Below are positions 1 to 64,000 of a stretch of DNA of 64,000 bases, in pieces. Origin of the DNA: Owenia fusiformis (taxonomy: Eukaryota > Annelida > Polychaeta > Sabellida > Oweniidae); contig CAIIXF020000008.1 of assembly GCA_903813345.2 (NCBI GenBank), positions 32,326,867 to 32,390,866 of the forward strand, read 5' to 3'. The position numbers and the translations under genes are program-made. Positions within the stretch are counted from its first letter, which is position 1; each line of letters begins with the position of its first letter. Under the pieces are notes generated by a model. The model was not told the DNA's origin. It did no database searches and was given only the letters and a program-made list of their open reading frames with translations.

Positions 1-49
1 ACTTCGGAGCATATAATATTATGTATGTAGAATAAAATGTACAAGACAG

Positions 50-268
50 ATAAAGAAGTTGAATCTAGCAAAGAAGCATTTATGCCAAAATAATGTTCAG
101 CTTTGTCTTTTCCTTAATGCACTTGAGGAGCTCAACAAGCCATGTTGCGAAAGCCCATCCGTTTTGGTAACAAGAGGTCGCAGCCTCGAAGGGGAAAGTT
201 GGGCCATCATTTCATTACAAATACTTGAAGGCAGAATTATTCTCTATAAGGAGTACTTTGCTCAGTAG
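50..268 (+). CDS. Last exon of an unrecognised gene (partial)
   Basis: An open frame follows a plausible splice acceptor (ACAAGACAG at 41-49) and ends at TAG 266-268. It encodes about 72 residues, containing LFLNALEELNKPCC and ending in LYKEYFAQ. Tandem polyadenylation signals lie about 155 bases downstream, which fits a terminal exon; the upstream exons are outside the window. The short frame has good codon content, but I do not recognise the family. It could also be a chance frame. Confidence 0.45.
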   Translation: MKKLNLAKKHLCQNNVQLCLFLNALEELNKPCCESPSVLVTRGRSLEGESWAIISLQILEGRIILYKEYFAQ

Positions 269-421
269 GTAGATTTCTACTAGACAGACTCACCCAGTAA
301 CGACGTGATCCAGTTACATATATATCTGTATTTATGTACTTTTCTACTTGTACGTTATTATGTCTATGTAAGTTTTCTTTCTCTTCTTTTGTACATTTGC
401 CCTCACGGGAATTATTGGTAC

Positions 422-431
422 AATAAATAAA
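422..431 (+). terminator. Overlapping polyadenylation signals
   Basis: Two overlapping AATAAA hexamers (422-427 and 426-431) lie downstream of the stop at 268 and would end the first partial gene. Confidence 0.5.
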
Positions 432-1194
432 TATCCATCAATTATACTGATGTAAGAAAAATGAACGAATTATATATATAATGGACTTCAGATGAAAGCC
501 CTAGGTAGCTATGGGGTATAAGCATTAGCAATGGTGGAAAAAATTTGGATGAGTAAGGGGTCTTAGACGGACTTCCGACCTGCGACTTATTGGGCAATCA
601 TATTAAAGTACTTTATGTGTATCATACTAGCATGTCATGAAAAAGGGACATAGAAATGATGACAAATTGATAGAGTTACGTCTTTGGTTTGATGTAAAGA
701 ATGAATAAAAAATAATGCCATTATAAAAGTACGTAATGTTTTCTGTTTAATTTGAATAATTTAATTTACTCACTTACTTTGGAATAAAAATATCATCCTT
801 ATACATATGTATATGCTTATGGATAAATAGAGGTTATTCAATGGGAGGGGCATAGAATAATAAAATTCAAATTCCATCACGACCATACCATAACGACCGG
901 AATTTTTTGTTGTATAGAATAAAAATAGATCTTATAAAAAGCCATAAATGACAAGACTAGCCTTGCGGCCTAGTTCCTATTTACGTTCTTTTGTAAATAA
1001 TACAACTTAGTTGTACATGTAGTGCAACATAATAACACTTGAAAACGCAATAATAAAATAAGTTAAAAGTTAAGTTTTATATGTCTCTGATTATGTACGG
1101 TTTATTAGTTTTTCTAGATACTTTTACATGTCGATTTCAAATTTGAAATCACTTTGACCAGTGTTTCCAAACTTACTTAGGCCAATGCCTTCTG
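432..1194. other. Intergenic, nothing recognised
   Basis: AT-rich sequence without a supportable gene or clear repeat structure. Confidence 0.5.
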
Positions 1195-2222
1195 CACAGG
1201 AGGGCTCCCCAAGAGGGGCAGTGAGATCGCTTTTGTCACTTTTAAAATTTCAAAATTGCCACTTTGAGTCACATTTAAAAGGATAGGTATCGATATGGAG
1301 AACTGAATTCAACAATGTTTTTCTCTTAAACCAATTATTGAAAACATTCCGTAAAAAACACTGTCCTTTATGTAATATTGATTGATTGGCAACAATTTAA
1401 TGCAAAAATTATTTATATATTTTATATAACTGTTTTTGTTGACATTTTTTGTTTTTTAGTGCAATTGTTTTTTGTTCCTTTCTTCTACCAATTTTTGAGA
1501 ATAAAATAAAATGTCTTTCCGAACCTTGTTTGAAAGAAATAGCATATACAACATTTTCTTAGACCTCTCAAAACAAAACCCCCCGAAATAGATAAAAATT
1601 AATTAATTTATTTAACAAGATACTTTTTTAAAATCAAGGCATACTTTCCTTTGTACAATTACAATATTGAGAGACCTAAACACGTTGTGTTTATGTCGTT
1701 TTGTTCCAATGAGGTTCGGATAGATGTTTCATTTCATTCCGAACATGATACCAAGAGCGAAGGAAGTGTCTAATGTGTTTTCTAAAAACAATATAGAGAA
1801 AAGATGACCATTAAATTCACGATGTGTAAAATTTTCAGAACGTTTTGATTACTGGTTTAAGAGAAACGCGTGTTCAAAGTTCACCATATCGATACCACTC
1901 CTTTACTTGAGCCGTCATATTTTACCAGGACTCATTTTTAATCAGTCAAAGCATATAATGCAACAAACGATTTCGGTTATATTCCATTGTTTGATCACTG
2001 GTTAGAATATATCATCTTAACTTGCATATATTTACATTCAGAACGAATTGTCTATTTTTGTCACTTTTATAAAACACTTGTCAGTCAGATAAATGAAAAT
2101 TGCCACCTGCAAGCCATTTATTTGTCACATTTGTTCGTTTTTAAATATACATAGTCTCATTATTAGTCACTTTTTTAGAGGCCAGGTCACCTTATCACAT
2201 ACCCCCTAGGGAGCCCCCACAA
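1195..2222. mobile_element. Degenerate inverted-repeat DNA element (~1 kb)
   Basis: The arms are imperfect inverted repeats. GGTATCGATATGG near 1287 followed by TTTCTCTTAAACCA is mirrored at about 1850-1892. The outer ends (GGAGGGCTCCCC near 1200 and GGGAGCCCCC near 2210) are also reverse complements. No transposase frame is visible, so this is probably an old non-autonomous foldback element. Confidence 0.5.
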
Positions 2223-2232
2223 ACCCAGGAAC

Positions 2233-2404
2233 CCGGTGTAAAAGGGTAGGAGGTCCTATCAATTTATGGTCCTACCTTCCCGGATTTATATGGTGACCTA
2301 AATACATATCTTTCCCTAATTATCGTATCCACAATAAGGGCCAGTAAGGGCCTTTAGGAAAGGGGACCATAATCCCCAGGGGACCATAATTTATTTTACA
2401 CCGG
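2233..2404. mobile_element. 172-bp MITE with 9-bp target duplication
   Basis: Terminal inverted repeats CCGGTGTAAAA and TTTTACACCGG are flanked on both sides by the identical 9-mer CCCAGGAAC (2224-2232 and 2405-2413). Nine-base duplications are typical of Mutator-like elements. It sits at the right end of the older inverted-repeat element. Confidence 0.7.
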
Positions 2405-2446
2405 CCCAGGAACAACCCCGGGGGAATTTTCAACTGAGAACCGGTG

Positions 2447-2522
2447 GTTCATCCCCCCACTCACTGTAGTACCAGGCCTATAAAAGTAGTTTTAGATGAT
2501 ACATAATGAGTGTGGGGATGAA
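2447..2522. repeat. Imperfect hairpin
   Basis: GTTCATCCCCCCACTCA at the left is matched by TGAGTGTGGGGATGAAC at the right, with a loop of about 40 bases. No target duplication was found. Confidence 0.4.
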
Positions 2523-2902
2523 CTCTTGTTCTTGACCTGTGATCCTAAGCTTATCATATTATTGCAAAAACAATTAAGGATTATTTACACGCGTGATTTA
2601 GGTCAATAATTACACCAAAACTTTTGCATTGAAAAACGAACGAACAGATCCTCGTTCGTATTATGTGTCGTTCGTAAAACTAGCCCATTACACAGTCCTG
2701 ACACAGTCTGAATTTTACAAAAAAATGTTATTAGTTCAAAAATTATTGATCAAGCTTTATTGCTTCATTAATTACATTCAAATCAACAATACGTCAAGGT
2801 TTATCGAAAGTATGGATTTGCTAACCACAAATAATTCAATGAAAAACATCAACATAATAGAATGTGTCAGAAACAACTTCCGGTTTGAAAAATATACTGA
2901 AA

Positions 2903-3962
2903 ATGCCTTTTCCTTTGATTAAACTAGCGGCACTTGCAATAAAACAGATAGCTAAACCAATGGCAAATATCATGAAGCGTAGAGCAAAGTCTAGTCCATT
3001 CTTCCGCAAATATGTATGTATGCCACCAGCGCAACGTAAGTATACTTCACTTCTAATTTTCACCTGCCATTTTTCACTCAGTTTCTTATGGAAATTTAAT
3101 GGCATACATTCCGTCAAAATTCTATTGTTGTGTGAACAGCAACTCAATAAATATTGCCCAAGATGAGACTCTTGTTGGGATAACCTGTGTGTCCAAATAT
3201 CAATGAAATGCTGACGTCACATTTCTGGAATCAAGGAAGCACCATTCAAATTTAGAGAAACAGGGTCCCACCGATAAAATATCACTATTTTGACCTCTTA
3301 TCAATGCAGGATTGCTTGCAAACTGTTCATTAGTGATCAGAAATTTGAATGAGGTAGAATTTCTCTATTTTTTCTGAAATGACTGCACAATCCTCATTTT
3401 ACAATTTGAAATTGCTTTTAGTGTCTCATCTTGAGGAATATTTATTGAGCTAATGATTTGACTACAAAAGAATCTTGCCGTCCACTATAGGAAATTGCAT
3501 CAACTTATTGTTCAAATATATTTTGTCAAACAAACATATTAAAGGCAACAAAACTGGCTTAAGATACATCTTTTTATTTCATTTACAGTGTATCATCAAT
3601 GGGATACCAACATGAAAGTGCGTATCTTGGGACTCGGAAAACCAAAGGATGTTAAACCATTAAATGAAGAGATGGCTACTGATCTTGGAGCAGACTTGCT
3701 AGGAGAGAGTATCCTATTTATAGTAGGTGGAGGGCTAATAACTTACGAATACTGGAGAAGTAACCGCAATGAACAGCGTAAGGAGAATAAGCAAAATTAT
3801 AAACTTGATGAGTTGGACATTAAAGTTCAAGAGATGGGAATACTCATTGAGGAACAAGACACTAAGATTAGGGAATTAACAAGACTTGTTCACAGCGTAG
3901 GAAAGTCACAATCCATAACTGAAAAGATTGTGAAAATTGTAAAAAATGTTGATGAAACTTGA
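2903..3962 (+). CDS. OPA3: OPA3-like mitochondrial protein
   Basis: Two coding exons, 2903-3035 and 3589-3962, give 168 residues. Exon 1 starts at ATG 2903 (MPFPLIKLAALAIKQIAKP) and ends in MPPAQ, cut by a GTAAG donor. Exon 2 follows TTTACAG and opens with LYHQWDTNMKVR. Landmarks of the family are visible: IAKPMANIMKRRAK, SPFFRKYVCMPPAQ, PLNEEMATDLGADLLGES, the hydrophobic ILFIVGGGLITYEYWR, then a C-terminal coiled coil (about residues 110-155). The intron position after PPAQ matches the vertebrate two-exon gene. In vertebrates OPA3 is a mitochondrial protein whose mutation causes optic atrophy; its biochemical role is unclear. Length and order match the family. The upstream in-frame GTG at 2864 is not used, because homology begins at the ATG. 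Confidence 0.95.
3144..3448. mobile_element. MITE in the OPA3 intron
   Basis: CTCAATAAATATTGCCCAAG at 3144 is the near reverse complement of CTTGAGGAATATTTATTGAG ending at 3448, extended inward by GATGAGAC/GTCTCATC. It is about 305 bases long, non-coding, and fills most of the single OPA3 intron. Confidence 0.65.
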
Positions 3963-4797
3963 AAGTGGAGTTTACGCAGTGCCATAAATGCAGATGCAGT
4001 GATAGTGTTTGTGTGAGGTGTAGTTAAAGCATCAATGCACCAGCATGTGTGACTGTGAACAAAATCACGAGTGCAGTAATGAAGTATCATATTAGAGTAA
4101 TCTTATTGCGGAAGCATTCATAATTTCATTTGTGCCATGAAAAAAACTGGAGACAAAATAATTCAACCACAAAACATGCAGAATTATTATGTGGAGTTAG
4201 TTATTCCACACCTGAATATGGGTTTCCGGTTAAGCTGGAATTTGACCAAATCGCCTAGATTCAAATTGACTTTAGATCCTTGCAAGAAATGCAATCATTG
4301 GTTGATGACATTTTGTGATTCAGGCTCAAAAGCGCTTTATTAAGCAATCTAATTTACTATTTTGAAGCATAATCAGTCTGAGTGCAAAACTAATTAAGAG
4401 AAAGTTCATTGATCTTGGTATTATCTACAGTAATGCTATATGGAAAAACATTTTGAAATATTGGACTGGTCAATCACTGGAAATATATCATGTATATGGA
4501 TATAAGAATGAAAACTACCAAGAGTACAGTAACATATTTGGTTAAATAGTCATTTCCTTGATTTAGAAAGTGAATTCCTTATTCCAATATTATTGCATAA
4601 TGAGAAGGTTCAGTGTTGCAATGCATACAAACCAACAAGACTATACTTTTAGCACTGCCCTGATTTTTAGCACTGCTCCAATTTATAAGGCAGCTTAGTT
4701 ACATGCTTGACAAATCTTAATGCTTCTTTTGGATTGTATCAGTGACTGGTTTTGAAATAAATTAAACATCAGTACTTCTTATATGAATTTGGCCTAT
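3963..4797 (+). other. Probable OPA3 3' UTR and flank
   Basis: No coding frame. A candidate polyadenylation signal AATAAA lies at 4756-4761. No other structure was seen. Confidence 0.4.
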
Positions 4798-5035
4798 TAT
4801 AGCCATACCTCTTCTTAATTTGGCGCTACTCACGTTGGTTGATTTGCTGTTTTGAACATTTTGTGGCTAATTAATTTGACGGACTTGCAATATTGAAATG
4901 TTGATATGATACATATTGAAATACAATTGAAATATGAAATATTGAGTTTGGCGGCTACTTTATTTGGTGGACTTAACAATTTGGCAGATCCGCAAAATTA
5001 AAACGGCCACCAAATTAAGTAGAAGTATGGTATAT
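4798..5035. mobile_element. MITE, ~235 bp
   Basis: Inverted ends: CCATACCTCTTCTTAATTTG near 4803 and CAAATTAAGTAGAAGTATGG ending near 5031, flanked by TA-rich sequence. The interior is AT-rich with no coding. Confidence 0.6.
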
Positions 5036-5380
5036 TTTTTTCTAGCTTTTATGCTGTTTATTAAAGTTATTTATTTGTAGTAAATTGCACTATGGAATGA
5101 TGTTATGGCATTTAACAATACCACAAATATTGTGTTCTTGGAGTTGCAGTCTTCTTTAAAAGTATATCAATAGGCCATTCGCATCTTTTGAAGTGCAAGT
5201 AAATATTTATAAGAAGTCTTACCAGTGAAACAATTGACATGTTATATCAGTTCTATATGACCCTCTGCGACAGCATAAGGTCATTGGAAAGGGGTAAGAT
5301 ACTTTATTTTATTGTACACCAAATATGTAACTAATTCTGATTGGTTAATTCATGGTCACGTGACATGAATAAGGTAAATC

Positions 5381-5690
5381 CAAGGATTGGCAGTCATCAT
5401 TCAATCTTGATCTATCATTGCCTGGCATGGAACAATTTAGTTATTTCTATAAAGTCCATCTTCGGATCAAGGATCTAGGCAATGTTCCAGTGGTATGGTA
5501 ATATTGGGACCATGTATCTGGACTATCTAGTCAATATACATCATGTACAGTACAAGTCGAGTGTTGTAATAGTCAAACTTCTTTGGCAGTGCTTTCTTCA
5601 ACGTATGGGCAATACTGTTACCAAATTGTTCCATGTCAGGCAACACAAGATTGAGTGTGAATAATGGCTGCCAATTATTGCAATCAGCCA
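5381..5690. repeat. Inverted repeat whose right arm seeds a minisatellite
   Basis: The left arm at 5381-5440 (GGATTGGCAGTCATCATTCA, then TTGCCTGGCATGGAACAATT) is the imperfect reverse complement of 5619-5681 (AATTGTTCCATGTCAGGCAA, then the first minisatellite unit). The spacer is about 180 bases. Confidence 0.7.
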
Positions 5691-6293
5691 AGATTGAGTG
5701 TGAATAATGGCTGCCAATTCTTGCAGTCAGCCAAGATTGAGTGTGAATAATGGCTGCCAATTATTACAGTAAGCCAAGATTGAGTGTGAATAATGGCTGC
5801 CAATTATTGCAGTAAGCCAAGATTGAGTGTGAATAATGGCTGCCAATTATTGCAGTAAGCCAAGATTGAGTGTGAATAATGGCTGCCAATTATTGCAGTT
5901 AGCCAAGATTGAGTGTGAATAATGGCTGCCAAATATTGCAGTAAGCCAAGATTGAGTGTGAATAATGGCTGCCAATTCTTACAGTCAGCCAAGACTGAGT
6001 GTGAATAATGGCTGCCAATTCTTGCAGTCAGCCAAGATTGAGTGTGAATAATGGCTGCCAATTATTGCAGTAAGCCAAGATTGAGTGTGAATAATGGCTG
6101 CCAATTATTGCAGTTAGCCAAGATTGAGTGTGAATAATGGCTGCCAATAATTGCAGTAAGCCAAGATTGAGTGTGAATAATGGCTGCCAATTATTGCAGT
6201 TAGCCAAGATTGAGTGTGAATAATGGCTGTCAATTATTGCAGTAAGCCAAGATTGAGTGTGAATAATGGCTGCCAATTATTGCAGTAAGCCAA
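5649..6293. repeat. 43-bp minisatellite, 15 copies
   Basis: Fifteen head-to-tail units of exactly 43 bases, each starting GATTGAGTGTGAATAATGGC. Copies differ at a few positions (for example TTATTGCAG or TTCTTGCAG). The next unit breaks off at 6294. Reading frames on the minus strand (IHTQSWL repeats) are by-products of the repeat. Confidence 0.95.
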
Positions 6294-6298
6294 GATTA

Positions 6299-8137
6299 TG
6301 AATTGATAATAAAAAGATTGTTATATGACATCATCATTCAATATTTGGCATCTTGACACTGTATGGATGACATCTATGGTAGTTCTGCTTTCTGCCATGT
6401 GACTTTGAATTGACTAATTAGGAATGATGCTATATGTTCGGTCTGATGCAAATACCTAACTTGCGGCATTCAAATTTTTTTTGTAAAAATATATGACGTT
6501 ATGAAATATATAAAGAATGGAAGAACATATGCTTGTTCATATTGTGAAGGGTCTTAGTAAGTAAATAAATATGTGTAGATTGTCTTTATAATTATATATT
6601 TACAATTTAATATACAGTGTATATACAATATGCATCAAGAATCCATTACATTTCTAAATGTTACAATTAAATAGACTTACAGTACAACAATGACAGATGC
6701 ATAGTCAGTATTATTTTATAATTAATGTTTCTTACAATCTGAAGGAGCAAAATGTGCTCCAGGGAGCATGCCTGTATCATCAAATCGGTTTTTTCATATG
6801 CTCAATAATGCATTCAAGGAAGGGATTTATTCATCAACATTTGACTTCTATCAAACTTTCATTACTCTCATTGGCGCAAATCCAGTTTCAGATCTAACAA
6901 AAACAACTGAAACCCTATTTTAAAAATTCTATCATAAAACTGATATCTGAGCTACAGTAAAACATTTGTTACTCTAATACTACTTAATAATATGTTTGTA
7001 CATTCATTCAAAACAAAAAATTCTTGGATGGTGTTTTTAATTCCAAGTTTCTTCATAAAAAGAACAATATTGCTTCTATAATGACATTACAATAGCATTC
7101 TTCCCAATTTTAATTTAGCATGAAACTTATCCAAAATTTTTATTGTTTTTATTTTCCTGTGGCAGGCAGATATAATATATCAACCCATTCAGCTGGTATG
7201 TAAAAATTTTACATCCTTTCAGCTGTTCAAAATTCAACATGTCCTAGAATGGGATAAATGTCTTATTTCATAGTTATTGTCATTGCATATCATGTCAAAA
7301 GAAACAAACCAGTGGAAAAAAAATTTTGGCAAAATTTCTTCAAACCTCTGAATTTGACTTTTCTCAAAAAATGTGGGTCATATCTAATGATTCCACTGAT
7401 CATATCATATCCATTGATGGATAAAAATCATATTTTGAGAAAATTATAGGATATCCTTTATTTATACACTTGTGGGTTTTTAATGTACATTCAATCCAAA
7501 CATGAACAGTTGAATGTCTGATTGTTTCTAGAACTGGCCAGCAGTCAACTTTGAAGTTACATTGTATACTTTCATATTGTCCATGTCATATGTGTATTGG
7601 TAACATGGTAACAGTTATAATAGTTCTACCTCATATTTGTGAGAGTATTATCCATAAGGCACATTTAAACATACACCAATATCATCAAGAATGCAGTGTC
7701 TTTGTAAAAGAACAAAAAACAGAATCTGTCCACTATACAACCATCATGGACTTCAAATATCATTGCTACTTTATTCCTGGACCAAAGCTTTCATCGCTTT
7801 TATACACAACTTTATACTTAAATATCTAAATCAAAGAAAATAGATCTAAATCACATCTTGCTACCATATATGGACATAATCATCTCCTTACTGCCTTAGG
7901 CATTATTGTAACCATATATGGAGTCACATCCTGAGTAAAAGGATAGGGAACATATCAATGTTTTTTATGCAAAGTTAATTTCAAAGAGGCCCTTCTATAA
8001 AACACAGAAAAGGGCACTGGAATTTCCATAATGTTGAAATAATAGTGCCCCTAGCTTTAAGCAGTGCAGTAGGGGGTAAGTTAAGTTATTTCACAATAAC
8101 TGACATTTTGAACTGACAGTGTGGTCCCTGTATGATA
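6299..8137. other. Space between OPA3 and CCDC61, including CCDC61 3' UTR
   Basis: AT-rich, no supportable gene. For the minus-strand CCDC61 transcript a candidate polyadenylation signal (TTTATT on +) lies at 7770-7775. Confidence 0.4.
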
Positions 8138-11100
8138 TCAAGTTGGCATATTTGTCTTCATGAATTGTTGTAGTCTATTCAGTCGTGCATCTATCTCAGT
8201 CATCTCATTGGAGCGGTCAAAGAAATCACTATCAGGTACTGAAATTGAAAATTAACACATCAATGGAAAACCAATATGGAAAATACATGGGTTTAATAGA
8301 GAATATGGTTTGTTTTTAATAGGAGAAAATAAGTTAAAAAGATACACTTGTATGATGTACAAGTATTATTTATAAAACAAACAAAAAATTAAACCTGTCA
8401 GATGTTACCTTGACTTGGAAATTAGGTCATATAGGTTAGGAGTAGATTTTAAATAGCATTTGCAATAAAAATAATTTTGAACACTTAGAATTGCCACAAT
8501 TCATCTCTCATTCAAGGCCATGAAGCATTCCATTTTTGAAACAATGATTTACCAACATGGCACTTAAAGTCAATGATACCCCCAAAACAAGGGTTTATAG
8601 TCATAGTGTGACACAACTCCATTTGAATATTGTCCACTCTCACCCAGCTGTCTCTAAAACTGATCAGCTGATTGATTTTAACTAAACCTACCAAGGTGAA
8701 GTTAAACAAAAGAAATGTTATCTATAAAGTTGCCATGGTAAATCCATAAAACATCAATGTGTTTTCTATACATACCATCTGATGGATAGTTCTCTTTATC
8801 TCTAGATGAATGCCTGGTTTTCCTATTTGGTTTTATAGAATCAGGAGTACTGGAATATGTGAGGAAATTAAGGAAAACACTCTATTTAATGGAAATATTC
8901 AGTCAAATCATTAGCATACTATTGCAATATTTAAATAATAAAAAATCTCATTCTTGGGAAGTGTTTGGCTTTTGCTTGCTTTCCTCTACCATGAGACCAA
9001 CTGGGCAAAACTCCATATTGATTCGGAAAAAAAGTCGAAAAGTGAAACAACCTAACATGCATATTATGTGCCGAAATGTGTGTTAATGAACAGTTCGTGA
9101 ATATTCATGAATATAAAATGCATCTTCATGAATACGATTCATTAATCTTCATATATGAGATGGGATTCTCAATTTTTAATTTCAAAGGGAAATACTTCAA
9201 GTCACCGATCAGCAAGCAACACAACTTCTAGTAAGGCAACACATTTATGCTTTAAAAGGATATAATTTTGATCTAGCATTTCCTCTGTTTTTGATTGGCT
9301 GAAACATAAAATATAACAATGTATACATTATCATAACATAACAAAAGATCATGCATAATTTTTGAACATCCAAATGGCAAAAACAATATTCCTGCATCAC
9401 ATTGTGATAATTAATGTGTATGAAATTATGAATGGAACAATAAACTTAACTGAAAAGAAAACTGTTGAAGGATGGAAGGCAGGACAGACAGCTGAACATG
9501 CAAATGAGTTAGTCAATAGTCACTCCAGAGGCTGAACATGTGGGGCAAAAATCAAGAGGTTAATTGAGTTTTTGGTTCTAGTGCTAGTCTATATTATAGC
9601 GGAGATGGGAATCAGGAAGTATGTTCAGACAAAACTTAAGTTTTCCCTTCAAATTCAGCATATAAATTTGAAACAAATAAAAATATGAATGTTGTTTTAC
9701 ACAAAAGTAATCTAGTTTGAGTTTAAGTGGTAAATGTTCAATGTCCTCTTTCACATAAGGTGAAACAATTCAAGGTTCTCTATTACATGTACTTGTAAAT
9801 TTTGATAGATCAAAGTCCTTATACTCACGCCCGGTGATCGTAAAAAATGGATGGAGGGGGGGATTAGGCGATTTCTGCAAGAAAACTCAACAAATTTGGA
9901 AGATTTATTTTTTCAAGAGAAAATTTACTACTGAATTGCCAAATGAATAGGCGCAGTGCATGGTAAAATATGTTAGGTCATCTAGTATTTTTTTTGAACT
10001 GATACCCTTCTAAGATATGAGATCTATTAAAAAAGGCGCATCATCACCAACGTGCAAAAGTCAATGGTTTTGCTATAAATCGGGCAACAATGGTCTTCCA
10101 GACCTGTAATAAATAGGTATAAGAGACATTATTATCACAATACTAATGACATTGCTCACTTTTTAAAGTTAGTATCCATGCGTTATACAAAAAATAATCG
10201 AAATAAATTGATAGTGGATGGAGGGGGGGATTGGATGGAGGGGGGGATCACGTGTATGTAAGACATGATAAGACATGCTGCTTGAATTTATTCTTATGAC
10301 TCCAAATTTTCCCATTTTTCATTCTCCAGAGATATAATATCCAGTTTCTTACTGGGGTACTGAGTTTAGTTTTTTCAAATACAAGAGTTCTTGTGAATTT
10401 GTTCCATCGTAAAGACATATTAATCCCCCCCTCCATCCACTCCCCCCCTCCATCCAAAATTAATTTATTTCGATTATTTTTTGTATAACGCATGGAAATT
10501 AAATTTAAAAAATGAGCAATGTCATTAGTATTGTGATAATAACGTCCCTTATACCTATTTATTACAGGTTGTGTAGACCATTGTTGCCCGATTTATAGCA
10601 AAAACATTGACTTTTGCACGTTGGTGATGATGCGCCTTTTTTAATAGATCTCATATCTTTGAAGGGTATCAGTTCAAAAAAAATACTAGATTACCTAACA
10701 TGTTTTGCCATGCACTGCGCCTATTCATTTGACAATTCAGTTGTAAATTTTCTCTTGAAAAAATAAATCTTCCAAATTTGTTGAGTTTTCTTGCAGAAAT
10801 CGGCTAATCCCCCCCTCCATCCATTTTGTACGATCACCGGGCGTGATACTATAAACTTACTATGTTGGGACTGTCCCAGTATGTAGAGGTGGACCTTCTC
10901 CCAGTCTTTGTGATACCATTGATGTCCCTAAAAACAAAATTATATAAGGTATTAACATGCAAAATGTCACAGCCTACCATTTGTCACAGACATTGAAGTT
11001 GAACACAGAACACCAACTGCTGTCCACAAAAAAGTCTATTTCAAAATTTACCACTTCTGGTGGTGACATAAAAACATACTAAAGAGTTGTTAAGTGTCAC

Positions 11101-14100
11101 TCGTATTATGGCAGATGAAGTTTTGTTATTGTTTTATTGACCATAATCGCTGCAACAAATTCCTGATGACAGTTCATTATAACAAAATGTGTTTGAGAAA
11201 TAAATTAAAGTCCCCGTCTAAAGTTTGAAAATATTTTTTTATCATTCATTTACTATTTGTCAGGACTTAAAAAGTGATTTTAGAGATTTTTGAACAAAAA
11301 AAAAATTTTTCAAAAAAAGTTGTGAGCATTTCATTTCTCAAATATTCAAATTTCCCGCCATTTTTCAAAAAAAGCTGAAATTTTTCAATCACCAAATATT
11401 TCTTAATGCATTTCAAAAAAGATTATCTTTTTAACACCAATGCAAAGATTGAACAAAGGACACCCTATTTCAATAATAAAATGCCATATTTAATGGGCCA
11501 CTTCAATGTTTTAGCACATCAAAAATATTCTGAAACATTAGTGATGTCACTAAGGTAACAAAAACTTTTTGAAAAAAATTGAAATTTTTTTTTCGATGTC
11601 AATCTTTTCTAAATATCCTAGACTTTCATAAAAAACCAATGTTGATTGTCTAACCAGGTTAAAAGGAAGAATAAATTATGTTTTAGATATCATTGTACCA
11701 TTGGTTACTATGAGAACTAAAATGTTGAAATGCGTTTTTTCTCAGAACCATTTTCATGCACTGATAAGTTCATTTCTCGCTTGTTTATCAACCGATTTTC
11801 TTAATTTTTTCGTCAAAAACATGGGAGGATGAATGCTATGCATTGGTATGAATTGTGGGTAATTAGAAGGTATGAATGACCTCTAAAAGTTGGTTTTAAA
11901 TAAATTCACAAATTTTGGAACAAAAAGTCTATCAAAAACCACTTTTTGAAATTTAAAAAAAAAGTTTCACATATCACACTTTGATAACATTGGGTAAGAC
12001 TACAATATAAGCCAAAGTGGTTTAAACTTTACATGGGGCCTTTAAGTATTACCATTTTAGGCTTTACTGTATTGATCTAAAAGTTCTGATGATCTCAGGA
12101 ATCACACTTGCTTATTATGCACAGCAGGGTTTGAATTCAAATCAAACCTACATTGTTTTTACTCAATAGTTGTTTCTTGGCAAACTTACCAAAACTCTTG
12201 CAAAAAAGAACAAAATTTTCATCTTGTAATAGATGGCCCAAACATGTTTAATGAACTTAATGCTAAGACATCAAGACAATACACCGACTCAGATCAAATT
12301 GTCTATCAAAGTGTACAATTATCAGTTTTCAAGGCAGATTTTCAAAAATGTTAGTATACTATACTAACCTCAAGCGTTTCTCAGAGGCGTCCGATAGGAC
12401 CCCAATGTCTGTTAGAGATTCTTGTGAGGAATGCAAACTCTGGGCACTTTCTATTGAAGATGTACGCTTGCGACCTACAATTAAAGCCAAAACGCAAGTG
12501 CATGTTAGATTATTCCTTATACGGTATAAGTGGTAAATGCCTAATCATTTTATTTGCCTATTGGCTAATTACTGCCATGGTCGGAAAATTAAATGTCGGA
12601 TATATCTTCATAATTCTATCCAATGGGAAGTTTCTTGTCATTACAAAAATCAAAAATCATGAAAATGATAAAACTTGACCATTCGGCAAACTAACAACTC
12701 GGATTAAATATCACTTATACAGTAATTTACACATATCACATTGAATGTGCCAGCGCTGAAAAATCACTCAATTAGTTTTTTATAAAATTTTTGTTTATCT
12801 GTCCACTTGAGTATAAAGGTATAAGGAAAAGTGTTGCAATTAGGTTCCCCAAAATAATATTATTTGTCTGATTACAGGATTAGGACCTTGGAAAAAAAAT
12901 TGAGAACAGGGGGACAGTGGTCACTGGTGTTGATAATATTACACATTCAGTTGTTCAAGTACTATACTTCTCTTAAAAACATGAAGCTTATCCTGCCTAA
13001 TTCAACATTCACATACCATATGCAGTTCTTTGCTTTTTCTCAGTGCTGCCACTTAATCTGTATCTGGTATTACGTTTACTGGAATTACAAGAAATCAAAT
13101 CATGGGTTAAAAATTTCATCAAAATATGATATTTTATGAAAAAAGATTTAAAAAAAAAATTTCCACATTTTTTGAACTGAAACTGAAAATCTCATAGTTG
13201 TACATGTATAACAATCTCAGATACCTTTTGCCTAATCTATTTAGGTTTTGTTCTTTTTAATTTTTTCCTCATGTATTACTGAATCCTGCCTAGGCCCCTG
13301 ACTTCTTTACATTTTGGATAGATTTTGGAATTATATTACAGTTCATGAGGTTGAACCTCACAACAGGTGAGAGATGGGACAATACTGAAGCCAAATACTG
13401 TAAAATGGGACAGTTTCAGCCATCCATCCCAACCCTACCACAGGTACACAGAAGTTCTCTCTGATGATATCAATTTTTCACTTAATTCCAAAAAAAACTT
13501 ATTCCAAATTATTAAATTCTTATTATATTTAAAAGAATACATAAAGGACAATTTTGTCATAATAGAGAGCTTTCGATATAAGTTTTCAGCCAAACTTATA
13601 CAGCAACTTTAACTTTTAAATGATTTCAACACCACTGGAGAGGAAGGTTTCTCAAAGAAAAAGGAAAGTAGATTTCATTGAGAGAATTTCCTTGTTTCCT
13701 AATCGAGGGGATTGATTTGTGAATATCCCAGCATTGGCAGAATTAATTTCTAAGTTGTAATCATATTTTGAAACTGGAACTCACTAACTACATACTTGCC
13801 GAATATTTTGATGTGATTCGAGTTTCCCCTCTGCTATACCTGACTTGTACAAGAACAAGTTTGTGTATATCAAAAGCTCTCTAATACAGAAATTATACCT
13901 TTTAAGTTCACTTTCCTTTCTTTTCCTTTCTTTTTCCCTGATAAAAGCTGTAGGGTCAAACCGAGGATTGCGTGCTCCTGCTGCCGACAATGCAGGCGAT
14001 GGGCGGGGTGAGGGTCGCCTGTCACCAAATGATAGTCGGTCCCTTGAACCAGATCTCTCCCTAAACCTGAAAGAAGATTTGAAGCATAAATATAAGCCTT

Positions 14101-17100
14101 GGGAGACTTCTGTTATTACAATAAAACTTTAAACAAGGCATCAAAATGCAAAATGTCACTAACAACCATTTGTTGAAAACTAACTGCCGAATGCCAACGG
14201 CTGTCCACAAAAAGTTGGAGACAATAAAAATATGTCATCATTTCTGGTGGTGACATAAAAAGTAATAAAAACCAATCTGAACGCCACTCTGACAAGCCAA
14301 AGTGTTTTTGGAATGACATTTCAAGATTTCCTTAACAGGAGACTTTAGAACTAAGAGAATATTTTCCTATAGAGAGGTGTTTTGCCTACAGAGCCATTCA
14401 GATATAAAGCTTTTACTGTCAATAAAACATTGTGGAGAGTTTTCAAATGAACCGATGACAATAGTAGATAAAACTCAACCAATTTCAGTTTCCCTTTCAG
14501 CCACACTGGGTATTTTGCCCATTTCCTATTGGAAAACAGAGAGATTTTTTTTTTTTTTATTTTTTTTATTTCATCATTTACTTATATTACATACAATATA
14601 TGAGTACAAATAAATATGAATATAACCGTACAAGAATCAAATTACAATCAATCAAAAGTATAGGCATATTGAATTAAAAGTTTTTGATTAAATTTTTAAT
14701 CCACAATGCTAAAACAGTTTCCCTTTCTATGACATGGAATATAGATTCATAAAAGTGTAAATTTGTAACAAAGGCTGTTCTTATATCGAATCTTTTCCAA
14801 CTTTCATGATCTTCAGAAAATTTGCACCAATTATTATAAATTGTTATGCCAAGAATTGATATTATGACATTTCTAAATTTGGTGATATTGTTCCCTGGTA
14901 AAAATCCAGTAACAATATGTTTGTATTTAATTTGACACTTAAACTTTTCACTTAACTCTTGCCACACATGTCTTACTTTTATGCATTTAAATAACATATG
15001 TTTCATATTGTGTAATTCATGACATATTTGACAATTTCTTGGAACTTTATTATTCCATTTAGATATGAGATATCCACATGCCAGTAGAAAACAGAGAGAT
15101 CGTTTTTGGAGATGCATTATTTCCAAAATAAGTTAAATAAGGAACGATCAGCATTTACTAACCTTCTAATCTGAAAACGATTCTTAAGCCAAAATGAATA
15201 TAAGTCTTAAGGGACTTATGCAATTACAGTAAAACCTATCTTATTCAACATTTACTGACGTAGTAAAGAAAAATACCTTCTATTCTGAGAGCTTGTTCTT
15301 TCTCTTGATCCTGAGAGTGGTTGAGATCCCAATCTATCACCTGAACCATACATTCTCCCACGTCTCTCTTGGCTGTCTGTTAATCCACGCCTCTCTCTAG
15401 ACCCAGACCTTCAGTTAACAATGAAAAAGAAGTCATTAACATAAAATGTTACCATCTGCCATTTGTTACAGACGAGGACCGTTAAACACTAACCACCAAA
15501 TACCATCCATAAAAAAACTTGTGGTGGTGACATAAAAACAGTTTCCATTGGAAACAACTCAGTTTGTGCGCCTGTAAAATAAAATTGTGGTTAACTGGAT
15601 TGAATTGTTAATAATGGTCTAACATCTTGGATTGACTTCAAAACTTGGATGCAGGAATTCTTTCTGTTAGTCCACTTATGTTGTACTGCACTAACTACTG
15701 GCATTGGAAAGATAGGAGCAGTTTTAGATGGAAATGATCTATTAAATACAAAGGCTCTTAAGTGGGGAATTCAGGTAAGGCTCAAATAAATAAATAAATT
15801 AATTAAAATTGTTTTATTTATATGGAGACCCCCTCTGCACTCTAATTTCCCATTGAAAAGGCTGCGATTGAATATGTACCCGTCTCTGTTATACAATCTA
15901 CTTCTGTCCCTGGACCAAGATCTCTCTCTAGATTGGGGCCTATCTTGTGAAAGTGAGCGCTCCCTGGGCCGAGATGCATGCTGTTGGCTGCCAGTGATTG
16001 GAGTTCGAGGACCACGCCTAAAATCACAAATCATGCAAATTATATCTATTTTGCATTCAGAGAATAACTAGAGAATTTAGAAAATTCCACTTTGAACAAA
16101 ATACATAAAGATTGCCCTTGCTTTTAAGAATTGGTCACAAATGGGGTTAAAAATATTATACAGTAAGATTTCGGAATAAGCTCATCAATTTGTATAAGCC
16201 ATTACTGCACAGTAAAACTTGTAAATCCGAACAACTCTCTAATTCAAAGACCTCTCAATGTGAACACTTTTCTCCATCCAATTTTATATTCTCTCTTTTA
16301 AAAAAACTTGGAACACCTATTAATTCAAACAAATTTGACTTGGGTCCTAGTGGAATTTAGAAAAGACAGGTAAGGTTCTACTGCATCATTTCTATCTTTA
16401 CCTTTTATAAAGAGCAAGTTCATTTGTAAGACTCTTCACTCGTACACGCAAGTTTCTTTCAGCAGCTCGTAATTCTTCTACCTGAAAATCATTGTTACAT
16501 ATTATAAATTCTGACAAGTCGGAATTTGTGGTTTAAGGAGGGAGTTGTTGCTCATAAATCACTTTTATTTCTTTATAATTTTCTAGATATTCATCATATG
16601 ATCCGGAAAACTAAACAAATGCCAGTATTTGACTAATAATTGATTGTTTGCTGAAACAGCCATACTCAAAATATGAATTATACCTGACTTTAGCAAGACT
16701 GGTCTTGTTTGAATGAGGTGAAGCAATGGTTTAAACTCTTATTTCAGATCAATCTTGGAAAATTAAGCCATTTTACATAACTTGAAAATACTAGTACTGG
16801 TTGGGGTTTCATTAGCAGCAGGCAACAGGCGATTTCCACCGTTTTTTTCCGCAAAATTGACTGTTGTTTCTGTGACTTTTCAAATTTTCCATGTTAAATT
16901 TATGATTTCCATTAATTTTCAATTTATTTAGCTTGTGAGAAATTCTAGTGAAACCCCTGGTCGTGCTCAAAAGTACCTCTTCTAATAAACTCCTGTATTC
17001 CTGGCTTCTTTTACTGCTGGATCGCTGGTGTTTAGTCTTCTCCTTTAGCAAGTCTTCTTCCAAATTCTTGATCACATTTTTTAAAATTCTTATTTCTTTA

Positions 17101-19525
17101 GCGGCATTTCCTGTAGTTGTGTTTTTCAGCTCACGACGGAACTTTAAAAAATCCGCCTCCAGGTCTTCTTTTTCTTGTAGCACCAACTCATAGCTATAAA
17201 TCGGTTAAAATGAAGTATAGATTATTAAATCATATTTACATGTAATACTGAATATTAACAGTTTTAATAATTGATAATTTCAAGTAAATTGTGAAAAATT
17301 GTATTTGTTTAAATTCATATGCATTCAATTTTGCTATCATATACAGATTAATCACAGCATAATTTCACAACTTATATCAAACTTATATCAAATGGGATCT
17401 ACATTCCCAATTTAAAAAATCCAAAAATTGAAATCAAACAGAACTGTGCAAGAATTCTCATTTCAAAGTAACGTTGCATTAAACTTACTCTTTCCTATAT
17501 TTATCCAGTTCTCGTAATCTGTAGTCACTACTACTGTGCTGCTTTAGGGATTTGATTTCTGCTCTCAAATCTCTTATTGTCTCCTGTAAGGATTTGGGGT
17601 CTGGCTTTCCCATATATGGTAAAGGCAATGGATAGTGTATCCTAAAATAAATCATTGAACTGAATAAAATACAGAGATGAAAATGATAATACTAACACTA
17701 ATGCATGAAACTGAAAAGATAATAATTAAAGGTCATCAATACATTGTGGAAAATCCTCTGGTTTCATGTTTCATATTTTTGCATGCAGTTTTCACCAAAC
17801 AAACAAAAATATCTAGTTAAAGTCAAAGAAAATCCTTTTGTCATTTGATTTGTTCAAAGTAATTGTTGCCATCTTTGAATGAAACTATTTTACTGAAAGA
17901 AAAGTACAGCATAACCTGTCTCGTTGGAACACCTTTGGTTCCTCTAGAAAGTGTTCCACTTGGGAGGTGTTCCACTTATAGAGGTTCATCTAATATTAAG
18001 TCAGTTGGTCTTGGACATTGTGTTCCACTTTTAGAGGTGTTCTACTTTTAGAGGTGTTCCACTTTTAGATTCACTTTACAGTATTCACCGTGCAATTATA
18101 CTTTTAGGCATGCTATAGTAGTAAGAAAAGGTACAGTCCATTATAATACCATTAGAAACTCCTACCTATCAAATTCTACAGAATATGTGAGTATGAGGTA
18201 GCGTTTAGTGTTGAGCGCCTGTGTTTTGCCTGCTTGAACTTTAGATGTCACCCCAGGTTTCTTGCTGCGTAGTGATTCAAGGTCAGCGTAGGTTAAAAGG
18301 TCTAATGACACAGAGTCAGATGTCTGCAAAATGTAGTGACAACTTTTAATAATGTGATAATATCTTATTAATAATGTGATAATAACCTATTAATAATGTG
18401 ATAATAACCTCGTCTGAGTCACTTTGTGATGTTTAATTAAAAGTATGGTGCTTGAACCAGCAAAATGAGAGCAATTTTTTTTAAATAGCATTTTCATAAT
18501 CGTTTAAATATCATTCCTTTTGTTTCTATTTTCATTGGAAAAGCATTTATTATGTGTTTGCCTTAAAATAAAATGTAGAGGAAATATCAAATTAATTAGA
18601 ATTTAAAAAGGGGCATCCACTTTTCAGTTTTTTTGACATGATTATCCTAAATTAAAGTTAAAATGATTGAACATTAAAAAAAATGGCATGATTGATATGG
18701 GTTTGTGAGAGTAATTAGAATATCATAAAATAGTTACAGACTTTAAAGTTGCTCTAAACTTGCTATTAAAAGTTCTATTTCCTTTAATATTCCTTTAACG
18801 AATAAGATTGTATTTGAGATGACTTTGAACATATTGATTTGGTAATTGCCTATCAATTTTGTCATGTTTGATTTTAAGAGCAGATATTTATTGGGATATT
18901 AAAATTGACTTTGAGGAAATTAGATAGGGGTTAAATTAAAACTTGTTTAAATAAGGAAATGTGTTTTCTGTAATTGAGTACATACCTGGGTCACTGCAGA
19001 TTCCAACATGTTGATAAAAATTGGAAACTGCTTGAAATTTCCCGTCTTGTGAGTTAAGTCCTCTATGTCTGAAACAACATTGCAAAATATTAAATGTGAA
19101 TGTCTACAAGGGAAAAAAATTGTTAAATGCAGAGGCAATTGGGCATTCCCAGGATCTTAAGACAGGCGAGGCAAATTTAATTGGTGAGGCAAATATTAAA
19201 ATACTTCATCATTCGTATGTAAAAATTTAGTAAGGCAGTTGTCCAATATACGATTTAGGTTTTTGCAAATTGTACACTACAAACAGTTAGGCTTTAGGTT
19301 TAACATGATTCATATGATTTATAGGGATTTGAGTTTGAATTTTTTCAAATTATTTTGATCCCACTTACATGCAGCATCAAATGTTCCTCTCCATTGGTCA
19401 GCTGCCAGTCTGTCTTCTACCTCCACAATTAGAGAGTTCCCATTGGTGACATTCATTGTGACAACATATTCAACTCCCCGGAAGATATACGTCCCAACAG
19501 TGACACAATCATCTCTAGGTTCCAT
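8138..19525 (-). CDS. CCDC61: CCDC61 (VFL3) centriole/basal-body protein
   Basis: Coding exons in transcript order: 19525-19369, 19068-18986, 18323-18166, 17641-17489, 17193-16977, 16481-16402, 16017-15880, 15408-15277, 14066-13899, 13839-13796 (44 nt), 12474-12369, 10927-10861, 8849-8776, 8238-8138. The N-terminal region matches the XRCC4/SAS-6-like head of CCDC61 (YIFRGVEYVVTMNV, VEDRLAADQWRGTFDAAYI, EDLTHKTGNFKQF, LDLLTYADLESLR, TKRYLILTYSVEFDRIHYPL, PYMGKPDP). A coiled coil follows, then VEELRAAERNL and TNELALYKR, an Arg/Ser-rich disordered region, RFDPTAFIREKERKRKE, and the terminal helix EMTEIDARLNRLQQFM. Family role: assembly and orientation of basal bodies, binding microtubules. Splice phases agree at every junction except between 10861 and 8849, where an exon of length 3n+2 seems missing. 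The total is about 560 residues, near the vertebrate 512. Confidence 0.93.
9825..10846. mobile_element. 1-kb foldback element in a CCDC61 intron
   Basis: Two arms of about 420 bases (9825-10248 and 10427-10846) are near-identical reverse complements, starting TCACGCCCGGTGATCGTA. Each arm contains runs of GGATGGAGGGGGGGA. The spacer is about 180 bases. Flanking TAC on both sides may be a 3-bp target duplication. No transposase is visible. Confidence 0.9.
10958..11080. mobile_element. GTGACAT-family MITE, copy 1
   Basis: Runs from CAAAATGTCACAGCCTACCA to TCTGGTGGTGACATAAAA, with short inverted ends TGTCAC/GTGACA. Shared inner blocks (CCATTTGT, ACCAACTGCTGTCCA) are found in other copies in this window. 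Confidence 0.6.
11205..12045. mobile_element. TTAA-flanked non-autonomous DNA element
   Basis: TTAA at 11205-11208 is followed by AGTCCCCGTCTAAAGTTTGA. TTAA at 12042-12045 is preceded by the reverse complement of AGGCCCCATGTAAAGTTTAA. TTAA duplications with short inverted repeats are typical of piggyBac-like elements. The interior is AT-rich with long A and T runs and no transposase frame. Confidence 0.65.
14142..14262. mobile_element. GTGACAT-family MITE, copy 2
   Basis: AAAATGTCACTAACAACC to TTTCTGGTGGTGACATAAAA, with the shared inner block GGCTGTCCACAAAAA. It lies in the intron upstream of the 14066-13899 exon of CCDC61. Confidence 0.6.
14546..15086 (-). mobile_element. 5'-truncated LINE insertion with 14-bp target duplication
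   Basis: The 14-mer GAAAACAGAGAGAT occurs at 14532-14545 and again, exactly, at 15087-15100. Between them on the minus strand is the 3' end of a non-LTR retrotransposon. Its frame has the zinc-finger segment that follows reverse transcriptase (CQICHELHNMKHMLFKC, then VRHVWQEL), a hydrophobic tail ending WIKNLIKNF, a short 3' UTR and an A-rich tail (T-run at 14546-14570). It is about 540 bases, so only the last part of the element was copied. The perfect duplication suggests a recent event. The open frame running on to 15126 includes host intron sequence. Confidence 0.88.
15440..15541. mobile_element. GTGACAT-family MITE, copy 3
   Basis: AAAATGTTACCATCTGCCAT to TTGTGGTGGTGACATAAAAA. It lies 30 bases upstream of the 15408-15277 exon of CCDC61. 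Confidence 0.55.
16210..16383. mobile_element. CAGTARAACC-family MITE
   Basis: Inverted ends CAGTAAAACTTGTAAATCCG and (reversed) CAGTAGAACCTTACC. The interior holds the family words GAACAC and AATTCAAA. TA target-site elements of Tc1/mariner type are the likely source. Confidence 0.6.
16803..16965. mobile_element. GGGGTTTCA-family MITE, copy 1
   Basis: Ends GGGGTTTCATTAGCAGCAGG and CTAGTGAAACCCC are inverted repeats. A second copy at 19687-19858 matches along its length. This copy ends 11 bases from the 5' splice site of the CCDC61 exon at 17193-16977. Confidence 0.75.
17906..18080. repeat. CAGTARAACC-family fragment with GTGTTCCAC motifs
   Basis: ACAGCATAACCTGTCTCGTT followed by repeated AGGTGTTCCACTT words. 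The left end resembles the MITE family; the right end is unclear. Confidence 0.4.
18345..18411. repeat. 22-bp tandem repeat, 3 copies
   Basis: TAATAATGTGATAATAACCT occurs three times head to tail in a CCDC61 intron. Confidence 0.7.
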
Positions 19526-19686
19526 CTTGGAGTATCTGCAATGAATCATCACATAAAGGTGAAGGATATGATTTGAGAGGTCATCATCTCCAGAACACAA
19601 ATTTCATGACCCATTCCTCTTTCTTCTGATATGAGATACCCTGGATCCAGGAGTCTTGTAGTAGGAGGATGGTAGGGGTGTGCAGG

Positions 19687-19858
19687 GGTTTCATTAGCAG
19701 CAGGTAACAAGGCAATTTTCACCGGTTGTTTTCACGAAATCGACTGTTATTTTTAGGGCCTTTTCAACTTTTCCATGTGAAATTTATGATTTCCATTAAT
19801 TTTGCCTGTAGTTTTCATTAATTTAGCCTGTTGTGAAAAAATCTAGTGAAACCCCTGG
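19687..19858. mobile_element. GGGGTTTCA-family MITE, copy 2
   Basis: AGGGGTTTCATTAGCAGCAG to TCTAGTGAAACCCCTG, about 172 bases. It matches copy 1 (shared words TTCCATGT, AAATTTATGATTTCCATTAA). It lies just upstream of the first CCDC61 coding exon. Confidence 0.75.
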
Positions 19859-20888
19859 GTGTGGATATATATGGAGGTCTTCTTCTAATATAATCTGCCT
19901 CAAGAAATGAACTCCATACCCATTCCTTGTATTCATTCAATTTAAAATCTGTGATCCCTTCGAATATTTGGAAAGATCCAAATTTTGAATATCAGGCTTT
20001 GACAAATAAAAAAATAAAAATGATCTAAAATTGCATTTTGTCTTATCTAAGAGACTGTTTCTAAATTAATGCTCAATTGTTTCATACTTTCAATTGATAT
20101 GACAAATAGCTGTACATAAGGAGAGATGTAAACAAATCACTTCAGGTCTACCCCATTAAAAAGTGCCTATCCTGAACTTGGGTAGGCTGATATAAAAATT
20201 GCCTATCCCACCAAAAAGCATCCTACCCCGATAAAAAATGATAATCTCCTTTAACATTATCAACATTTCGTCTGTCTGAGACTGTCTCTAAATCAATTTA
20301 AAACAAGACTTTTAAATGGTCAGTTTCCCTAAAATACACTGAACATGGCAGCTGTTATAAACGGAGGAATGTTTCAAAATACAAGTTTGGAAAAACTTAA
20401 AATTTGAAAAAATAATTTCTACGTGATGGGATTTTACTTGGAAAAGCGCACTTATAGGGGAAAATATGAATTGTTTTTGGGATCAAGTGCATTTAATTGT
20501 AAGTTTATTACAGATGCATTTGTCATTCTAAAAATTTGTCAGACAAGTGTGTTTGAGGATTTAGTAAAATTAATATGCAATGACAATTAATGTTTGGTAT
20601 ACAGCAAGTAGGGGTGTCAGGGACTGCTGACACTCTAGTACAACTTTGAACCAAAAATGATTGAATTGTATTTTTGATGGACACCATCAGGGACTGCTGA
20701 CACTTGCATATAATTTTGAACCAAAAGTTTGAAATGTTTTTTTGATGGACATCATGAAATCAGTGGCCTTACAACTCACATGATTTTTGGGCTCACATGA
20801 TTTTTATAGACCCAAAAATCATTGCCAGCTAAATGCAACAATATTCTTTTTTGTTCACGGGATATTTTACTCATGATGTTATATTAAA
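19859..20888. other. CCDC61-ERMARD intergenic region
   Basis: No gene is supported. At about 20596-20745 a segment of about 75 bases is duplicated in tandem (CAGGGACTGCTGACACT, then TTTTTGATGGACA in each half). Promoters of the two divergent genes must lie between 19525 and 23422, but no core motif was convincing. Confidence 0.45.
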
Positions 20889-21493
20889 GGGTTTGTGTAA
20901 AAAAATGGGTAACCGGGTACCCGGTCAATCAGGTACCTAACGTTCCTAGCAGGGTTACCAACTTTCAAAGTTCCACATTTTCAGGCTTCTGGCTCAAAAC
21001 AGGCTTTTAATATCAAAATATTTGTTGGTGGAAAAAAACATGACAAAAACTTTGTGTTCTCACTAAGTCAGTTCATTTCCGACGTATTGTTAACGTTAAA
21101 ATTTAACGTTGTTGAAACGTTTTTTTAGATTTGAAATAACCTCAAAACGTGACGTCAATAATGACGTTCATGGACCGTATTGATCTGACGTTATTTAAAT
21201 ATTCAGCAAAACGTCGATGGATGGTTGAATTTCAACATTGTGGAAATGGCTTCAAAATATTTGTGAGTTAAGGAAACGTTACAAAGACGTCATATGTTCT
21301 CACTAAATCGGTTCATTACCAACGTTATTTTAACGTTAAAAGTTAACGTTGTCAAAACGTTTTTACGATGTGAAATAACCTCAAAACATGACGTCGAAAA
21401 TAACGTACATGTATCGTCCAAATTCAACGTTATAAATAAAAAAATTCCTAACCCTGCTAGGAACGTTAAGTACCTGGTTTTTTACGCAAACCC
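20889..21493. mobile_element. ~600-bp inverted-repeat element with internal 240-bp duplication
   Basis: The left end (GGGTTTGTGTAAAAAAATGG, then GGTACCTAACGTTCCTAGCA) is the reverse complement of the right end (TGCTAGGAACGTTAAGTACC, then TTTTTTACGCAAACCC). Inside, a block of about 240 bases starting GTTCTCACTAAGTCAGTTCA is repeated in tandem (21056 and 21296). It is rich in AACGTT and GACGT words. Confidence 0.75.
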
Positions 21494-21609
21494 TATACTA
21501 AAGCTTAAGAAGAGTTTTGAATAGGACTACATTTTGAATCAATGGATCTAGACGCTTAGAAGGGTATGGCACCAATGCTAATATCCCTGATGCTGTCACG
21601 GACGCGAGT

Positions 21610-22062
21610 CAATGTTTCTTTTGAAACTTACTGCCATATAATTTTACCAGGATTGGAAACACAAATTCAAAAAAAGTTACCTGTTTTATTTCCCCATTCT
21701 CACCTTGATTAGCTCATCTTGGTGACTTGAACTTGCACAGCTATATTAACAAGAGTCTTATAGTATCCTATCACTCAAAATTATAACTGTAGTATCTATT
21801 AGCCTCATTTGACTGTTTATTGTTGACTGGTAAGATCCAGTCAGAGTTTTGGCAATGGCTGACATTTTCAGAATTATGTACATCAGTCTATACGATGAAC
21901 AAACAAATAGCACGATATTATCATGTGATCAATGACACACACATTTTCCAAGAGTTAACCAATGATACCTGTTTATGAAGAGGTGATCATGTGACCTTCT
22001 GCCAAAGCTGCTTGTTTCCCATCCTGGTAAAATTATTTGGCAGTAAGTTTCGAAAGAAAGAT
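21610..22062. repeat. Inverted repeat, ~42-bp arms
   Basis: TTTCTTTTGAAACTTACTGC near 21616 and the reverse complement GCAGTAAGTTTCGAAAGAAA near 22040, continuing inward through TAATTTTACCAGGAT. The spacer is about 360 bases. Possibly the ends of a decayed element. Confidence 0.55.
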
Positions 22063-22849
22063 GGTGTGATACAGAATCGATGGGATGAGATATGAGAAAT
22101 TCTAATTCAAACCTTGTCAATTCAAAATGTATCCTGTTGGACCAAAAAAAGGTTGTGTCCAGCTTAGAAAATTGAATTGAAATTTGAATTATATTGATTC
22201 AAAAAAAACAAGAAGCTTGATAAAAAATTAAAAAATCAAAGAAACTGAAAAAATTTATTTTCTAGCATTTGTAATTGTAAAACCGAGTATCTAATTGCTA
22301 ACTCAACATATTCAAATTCTATACAATATAATTAAATAGTACAACATTTATGTTACCTGATATAGTCTACCGTGTTGCCGTATTTTCCAAAATATAATCA
22401 AAAAATTGATATCTTCAGTTCAAAATTAGCGGACATTTTGAAATCTCTTCGCCAAATATACGAACGATACAAAATCATAAAATAAATTTGTTCTTAAATA
22501 TATTAGAGGCTTAAATTCAGAATTACTCTCAATCATAGCCTCCTATGTTACAATTACGTAGTTACACAAACAGAAAATCCTTACAGTCCATTGAAAATCA
22601 TCTTTTGATTTGGGTTAAGTAGTAGCAGAAATACAAGCTAGACAAATGGAAGTTAAAAGTTGAACGTTCGTTATTGTAAAGGATTAATTCAAGTTTAAAG
22701 AAATTTTTATTTTATTCTCTTTTTCTCAATTTTCAAGTAAGTAGACACTTTATTAGAGTAAGATAATTAATTCTATATACTTTTGTATATATATTTGTGT
22801 TCTGTACGATATTATGACAGTCTTTCATAAAACAGCCATTAGGAGTAAC

Positions 22850-22983
22850 CACAGGCACCAGTATCGCCACCTTTTAGCAGTCGGATTAGAACGATCTAAG
22901 CCCTAAATACCTTTAAAATGTATTTTAAAGGACTTAGATCGTTCTAATCCGACTGCTAAAAGGTGGCGATACTGGTGCCTGTG
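22850..22983. mobile_element. 134-bp near-perfect palindrome with 8-bp target duplication
   Basis: Arms of about 62 bases, CACAGGCACCAGTATCGCCA and its mirror ending TGGCGATACTGGTGCCTGTG, with almost no loop. GGAGTAAC flanks both sides (22842-22849 and 22984-22991). An 8-bp duplication suggests a hAT-type MITE. Near-identity of the arms suggests a recent origin. Confidence 0.85.
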
Positions 22984-23227
22984 GGAGTAACCCCTACAAG
23001 TTCCTGTGACCCCCTCACATTTAGGGGTGTACTAAGAGGAACCCATCCCTCTCTTCATCTGTTTGTGACACTATCTCATGAGGAGTAAGTCACCGCTCCC
23101 TCTTATAGCCTATACAGTATTAGATATTTTGATTTAGAGATTATTAGAGAGAGAGTGTGTGGGGGGGGGGGGTAACTTACTGTGAACAACCACGCTGGTT
23201 GAGATGATGGCCCTTGCAGATACCCAG

Positions 23228-23392
23228 AGATGACAGCTCTCAAAAATGAGACAACTTGTATATGAAAACGAGTGTTAAGAATTGAAAGATTCTCATTTAC
23301 TTAGAGATGACAGCTCTCAAAAATGAGACAACAGATATGTACGAAAACGAGTGTTTCGAATTGAAATGAAAGATTCTCATTTACTTACATGT
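23228..23392. repeat. ~78-bp tandem duplication just upstream of ERMARD
   Basis: GATGACAGCTCTCAAAAATG to GATTCTCATTTACTTA occurs twice, the second copy slightly longer. It ends 30 bases before the ERMARD start codon, so it probably falls in the 5' UTR or core promoter. Confidence 0.75.
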
Positions 23393-23421
23393 AGGGAAAA
23401 GACGTCCACATGTAAGAAATC

Positions 23422-26400
23422 ATGGATCTGCTGAGCTATCTGTCTCCATATGTGAAGGGACTGCTAAATATATGTGACACTCCAGGGGACTTGACTGATG
23501 TACCTGACAGATGCTGTTTAAATGATGATGGTATCCTGGATATGGATTACATTAAACTGCAATTTCCTCCAGGTATCATATGGAAATATATTTTAGTCGC
23601 ACTGATTACTAAAAGTGTCCAATCTTTTTCCAAATCCTTGAATTTGATGAATTATATTTATGTGACATTGAATGATTAGCGACTTATGTTTTACAGACAA
23701 TTTTATATTTTTCAGACCCTTCAAAATTTTTAAGGACTTTTATATGTTGCATGTCCATGATTCAAATTACATTTTTACAACAATTTTTTTTATTCTCTGT
23801 ATCACATCTGTTCTTAGACTGTGTGATGTCAAGTGGTATCCACAATTTCCAGTTGCAGAAGACACTCCGGAATATTTCATCGAGTGTGTTAAGAAACTGT
23901 CCCCTGTATTCAAGCAGATTGAATCATTGCTGAGAACACTTTCACCTGATGAATTCTCTAAGCGTTATGGAGGACATATTGAATGGACATGTGATAAGCA
24001 GGTACTACAATAAACCTGTATATAGTGAACACCTATAAAGCAACTAAAAGTGTTTACTGTAGGTAGGTGTTCACTAAAGAGAGGGGATTTTATACAAGAG
24101 TCAATTAAAATGTGTCTTGAAGTGGTACTCACTAAACATAGGTGTTCACTAGAGAGATATTCACTAAGACTGGTTTTACTGTATATACAATTATGCATGA
24201 CAGTTTTGTGTACAATAGGGAGGTTGAGCTATAAATGAGCTTTCTTAAAAATATGTGTCCTAACCTCTCTTGTACAGGTATGTGTGAAAAAAGCTAACGT
24301 TAAAGTAACCCTAAAACAGTGATAATAATAGGCTTGCACCCACCAGAGAAACCATTTGCACCAAAATGAAAGTGAGAAAATTGAAATATTTTGACATTTG
24401 GTCTAAATTATTGAAATTAAGATTTTTCACCTACTTGATAAAAATCCAGAGAGAATTAATTAACACTATAAAATATCTAATAATTTACATATTTTTTATT
24501 TACTACATATTTTAGAAAGTGCTACAATGTCACTCATTGCTATTGAAGCCAGAAAGCTGCAGTGTATTACCAATCTTGCTGAACACATTACTGCTTGAGA
24601 GATCATTGGGAGATGTAGGTACATATACTGTATGTAGTCAATGTGCAAATGTACAATTTCAAAATTAGATTCATGTATGTAGTCAGGTCCGTAGCAAGGA
24701 TTTCGAAGGGGGCTCACTTTTTTAAAAAATCCACGGGGGGCTCACTTTTGAAAAGTGCCAGAATGGTGAAAAACTGCATAATTTTGAAAGGATACTCAAA
24801 CCCTCCATCCCCCTGTGGCTCCAAGCCTGGTAGTCTATGTGTAAATAACATTTTCAAAATTATTGCCAGATGACCTTATAATCAAAGCATTAAAACAAAG
24901 AACTGTGAACCTTAATTAGACATGCTTTTGCAAAAAAACTTAGAAAATTACATTTGTACGTCAAGTTACTCTGGTGTTTAGATAATCATTTTTGTTAAAA
25001 TGTTTACAATGTTCCACTCATTTATATAACATGCCTATATTATTGCAGCTCTACATGTTGGAGGGGAAACAGTGTCCCTCCATGTTGAAAGATCTCCTTG
25101 TCACGGCAGAGTTAACACAGTTGCTAGGTGACACTATGGTGAGTTAAACCAACTTTTTATTGCATTTTTCAAAGTGCTTACTTTCCAATAACTTGTGCTG
25201 CTTTGTGTGTGGTTGTATGGGTCAGCACCATATAAATCTTGTTATCAAAATTCAAGGTAAAAAGCTTATCCTTTTAACTATTTAAGATACAAGAGCAGAC
25301 TAATGAGAAGATCTGATTAGGTTTTGGGCATGATGGGTAAATTATGTGGTAGCCATTTTGCTCTTTAAAGCGTGATATTTATCACTGTGTGTTTTGCTAT
25401 AGTACCTCAAAGCACGGACTTATGAAGGAATATACTCCTTGGGTTACCTATTGAATTTCTTGTGATTGTTGTGAAAAATGGCTTTTCTAAATAAATAAAT
25501 TGAAAAATTGGTGTGTATCTTTTCTTTCAGTATTTAAACACTTTGTGAATATTATTGAGTTTATTTTCATGTGGGTTCTCCCCCAATTTTCACAATGGAC
25601 ACAAAAAATGTGATGATCTTGCCATAATTCTTTTTGTTTTATTATGTTGTTTGCAGGTCAGACTATTACGGGTACTACTAGGTCCCCCTATATCTCTAAA
25701 TCTGCGTAATGTGGTATGGCATGGTTTTGCCGGGCCGTCTGATATTCACAAAAGGTAAATATGTGTTTTGTACAAATCTGCATATAACTGTTAGACATAT
25801 TTATGAGATTTTATATTTGCTGCATCATATGGAATGAATATACATGTTCTATTTTAGCTGGTGAGTTAACTTTGCTTTTCAGTGTTTTGTGAGTAGCCAT
25901 TCAGAGCTGTCATTCAATGTCTGGTGAATGGCACCACACCAGATGTTGAATGATAGCTAACTAGACATTGAATGACAGCTGTATTATTGTATGTGGTCGC
26001 CGGGTTGGCCTAGTGGTTAAGGCATTGGTCTGAAAAGCAGGAAGTCTGGCTTCAAGCTGAAAAGTAGAGGTCTTGGGTTCAAACCCAGGTCACAGCACTT
26101 CTTGTGATTTGTCTTTGACCTATGACTGCTGACCTATACCGGCGATTACTAGAGTGCTGCTAACTCGATAAAAGGCTGGCGCTGGCTAGAATTGTCTATG
26201 GTTCTAGCCAGGATAAAGATACCAGTTCTTCAACTCGACAATGGGAAGAACTGCTCTACCTAACTGACTAATATGTCATGATATGACATCTAAAAGAGTC
26301 GATAAAAGATATATATATGACAGTTGAACAGACATTGAATGACAGATCATCAGACATTGAATGGCAGCGCATCAGACATTGAATGACCGCTTATCAGACA

Positions 26401-29400
26401 TTGAATGAGAGCTCACCAGATATTGAATGACAGCTCATCAGACATTGAATGACAGCTCATCAGACATTGAATGACAGCTCATCAGACATTGAATGGCAGC
26501 GCATCAGACATTGAATGACCGCTTATCAGACATTGAATGACAGCTCACCTGATATTGAATGACAGCTCATCAGACATTGAATGACAGCTCATCAGACATT
26601 GAATGACAGCTCATCAGACATTGAATGACAGCTCATCAGACATTGAATGACAGCTCATCAGACATTGAATGACAGCTCATCAGACATTAAATGACAGCTC
26701 ATCAGACATTAAATGACAGCTCATCAGACATTGAATGGCAGCTCATCAGACATTGAATGACAGCTCACCAGACATTGAATGACAGCTCACCAGACATTGA
26801 ATGACAGCTCATCAGACATTGAATGACAGCTCACCAGACATTGAATGACAGCTCATCAGACATTGAATGACAGCTCATCAGACATTGACTGACAGCTCAT
26901 CAGACATTGAATGACAGCTCATCAGACATTGAATGACAGCTCACCAGACATTGAATGACAGCTCATCAGACATTGAATGACAGCTCAACAGACATTGAAT
27001 GACAGCTCATCAGACATTAAATGACAGCTCACCAGACATTGAATGACAGCTCATCAGACATTGAATGGCAGCTCATCAGACATTGAATGACAGCTCAGAC
27101 ATTGGATGACAGCTCATCAGACATTGAATGGCAGCTCATCAGACATTGAATAACAGCTCATCAGACATTGAATGACAGCTCTTTTATTGTATGACAGCTC
27201 ACCAGACATTGAATGACAGCTCATCAGACATTGAATGGCAGCTCATCAGACATTGAATAACAGCTCATCAGACATTGAATGACAGCTCTTTTATTGTATG
27301 ACAGCTCACCAGACATTGAATGACAGCTCATCAGACATTGAATGGGAGCGCATCAGTTATTATTTCATTTCACTTTACATGTTTTACTGTACTTTGATAG
27401 GCATGGCTATATGCTGTTGATGGTCACGGTGACCATTGGTTCAATATTGGGAGAGAAAGCACTCAGCATTCCACACAGAGAGTACATTGACATAAAAGAC
27501 TCACATTATTTAGCCATGCCAGGTAGAGTATAAGCATGATTAGTTATAGACATGTTTAACTAACTTATTAACCTTTTTAGTTACCAAAGTGACAAGGTAA
27601 CTAGTATATAGTCACATAGTTTAACTATATTTATCCACAAATTAGGTTATGAAATGTGCAAAGTGGGCTAATGACTCTTCTGCATTTACTAATTAATAAG
27701 TGATTATTCTATATTAGAAAGTGCTCTCATAGCTAAGACTAAGGGGCTGGGTCAATATTTTAATGTCCATCAAAAAATGTAAGGATTAACGTATGTAAGG
27801 GGGGGGGGGATAAAAGCAATCTAATAAGGTGACAGACATTGATTTTTAGTTTCACTGGGTTTCGTCTCCTTTAATTTCTGGTTTGACAGCATGGGATGAT
27901 CACAAAGATACTCAACAGATGTATAAACATAATTTGAAATATGTTGTTTATAGCATTATCAGATATTGTATTCTCAGGGGTTGTACTTTTACACCACATG
28001 CAAATTAACATTTTGTCTCATTTACACCATGCATGGATCAAATTTTGACTTTCGCTAGAAGGGGGGATGGGGGGATTAAGACCTAACAAAATTAATTATG
28101 TTTTTTGACGGACATTAAAATATTGACCCGGCCCCTAAGAGGTTCTAAGAAGCCTCCTTGTGACATATTGTTATGGTCTCCATTTTTTGTGGAGGCAGTT
28201 GGTGATCGGCGGTTGGTGATTGGCTGTTGGCAATAGGTGGTTGGCGTCTGTAAGAAATTCCTAAAACTTCCAATAACTTAACAAATACTGTTTACTGACT
28301 TCATTTTTTTCAAAATCATTTACAAGTTTTCGGAAGTTCAAATCTGACTTTATATATAAGATTTGACATTCAATGACCTTTTCAAGGTAAAAAAATGTTA
28401 ACAAAGGTCAGAAGTTCAAATCTGACTTTAGATTTGAGATTTGACCTTCAATGGCCTTCTCAAGGTCAAAAAAGGTCAAAAAGGTATTTTTTCAAATTGC
28501 TTCAAATTGACCACATTTAATGATACAAACTCTCATGATTTCCAAATATTTCCAATTATCAATCTTCACATCCATGCATTTTATTTTCCTTTCGTGTTTA
28601 TTAAAAAGAGAATAATAAATAACTAAGTGCCAATCTGTTGAAATTTTGTTTTTATTTCAGAAAGAATAATGACAACAAACATATTATTATCATATCAAAT
28701 ATAGCTGTCATTCCAAATTCATTCATTCATGATACGTGCATATGTGTCAGGTCAAATTCAAATATTTGTTTCATTATATGATTGTCAAATCAAAACAGCA
28801 AATATTTTTCCATTGACAGTGAAAGGTGAGTTCTGTTTGAAAATGTACAGTAGAACCTGAATATTCTGAATGCCATTGGGACTGACCAAAAGTGTTCAGA
28901 TTGGCAGGTGTTCACATTTCAAAGTTTTTTTAACATACTAATCTATGGCAGATTAAAAATGGGACCTCAAAGAAGTGTTCACATTGAGGGGTGTACATAT
29001 AAGAGAGGTGTTCAGATATATACACGTTTTACTGTACATTTGAGTAGATAAAATATGCACACTTAATCTCTGAGTATATAAAAACAGAAAATATTGAGTA
29101 TGAATTAAATCAAAGGGATAAGAAAATAAATGACATATATGTCAATTACAAAAAAGACTTCAAACACAAAACTCAATATTCAGTTTTTATATGAATACCT
29201 CGCCTTTAATAATTCACCCTGTTCAGACTGCGCTATATGAATACAAGCGGTGTGGATACTATGTTGGCACAGTGCGGATATTACAGTCATTTTTGAATTT
29301 TTATTTGTGATATTTCACAAACTAAGGCATGTCGGCATACATGATATCAGCACCACTTATTTCGGCATAGCACAGTCTGTATAGGGTGAAACTGAAATAC

Positions 29401-32400
29401 TGGAAATAAGCAAGTAGCACAGATTGAAATATTTCCTCTCATAAGCTATATACATGTATCAGAAGTCATAATTCATTTGTCAATGGTTATTTTTTGTTAG
29501 TTTTGTGCGTTATTCATGTAATCCATTATCTACTAATTTGGATTCAGTTTCTATAGTAGCCTGCATGTTGTTGGTATGGTAACCTCCATCCAGTCTTCTG
29601 TACATTCTTAGCTGTGTCCATTATATTCATCTTCCTAGCATCAAATCAAAGGGTTGCTGTACACACTTAAGATTTTCAAAATAGACCGCTACCCACTTAA
29701 GATTTTGAAAATAGACTCCTACCCAATGAAGATTTTGACAAAAGGGTTCTACCCAATGAAGATTTTGAAAATAGGCTTCCCCTAACTTAGATTTTGAAAA
29801 TAGCTTTCCACCCAATTAAAATTTTGAAAATAGGCTACTGCCTAAGTTAAGATTTTGAAAATAGGATCAACTAAATAACTCAAGATTTTGAAAATAGGCT
29901 TCCACCAACTTACAATTTTGAAAATAGGCCACCACCCACTTCCATTTTGAATATAAGCTTCTACCCAATGGAGATTTTGAAAATAGGCTTCCCCTAACTT
30001 AGATTTTGAAAATAGCTTTCCACCCAATTAAAAATTTGAAAATAGGCTACTGCCTTAGTTAAGATTTTGAAAATAGGATCAACTAACTCAAGATTTTGAA
30101 AATAGGCTTCCACCCACTTACAATTTTGAAAATAGGCTTCCACCCACATACAATTTTGAAAATAGGCTTCCACCCATTTTGTAATAACTTAAAAATGACA
30201 AAAGTCAAGAAAGAGTTTGGACAGAATAAGCATTTTATCCCAATTTTTTGTCCAGATCTTAGGAAAAAGATTGTAATGTCTACGTTAATATGCACAATAT
30301 TTCCTTATTTCTCTCTGATAATTACAGGCGTGAAAGCAGCATTCGCACACTAACGCTCTTTTTTGAACATGTTGTAGAAAAGTTTGAGCCTCTCGCTTAT
30401 CCATTAGAAAGCCCGGTCTGGCCTTTGGCACTGGACGCTTATCTACAAAAAAATTTGTCCATGAAATAATTTGATGCAGTTTTATCTACCACATTTGGGG
30501 AGGATTTTTCTGTTTTTCAGTTTTATCAAAGTAATTTTGTTTTGATAGCATGGAGTTTAAAAAGCCTGTTTAAAAAGTATGACTTGCCATGACACAAGTT
30601 TTTTTAATACACAATACTAAGGGGCTCTGAAATCAAAAACTACATTCATTTTGTGTCTTTTATTATATTGAGATATGTACAGGGTGTCAAATGGCGTTGT
30701 GACCCCCCTCCACGGCATAAACTAGGAAAGATACACACACATACCATATACCATTGGAAAGAGCATTTGGTTATTGTTAACATGTGAAAAGATGAAGATG
30801 CATGATGAAAAATAAGATATGTTTTTAACTTACTTTAAAAAGTGAGTATGACCCCCTTGGGCAGCCTTAATAGCTACCAATCTAGCCGGATATGAAGCTA
30901 AAAGGGAATTGAAAAGGGCTGTGTCTTTCTCAAGAGATTTTAATACTTTTCGGAGGTTCTTGAGCAGGGCATCTTTGGAATATCTGTTCTCTGCAGCTTC
31001 AGTGTCAATAAGTTGCTCTGTTTTATCCATTAATATGGACCCCATGTGCTCTGCAGCATTCAGGTCAGGGCTGTTGCTCGGGTATTCATCAATACCAAAA
31101 AAGTCTATGCCAGATTCTCAAAAATCAATGAAATAGAGCACTACACTAGTACATTTAAAATGCATGTGACACTATGTAGCAATATCTGACCTAGGTCATC
31201 TAGGGTTTATTTTATCCAGAATTGAATGCTCTTTCCAATGACATACATAATGTGTAGGTACCTTTCTAAGTTTATGCTGTGGAAGGGGGGCACAAAGCCA
31301 TTTGACACCCTGTACATGTACCACTGTACAGGGTAGACCAAGAAAACCAATACCCAATTTTAAATAGAATATCATATGATATATGTTAAATCATGCCATG
31401 TATTATATATCATTTTAAAGCTAAATCATTTAACAATATGACACTATCCGATTAAAAAATCATTGTGAATGGTGTCATATTATTTGGAAAAGATTTATCT
31501 TTAAAATGATATATAATACATGGCATGGTTTAAGATATATCATATGAATCATTCTGATTCATTTATCTTTAAACTTGGGTATTGTTTTTTGGCCCACCCT
31601 GTATATACAACCCTGCAAGTTGAAATGATGAATTCTGCAAGTGAAATTGAGGGTATTCCATGAGATTTCTGGGCATTTTAAATGAAAATTGAGTCTGAAT
31701 TGAGGGTGAAATATTGTGAAAGGTACACCCAGTACATAAAAATGACACTATATCATGGACCAGATGGGCTAATTTCACCTTGATTGAGCCTGTTAGAAGC
31801 TCAAGAGTGAATTAACACATAAATATTAATGCTCTTAAAGTGTTAATATTTCAAATCATATTCGTTACCATGGCAATGAATTATGAGACTTATATTTACA
31901 TTATATCTTAGACTTTCCTATTATCGGATACTTACTGCTAAGATTTAAAAGGCAGAAATGTGAAGAATGTAACTTTGAATATGAACACTGTAAATTTAAC
32001 TTGGTAAATGAACACTTTTTGAATCTGATTTGTAGAAAAGAGGCATAACAGATAAGTCCTGTCTAATCTGAATATTACTGGAACCAGCCAAAAGTGTTTG
32101 GCATAGTAGGTGTTCACATTTCAATTTTTATCATGAAACAGAGAGAAAGGTGTTCACTATACTAAACTGTTAAAGGTGTTCAAATATACAGGTTTTACTG
32201 TACATGCAATGCTGAGCTATGAATTAAATTCCAAAATTGATACATACCTATACCTCGAGATTCCATTGTTCTTTTTCCTGGGGGGCTGTATGTCCCACCG
32301 TAGTTAGCACAGAACAGTTTGACCAGCTCTGGAAGTTTATCTCCACATACGCCATCTTGAGCTGGTCTTGAATCTAGATTACAGACTTTAAAGTCTCCAG

Positions 32401-35400
32401 TTTGTAAGAGCAGACACAGTATGATAAATATGAAGAATTTCACAAATTGATTTGAATGACCTATAGGCCCCATACAATCCAATGATATTTTACATTTCGT
32501 TATATTTCTTATCATTATTATTTTATGGTGATATTGTTTTTTCCTTTTTTGAAATTGCCTATCACAGTATAGTTCAGATATCCTTATTTAGCGTAGTGCT
32601 CCGTCCAAATTATGTAATTCAAACTGCTCCTCAGCTATTAATATGGTTTAAAATCGAGGACCTAACCAACCAATATAAATATTATGACGTGTTGACAAAT
32701 GAATATTACTTCCTAGAATTTTTGTGAGCAATTACGCATCTTCATAAATATTTTCCAATTTATATTTTGCCATACGGATCCTCAGACTTTCACCTTCTTG
32801 TTTTCATACCTCAACTGATGTCAAAATACAATTTGTGGAACCTTTTAACCATAGGGGGCATTACATAATATTACATGGAGAATGAATTGCAATTGTGTTA
32901 TTATAGTGTATATATGTCAATTCATAATTTGCTATACATAACAAAATTAGGCCAGCTCCAATTGTTGTACTATTTATTAAATTGATTAGGTCTCCTTACA
33001 CAATATTAGCACAATAAATAGACCGCAATAACAAGTATTCCAGGTGTTGTAATATTATATAGTCCTATACAGCCATCTGTTTTTCTCATATTTTGATCTG
33101 TTCCCTCATATCAGCAAGTTTTCTAATTCACCGGATGTAAAGATGCGTTAACTGACAGGTTGTCGCAACTTTCCCGGCTTCTGTTTGTTCTTTTCTAGAT
33201 ATTTTCGAGCACTTGTTTTTGTGAATTGCTGCTTCAAATTTGTCTGTCATGCAGTTGACGCACGTAAAGTTTCAATGACTTACATGTTAGTGCAGCCATG
33301 GGCATTGTGCGATTGGGTTTTGTCCATGAGCCTTCAGCAGTTACACGTTTTCATTTGGCCACGTGTGGCCTTAAATGGAAAATATGACATGGGAGTGACA
33401 GGTGGTTGACACGGATATTGCCAATATGCTCTGATATCGTACCTAATAATATCATAATATGTAATTGTTTGATGTGTTCAACTAACTTCTTGAGAGCAAC
33501 CTTTTAATAGCAATTTTAGAATCTTTACAGATTATATCAGTCAGTGCTTGTCTGAATGCTTTAAAGGGTTATTTTACTTTCTCTATATTGAAAATTGATT
33601 TCATGCTCATGTTAATTTCTCAATTGATACTCATTTATTAATTGATGAATACCTCTTTAAACATTCTAAAAAATCAAAACCTCATTCAGTATTTTGAGGA
33701 GTTCTAAGAGTATTTCCCCAACTTAAAAGATCTCTTTGATGCTTTTTACTATTGTATGAAATATACAAACAAAGAAGATTTGCCCTTTAAATTATTGATT
33801 TCCAAATATGAATACCCGAATAATATTAATTATGATGTATATATATCCCATACAAAAAGATATTTGTCAGATGCTGATTAAACCTCTTGAATGCCAGCTC
33901 TAAAATTGGTTGAAACCAGAGAATTATTCATTTTTGCCAGCTATTGGCATTTGACTACACCCATATACAACAGATAATGCTCATGTTAGTATAATTAGAT
34001 GAGGGAGATCGTTTCTACACATCTTAAATTTTTTTTTGTAAATTGGAATTGTTGAAATAAGAGCAACTTAGTGAAAAAATTTGTGACAGATTTTCTCGTC
34101 ACCCTGGATTGGTCATATCTGAGGTGACAAGAAATATTGTCACTCTGAGGCCTTATTCACAAAGCATCGCAATTTGAATGCGATTGCTATTGCTATGCGA
34201 TTGCGACATCGCAATTTTGGCGCGGTATTCACAATGACGTGATATCGCAATCGCGTAGCAATAGCAATCGCATTAGGATAGCAATGTGTTAATTAGCAAC
34301 TTTACTGTAAATGTTGTAACTCAAAATTCAAACATTGTACACTTTCTTTGATTCAAAAATTACCGCCGATCTCACATATAGAAGAACTATTACTCACCTT
34401 CCTTATAAGGCATAATTTCCGGTCAATACCATAAATGGAATCATTTCCGATTATGATTCATTCTTGTATCAATTCTACTTTCATACGTAAATGACGTCAC
34501 GCGGCCCCTAGCTAAGAATAGCATCGCTTACGGGTATATAAATGGCAGTTTAGACTTGATTCAGGGAGAACTGGGAACGGATCGAAAGCGCGGAACCAAC
34601 GGGGAACTCGAAACAAACTCGGAACTGGGAACGGAGTTGAAATGGGGAATCTTGAAGGGATCTGTGAATGGATTGGAAACATGGAAAGAGAATGGATTGG
34701 AAACATGGAAAGAGGGAGAAAGGGGAAACAAATTTGATACGGGTAATTTGCGCGGCTTCGGAATAAGGCAAATGAGGGACGAAGTATTTTCAATTAATAT
34801 TTATTATTCATTATTTGTATGAGAAGTTCTTTTATTTAACAAGCGCGGATATATTATAGGAATTAAATCATTCAACAAGGATCTGCATTTGACATGAAAC
34901 ATATATGTTTGTAAAATGTAAAAACACACTTTACAAACCTCACATCGAGATTATTTTATATAATTATCACAGGCCAAGCGAGTTTGAGGAGTTTGAGAAG
35001 TTTGAGAAGTTTATGAAATTGAGAATCTAGAATTGAAAGTTAAGAATTTAAAATTTGATATGATTGATGTTCAATTAGGAAATATTTATGAAGAGACATA
35101 CAATTGGCAAAGCATTTGATCCATTAAGATAAATGTACTTATTGCATTAATTAGAGAACTGTAAAGCTTGGAATAAAAATATTTGTTTTAATTATAATTA
35201 ACAAGTCCGTTACAATTATTTGGGAATCATGGAATACAAGTTAAAATATTGGGGAACATAATGGTCTGTTGTGAGTAACCGATTGCACCACGATCCCCGG
35301 GGCAAATATAAATTTCATTCAGGGTGGGGCTGAATCTAAGAAGAAAACCCCATACAACAATCTCTTTATCTATTAATGGAATTAAAGTTCATGTCCATTC

Positions 35401-38400
35401 CCTCATAAAAAGACGATACCTCTCGATCATCTCATGATCATCGTAAATATCCAATGGATGTGTTCTGTCGCGAAATAATCTTGGTCTTACGAGATGCTGT
35501 CTGCGGTTCACCGCTATCATCGCCATTTTGTTTTACGGTGTCTCAGACGACTGATAATGGCGGGAATTATAACATTGCGATTCATTGATAGCAATTTTAG
35601 ATGAAATATAGAAAATATTCTTCCATTATTTAAGACGACTTTAGACCCTTATTATCTCGTCAGAACACATGAAATTACGATTTTTTTTAAATCGAATGTT
35701 GGTTAGTATACCGAAAAACGTTGTATTAAAATAGCAGATAATTCGGAGAACGCTAAACGCATTTAATTAAAACATAAAGCAACCCTTAATATTGCGACTG
35801 TATTGCGGCTGGTTGAGGGTAGTCGCAATTATATGACGCTATTAATGCGATTGAATTGCTAAGTCGCAATCGCACTTTGATTGTGAATAAGAATTTTAGC
35901 GATTTTTGCGATGGCGATTGCGATGTCGCAATCGCATAGGATGCGACACATTGTGAATAAGGCCTCTGGGTAGTCAAGAGGTTAAATAAAATTATATATA
36001 ATAGCTATTCTTTGAATCCATTCACTTTATTTCCAGGCATAGATAAATTAGATGAAATTACCTTCAAAGAAGTTATTCGCAATAGTGACTTTATTCCGCA
36101 TATTATGAAGACAAATTGGTTTGAGGCTATAGCTCATTTCACAGCACGGAGGTAAGAAGCCATTCAAATATTGATGCCAATTATGATATGAATTAGTGTT
36201 TAAACCATTATTGTTTTGTCACTAAGAGGAATATCATTAGTATTATTGGCAATAGGCAAAATAAAATGAAAATAAGCAAAAAAATATTAGATTATTTGTG
36301 TATATGCATTTCTATTTGTTGTTTAACAAAATATCAAATTTGTCGATCATAGTGAATCATCCATCTACCTGTCACCATTGCGTTATATCTGTCTTACTTG
36401 CTGTTCTTGTTTTTTGAGCAAAATTAACAGATTTATATCTATTGTTTATCCAAATAATAGTGAATCCCCAAATTGACATGAACATATGTGTTTTTACATT
36501 ACATCCTTCTTCCTGTATTTACACTATAGACCACAAGTCGTGACATATTATTATGTGTCCAACTTTTTTATGGACGATGTTTGGCATTTAGAGTTTGGTG
36601 GGTGGTGTTTGGTGTTTGGCAACTGTGACAAATGGCAGGTTGTAATATTTTCTAGTTTATGATGTGTCTATGCCACAGTATTATCGACTGCCCGGAGAGA
36701 GTACAATGTATGATATACAATGTGTATGTTCCAGATATGACAACTATGTTGTGCTACTTGTCCCCTTACTAGAGCACAGTATGAGGTGTGTCTATGCCAG
36801 TGTGAACAACTGCCCAGAGAGAGTACAATGTACGATATACAATGTGTATGTTCCAGATATGACAACTGTGTTGTGCTACTTGTCCCTTTACTAGAGCATA
36901 GTATGAGATGTGTCTATGCCAGTGTGAACAACTGCACTGAGAGAGTACAATGTATGATGTACAATGTGTATGTTCCAGATATGACAACTGTATTGTGCTA
37001 CTTGTCCCCTTACTAGAGCATAGTATGAGATGTGTCTATGCCAGTGTTAACAACTGCACTGAGAGAGTACAATGTATGATGTACAATGTGTATGTTCCAG
37101 ATATGACAACTGTGTTGTGCTACTTGTCCCCTTACTAGAGCACAGTATGAGATGTGTCTATGCCAGTGTTAACAACTGCCCAGAGAGAGTACAATGTATG
37201 ATATACAATGTGTATGTTCCAGATATGATGACTGTGTTGTGCTACTTGTCCCCTTACTAGAGCATAGTATGAGATCTGTCTATGCCAGTGTGAACAACTG
37301 CCCAGAGAGAGTACGATGTATGATATACAATGTGTATGTTCCAGATATGATTACTGTGTTGTGCTACTTGTCCCCTTACTAGAGCATAGTATGAGATGTG
37401 TCTATGCCAGTGTGAACAACTGCCCTGAGAGAGTACAATGTAAGATATGCAATGTGTATGTTCCAGATATGATTACTGTGTTGTGCTACTTGTCCCCTTA
37501 CTAGAGCATAGTATGAGATGTGTCTATGCCAGTGTGAACAACTGCACTGAGAGTACAGTGTATGATATACAATGTGTATGTTCCAGATATGACAACTGTG
37601 TTGTGCTACTTGTCCCCTTACTAGAGCACAGTATATGATGTGTCTATGCCAGTGTGAACAACTGCCCAGAGAGAGTACAATGTATGATATACAATGTGTA
37701 TGTTCCAGATATGACAACTGTGTTGTGCTACTTGTCCCTTTACTAGAGCTCAGTATGAGATGTGTCTATGCCAGTGTTAACAACTGCACTGAGAGAGTAC
37801 AATGTATGATATACAATGTGTATGTTCCAGATATGACAACTGTGTTGTGCTACTTGTCCCCTTACTAGAGCACAGTATGAGATGTGTCTATGCCAGTGTT
37901 AACAACTGCACTGAGAGAGTACAATGTATGATATACAATGTGTATGTTCCAGATATGATGACTGTGTTGTGCTACTTGTCCCCTTACTAGAGCATAGTGT
38001 GAGGTGTGTCTATGCCAGTGTAAACAACTGCCCTGAGAGAGTACAGTGTATGATATACAATGTGTATGTTCCAGATATGACATCTGTGTTGTGCTACTTG
38101 TCCCCTTACTAGAGCACAGTATGAGATGTGTCTATGCCAGTGTTAACAACTGCCCTGAGAGAGTACAATGTAGGATATACAATGTGTATGTTCCAGATAT
38201 GACAACTATGTTGTGCTACTTGTCCCCTTACTAGAGCACAGTATGAGATGTGTCTATGCCAGTGTTAACAACTGCACTGAGAGAGTACAATGTATGATAT
38301 ACAATGTGTATGTTCCAGATATGATGACTGTGTTGTGCTACTTGTCCCCTTACTAGGGCATAGTATGAGATGTGTCTATGCCAGTGTGAACAACTGCCCT

Positions 38401-41400
38401 GAGAGAGTACAATGTATGATATACAATGTGTATGTTCCAGATATGACAACTGTATTGTGCTACTTGTCCCCTTACTAGAGCACTGTATATGATGTGTCTA
38501 TGCCAGTGTTAACAACTGCCCTGAGAGAGTACAATGTATGATATACAATGTGTATGTTCCAGATATGATGACTGTGTTGTGCTACTTGTCCCCTTACTAG
38601 AGCACAGTATGAGATGAGTCTATGCCAGTGTTAACAACTGCCCTGAGAGAGTACAATGTATGATATACAATGTGTATGTTCCAGATATGATAACTGTATT
38701 GTGCTACTTGTCCCCTTACTAGAGCATAGTATGAGGTGTGTCTATGCCAGTGTGAACAACTGCCCCGGGAGAGTACAATGTATGATATACAATGTGTATG
38801 TTCCAGATATGACAACTATGTTGTGCTACTTGTCCCCTTACTAGAGCACAGTATGAGATGTGTCTATGCCAGTGTGAACAACTGCACTGAGAGAGTACAA
38901 TGTATGATATACAATGTGTATGTTCCAGATATGACAACTGTGTTGTGCTACTTGTCCCCTTACTAGAGCACAGTATGAGATGTGTCTATGCCAGTGTGAA
39001 CAACTGCACTGAGAGAGTACAATGTATGATATACAATGTGTATGTTCCAGATATGACAACTGTGTTGTGCTACTTGTCCCCTTACTAGAGCACAGTATGA
39101 GATGTGTCTATGCCAGTGTTAACAACTGCCCTGAGAGAGTACAATGTATGATACACAATGTGTATGTTCCAGATATGACATCTGTGTTGTGCTACTTGTC
39201 CCCTTACTAGAGCACAGTATGAGATGTGTCTATGCCAGTGTGAACAACTGCCCTGAGAGAGTACAATGTATGATATACAATGTGTATGTTCCAGGTATGA
39301 CAACTGTGTTGTGCTACTTGTCCCCTTACTAGAGCACAGTATGAGATGTGTCTATGCCAGTGTGAACAACTGCACTGAGAGAGTACAATGTATGATATAC
39401 AATGTGTATGTTCCAGATATGACAACTGTGTTGTGCTACTTGTCCCCTTACTAGAGCACAGTATGAGATGTGTCTATGCCAGTGTAAACAACTGCCCTGA
39501 GAGAGTACAGTGTATGATATACAATGTGTATGTTCCAGATATGACAACTGTGTTGTGCTACTTGTCCCCTTACTAGAGCATAGTATGAGATGTGTCTATG
39601 CCAGTGTGAACAACTGCACTGAGAGAGTACAATGTATGATATACAATGTGTATTAGGGTGGTCCAAAATATGGCGAAAAACCAACTTTGTTTCAGATCAT
39701 CTTCCTCATTTCACTTACTGTTGTCCATGACCTAAAACACATGCACACCAAATTTTAAGACCCAAATCACATGGGAAATTTACCCACGCTTCGACTGAAA
39801 ATTCGGTTATTTCATGATTTTTTGCTATTTTCGATAAATTGTCATCTCCCTTTTCCTGGTATAATATGTTCTATTTTTTCATAATAAACATTTTTGTAGG
39901 ACTCTTTATTACTTCATAATACTAGGAACCCATACACCAAATGTTGAGACCCAAATCCCATGGGAAATTTACCCACGCTTCGACTGAAAAATTCGGTTAT
40001 TTCATGATTTTTTGCTATTTTCGATAAATTGCCATCTCCATTTTCCTGGTATAAAATGGTAGATGTCTTTTCATAATAAATATTCTTGGATGACTCTTTA
40101 TTACTTCATAATACTTAGGAACCCATACATCAAATTTTGAGACCCAAATCCCATGGGAAATTTACCCACGCTTCGACTGAAAAATTGGGTTATTTCATAT
40201 ACAATACAATACATCTCTATTTTCCTGGTATTATATGTTTCTATTTTTTATAATAAATATTTTGGGAGGACTCTTTATTACTTCATAATACGAGGAACCC
40301 ATACCCCAAATATGCACCAAATTTTGAGACCCTGGCCCCATGAGAAATTAATTCATGCTTCAACCAAAAATTTGTGATTTTCTGCGAATTTTCTCCTATT
40401 TTCAATAGATCAACATTAATCTTTTATTTAGATTTTAAACATTTTAGGAGGACATTAATACGTTCTTAATACTAGGAACCCATACATTTAATGTGTACCA
40501 AATGTTTAGACCTGAACCCCATGGGAAATTCACGTTTGCTTTGATCATATACTTTTGATTTTTGTCGTTTAGAGCGCCATATCATTGTTGTGTGATGTGC
40601 AATTTGTAATAAATTGTATTACACGTTGTCTTAATTATCCTGTTTGGCCTTACATACGTTACATCGTGAAAGATGGTTATAAAGTACTTTAAGGTAATTC
40701 CTTATTTTCAGTTTTAATGGCTTTAATGGCTTCCTAATTGGAGCCCCGTGTTTTTTCAGGAACACATAACTCATTCCATTCAGATGCACAAACAGTGTAT
40801 AAACATAGCACATAGTACATTATAGAAAATTACTAACCATCAGCTAATAATCTAAATACATATTTGAACTCAGTGTAAAATTGAAAGAGCTGACCAAGTA
40901 TAGAATGAGTTCCAGAAATAACATTGGACTCCACTTAAAATTTCTGAACATACAGAATTACCTTAAGTGTTTCTCATTGCTCTTCCTATCTTCTACATTG
41001 TGTACTTTCAGGGCATGAACATTTTCAGAGAAATGACAAAGCTCAGTGGAAGCTCAAATCCCTTGAAGATTTGGTACAGGCTTACTGGTTACAACAGAGA
41101 CCATGCCATTGATACATTGATCAATCAAAAAATCATTTCTCCAAAGAAAATCAAATTTGATATTTGACCTTACCCTGCAAAGATGTGAGAAAGAATATGA
41201 CATCTCACACAAATCCAAACAAAGTCCTGTGATGTATCCCTACTGAAACCAACAAACCAAATCTTCAAGGCATTTGAGTTGCTGTTGAGTCATCACTTCT
41301 TAATATTAACCACAGTATATAAATGTACAAGTAAAAGATCCTAAATTTTCCCCAAACTACTGAATTTGTCGCCTTTCAATAAGACTTAAAGTCATGATAT

Positions 41401-44400
41401 TTAGGTGTTTCTTTGGATTAAGAAGGAATTACCATAATGTTTATTAACATATTATGCCCCTAAAACAGACATCATAAGCACCAGTTTTCAGTCAAAGCAT
41501 GGGTAACGTTCTCATTAGATTTGGGTCTCAAAATTTGGTGGATATTTGGTGTATGGGTTTTTAGTATTATGAAGTAATAAAGAGTCCTCAAAAATGTTTA
41601 TTATAAAAACATATCGTACCAGGAAAATGAAGACAGCAATTTACTGAAAATCGGAAAAAATGTGAAAATCACAATTTTTCAGTCAAACCATGGGTAAATT
41701 TCCCATGGGATTTGGGTCTCAAAATGTATGGGTTCCTAGTAAGTAATAAAGAGTCATCCAAAAATATTTATTATGAAAAAATAGAAACATATTATACCAG
41801 GAAAATGGAGACAGTAATCTATTGAAAATCGGACAAAACTGTGAAAATCACAATTTTTCAGTCAAAGCATGGGTAAATTTCACATGGGATTTGGGTCTCA
41901 AAATTTGGTGTTTGGGCTCCTAGTATTATTAAGTAATAAAGAGTCCTACAAAAATGTTTATTATGAAAAAATAGAAACATTTTATACCAGGAAAAAGGAG
42001 ATGGCAATTTATCGAAAAAAGCAAAAAAATCATGAAATAACCGAATTTTTCAGTCAAAGCGTGGGTAAATTTCCCATGGGATTTGGGTCTCAAAATTTGG
42101 TGTGCAGGTGTTTTAGGTCATGGACAACAGTAAGTCAAATGAGGAAAATGATCCGAAAGAAAGTTGGTTTTTCGCCATATTTTGGACCACCCTAATGTGT
42201 ATGTTCCAGATATGATAACTGTGCTACTTGTCCCCTTACTAGAGCATAGTATATGATGTGTCTATGCCAGTGTTAACAACTGCCCTGAGAGAGTACAATG
42301 TATGATATACAATGTGTATGTTCCAGATATGACAACTGTGTTTTGCTACTTGTCCCCTTACTAGAGCATAGTATGAGATGTGTCTATGCCAGTGTTAACA
42401 ACTGCCCTGAGAGAGTACAATGTATGATATACAATGTGTATGTTCCAGATATGACAACTGTGTTTTGCTACTTGTCCCCTTACTAGAGCATAGTATGAGA
42501 TGTGTCTATGCCAGTGTGAACAACTGCACTGAGAGTACAGTGTATGATATACAATGTGTATGTTCCAGATATGACAACTGTGTTGTGCTACTTGTCCCCT
42601 TACTAGAGCATAGTATGAGATGTGTCTATGCCAGTGTGAACAACTGCCCAGAGAGAGTACAATGTATGACATGCAATGTGTATGTTCCAGATATGATTTC
42701 TGTGTTGTGCTACTTGTCCCCTTACTAGAGCACAGTATGAGGTGTGTCTATGCCAGTGTGAACAACTGCACTGAGAGAGTACAATGTATGATATACAATG
42801 TGTATGTTCCAGATATGACAACTGTATTGTGCTACTTGTCCCCTTACTAGAGCACAGTATGAGATGTGTCTATGCCAGTGTGAACAACTGCACTGAGAGA
42901 GTACAATGTATGATATACAATGTGTATGTTCCAGATATGATGACTGTGTTGTGCTACTTGTCCCCTTACTAGAGCACAGTATGAGATGTGTCTATGCCAG
43001 TGTTAACAACTGCCCTGAGAGAGTACAATGTATGATATACAATGTGTATGTTCCAGATATGACAATTGTGTTGTGCTACTTGTCCCCTTACTAGAGCACA
43101 GTATGAGATGTGTCTATGCCAGTGTGAACAACTGCCCCGGGAGAGTACAATGTATGATATACAATGTGTATGTTCCAGATATGACAACTGTGTTGTGCTA
43201 CTTGTCCCCTTACTAGAGCACAGTATGAGATGTGTCTATGCCAGTGTTAACAACTGCCCTGAGAGAGTTCAATGTATGATATACAATGTGTATGTTCCAG
43301 ATATGATAACTGTGTTGTGCTACTTGTCCCCTTACTAGGGCATAGTATGAGATGTGTCTATGCCAGTGTGAACAACTGCCCTGAGAGAGTTCAATGTATG
43401 ATATGCAATGTGTATGTTCCAGATATGGCAACTGTGTTGTGCTACTTGTCCCCTTACTAGAGCACAGTATGAGATGTGTCTATGCCAGTGTTAACAACTG
43501 CACTGAGAGAGTACAATGTATGATAAACAATGTGTATGTTCCAGATATGACAACTGTGTTGTGCTACTTGTCCCCTTACTAGAGCACAGTATGAGATGTG
43601 TCTACGCCAGTGTGAACAACTGCACTGAGAGAGTACAATGTATGATATACAATGTGTATGTTCCAGATATGATGACTGTGTTGTGCTACTTGTCCCCTTA
43701 CTAGAGCACAGTATGAGATGAGTCTATGCCAGTGTTAACAACTGCCCTGAGAGAGTACAATGTATGATATACAATGTGTATGTTCCAGATATGACAACTG
43801 TATTGTGCTACTTGTCCCCTTACTAGAGCATAGTATGAGATGTGTCTATGCCAGTGTGAACAACTGCACTGAGAGAGTACGATGTATGATATACAATGTG
43901 TATGTTCCAGATATGATGACTGTGTTGTGCTACTTGTCCCCTTACTAGAGCACAGTATGAGATGTGTCTATGCCAGTGTGAACAACTGCCCTGAGAGAGT
44001 ACAATGTATGATATACAATGTGTATGTTCCAGATATGATAACTGTGTTGTGCTACTTGTCCCCTTACTAGAGCACAGTATGAGATGTGTCTATGCCAGTG
44101 TGAACAACTGCCCTGAGAGAGTACAATGTATGATATACAATGTGTATGTTCCAGATATGACAACTGTGTTGTGCTACTTGTCCCCTTACTAGAGCACAGT
44201 ATGAGATGTGTCTATGCCAGTGTTAACAACTGCCCAGAGAGAGTACGATGTATGATATACAATGTGTATGTTCCAGATATGATGACTGTGTTGTGCTACT
44301 TGTCCCCTTACTAGAGCACAGTATGAGATGTGTCTATGCCAGTGTGAACAACTGCCCAGAGAGAGTACGATGTATGATATACAATGTGTATGTTCCAGAT

Positions 44401-47400
44401 ATGATGACTGTGTTGTGCTACTTGTCCCCTTACTAGAGCACAGTATGAGATGTGTCTATGCCAGTGTGAACAACTGCCCTGAGAGAGTACAATGTATGAT
44501 ATACAATGTGTATGTTCCAGATATGATAACTGTGTTGTGCTACTTGTCCCCTTACTAGAGCACAGTATGAGATGTGTCTATGCCAGTGTGAACAACTGCC
44601 CTGAGAGAGTACAATGTATGATATACAATGTGTATGTTCCAGATATGATAACTGTGTTGTGCTACTTGTCCCCTTACTAGAGCACAGTATGAGATGTGTC
44701 TATGCCAGTGTGAACAACTGCCCCGGGAGAGTACAATGTATGATATACAATGTGTATGTTCCAGATATGACAACTGTATTGTGCTACTTGTCCCCTTACT
44801 AGAGCACAGTATGAGATGAGTCTATGCCAGTGTTAACAACTGCCCTGAGAGAGTACAATGTATGATATACAATGTGTATGTTCCAGATATGACAACTGTG
44901 TTGTGCTACTTGTCCCCTTACTAGAGCACAGTATGAGATGTGTCTATGCCAGTGTTAACAACTGCACTGAGAGAGTACAATGTATGATATACAATGTGTA
45001 TGTTCCAGATATGACAACTGTGTTGTGCTACTTGTCCCCTTACTAGAGCACAGTATGAGATGTGTCTATGCCAGTGTTAACAACTGCCCTGAGAGAGTAC
45101 AATGTAGGATATACAATGTGTATGTTCCAGATATGACAACTATGTTGTGCTACTTGTCCCCTTACTAGAGCACAGTATGAGATGTGTCTATGCCAGTGTT
45201 AACAACTGCACTGAGAGAGTACAATGTATGATAAACAATGTATATGTTCCAGATATGACAACTGTGTTGTGCTACTTGTCCCCTTACTAGAGCATAGTAT
45301 ATGATGTGTCTATGCCAGTGTTAACAACTGCCCTGAGAGAGTTCAATGTATGATATACAATGTGTATGTTCCAGATATGATAACTGTGCTACTTGTCCCC
45401 TTACTAGAGCATAGTATATGATGTGTCTATGCCAGTGTTAACAACTGCCCTGAGAGAGTTCAATGTATGATATACAATGTGTATGTTCCAGATATGATAA
45501 CTGTGTTGTGCTACTTGTCCCCTTACTAGAGCACAGTATGAGATGAGTCTATGCCAGTGTTAACAACTGCCCTGAGAGAGTACAATGTATGATAAACAAT
45601 GTATATGTTCCAGATATGACAACTGTGTTGTGCTACTTGTCCCCTTACTAGAGCATAGTATGAGATGTGTCTATGCCAGTGTTAACAACTGCACTGAGAG
45701 AGTACAATGTAAGATATGCAATGTGTATGTTCCAGATATGATTACTGTGTTGTGCTACTTGTCCCCTTACTAGAGCATAGTATGAGGTGTGTCTATGCCA
45801 GTGTTAACAACTGCCCTGAGAGAGTACAATGTAGGATATACAATGTGTATGTTCCAGATATGACAACTGTGTTGTGCTACTTGTCCCCTTACTAGAGCAC
45901 AGTATGAGATGAGTCTATGCCAGTGTTAACAACTGCCCTGAGAGAGTACAATGTATGACATGCAATGTGTATGTTCCAGATATGACAACTATGTTGTGCT
46001 ACTTGTCCCCTTACTAGAGCACAGTATGAGATGTGTCTATGCCAGTGTTAACAACTGCACTGAGAGAGTACAATGTATGATATACAATGTGTATGTTCCA
46101 GATATGACAACTGTGTTGTGCTACTTGTCCCCTTACTAGAGCACTGTATATGATGTGTCTATGCCAGTGTTAACAACTGCACTAAGAGAGTACAATGTAT
46201 TATATACAATGTGTTTGTTCCAGATATTACAACTGTGTTGTGCTGCTTGTTCCCTTACTAGAGCACAGTATGAGGTGTGTCTATGCCAGTGTTAACAACT
46301 GCCCTGAGAGAGTACTAACTGCCGAATCAGCTGTACACTTTACTACTTTTGACGAGGTACATATTAAACCACAACAAGCAAAAATATAATGAAGTTATTA
46401 GGGTAGTCAAAAAAGTTGTCCTCAACAATTTTTGCATCATGTATTTTTAGAAGTAAGTTGATATCAGTGGCAAATTATTTGTTTGTGATAATGACTGTAA
46501 TCCTGTTTATTGACCAATTTGGAATTTGGTAACAGAACATGTAGCATTCTATATTAATTAAAACCGATGTGTTTAGATCACATGGTGAGCCCCATAGAAT
46601 CACCAACTCGTCTGTTTGTCCATCAGTCTGTCAACAGTTCTTTATGAAATCTGAGACTGAATTGTGGTAATTTACACCACTTTTTATAAGGATATAGCTC
46701 CTACTTTTGCTTGTTTTGGACAACTCAGCATTTTTACTATACTATAAGTAATTGATTTATAGTATTCATAACTTTCCAGAGGACACGTATGTCCTAATTT
46801 CATATTTTGTTTTGTTTTAGATACTGAGCCCAGTGTTACAAGACGGGTCCATAAATAAACTCAGAGAATGTCTAGGAGATGGCTGTTTGGTAATTTGAAT
46901 AAATACTATGAAAAAGTGTGAGCAATGAATATATGGATGTTAATTAGTATGTATACCTACTAGATATTTTTTGCAAAATATTCTAACACTCTATCATTAT
47001 ATGGGCAGGGCCCCCCATATCTATGGCAACTACCTCACCAACGTTTTACAGCACAATGTTATTAATTCTGACATTTCTATATGTCACCACCAAAAATGGT
47101 GACATATTGTTATGGTCTCCAACTTTGTAATGGTGCTAGGGAGTTAGCGTCTGGCAGTCTAAATTCAGCATCTGTAACAAATGGCAGTTGGTGACATTTT
47201 GCATGTTAATGCCTTGTTAATTCCTATAATTTATTTATTGCCGAACCACCATTTAAAGCCACACTTATTTTTAGATCCTGGAAATAAGCCACCAAACAAG
47301 GCATCTAAGTGCACACTGTTCATTCTCATTGGCTTAAGTTCATACTTATTTTCAGATGGTTTTCATGGATTATCTAGTGTATCCTGAAGGTGTTAGATTC

Positions 47401-50400
47401 CGGGATAGACTCAGTCATGGTCAGTTTGACCTCTCTACTATAGGACAACATGTGGCGGCATCTATACTAGCCATCAGTCTCACAACAGCTGCCAGGTTTC
47501 TGCCCGAGGATGCTAATGTAACCAAGGTATTCTATTTAAAGGTTCCATCTAAAGTTAACGACTATTGTATTTTTCAATGTTTAGATATTTTGCTTGGGGT
47601 CTAAAAGAATGGATGTTATTTACTAATAGAAGGTTTTATTTAGAAGTTTATATTGAGACTAACCTGGGTTGTTTACATTTGGAGGCTACTGTTCTACTTC
47701 CATTGTTAGTTGAGCTAGATTACATTTTCATGGTCTGGCTCATTTTTTGTCCCATTTTTAATCCGCCATAGATTACCATTGTTAAAAAACCTAGAAATGG
47801 GAACAATTGCCATATGATCTGTACACTTTTGGCTAGTCCCAGTTGCATTTAAATAAGACAAGTTTTACTGTGCTCATCTCTATGCAGGTTTTGTTTATTT
47901 TCAGAGTGATACCTTGGCATCACTTATATCAGATATGAACTGTTATGAATCAAGATTCCATCCAATATCATTGCTCAAACGAGACATTCTTGATGCAGGA
48001 CACCAGCTGTCAGAGTGGCAATGTATCCAACACATCATAGAATCCTGTGATACAAAACTGTAAGCGCATCTCATGGTATTTTGAATACAAGGAGTCCAAT
48101 AAAGTGAACAATTAAAGAAATAAAATAATAAAACGTCCATGCATGCTTATTCATAATAGCAATCTTGAATAAAGAAACTTTAGCATCAATTTTGCAAAAG
48201 TACAATAGTATAGTGAGGGGTGAAAAATTGAGGGCTACTTGTAAGGTCATACTCTATGTACACCATGATATGAGCTATGCATTTTTGAAATAACTTCTTA
48301 TTTTTTGTTGAAACTTGGAAACCTCATGAATTCAGAGACAGTTGCATTTAAATGAATAAAGACTTTGATTTTGATAAAAGCTGATCAACCATTATATCTA
48401 ATTTTGATCATTGTACTTTTTACTTTTTCAGGAAATCACTAGATAGAGACAAAGAAACAATTTGTAAAGCAATAACCACCATTTGTAGAAAACTCAAGGA
48501 ATATCCTTGTCTGAAATGACTCGAGTTGGCCCAATTGATACACCCCTACCTCAGCTTAGAGGCCTTAATCAGTGTTTGTGGACATCACAAAGTGGCCACT
48601 CTCTATCGTTATCAACAAGTCAAACTCATAAATGATGCAGTACAATCGTGCTCTACTCCAAATGGACCAAATGAATTTTTGAATGTTGATCATTCTAGTC
48701 ATGATTGTGATAAAACTGATAAAACTCATTCTGCAGCATATTCAGAAACCTGTGATAAAGCTGGCTGTGATACCAATGGCTGTGATACCGCTAGATCAAA
48801 CTGCTGTGATAAGATTGATAGTGATAGCATTAAACCTGGCCCCACAAAGACAACTTGTGATATTGTCAGGTCTGACTGTTGTGATGATGTTAAAGATAAC
48901 ATTGAAACTAATAGTGGCGAGACATATATGAGTGATAATTCTCTGGGACATGTCAATCACATAAGTAATAATTCTAACCACGCAAATGATATCAATCAAA
49001 GCAAAATAAAAGCTCTCCAAAGAGATCAATCTAGAAACTCTAGTCAGTTAAGGAGCAATCCTTATGAACATTTTAACGGACCATCTGAAGAGGAGGTGAT
49101 TCGGCTATGTAGAAATATATTGTGTTCATGTAAGGCGGTCAGTGTACAGATCCAGGGAGTGCTGCAGACCAGGAGGTCACAGTTGGAGGCGAAACAACTT
49201 CATTCAAGACAAAGAAACACATATAATACTATGTTACAAATGTAAGTAATCAACATGTGATCCGATTCAAGCATCTGTGTTACTCCATATACCCCATTTT
49301 TGAAAACAAAAGTTGATTTTAAAAAATTGACAAAAGTTATTTTATTTTGCCATTAGGTCCATCTTCAGAATTTTTATCGTACCTAACAAGAGGTACGATA
49401 TTGTAGTCAGCTTGACAGGTGGCGGGCGGCGTCTCACTTTTCATCTTGTCTACAGGTTTCCAGCCAAACCATTTGAGGGATTCATCTGAAATTTTCAGGG
49501 ATGTTTCTACGTATCAATGTCAAGACTTGATTAGTTTTTGGCCATTGTGAGTTAATTTTAAGGTGGCCATTTTGGATTTTCCGTCCTAAAATCTTCACTT
49601 TCAAGACTTGTCTACAGGTTTCCAGCCAAACCATTTGAGGGATTCATCTGAAATTTTCAGGGATGTTTCTACATATCAACGTCATGAACTGATTGGTTTT
49701 TGGGCATTCTGGGTAAATTTTAAGGTGGCCATTTTGGATTTTCTGTCCTAAAATCTTCACTTTCAAGACTTGTCTACAGGTTTCCAGCCAAACCATTTGA
49801 GGGATTCATCTGAAATTTTCAGGGATGTTTCTACGTATCAATGTCAAGAACTGATTAGTTTTTGGCCATTGTGAGTAAATTTTAAGGTGGCCATTTTGGA
49901 TTTTCCGTCCTAATATCTTCACTTTCAAGACTTGTCTACAGATTTTCAGCCAAACCATTTGAGGGATTCATCTGAAATTTTCAGGGATGTTACTACATAT
50001 CAACGTCAAGAACTGATTGGTTTTTGGGCATTCTGGATAATTTTTAAGGTGGCCATTTTGGATTTTCCGTCCTAAAATCGTCACTTTCAAGACTTGTCTA
50101 CAGGTTTCCAGCCAAACCATTTGAGGGATTCATCTGAAATTTTCAGGGATGTTTCTACGTATCAATGTCAAGAACTGATTAGTTTTTGGCCATTGTGAGT
50201 AAATTTTAAGGTGGCCATTTTGGATTTTCCGTCCTAAAATCTTCACTTTCAAGACTTGTATACAGATTTTCAGCCAAACCATTTGAGGGATTCATCTGAA
50301 ATTTTCAGGGATGTTTCTACATATCAATGTCAAGAACTGATTGGTTTTTGGGCATTCTGGGTAATTTTTAAGGTGGCCATTTTGGATTTTCCGTTCTAAA

Positions 50401-51500
50401 ATCTTCACTTTCAAGACTTGTCTACAGGTTTCCAGCCTAACCATTTGAGGGATTCATCTGAAATTTTCAGGGATGTTTCTACGTATCAATGTCAAGAACT
50501 GATTAGTTTTTCGCCATTGTGAGTAAATTTTAAGGTGGCCATTTTGGATTTTCCGTCCTAAAATCTTCACTTTAAAGACTTGTCTACAGGTTTCCAGCCA
50601 AACCGTTCAAATTTTTACATATGTTACACAGTGATAAGTTCTAGAGCTGATTAACTTTTCTGCGGCCATCTTGCTTTCTTGGTCAACAAGACCACAATGC
50701 TGTGTTTTAGGTACGATATTGTTAACGTCTGTGCCTTGTTAAACCTTTTGCCTTTGATACCTAGAAACTGAACTTTTTGAAATAAGAATGATATTGTTGC
50801 CTGTATTCGTTGGTAAAAGCATAAAAAGCAGCGCAATATCAATTAATGTGTCTTAAGTGCACATATTCTCAAGTGTTTCTAGATTCTAAAAGCATTTTAT
50901 TGCAAGAGGATTTTACTATAAATCCCATATAGGCATGTAGTGTCATTGGGTTAAATCCGATCTGTTTCTGTCCTGAAATCCTCTTTTTAATTTCTTTTTC
51001 TAGAATACCAGTATTATCACTAGGGTTGAGGCTGACATTTCTACTGACTTTGCACTTTTACCTCTCACTGGACACTTCTACTATATGCAATAAAACTAGC
51101 ATCAAGTGAGTGTCTTCCATTGTGCATGTATCACATCAGATGAATTTCCTCTCTAAAATATCTCATTGTTCAAATTTTATATGCAGATGCCAAGGGGCCC
51201 ATTAGCTCTGTTTGAGAAAGAATTTTGCAGCTGAATTTCAAAATGGCTTGGATTATACTTGTACGTTTGTCTACCCCTAAAATAAAGCACTGAATAGTAT
51301 ACTCCAGAAACATACTCGACTAAGAAGTTCCAAGTCCTTTTAAGAGTATCTATGATTATTTGATTTGCAGAGCTCTAAAGATGGCGCTCCAGTACTGTGA
51401 GAAACTGCTCACACTAACTCACATAGAGAAAAATAGATGGCAGGAGAGTGTACTTTTGACAACAACATTAGGAAATGGAATCAATGATTTGCTGAACTAG
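23422..51500 (+). CDS. ERMARD: ERMARD, ER membrane-associated RNA degradation protein
   Basis: Fourteen coding exons: 23422-23572, 23853-24001, 24516-24614, 25049-25138, 25657-25754, 27401-27522, 36037-36151, 46224-46356, 46821-46889, 47356-47526, 47905-48059, 48432-49241, 51004-51105, 51371-51500. All have GT-AG borders with matching phases; the total is 797 codons plus stop (human about 678). Landmarks shared with vertebrate ERMARD include [71 protein letters not shown] and the hydrophobic [20 protein letters not shown], probably a membrane segment near the C-terminus. Human ERMARD is linked to ER RNA turnover and to neuronal migration defects. Exon 12 is enlarged by a Cys/Asp-rich insert and holds one in-frame TGA (48517-48519). 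Introns 5, 6, 7 and 12 hold large tandem repeats. Candidate polyadenylation signal: 51580-51585. Confidence 0.95.
24008..24181. mobile_element. CAGTARAACC-family MITE
   Basis: Starts CAATAAACCTGTATATAGTG and ends CTGGTTTTACTG, with TA on both sides (24006-24007 and 24182-24183). It begins 7 bases after the end of ERMARD exon 2. Confidence 0.7.
24684..24830. repeat. CCGTAGC-type dispersed repeat
   Basis: GTCCGTAGCAAGGATTTCGA, GGGGGCTCACTTTT twice. It resembles 60396-60560 (CCCGTAGCCAGGGA, AGCTCCCCCT). No ends were defined. Confidence 0.35.
25905..27350. repeat. 22-bp minisatellite in ERMARD intron 5, ~46 main copies
   Basis: The main array at 26331-27350 is built of GACATTGAATGACAGCTCAT plus CA (22 bases), with variants such as ATGGCAGC, TCACCAG and TCTTTTATTGT. 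Before it, at 25905-25926, one unit lies inverted (AGCTGTCATTCAATGTCTGG), followed by two direct copies and a SINE. The array ends about 50 bases before exon 6. Confidence 0.92.
25993..26325 (+). mobile_element. tRNA-derived SINE
   Basis: The head resembles a tRNA gene: A box TGGCCTAGTGG (26006-26016) and B box GGTTCAAACCC (26076-26086). An unrelated body of about 240 bases follows (GGCTGGCGCTGGCTAGAATT), ending in GATAAAAGATATATATATG. The A-to-B distance is longer than in a tRNA, and there is no proper cloverleaf, so this is a SINE rather than a working tRNA gene. It sits at the left edge of the 22-bp minisatellite. Confidence 0.75.
27742..28135. mobile_element. 394-bp MITE in ERMARD intron 6
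   Basis: Ends AGGGGCTGGGTCAATATTTT and AAAATATTGACCCGGCCCCT are inverted repeats of about 36 bases, continuing through AATGTCC(A/G)TCAAAAAA. The interior holds G-runs. No clear target duplication. Confidence 0.75.
28158..28255. mobile_element. GTGACAT-family MITE, partial copy
   Basis: TTGTGACATATTGTTATGGT matches the left part of the copy at 47082, in the same orientation. The right end is altered by TTGGTGAT/TTGGCG stutter. Confidence 0.45.
28335..28480. repeat. ~75-bp tandem duplication
   Basis: AGAAGTTCAAATCTGACTTT with GATTTGAC(A/C)TTCAATG(A/G)CCTT occurs twice. Confidence 0.6.
28848..29034. mobile_element. CAGTARAACC-family MITE
   Basis: CAGTAGAACCTGAATATTCT to TACACGTTTTACTG, flanked by TA on both sides (28846-28847 and 29035-29036). 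Confidence 0.75.
29213..29390. mobile_element. 178-bp MITE
   Basis: TTCACCCTGTTCAGACTGCG and its mirror ending CAGTCTGTATAGGGTGAA. Non-coding, in ERMARD intron 6. Confidence 0.65.
29665..30178. repeat. ~30-bp tandem repeat, about 17 copies
   Basis: Units such as GATTTTGAAAATAGGCTTCC plus CACCCACTTA. The period is about 30, so the minus strand shows open decapeptide repeats (FQNLHWV), which are a by-product. It lies between the ERMARD intron 6 MITEs and the insulin A-chain exon. Confidence 0.85.
30285..32473 (-). CDS. Insulin-like peptide precursor, nested in ERMARD intron 6
   Basis: Two exons on the minus strand: 32473-32248 (start ATG 32473; an earlier in-frame ATG is at 32515) and 30442-30285, joined in phase 1, 127 residues. 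Order: hydrophobic signal peptide ([14 protein letters not shown]), B chain [20 protein letters not shown] with [13 protein letters not shown], cleavage site GKR, connecting peptide interrupted by the phase-1 intron usual for insulins, a DKR site, a second DKR, then QKR and A chain [20 protein letters not shown] ending CAY. The B-chain spacing C-x11-C is canonical. The extra Cys before the B core and in VCECC match molluscan insulin-related peptides and predict a fourth disulfide. The last A-chain spacing is nine residues rather than the usual eight. Expected role: secreted growth or metabolic hormone acting on a receptor tyrosine kinase (family knowledge). The intron holds three transposon remnants. 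Confidence 0.93.
30680..31312 (-). mobile_element. Deleted Tc1/mariner-type element with transposase 3' end
   Basis: Inverted ends of about 90 bases start CAGGGTGTCAAATGGC and are flanked by TA (30678-30679 and 31313-31314). On the minus strand the remnant encodes [20 protein letters not shown], which resembles the SPDLNPIEN...W segment around the third catalytic residue of Tc1/mariner transposases. It ends [16 protein letters not shown], like the usual ...AKGGHTKY tail. The first two thirds of the transposase are missing. It lies in the insulin-like gene intron. Confidence 0.82.
31329..31601. mobile_element. Palindromic mariner-type MITE
   Basis: CAGGGTAGACCAAGAAAACC and the reverse complement of its right end CAGGGTGGGCCAAAAAACAA, with TA on both sides. 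The interior is also palindromic (TGCCATGTATTATATATCAT and ATGATATATAATACATGGCA). It is 15 bases from the previous element. Confidence 0.8.
32055..32200. mobile_element. CAGTARAACC-family MITE
   Basis: Left end AGTCCTGTCTAATCTGAATA is degenerate; right end ATACAGGTTTTACTG precedes TA. It shares AAAAGTGTT and AGGTGTTCACATTTCAA with the copy at 28848. Confidence 0.6.
32516..34147. other. ERMARD intron 6, insulin upstream region
   Basis: No gene or repeat family recognised. Regulatory sequence of the insulin-like gene probably lies just above 32515, but no core promoter could be assigned. Confidence 0.35.
34148..35965. mobile_element. 1.8-kb DNA element with CTG target duplication
   Basis: Ends AGGCCTTATTCACAAAGC and its mirror TTGTGAATAAGGCCT, with CTG on both sides (34145-34147 and 35966-35968). 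The terminal parts are dense in GCGATTGC/GCAATCGC words that can pair. Inside, GGGTATATAAATGG (near 34533) looks like a TATA box ahead of a repetitive stretch (GGAACTGGGAACGGA, ATGGATTGGAAACATGGAAA twice). No transposase is recognisable. Confidence 0.72.
36536..36655. mobile_element. GTGACAT-family MITE abutting the exon-8 array
   Basis: AGTCGTGACATATTATTATG to CTGTGACAAATGGCAGG, related to the copy at 47082. The 122-bp array begins within about 10 bases of its end. Confidence 0.5.
36660..46223 (+). repeat. 122-bp satellite made from the ERMARD intron 7/exon 8 junction, ~59 copies
   Basis: Two blocks, 36660-39653 (about 25 units) and 42195-46223 (about 34 units), are split by a hAT-like insertion. 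Each unit equals the last 30 bases of intron 7 (ending TGTGTATGTTCCAG) plus the first 92 bases of exon 8 (ATATGACAACTGTGTTGTGC ... GAGAGAGTAC). In the exon frame it reads [29 protein letters not shown], which is the true ERMARD sequence. The period is 122, not a multiple of three, and every unit hits a TAG when read through, so the array itself is not coding. A few units are 117-120 bases. Copies vary mainly at TGCACTGAG/TGCCCTGAG/TGCCCAGAG/TGCCCCGGG and GACAAC/GATGAC/GATAAC/GATTAC. Confidence 0.97.
39654..42194. mobile_element. 2.5-kb hAT-like foldback element inside the array
   Basis: Ends TAGGGTGGTCCAAAATATGG and CCATATTTTGGACCACCCTA, near-identical for over 130 bases. The 8-mer ATGTGTAT, part of the satellite unit, is duplicated at 39646-39653 and 42195-42202. 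Eight-base duplications and TAGGG ends are typical of hAT. The left arm holds about five tandem units of about 188 bases (GACCCAAATCCCATGGGAAA); the right arm holds about four in inverted order. The unique centre (40590-41450) has only short frames, none recognisable as a transposase. Confidence 0.9.
46224..46356 (+). CDS. ERMARD: ERMARD exon 8, the only complete copy
   Basis: It begins after GTGTTTGTTCCAG and encodes [28 protein letters not shown] and then [14 protein letters not shown] before a GTACAT donor. The first 92 bases are the amplified unit; the last 41 (46316-46356) are unique and conserved in vertebrate ERMARD. Its acceptor has TTTGTTCCAG where array copies have TATGTTCCAG, a slightly better pyrimidine tract. 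Phase 2 in, phase 0 out, matching exons 7 and 9. Confidence 0.95.
47082..47207. mobile_element. GTGACAT-family MITE, fullest copy
   Basis: ATGTCACCACCAAAAATGGT to GGCAGTTGGTGACATTTTGC, in the opposite orientation to the CCDC61 copies. In ERMARD intron 9. Confidence 0.65.
47790..47872. repeat. CAGTARAACC-family fragment
   Basis: TGTACACTTTTGGCTAGTCC and AGACAAGTTTTACTG match the right part of the family. Truncated, in ERMARD intron 10. Confidence 0.45.
49376..50722. repeat. ~163-bp satellite-bearing element in ERMARD intron 12, 8 units
   Basis: Eight tandem units starting GTCTACAGGTTTCCAGCCAA and containing TTTGAGGGATTCATCTGAAA and GTGGCCATTTTGGATTTTCC. They are bracketed by ATCGTACC/GGTACGATATTG at the left and GGTACGATATTG at the right. 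Units alternate slightly (GGCCATTGTGAG and GGGCATTCTGGG), hinting at a two-unit higher-order period. It is related to 54627-55424. Confidence 0.88.
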
Positions 51501-53815
51501 TTGTGACTTGACAGAAGAATCAGTTTTTATTGTACCTCAAAAAGGACATATGCTGTTGATTTGAAATTATGGATTGGGAAATAAAGCAGTCCTGGCTCCC
51601 ATTCCAGCATTCTGCAGAGGCATTAAACTGTAGTTTATGTTAAAGAATGTACAGTTTTGACACCTTGAAATCTATCTAAAACCAATGTGGCACACAAGAC
51701 AATAGACTGTCACATGCATGTAGTGCACGAAAGCTGAATTATTAACGGCCTATTTGCTCATTCAATTTCATTCATTTCAAAATTTCCCTTAAATTTGATC
51801 ATGGGCCATTTACCTTTCATAAGAGTCAGTGTAGGGTTTAAATTAGATAAACCATGTGTACTGGGTCTTAAGAGAACTAATAGCATTTGCCATTATTTCT
51901 CGTAAACCCCAGATGATGGTGGTCTACAATCAGGTAATTTATGAAAATAGCACTTGCAATATTTTGGTCATGTTTTGAGATCCCTGTTTATGGGTCTGTA
52001 GTCTATAGGGATATAATTAAACGTTTCTGCGACGGAATCATGAAAATGATTGTGATGTAATTTTTTTCTATTTCTATCTTCTATGTTTCTGTTGAAACGA
52101 TATGTCTGCACTCTTACAAGATAATAATCTGGGTTTGTGCAATGCCACGTGTACATGGATACATGGCCCACATAGTTACAATAAACATAGAGCCACTATC
52201 AAAATCCCACTTCTCTTACTTAAATGATTAGAAAGAACTCCTTACCCGTGTCGTGACAATCTCAGTTTCCAAATCATTAGTCTAACCTTTAAAAGTAATA
52301 GCTGATCAGGTATCATATAACTGAAAATGGCTTTTATTCAATACTCACGTTTTTAATGCATTATTCATGCAGTTCATTAAATATTTATGCAAATCATAGG
52401 TCCTTTAAACTTTTGATTGTTCATTTTCACGATGAAAGAGCCAACAATAGGGAGGCTAAGATACACGTATTTAAAAAAAACATCTACGTTAACGTGTAGA
52501 ATTATGTTCCTCTGTGGATTAGTTCTCCCATTTGTACTACTAGTATGTACTTGGCCGATTGAGTTTTAAGGTATGCGGAAATAATTGTCCAACCGAAAGA
52601 ATAGAGAAGTCATCCGTCCTTTCGTTCGTCCATGTGTCTGGGCGACAACTCAAAATACTGTTTCAATCCCTCCCTAAACATCTAATGTGCTTTCAAGTGC
52701 ACTTACGACCCTCCAAGGGATATGATTACATGTAACTTGATACATGCACTGCTTAAAATTGCAAATACAATATGTCTTCGTAGCAATGCTACAAAAAGGA
52801 AAATTGTTTTCGTTTCCTTTAAGCAAATGAACTGATTTGAACATTTCCGAATAATTACTTATCTATTTTTGAAATGTAATCATATTTCGAAAACAGAACC
52901 TATGCGCACTCAGTGACTACATACAGGCTAAATATCATAAAGGTGAATCGACCATGCTGAAACGAAGACATCATGTCGAAGTAAAACATCATGTCTTCGT
53001 TTCAAGTCGATCCCCAGTCAACCAGGGTTCATAAATTCCTTGTTTATATAAATTCCTTTTTATAAGTCTGTGAACTACGTCTTCATTTGTCACGTCTATT
53101 CACTGTTTATAATTATACGTCAATGTACAACACCTGGATCTCATCATACCCTCGGTAAGTTACGTTGACTTGAACAATCTTAATTTTGTTCAATTAATCT
53201 TCCTTAGAAAATCATTAATTTGATATCAAAATTATAGGGAATTTTCTTTTTATATGTTGGGCGCGCATGTTCACCACTAATTATTAAGATTTAAAATGAA
53301 AGAGCAATCTCAGAATCATAAACAACACCTGAGGATGGTTACATAATATTAAATATAGTTATGTAATGTCAAATAAAGATATAAAATGAGAGAAAAAACT
53401 AAAACTTTCCCAGTAAACCAATTTATTGAAGCGAATACAGATGTACTTTTAAATATTTTTAATAGACGAATATTTATCTGAGTTTACAATAAAGAAATTG
53501 CTATAACACTCTTACGACGCTCATCATTGTAAAAACCTACAATGGCATCTAATTATATGCAGGTATGTATATCTTGATTAATATAGTGTTCGTTCTTAAT
53601 CTGTGACATTTTCGACTCATGTGAGGTATTCATACATGTACTTGTAATCTACATTATTTGTTAAGACTTATTTTTGCCTCGTCTTGGAGGAACAAGCTAT
53701 ATACATGTACCCCCATAAATGTGGAGTTGATTTCTCAAATCAACCCCCACCACTACTTGTGTATTGAAATCTTGGGGTTATAAAACATTGTTGACAAAAA
53801 GCTGAATTTTATCTA
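51501..53815. other. ERMARD 3' UTR and intergenic sequence
   Basis: AATAAA at 51580-51585 could end ERMARD. A short inverted repeat (GAAACGAAGACATCATGTC and GACATGATGTTTTACTTC-like) lies near 52950-53010. No gene was seen. Confidence 0.4.
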
Positions 53816-54188
53816 CACAGGGAGATATGCTGATTACTCAATCAGTACAAAATTAGTACTAAATTAGCATTCTGGCAAAAGTGCACTCATGTCATGAGTG
53901 CTAATTTAGTACCAATTCATGATATGAGTACTCATTCAGTGCTGAGAACAATTTTATTAGTACTATTTTATCACTTATGATATGAGTACTCATTTAGCGC
54001 TAAAAAATCAATGAAATTACTGCTATTTTGTCACTCATCATATGAATACTCATTTAGTACTAAAACATGCCATAAATCAGTACTCATGTCATAAGTACTC
54101 ATTTAGTACTAATATTTACTGAAATGTGTACTCAGTCGGCGTTAAAATGCCATGAGTACTATTTTAGTACTCGGCATATCTCCCTGTG
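53816..54188. mobile_element. 373-bp MITE built of AGTACT stutter
   Basis: Perfect 15-bp ends CACAGGGAGATATGC and GCATATCTCCCTGTG. The interior is repeated variants of GAGTACTCATTTAGTACTAA at irregular spacing of about 50-70 bases. Confidence 0.8.
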
Positions 54189-54626
54189 ATAGCTATTAAT
54201 CGTATACAATTTTTATTTTAAACATTTTAAATACGCTTTTTTTGCCAGAAGGAATTGTATGTTTTCCTCAGTCATTAAACATGTTAAAGTGGCATATTGT
54301 GCAAGTGTATTTAATGGGCTAAAACAGTACTAGTATATTATTTTTTTTATGATTGCACTAATAAGCGGTATGTTAGTAGCTTATTCCCGTTTTCTATATA
54401 TTTACTGTCATTCCATAATTCATGTTTCCAGGTTAAGAAAACGTTGGGTAGCCAATTTGATTTTTCCCTTTGCGTTTGAAATATGTAAATTATCAATAAG
54501 GTGATCAAATGACTTTTATAATTTCATTGTATCCATGCTATATTATTTAAGTGAACAGACCAAATGAATTTTTTTTATTCTACCTTCTCCACAGTTTTCA
54601 GTCTAATCCAGAATAGTATAATGTTT
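54189..54626. other. Intergenic, nothing recognised
   Basis: AT-rich with no coding frame or clear repeat. Confidence 0.4.
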
Positions 54627-55424
54627 TTATCGCACCCTTAGGTGCTATATTGTAATCAGTTTGCCGGGCGGGCGGGCGTCCCGAATAATCTTGTCTACAG
54701 GATTCCAGCCAAACCGTTTGAGGGATTCATTTGAAATTCTCAGGGATGTTTCTACCTGTGAACGTTTAGAACTGATTAGTTTTTCGGCATTCTGGGTAAA
54801 TGTTAAGGCGGCCATTTTGGATTTTCCGTCCTAAAATCTTGTCTGTCAAGGCTTGTCTACAGGTTTCCAGCCAAACCGTTTGAGGGATTCATTTGAAATT
54901 CTCAGGGATGTTTCTACCTATGAAAGTTTAGAACTGATTAGTTTTTCGGCATTCTGTGTAAATGTTAGGGCGGCCATTTTGGATTTTCCGTCCCAAAATC
55001 TTGTCTGTCAAGGCTTGTCTAGTATGTCTACAGGTTTCCAGCCAAACCGTTTAAGGGATTCATTTGAAATTCTCAAGGATGTTTCTACCTATGAAAGTTT
55101 AGAACTGATTAGTTTTTCGGCATTCTGGGTAAATGTTAGGGCGGCCATTTTGGATTTTCCGTCCTAAAATCTTGTCTGTCAAGGCTTGTCTAGTATGTCT
55201 ACAGGTTTCCAGCCAAACCGTTTAAGGGATTCATTTGAAATTCTCAAGGATGTTTCTACCTATGAAAGTTTAGAACTGATTAGTTTTTCGGCATTCTGGG
55301 TAAATGTTAAGGCGGCCATTTTGGATTTTCCGTCCTAAAATCTTGTCTGTCAAGGCTTGTCTACAGGTTTCCAGCCAAACCGTTTGAGGGATTCATTTGA
55401 AATTCTCAGGGATGTTTCTACCTA
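54627..55424. repeat. ~168-bp satellite-bearing element, 5 units
   Basis: Begins ATCGCACCCTTAGGTGCTAT, then five units GTCTACAGGTTTCCAGCCAA ... GCGGCCATTTTGGATTTTCC. It is the same family as 49376-50722 but a separate subfamily. Two units carry an extra TAGTATG. The 104-residue frame here is repeat-derived. Confidence 0.85.
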
Positions 55425-55518
55425 CCTTTCTCTAAGTCGGCAACGGCTGGACGTGTACATATTATTATTTACCTCTACATTTGTATGTTTATTTTAATTG
55501 TTTTTTTAGTGTAAATTG

Positions 55519-58500
55519 TGTAACGACCCACCAATATGTAATATTTTTGTGCCGTTACTTTTATTTCAATTAAAGATAAGATTTATAATCACTTTGTAAT
55601 AATTTCATTTTATTAAGGAATATGTTTAAATATTATCAATTAATTGGACCTGTCTCAGATATCAACTATAGCTATCTTGTATTTTGTACATTAATTGTAA
55701 AGCCCTGTATATTTTAACAGTTCACACCTATCAGTAGCAGCCCCATAGAATTTCTCAGTTTGTTTTTTCATGTAATAATTTTTAGCTTATAGATTCATGC
55801 CAGTGAAGTTTTAGTTTCATGCTCAGTTCGAACCAACTGTCTCTTCTGCTGGGATTTTGCAGGCACAACATGTCGTCCTAGATTCTTGCATTTTATCATC
55901 ATTTCATGGATTAAATCATATTAATTGGATATAATTAGGATATTATTTGGATAAATCATTGTTTTGGTAAGCTAATCATCTTTCCTTTCATTCTGATTCA
56001 TGTAATTCTATGCTAAATTTCATGTTAAAAGCAGAAACAATTTCTAAAATGTAAAATTCATCAGTTTATTTCAAATTCATAACCTGCAACATCCTAGCCT
56101 GAGCATTCGCATATCCTTTATGAAAAATCAATGTAAATGAAATTAATTGATTTCATTCCGCAAGTCATGGCTGGCATTGGTGTGTTGCTTCCTTTCTGCG
56201 CTACCCCTCCCGCTCGGCCAAGCGAGAGGAAAGATAGCTGCACTGGGAGCGATCATCCAACCTAGCAGCGCTGCCAGTTCTCCCCCAGGAGCGGTTGAGA
56301 GCGGCTAAGAAGTCGCAACATGACATTGCATATATCTGGCAGCCTTATTTTGAGGGCAATTTGATTAGCGCCATCTGTAATTCTCTTTGATTTGTATTTC
56401 AATTCATATTAATTCTTGGAATTTATTTAATTCTTATCAAGCAAAATAATGTACTTTGAGTTAATAAAAGTTATGATCTTATTTGTAATTAAAATTAAAT
56501 TAATTCACTATTCTGTTCGCTTTTTCACATTTGACGGCTTCAGAGAGGGAGCGCCATCTGGGGATTAACCGTAACGCCCCCGGGAGTCAGGTTGTGCTAT
56601 TTTATTCGCTACGCTACCAACATCTATCAGTAATTAGAGAGCGCACTGCCCCTGGGGTGCTACATTGGTCAGGCAGCGGTGTGATCGAGCGCCTTCATAG
56701 TGCCGCTCCGACGCAGTTAAGCACACATTATTGTGCTATGGAGATGTTGTGATTGTGCTGCTTTCATCATATATTTAGCCCATACGAGTTCAAGTATTAA
56801 TTATGCTGCTGTTTTGTTTTAGCACACTTTGATTGTGCTGAAATATGTGCGCATTTTGATTGTGCCGCAATATGCGCATTTCAATGATCGTGCTGCATTA
56901 TCCCATGGCTGTGACATGGTGATTTTAGTAACGCCACATGCATTAGAGCCGGTTCCTTTGGCTATTGGTAAGCCTTAAGATTCGTTAAACTTGGATCCTG
57001 CACTTACGTACAGTATCGAACCAGTTTGTACTATGTACATATTCAGCTATGAGAACAGTCTGTTCTGTGTATATAATAGTTAAGGGGACATTGGTGTAGG
57101 AAATAATAATTGATTTGCCTATGTACTGTGTACATCCTATATCTGCAATAAAATTCTATACATCTTATGATTCAGATGTCATGATTGGGGATCGCCAATG
57201 GATCGCCCCTAGATGCAGTCCATATGCCAATGGATTGCACATGGCGCATTCTTGGTCGCATTTCGTCTTCGCCTTGATCCAATATACATGTCTTGGGTTC
57301 AACGCCTTGACCATATTTTTCTTGGGAAGATGATGCTGTGGTGGAGTTACGTACAGATGAAAGAAGGCCTACATTCTGAGAATCGTGTGTAATTTCACAA
57401 ATATCTAGGCTAAAGGTTGTTTGCCTTTTTGCGCTTGAATCACCCAAGCTGCACTTTGGCTGAACGCTTTTGGAATGGGCAAGCTATTATCATTGCTGTA
57501 ATATATTAGGAATAGCAATGGCTCTACAATCCAGTAGTAGTTGTTGTAAACGAGAAGCGTCCCATTTCCTTCAAGGCAATGGTGATATCTTGCTGTGAGT
57601 TGATGCTAAACTCTTGTCTTGGGGAGGCGCTACGTCTCACGTGTATCAAGCTATGTCATACGACACTCAATGATCCACCCCTCTTGATTGCATTGAGTGG
57701 CTTTAGCGATACATTTCGCTTGGACTGATCACCCCAGCGATGTTGAGATGGAAAAATCAAGCGCTAAAGATAATTATCGCAGTAAAGCTCTGTGTTTCAC
57801 AAAAGCTCTTGCTGGAGCGCTTGATAGTGTTGACCATGGACGATTGTTTGAAGTGGTCTCAAACTGATGCTTGTCCCACCTCCACTAGGGCATGTCTGTT
57901 CGTGTGGTGAAGGCATATGGGCAGATAAAGGCGAGCTAGAGGTAAGAGTGGACCCCATTTATTGGCTTCAGGATGCTTTGTAAATGAATTAAATGAAGAC
58001 ATATACTTCAAACCCCAAATTTTAATCACATAGCCTACATTGCTAATGAGCCTTTAAGTTACTTGGGTTGGTTTCCCCATCTAGTCTTGCCGGACCACAC
58101 GAGGGCACCAGGCTTGCTGTATTAGGGCCAGAGGTAGACCCCTCCATTGGTGCGGGTGGATTTGAACAGGGGACTATTGCAATGGTCTTTAGTTTGAGAC
58201 GAGTGGACCTGGAGCACCTTGTAAAGCATTGGGCTGATCAAGCACTGTGATGTGTGCAGGAAGGACCTTTCCACAGAGAATCTGGATCAGCAAATGTTTT
58301 ACTCTGATGACAGAATATGCAGTGATGCGCTCTGATTTGTGAAGATTGCATTTGCCTGTCAGCTAACTTTCACAGAGTGGCAGTTATGATGTCTACCAGG
58401 ATGTTCGCTGCTTGTGATTGATAGCGCACGTGTACTTTTTATTTTATGCTATTTAGTTATTCTTTAATTTTTTTATAAAATATTTTAATGACCTGATATA

Positions 58501-60341
58501 TGGCATTTTCTAACCAGGCTGAGAATAGCTCGCCAAACTCTATCATTCATTATAGCGGATGATCATTTAAATATTTAATACACTATTTTTAGCTATCATG
58601 TAATTTTGATTTAGAATTAACTTTGTACTAAAAGGTAACTTTGTTTTTGTTAGGATTTAAACGTCTTGTCTACCACTCTATGTTTAGTATTTCCAGGTGT
58701 CTGCCCCACTGTCACGCATAAGTCTACATCATGAACACTCTAGGACCAACTATATATGAACTTCATAGTGAATAACCGATCCAGAGAAATATATGACAGT
58801 CTAGCGGTATACCATATGGACGATCCAGTGATTATTTATAGGAACAATCTCAGTCCGGATGGGGATTTTCTCTATTATTTAATCCAGTGATACTATATGT
58901 GAAGTATCCAGTGACTTATTATATGATGATACCAGAATATGCAAATGTTACATCATTCACTTGATAGCAGCTGCCTGGATGCGCTAAGAAGAGCCAGCGC
59001 TCCTATTGATTACGTTCATCCATCACTTGGTGGAGCAGCAGGGCAAATGCCAGGATTATTTTAAAATAAACAATGTATTACTTTTAAATCATTTTTATGA
59101 ACATTTGATGTATATTTAGAGTGGTATTCAATGACATGTTGTTATGTTTCATAGTTTTGTGAGGTTAGGCCATGCCTTTTCAAAGAGGGGAGGTATGTAA
59201 CGACCCACCAATATGTAATGTTTTTGTGCCGTTACTTTTATTTCAATTAAAGATAAGATTTATAATCACTTTGTAATAATTTCATTTTATTAAGGAATAT
59301 GTTTAAATATTATCAATTAATTGGACCTGTCTCAGATATCAACTATAGCTATCTTGTATTTTGTACATTAATTGTAAAGCCCTGTATATTTTAACAGTTC
59401 ACACCTATCAGTAGCAGCCCCATAGAATTTCTCAGTTTGTTTTTTCATGTAATAATTTTTAGCTTATAGATTCATGCCAGTGAAGTTTTAGTTTCATGCT
59501 CAGTTCGAACCAACTGTCTCTTCTGCTGGGATTTTGCAGGCACAACATGTCGTCCTAGATTCTTGCATTTTATCATCATTTCATGGATTAAATCATATTA
59601 ATTGGATATAATTAGGATATTATTTGGATAAATCATTGTTTTGGTAAGCTAATCATCTTTCCTTTCATTCTGATTCATGTAATTCTATGCTAAATTTCAT
59701 GTTAAAAGCAGAAACAATTTCTAAAATGTAAAATTCATCAGTTTATTTCAAATTCATAACCTGCAACATCCTAGCCTGAGCATTCGCATATCCTTTATAA
59801 AAAATCAATGTAAATGAAATTAATTGATTTCATTCCGCAAGTCATGGCTGGCATTGGTGTGTTGCTTCCTTTCTGCGCTACCCCTCCCGCTCGGCCAAGC
59901 GAGAGGAAAGATAGCTGCACTGGGAGCGATCATCCAACCTAGCAGCGCTGCCAGTTCTCCCCCAGGAGCGGTTGAGAGCGGCTAAGAAGTCGCAACATGA
60001 CATTGCATATATCTGGCAGCCTTATTTTGAGGGCAATTTGATTAGCGCCATCTGTAATTCTCTTTGATTTGTATTTCAATTCATATTAATTCTTGGAATT
60101 TATTTAATTCTTATCAAGCAAAATAATGTACTTTGAGTTAATAAAAGTTATGATCTTATTTGTAATTAAAATTAAATTAATTCACTATTCTGTTCGCTTT
60201 TTCACATTTGACGGCTTCAGAGAGGGAGCGCCATCTGGGGATTAACCGTAACGCCCCCGGGAGTCAGGTTGTGCTATTTTATTCGCTACGCTACCAACAT
60301 CTATCAGTAATTAGAGAGCGCACTGCCCCTGGGGTGCTACA
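55519..60341. mobile_element. Young non-autonomous LTR retrotransposon
   Basis: Two direct LTRs of 1146 bases, 55519-56664 and 59196-60341, start TGTAACGACC and end GGTGCTACA. They are almost identical, so the insertion is recent. The 4-mer ATTG flanks both sides. A purine tract (AAAGAGGGGAGGTA) precedes the 3' LTR. The primer site region starts TTGGTCAGGCAG; no tRNA was assigned. The 2.5-kb interior has no recognisable gag or pol, so this is a non-coding passenger element that looks structurally whole. Superfamily not assigned. Confidence 0.9.
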
Positions 60342-60395
60342 ATTGTATACGTGTGACACTTAAATAAACTATTTTTTAAACTAAACTAAGTATAC

Positions 60396-60560
60396 AGGCC
60401 CGTAGCCAGGGAGGGGGAGGGGTTGGCTGGGTGAGCAGAAGCTCCCCCTGGCTGGAAATTCTTTTAAAATTATGCCGTTTTAAACCATTCTGAGCATTTT
60501 TTGCACGATTTTTTGCCGAAACTGCCAAAAAGCTCCCCCTTGTCAAAAGCTCCCCTCCTT
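60396..60560. repeat. CCGTAGC-type dispersed repeat
   Basis: GGCCCGTAGCCAGGGAGGGG and repeated AAGCTCCCCCT. Related to 24684-24830. Confidence 0.4.
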
Positions 60561-60662
60561 TAGTAAAAGCTGTCAACGGGCAATGCAATGAGGGTATATA
60601 TAATAGTCCACCATTAATGTACACCCTCATCCCATTTTACCTCCTCGTTTTAGAGGTAAGGT

Positions 60663-62435
60663 ATGTTGCATAAACAAATATTTGTATTATTTCAGAGTAT
60701 GCTGTTACAAACGCTTGTGGTGTGTGTCCTATTTAGGACTGTTATCCCAAAATCGCTGCAACGTAAAGATACGAACATGGGCAAGAACAACATCACTTTA
60801 GCAGGTGTGTCTACGAAACGCACGCATTTGGATCTCAGCTACATCAACATGTCAACGATTTCGTCGGAGGCACTTTCTGGTCTGAAATCATTGAAGAGTC
60901 TTGATTTGCAAGGCAAAAATCTTAAAATCTTGAAAACAGGACTTTTCAGCGACCTCGTATCTCTTCAAGAACTTAATCTTCAGGAAAATGAGATATCAAC
61001 CATAGAAACTGCCGCATTTTCAGGTTTGCTATCATTGCATACACTCAACCTCGGAAAAAACAAACTCTCAATCTTGAAAAATGCAAGATTCGAGAGGCTG
61101 ATATCTGTAGAAAAACTCAGCCTTTACGACAATGGTATATTAGAGATTGAATCCCAGGCGTTTCTTGGCTTGCTAGCATTAGAAATTCTCCAACTGCAAA
61201 ACAATAAACTCAGAATTTTGAAAAAGAAAACATTCAATCACCTTGAATCTTTGAAACAACTTGATCTTTATGACAACAATATTTCAGTCATAGAATCAGA
61301 TGCATTTTCAGGTTTGAAATCATTGCAAATTCTCTACATGCAAAGAAATAATCTTAGAATATTAAAAACAGGAATTTTCAGTGATCTCATATCTCTTCGG
61401 GTAATTAGCCTAGAGCAAAACAAAATATCAGAGATAGAAACTGGGGCATTTTCAGGTTTGCTATCATTGCAATACCTCATCCTTCAAAAAAACAAACTTT
61501 CAATATTGAAAAATGGAAGCTTCAAAAACCTTGTTTCTTTGAGAGATCTCAACCTTTACGACAATGGTATATTAGAGATTGAATCCGAGACTTTTCTTGG
61601 TTTGCAAGCGTTAGACATACTCGAAATACAGAAAAATAAACTCAGAATTTTGAAAAAGAAAATATTCAAAAACCTGAAATCCTTGAAACAACTTCATATT
61701 TTCGACAACGAAATTTCAGTCATAGAACCAGGTGCATTTTCTGATTTACTATCATTACACACACTATTATTATTTTCAAATAAATTGACAAATGTAACAA
61801 TAGGCACGTTTAATAATTTGTCATCTCTTCATAACATCCACCTTTCACAAAATGAAATAAACACGATAGAACCCGGCTCATTTTCTAATTTAGACCAGTG
61901 TACTGACTTATATTTGTCTTCAAATAAAATCACAAAACTTTATTCCGGTATGTTTAATGATATTCCCTCGTTACAAACGCTAAGCCTCAGTTTCAATGAA
62001 ATAACAGATGTTGAATCTGGCGCATTTGCAGGCCTTTACAGTCTCAAATACCTCTATCTAAATGATAATAACCTACGTAAAATACCAACTGATATATGCG
62101 AGCATCTACCAAAATTAGAATATTTAGAAATTGAAAACAACGCCATGGTGTCTAACTCTGCCTTTTTACTATACATCAATATTAAGGAAATACAACAACT
62201 ATGTTTGATCACCCCTTCCAAATCAAAACGTTTGGTGCCAGCAGTACAACATGCAAATGTAACAACTGCGACGCCAGCCGTCAAGACGACAAAGCAACCA
62301 TTGAGTTTATTAATGATTTATATATTAACTGGATGTTCGATTTTCATACTGTGTACTATCAGTGCCTCGGTGATATTCTACAAAAGGAAAACCAAGAATT
62401 CTAATTTTTGTTTAACAATTGACGAGGAAAAATAA
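60663..62435 (+). CDS. Intronless leucine-rich-repeat transmembrane protein
   Basis: A single open frame of 590 residues. Residues about 5-28 are hydrophobic (signal peptide or anchor). About 18 repeats of exactly 24 residues run from residue 77, each LxxLxLxxNxIxxIExxAFxGLxS. Repeats 1-6 (77-220) and 7-12 (221-364) are a block duplication: SILKN, LYDNGILEIES and RILKKK recur in the same order. A Thr-rich stalk (about 525-545), one membrane span near 548-572 (LMIYILTGCSIFILCTISAS) and a short tail YKRKTKNSNFCLTIDEEK follow. Cysteine caps typical of LRR ectodomains are weak or absent at the N side. It resembles adhesion or innate-recognition LRR receptors, but has no TIR or other signalling domain. 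Function unknown. Confidence 0.9.
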   Translation: MLHKQIFVLFQSMLLQTLVVCVLFRTVIPKSLQRKDTNMGKNNITLAGVSTKRTHLDLSYINMSTISSEALSGLKSLKSLDLQGKNLKILKTGLFSDLVSLQELNLQENEISTIETAAFSGLLSLHTLNLGKNKLSILKNARFERLISVEKLSLYDNGILEIESQAFLGLLALEILQLQNNKLRILKKKTFNHLESLKQLDLYDNNISVIESDAFSGLKSLQILYMQRNNLRILKTGIFSDLISLRVISLEQNKISEIETGAFSGLLSLQYLILQKNKLSILKNGSFKNLVSLRDLNLYDNGILEIESETFLGLQALDILEIQKNKLRILKKKIFKNLKSLKQLHIFDNEISVIEPGAFSDLLSLHTLLLFSNKLTNVTIGTFNNLSSLHNIHLSQNEINTIEPGSFSNLDQCTDLYLSSNKITKLYSGMFNDIPSLQTLSLSFNEITDVESGAFAGLYSLKYLYLNDNNLRKIPTDICEHLPKLEYLEIENNAMVSNSAFLLYINIKEIQQLCLITPSKSKRLVPAVQHANVTTATPAVKTTKQPLSLLMIYILTGCSIFILCTISASVIFYKRKTKNSNFCLTIDEEK

Positions 62436-62897
62436 TGGGCGTGGAGCATTGACTTTAAGACATACACTTAGGAATTATATAGGCACACACCTTATTCAAT
62501 AGCTGCATTGATCAGGCTCGTCAGCAAATATAGGACTTTACTTACGGGGGGGGGGGGATTAACCCAAGAGTTCAAAGATGACATACGCTTATAATGTAAA
62601 CCTGTATTGAGATAACATACATCTCTGATTGATAACATCGATGTCAGTCTGGGGCTTTCCCCCCTCTTACTTTACTTGATACAACCTATTGTGCTACCAT
62701 GGTAACGATGCTGTATTTCATTTTGTAATTCATTTTTCAATCATTTATTTTATAGAATTGCTATTACTTGTGTATTAACTACGTGCATGTAATTTATGAT
62801 GTAAAATACAAGAATACAGTGTCTGTGTCTTTTTTATCTTTTCTTATGTTAATTTGAAGTTCGGGGCAATGATTGTGACAGTTTTAAATTGATAGTC
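62436..62897. other. Convergent intergenic region
   Basis: Space between the LRR gene and the oppositely oriented oxidase gene. A G-run (about 62546) is present. No gene. Confidence 0.4.
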
Positions 62898-62903
62898 TTT
62901 ATT
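62898..62903 (-). terminator. Candidate polyadenylation signal of the oxidase gene
   Basis: TTTATT on + (AATAAA on minus), about 190 bases after the stop codon. Confidence 0.45.
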
Positions 62904-63091
62904 AAATGCGCAACTATGTTTTAAAATCCTGCTCATTGGATCAAAATGTTATGATATCAGATTGGAATTCGCGCATCCTTCAGTAGTAAAATAGTTACAT
63001 TAAGTAACATTATAATGACATTATAGTCTGAACAACACAGTGTCTCATTTTATGTTCATGTCCTATCTTGCGCTTATGAATCAAGTGACCA

Positions 63092-63965
63092 TCAAATTAT
63101 CTTAGTTGAGCATAAAGTGTGAATTTGTTCTGCATTAGCTGGACTGTTAAGTTGGAAGGGTTCTTCTATTCCTGCATCTTTGCGGGCTGCTGCTATGGCA
63201 TCCTTGATGGCAAACATCACAGCAATACTCATGTGTAGAGGGGGCTCCCCAACTCCCTAGAATAAAAGGAGATGTCATATCACGTTCTCACAATCAAATT
63301 TATTTAAGTCCAAGACCCAAAGCATTGTGGCTGCTTCATTCCACTCTGACAGACTGTCATCAAAATATGAGGTAACATTGATTATGTTGTGTAAAAGGTT
63401 AAAGCATTAAAAGGCAAGACTGAAATAAAAATGGTGTATTGGGGAGAAAACTTTCATGTTTTGGCAACATGACCATGCAAAAAAGCGGTTGATATACTTA
63501 TGGGTACATTTTTTGAGACACCCTGTATATTTGTCAGAAAACAATTATTACAATTAAACACAAGAAAAGAAGAATATACACATGAATAGCTGTTTAAAAG
63601 TTATCCTAAACTAATTCAAATTAATTTAAATTGACAAAAATGGGCCAAACATGTAGTTAGAATAATTATTCAAATAAATATTCGGTTACTGTAACTGTCA
63701 TGTACATGTTAAATCTGGTCATTGTGATATATGACAGTTTAATTATTTCCACTTTACCATTATGCATTTGCTCGCTTAAAAATAAGTCAAATTCTACCTT
63801 AGACCCATAAAGTACTGCTTCATCACTATGACTTGTTAAAATCTGCATGTTGAACTTTGTGGGTATATCCCTGACACCAGGTATCTTGTATGTAGTTGCA
63901 TCATTAGTAAGTAGTCTACCCTCGTCATCATATACTATTTGTTCTGATACAAAACATCCATATCC
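63092..63965 (-). CDS. Xanthine dehydrogenase/aldehyde oxidase family, C-terminal exons (partial)
   Basis: The last two exons on the minus strand, 63965-63798 (56 codons, phase 0 both sides) and 63256-63092 (stop TGA 63094-63092). They encode GYGCFVSEQIVYDDEGRLLT, TYKIPGVRDIPTKF, DEAVLYGSK, then GVGEPPLHMSIAVMFAIKDA, IAAARKDAG, LNSPANAEQIHTLC. GVGEPPL is the conserved motif carrying the catalytic glutamate of the molybdenum domain (Glu1261 in bovine xanthine dehydrogenase). The enzyme oxidises purines or aldehydes at a molybdenum-pterin centre, with iron-sulfur and FAD domains that would lie beyond 64000. GEPP favours xanthine dehydrogenase or invertebrate aldehyde oxidases over vertebrate AOX1 (GESG). 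The two cannot be separated from this fragment. Confidence 0.92.
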
Positions 63966-64000
63966 CTGAAATAAATATGACGAAAAACATTGACTTAACT

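Follow-up and report, generated by a model that had tools for sequence, protein, structure and literature searches.

An Intronic Minisatellite Derived from a Splice Boundary of ERMARD in the Annelid Owenia fusiformis

Intron 7 of the ERMARD gene of Owenia fusiformis contains a 9.7-kb tandem array whose 122-bp unit couples the final 30 bp of that intron to the initial 92 bp of exon 8, an exon of 133 bp. The best reading of this array is a single-locus intronic minisatellite that arose by duplication across a splice boundary; the spliceosome must apparently skip 57 near-copies of the boundary to reach the real exon 8. We consider this reading, with splicing mostly to the last copy and the array as a tolerated passenger, probable. 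Positions refer to the window, the whole 64,000-nucleotide stretch of contig CAIIXF020000008.1 that was analyzed.

Results

The ERMARD gene

The identity of the gene is supported by a DUF4209 match (2.4e-22) and by homologues. Exons 1-14, with exon 2 placed at 23853 using the published protein model P0001, join in phase into 797 codons before the final stop, one of which is an in-frame TGA in exon 12 (48517-48519); the 13 other exons and the remainder of exon 12 are open and in phase. Exon 7 (36037..36151, + strand; donor GAG/GTAAGA) ends in phase 2, the true exon 8 (46224..46356, + strand; donor GAG/GTACAT) is the only copy that extends past base 92, and the phase 0 exon 9 follows at 46821..46889 (+ strand). 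In a protein alignment of 22 rows, the window and P0001 among them, exon 8 is free of gaps in every row, and of the 30 invariant columns of the alignment 10 fall within exon 8, five of these in the portion that the unit repeats. Both the gene and the exon had been named correctly in a preliminary description of this DNA, as had the reading frame; a failure of the unit to align with exon 8 of other animals, which by its own terms would have refuted it, did not occur.

Anatomy of the array

Tandem Repeats Finder reports two stretches with a period of 122 and 95% matches, one of 24.5 copies (36661-39653) and one of 33.9 (42194-46315). Anchoring on TTCCAG/[AG]TAT counts 58 intact acceptors, those of 57 decoys and that of the true exon 8, and all of them read TTCCAG. 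The 57 distances between successive acceptors are 122 bp (52 cases), 120 bp (two), 117 bp (two) and 2,671 bp (one, which holds a transposon), a regularity which implies that there is no copy without its acceptor. On the + strand, the array opens with a diverged partial unit at its left edge (36656..36704, the start being approximate), which aligns to columns ~46-92 of the unit consensus. Decoy acceptors 1-24 follow in the left part (36705..39653; first exonic bases from 36735 to 39539), whose last unit is cut by the transposon, and decoys 25-57 occupy the right part (42195..46223; first exonic bases from 42210 to 46102), at whose right end stands the stretch of intron that leads into the true exon 8. 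The 57 decoy units comprise 52 distinct sequences. The 20-mer with which the exon 8 tail begins has a single + strand occurrence in the window, and among the 58 genome matches to exon 8 that were found, a lower bound, all lie in the array and a single one spans all 133 bases. These results bear out the composition of the unit, the presence of splice-site copies in the decoys, the continuation of only the last copy into the rest of the exon and the origin of the array at an exon boundary, all of which the preliminary description had put forward. Its estimate of about 59 tandem copies is corrected to 57 decoys, the true exon 8 and one 5' partial piece.

That description had also called the array a satellite, and the term is too loose. 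Satellite DNA occupies many loci or large heterochromatic blocks, while a minisatellite, or VNTR, consists of head-to-tail units, tens to some hundred bases long, that are confined to a single locus, in the intronic class within an intron. The Owenia units, ~7 kb in total, lie head to tail at one intronic locus, to which all the genome matches found for the 122-bp unit belong (59/59, a lower bound on their number).

The array also harbors an insertion that had previously been overlooked, a 2,541-bp non-autonomous DNA transposon (39654..42194, no strand assigned) recognized from further genome copies and from the flanks of three other copies. It has terminal inverted repeats of ~720 bp (84% identity), an 8-bp target site duplication (ATGTGTAT) and a longest printed frame of 116 aa; among 40 scored candidates, 24 further copies match its positions 1-2541 at 96-98% identity. 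No Rfam families or tRNAs were found in the window.

Splice sites and reading frames of the decoys

In each of the 57 decoys the acceptor is followed by a GT at a distance of 90, 93 or 95 nt, most commonly as AAT/GTATGA (42 decoys), and 56 of these donor-like sites have G at +5. In a matrix derived from ERMARD's own donors AAT/GTATGA scores 6.35, versus 6.67 for the true donor. The decoys therefore look like complete pseudo-exons, and the absence of a donor cannot explain their presumed non-use; the earlier proposal that 46357 marks the only true donor, with which exon-definition signals would pair, is unsupported as it was stated. In a typical unit just 27 bp separate the donor-like site from the next acceptor. 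The true acceptor is itself weak, its score of 2.38 comparing with a decoy median of 0.33 in a matrix built on 12 sites, yet it exceeds 56 of the 57 decoys, the sole exception being the decoy with transposon bases upstream; of 723 AGs in stretches that lie beyond the modelled exons, ~12% reach its score. RNA accessibility was considered as a discriminator of the true acceptor and rejected, there being no clear difference from the decoys: in three stretches of predicted pairing, 17, 21 and 9 of the 57 decoys are more open than the true site. Among the columns of the unit 85/122 are invariant, and the 13-base invariant run in the exon copy is longer than the 8-base run at the acceptor.

When the frame of exon 7 is continued into a decoy, a stop is encountered in all 57, after at most 93 residues, and in 43 of them it comes after 53 residues (in the examples printed, at the TAG of CTTACTAGAG). 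The earlier expectation that use of an upstream acceptor would bring in in-frame stops was thus correct. Inclusion of a decoy as a cassette would truncate the protein in 55/57 cases, and at the sequence level these 55 have the make-up of a poison exon, that is, an acceptor and a donor around a segment that causes an early stop. Viewed for coding constraint, the distinct coding variants of the decoys comprise 12 synonymous, 16 missense and 2 nonsense changes, with ~25% synonymous expected under simple weighting.

Divergence at the edges and mixing of the interior

Counted from the true acceptor, the last decoy unit (46102..46223, + strand) bears private changes at -40 (CTGAG>CTAAG), -23 (G>T) and -9 (A>T), and that at -23 also abolishes the +5 G of its donor-like GTATGA. 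At the right edge the 132 bp between -40 and +92, a stretch picked once the changes had been seen, contain 6 private ones altogether, versus 9 among the 6,811 cells that the other decoys provide. The left edge, where no exon exists, has within 79 bp a 2-bp insertion and 5 substitutions of its own, all of them before 36705. Common variants are close to unlinked: over 18 variant columns (142 pairs, each separated by 4 bp or more) the mean r2 within a unit is 0.025, versus 0.018 when permuted (1/300 permutations as high), and between neighboring units it is 0.021, versus 0.018 expected. No higher-order blocks, sought as runs of 3 or 4 units within a cut-off of 4 differences, were found. Private edge variants around a well-mixed interior fit ordinary array turnover.

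Discussion

The probable history of this locus begins, in the Owenia lineage, with a tandem duplication of a segment that joined the 3' end of intron 7 to the opening 92 bp of exon 8. Unequal exchange and conversion could then have enlarged and reshuffled the array until 57 decoy units preceded the original exon, and a transposon would have inserted itself into one of them. The spliceosome presumably joins exon 7 mostly to the last copy, which would be chosen because it has an in-frame donor at the normal exon length and an acceptor marginally better than those of nearly all the decoys; most products that used a decoy would contain early stops and be removed by nonsense-mediated decay. Most likely, the array is a tolerated passenger and no adaptation.

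The array could instead be functional, its 57 weak but complete pseudo-exons working either as poison exons or as decoys for acceptor choice and so reducing or regulating the output of productive ERMARD mRNA in a copy-number-dependent manner. Every decoy keeps an acceptor and a GT, all but one with the +5 G, the typical donor-like site scores close to the true one, and inclusion would nearly always truncate the protein; moreover, intronic repeats are reported to affect splicing elsewhere, since the length of the ABCA7 VNTR correlates with skipping of exon 19 (PMC5954066) and exon skipping in TERT needs intronic repeats (PMC3948165). We nonetheless judge this unlikely: the splice motifs show no sign of being better held than the rest of the unit, a typical unit has just 27 bp from its donor-like site to the next acceptor, and, as a weak negative, no Owenia protein with a decoy peptide was seen among the 120 listed of 226 matches, nor was a stand-alone array protein found for one 105-residue frame. 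The stronger formulation, in which a conserved exon seeded complete poison pseudo-exons whose number would set the amount of productive mRNA through competition for the spliceosome, seems to us improbable as well. Selection might also have marked the last copy, an idea that the preliminary description had raised for the pyrimidine tract; CTAAG at -40 and the T residues at -23 and -9 would strengthen the branch point and that tract and let this copy win over the decoys. Private changes are indeed concentrated there, and in ERMARD's own matrix the change at -9 adds ~1.5 units and that at -23 ~0.6. However, the functionless left edge is at least as divergent, so that edge effects, through poor homogenization, suffice to account for the private bases of the last acceptor; from a mere three intronic changes no direction can be read, and predicted RNA pairing fails to set the true site apart. 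We regard such selection as doubtful, and the claim that it acts through the altered tract, as first made, is not supported.

Decay of ERMARD in this lineage or allele, which would make the array unconstrained debris, might be suspected from the TGA in exon 12 and from a published model that stops at the end of exon 9. But the rest of the reading frame is intact, exon 8 retains the residues that are invariant in the alignment, and a single stop is compatible with a private null allele or a base error, so that decay is quite unlikely. As for the assembly, inflation of the copy number or scrambling of unit variants by assembly and short-read polishing is the explanation to which we give least credence. 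Mis-polishing could produce the near absence of linkage, and 10x Illumina reads were indeed used for polishing (PMC9977687). The same source, however, describes PacBio reads with N50 values of 25.75-30.75 kb, combined with Bionano and Hi-C data, so that typical reads exceed the length of the array, which moreover holds a transposon flanked by a target site duplication of its own and decoy units that are mostly distinct in sequence.

Precedents for boundary-derived repeats are known, although smaller in scale, and the statement in the preliminary description that no such case had been described must be qualified accordingly. In the potato RdRp gene an intron was gained by tandem duplication across an intron–exon boundary (PMC4974935); as in Owenia, the 3' side of an intron and the 5' side of the next exon were duplicated, copying a putative branch site, the pyrimidine tract and the acceptor. 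The potato duplication, as reported there, has two copies, yields a new exon and a new intron on splicing (106 RNA-Seq reads span the boundary) and recruited a cryptic donor from exon sequence, whereas the Owenia array has 58 acceptors, shows no sign of new exons and has its donor-like site within the intronic part of the unit, typically 27 bp from the next acceptor. The VNTR in intron 18 of ABCA7 (PMC5954066) also adjoins an exon and includes a real splice site, the exon 18 donor, and a cryptic donor within it leads to retention of one unit and a frameshift. It differs in its 25-bp unit, its position on the donor side, its range of ~12 to 427 copies, polymorphic in people, and the lack of a conserved coding stretch in the unit as described. 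In Owenia the splice-site motif reads intact in all 57 decoys. The 38-bp VNTR in TERT intron 6 likewise influences exon choice, but acts through RNA pairing at a distance of over 1 kb from the junctions, with no splice site in its unit mentioned in that account (PMC3948165). The satellite-containing gigantic introns of Drosophila kl-3 and kl-5 also require splicing across long intronic tandem repeats; these introns, however, are of megabase size, and an exon-boundary origin is not claimed there (PMC6508621).

The Owenia locus indicates that a splice-boundary duplication, known from a two-copy case, can expand to dozens of copies while the remaining exon chain stays in phase. It offers a natural experiment in splice-site choice, in which 57 near-identical acceptors lie in cis within one intron, in the right orientation, with their coding context and donor-like sites. 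Learning how cells settle on the last of these 58 sites would discriminate among scanning, exon-definition and kinetic models more sharply than decoys studied singly.

This locus also carries a warning that RNA-guided gene models in such places can blend decoy and true sequence. P0001 (342 aa; one member sequence), the only Owenia-named protein among the 120 matches listed, passes from exon 7 through a full-length exon 8 to exon 9, where it ends, without further array peptide. It is ambiguous, because it has YDNC where the true exon 8 encodes YYNC, and the Asp is encoded here only by decoys (Asp in 56/57, Gly in one); if P0001 was translated from this assembly, its coordinates must include decoy sequence. 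When two-piece joins of the right length were enumerated, no GT-AG or GC-AG join reproduced P0001, which is obtained from AT-AG joins (21 decoys) or from a 7-nt micro-exon with AT-AC (38075, 39173). The join may be an artefact of the kind called a phantom intron, placed between repeats because the RNA carried an Asp allele, and errors of this class are known (PMC10632439); alternatively, the Asp may come from real use of a decoy. A paralogue or second exon 8 as its source was rejected as far as the genome matches found extend, a single full-length exon 8 being among them.

Structure of the array

Fifty-eight acceptors of the form TTCCAG|[AG]TAT were found in the window between 36735 and 46224; 57 of these are decoys repeated within intron 7 of ERMARD and the last one begins the true exon 8 (46224-46356). 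The preliminary description had counted about 59 copies of a 122-bp unit composed of 30 bp of intron tail and 92 bp of exon, and although this composition holds, the number is 58, the true acceptor included. The decoys differ from their own consensus in 203 of 6,933 cells, 37 of the 122 columns of the unit are variable, and two decoys differ on average by 5.6 bases. The common variants of the array (36705-46223) are near linkage equilibrium when they lie more than 3 bp apart in the unit (mean r2 0.025 vs. 0.018 permuted, with 1 of 300 permutations reaching the observed mean), and, with the exception of column 91, they are mostly uncorrelated between neighboring units. Heavy exchange would produce such a near absence of linkage, and short-read polishing of the repeat could imitate it. 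The read N50 of the assembly is given as 25.75-30.75 kb (PMC9977687), so the 9.7-kb stretch of the array should have been spanned.

Two further tandem arrays within ERMARD, a 22-bp unit in intron 5 (26317-27356) and a 162-bp unit in intron 12 (49445-50604), are by eye not exon-like; a unit resembling the latter recurs at 54689-55424.

Origin and age of the array

The window lies at 32326867-32390866 of contig CAIIXF020000008.1 in an assembly of 498 Mb; the Owenia fusiformis genome has been published (PMC9977687). The best protein match to the gene is an Owenia fusiformis protein with 99% identity, the gene contains a DUF4209 domain (2.4e-22), and among the 120 of 226 matches listed the homologues come from molluscs, vertebrates, one echinoderm, cnidarians and others; the gene is ERMARD. 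Its model has 14 exons (23422-51500) and 797 codons, open except for a single TGA. This TGA is located in exon 12 (48517-48519), the frame downstream is open up to the expected end, and it may represent a null allele, a base error or decay.

Exon 8 aligned without a gap in all 22 rows, including the window and the published Owenia protein model P0001; the alignment of the unit with ERMARD exon 8 of other animals, on which the preliminary description had staked its proposal, was thus found. Ten of the 30 invariant columns fall in exon 8, 5 of them within the unit. All the genome matches to the unit (at least 59) and to exon 8 (at least 58) are at the array locus, and of those found, the copy at 46224 alone matches over the full length of the exon. 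This conservation across animals, together with the single locus and the single complete copy, shows that the exon is the source of the array and not the reverse. The second codon of exon 8 is Asp (GAC) in the array and Tyr (TAC) in the true exon; in 20 other proteins it is Gly in 15, Ala in 3, Asp in 1 and Ser in 1. Since Gly can change to Asp in one step but needs two to become Tyr, the array may retain the ancestral state of this codon. The founding junction is not legible, because at its left edge the array carries an incomplete unit that has diverged and adjoins a dispersed repeat of ~120 bp. This repeat occupies 36531-36651, and a further copy is present in intron 9 (47090-47200).

A non-autonomous DNA transposon of 2,541 bp (39654-42194), with inverted repeats of ~720 bp and an 8-bp target site duplication, ATGTGTAT, splits one unit of the array. 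A genome search gave 158 candidate places for its family; among the 40 scored, at least 24 further copies match it over its whole length (1-2541; 96-98% identity), which marks it as a member of a low-divergence family. For three other copies, duplications of 8 or 9 bp could be read from the flanks; a scripted test, restricted to 8 bp, passed one of the three. The interrupted unit predates the transposon and the array as a whole probably does so too.

The bases that distinguish the last copy had been attributed in the preliminary description to possible selection on its pyrimidine tract. The excess of private bases near the true acceptor is real: six are clustered from -40 to +28, against 9 per 6,811 cells in the internal decoys (Poisson 3e-8, for a stretch picked afterwards). 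However, 5 substitutions in the 79 bp of the array's left edge are also private, and 2 bp have been inserted there. The edges of repeat arrays diverge because exchange seldom reaches them, and this effect is enough; selection, though possible, is not needed to account for the private bases of the last copy.

Splicing signals and the published gene model

Every decoy (57/57) reaches a stop from the frame of exon 7, as had been anticipated. The preliminary description also gave the sole donor to the true exon, but a GT follows the acceptor by 90, 93 or 95 nt in all 57 decoys, with G at +5 in 56 of them. With a matrix built from ERMARD's own donors, the common decoy form scores 6.35 and the true donor 6.67. 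Since each decoy has such a donor-like GT, exon definition through the true donor alone is, to judge by these signals, not the whole answer to the choice of acceptor. Of the 57 decoys, 55 are predicted to truncate the protein if included as an exon ahead of the true exon 8; the other two, which by phase are the 93-nt decoys, keep the frame. What sets the last copy apart is its acceptor score (2.38 vs. a decoy median of 0.33, with one decoy of 57 at or above it), its in-frame way onward and the weakened donor of the preceding decoy, which lacks the +5 G. The true acceptor is nonetheless weak for ERMARD, below 10 of the 12 others, and predicted RNA structure did not distinguish it from the decoys. 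Within the true exon, an internal donor-like GAG|GTGTGT at 46275 scores 7.45 vs. 6.67 for the real donor; its GT is common to 5 of the 57 decoys.

P0001, which covers exons 1-9, has RRYDNC... where the true exon encodes RRYYNC.... The corresponding residue is Asp in 56 decoys and Gly in one. As a single locus was found, a P0001 translated from the present assembly must have decoy sequence within its coordinates. Its Asp could possibly come from genuine decoy use. Among the two-piece joins enumerated, none with GT-AG or GC-AG yields the protein; those that do are AT-AG, or involve a 7-nt micro-exon with AT-AC. The annotation is described as built from Trinity transcripts aligned by GMAP, with Mikado, Augustus and PASA, and lifted over onto the chromosome-scale assembly (PMC9977687); spliced aligners are reported to create false introns between repeats (PMC10632439). 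P0001 is therefore likely to reflect a phantom intron or allelic RNA: the transcripts would come from an allele with Asp in exon 8, and to escape the mismatch the aligner would have taken a piece of a decoy. If this allelic reading is true, exon 7 is spliced to exon 8 at the expected site.

Relation to described repeats

The same kind of seed event, a boundary duplication, is described for a potato RdRp gene (PMC4974935), with two copies there and 58 acceptors here. The ABCA7 VNTR contains a real splice site; single units are reported to be retained, and skipping of the next exon correlates with length (PMC5954066). Phrase searches of the open-access literature, which can miss much, showed among the hits listed no array in which dozens of units, each an acceptor plus coding sequence, precede their parent exon. 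On its sequence, the ERMARD array is an unusually clean and extreme case.

Elsewhere in the window are an OPA3-like exon (3543-3959) and a leucine-rich-repeat frame of 591 residues (60660-62435) with internal tandem similarity.
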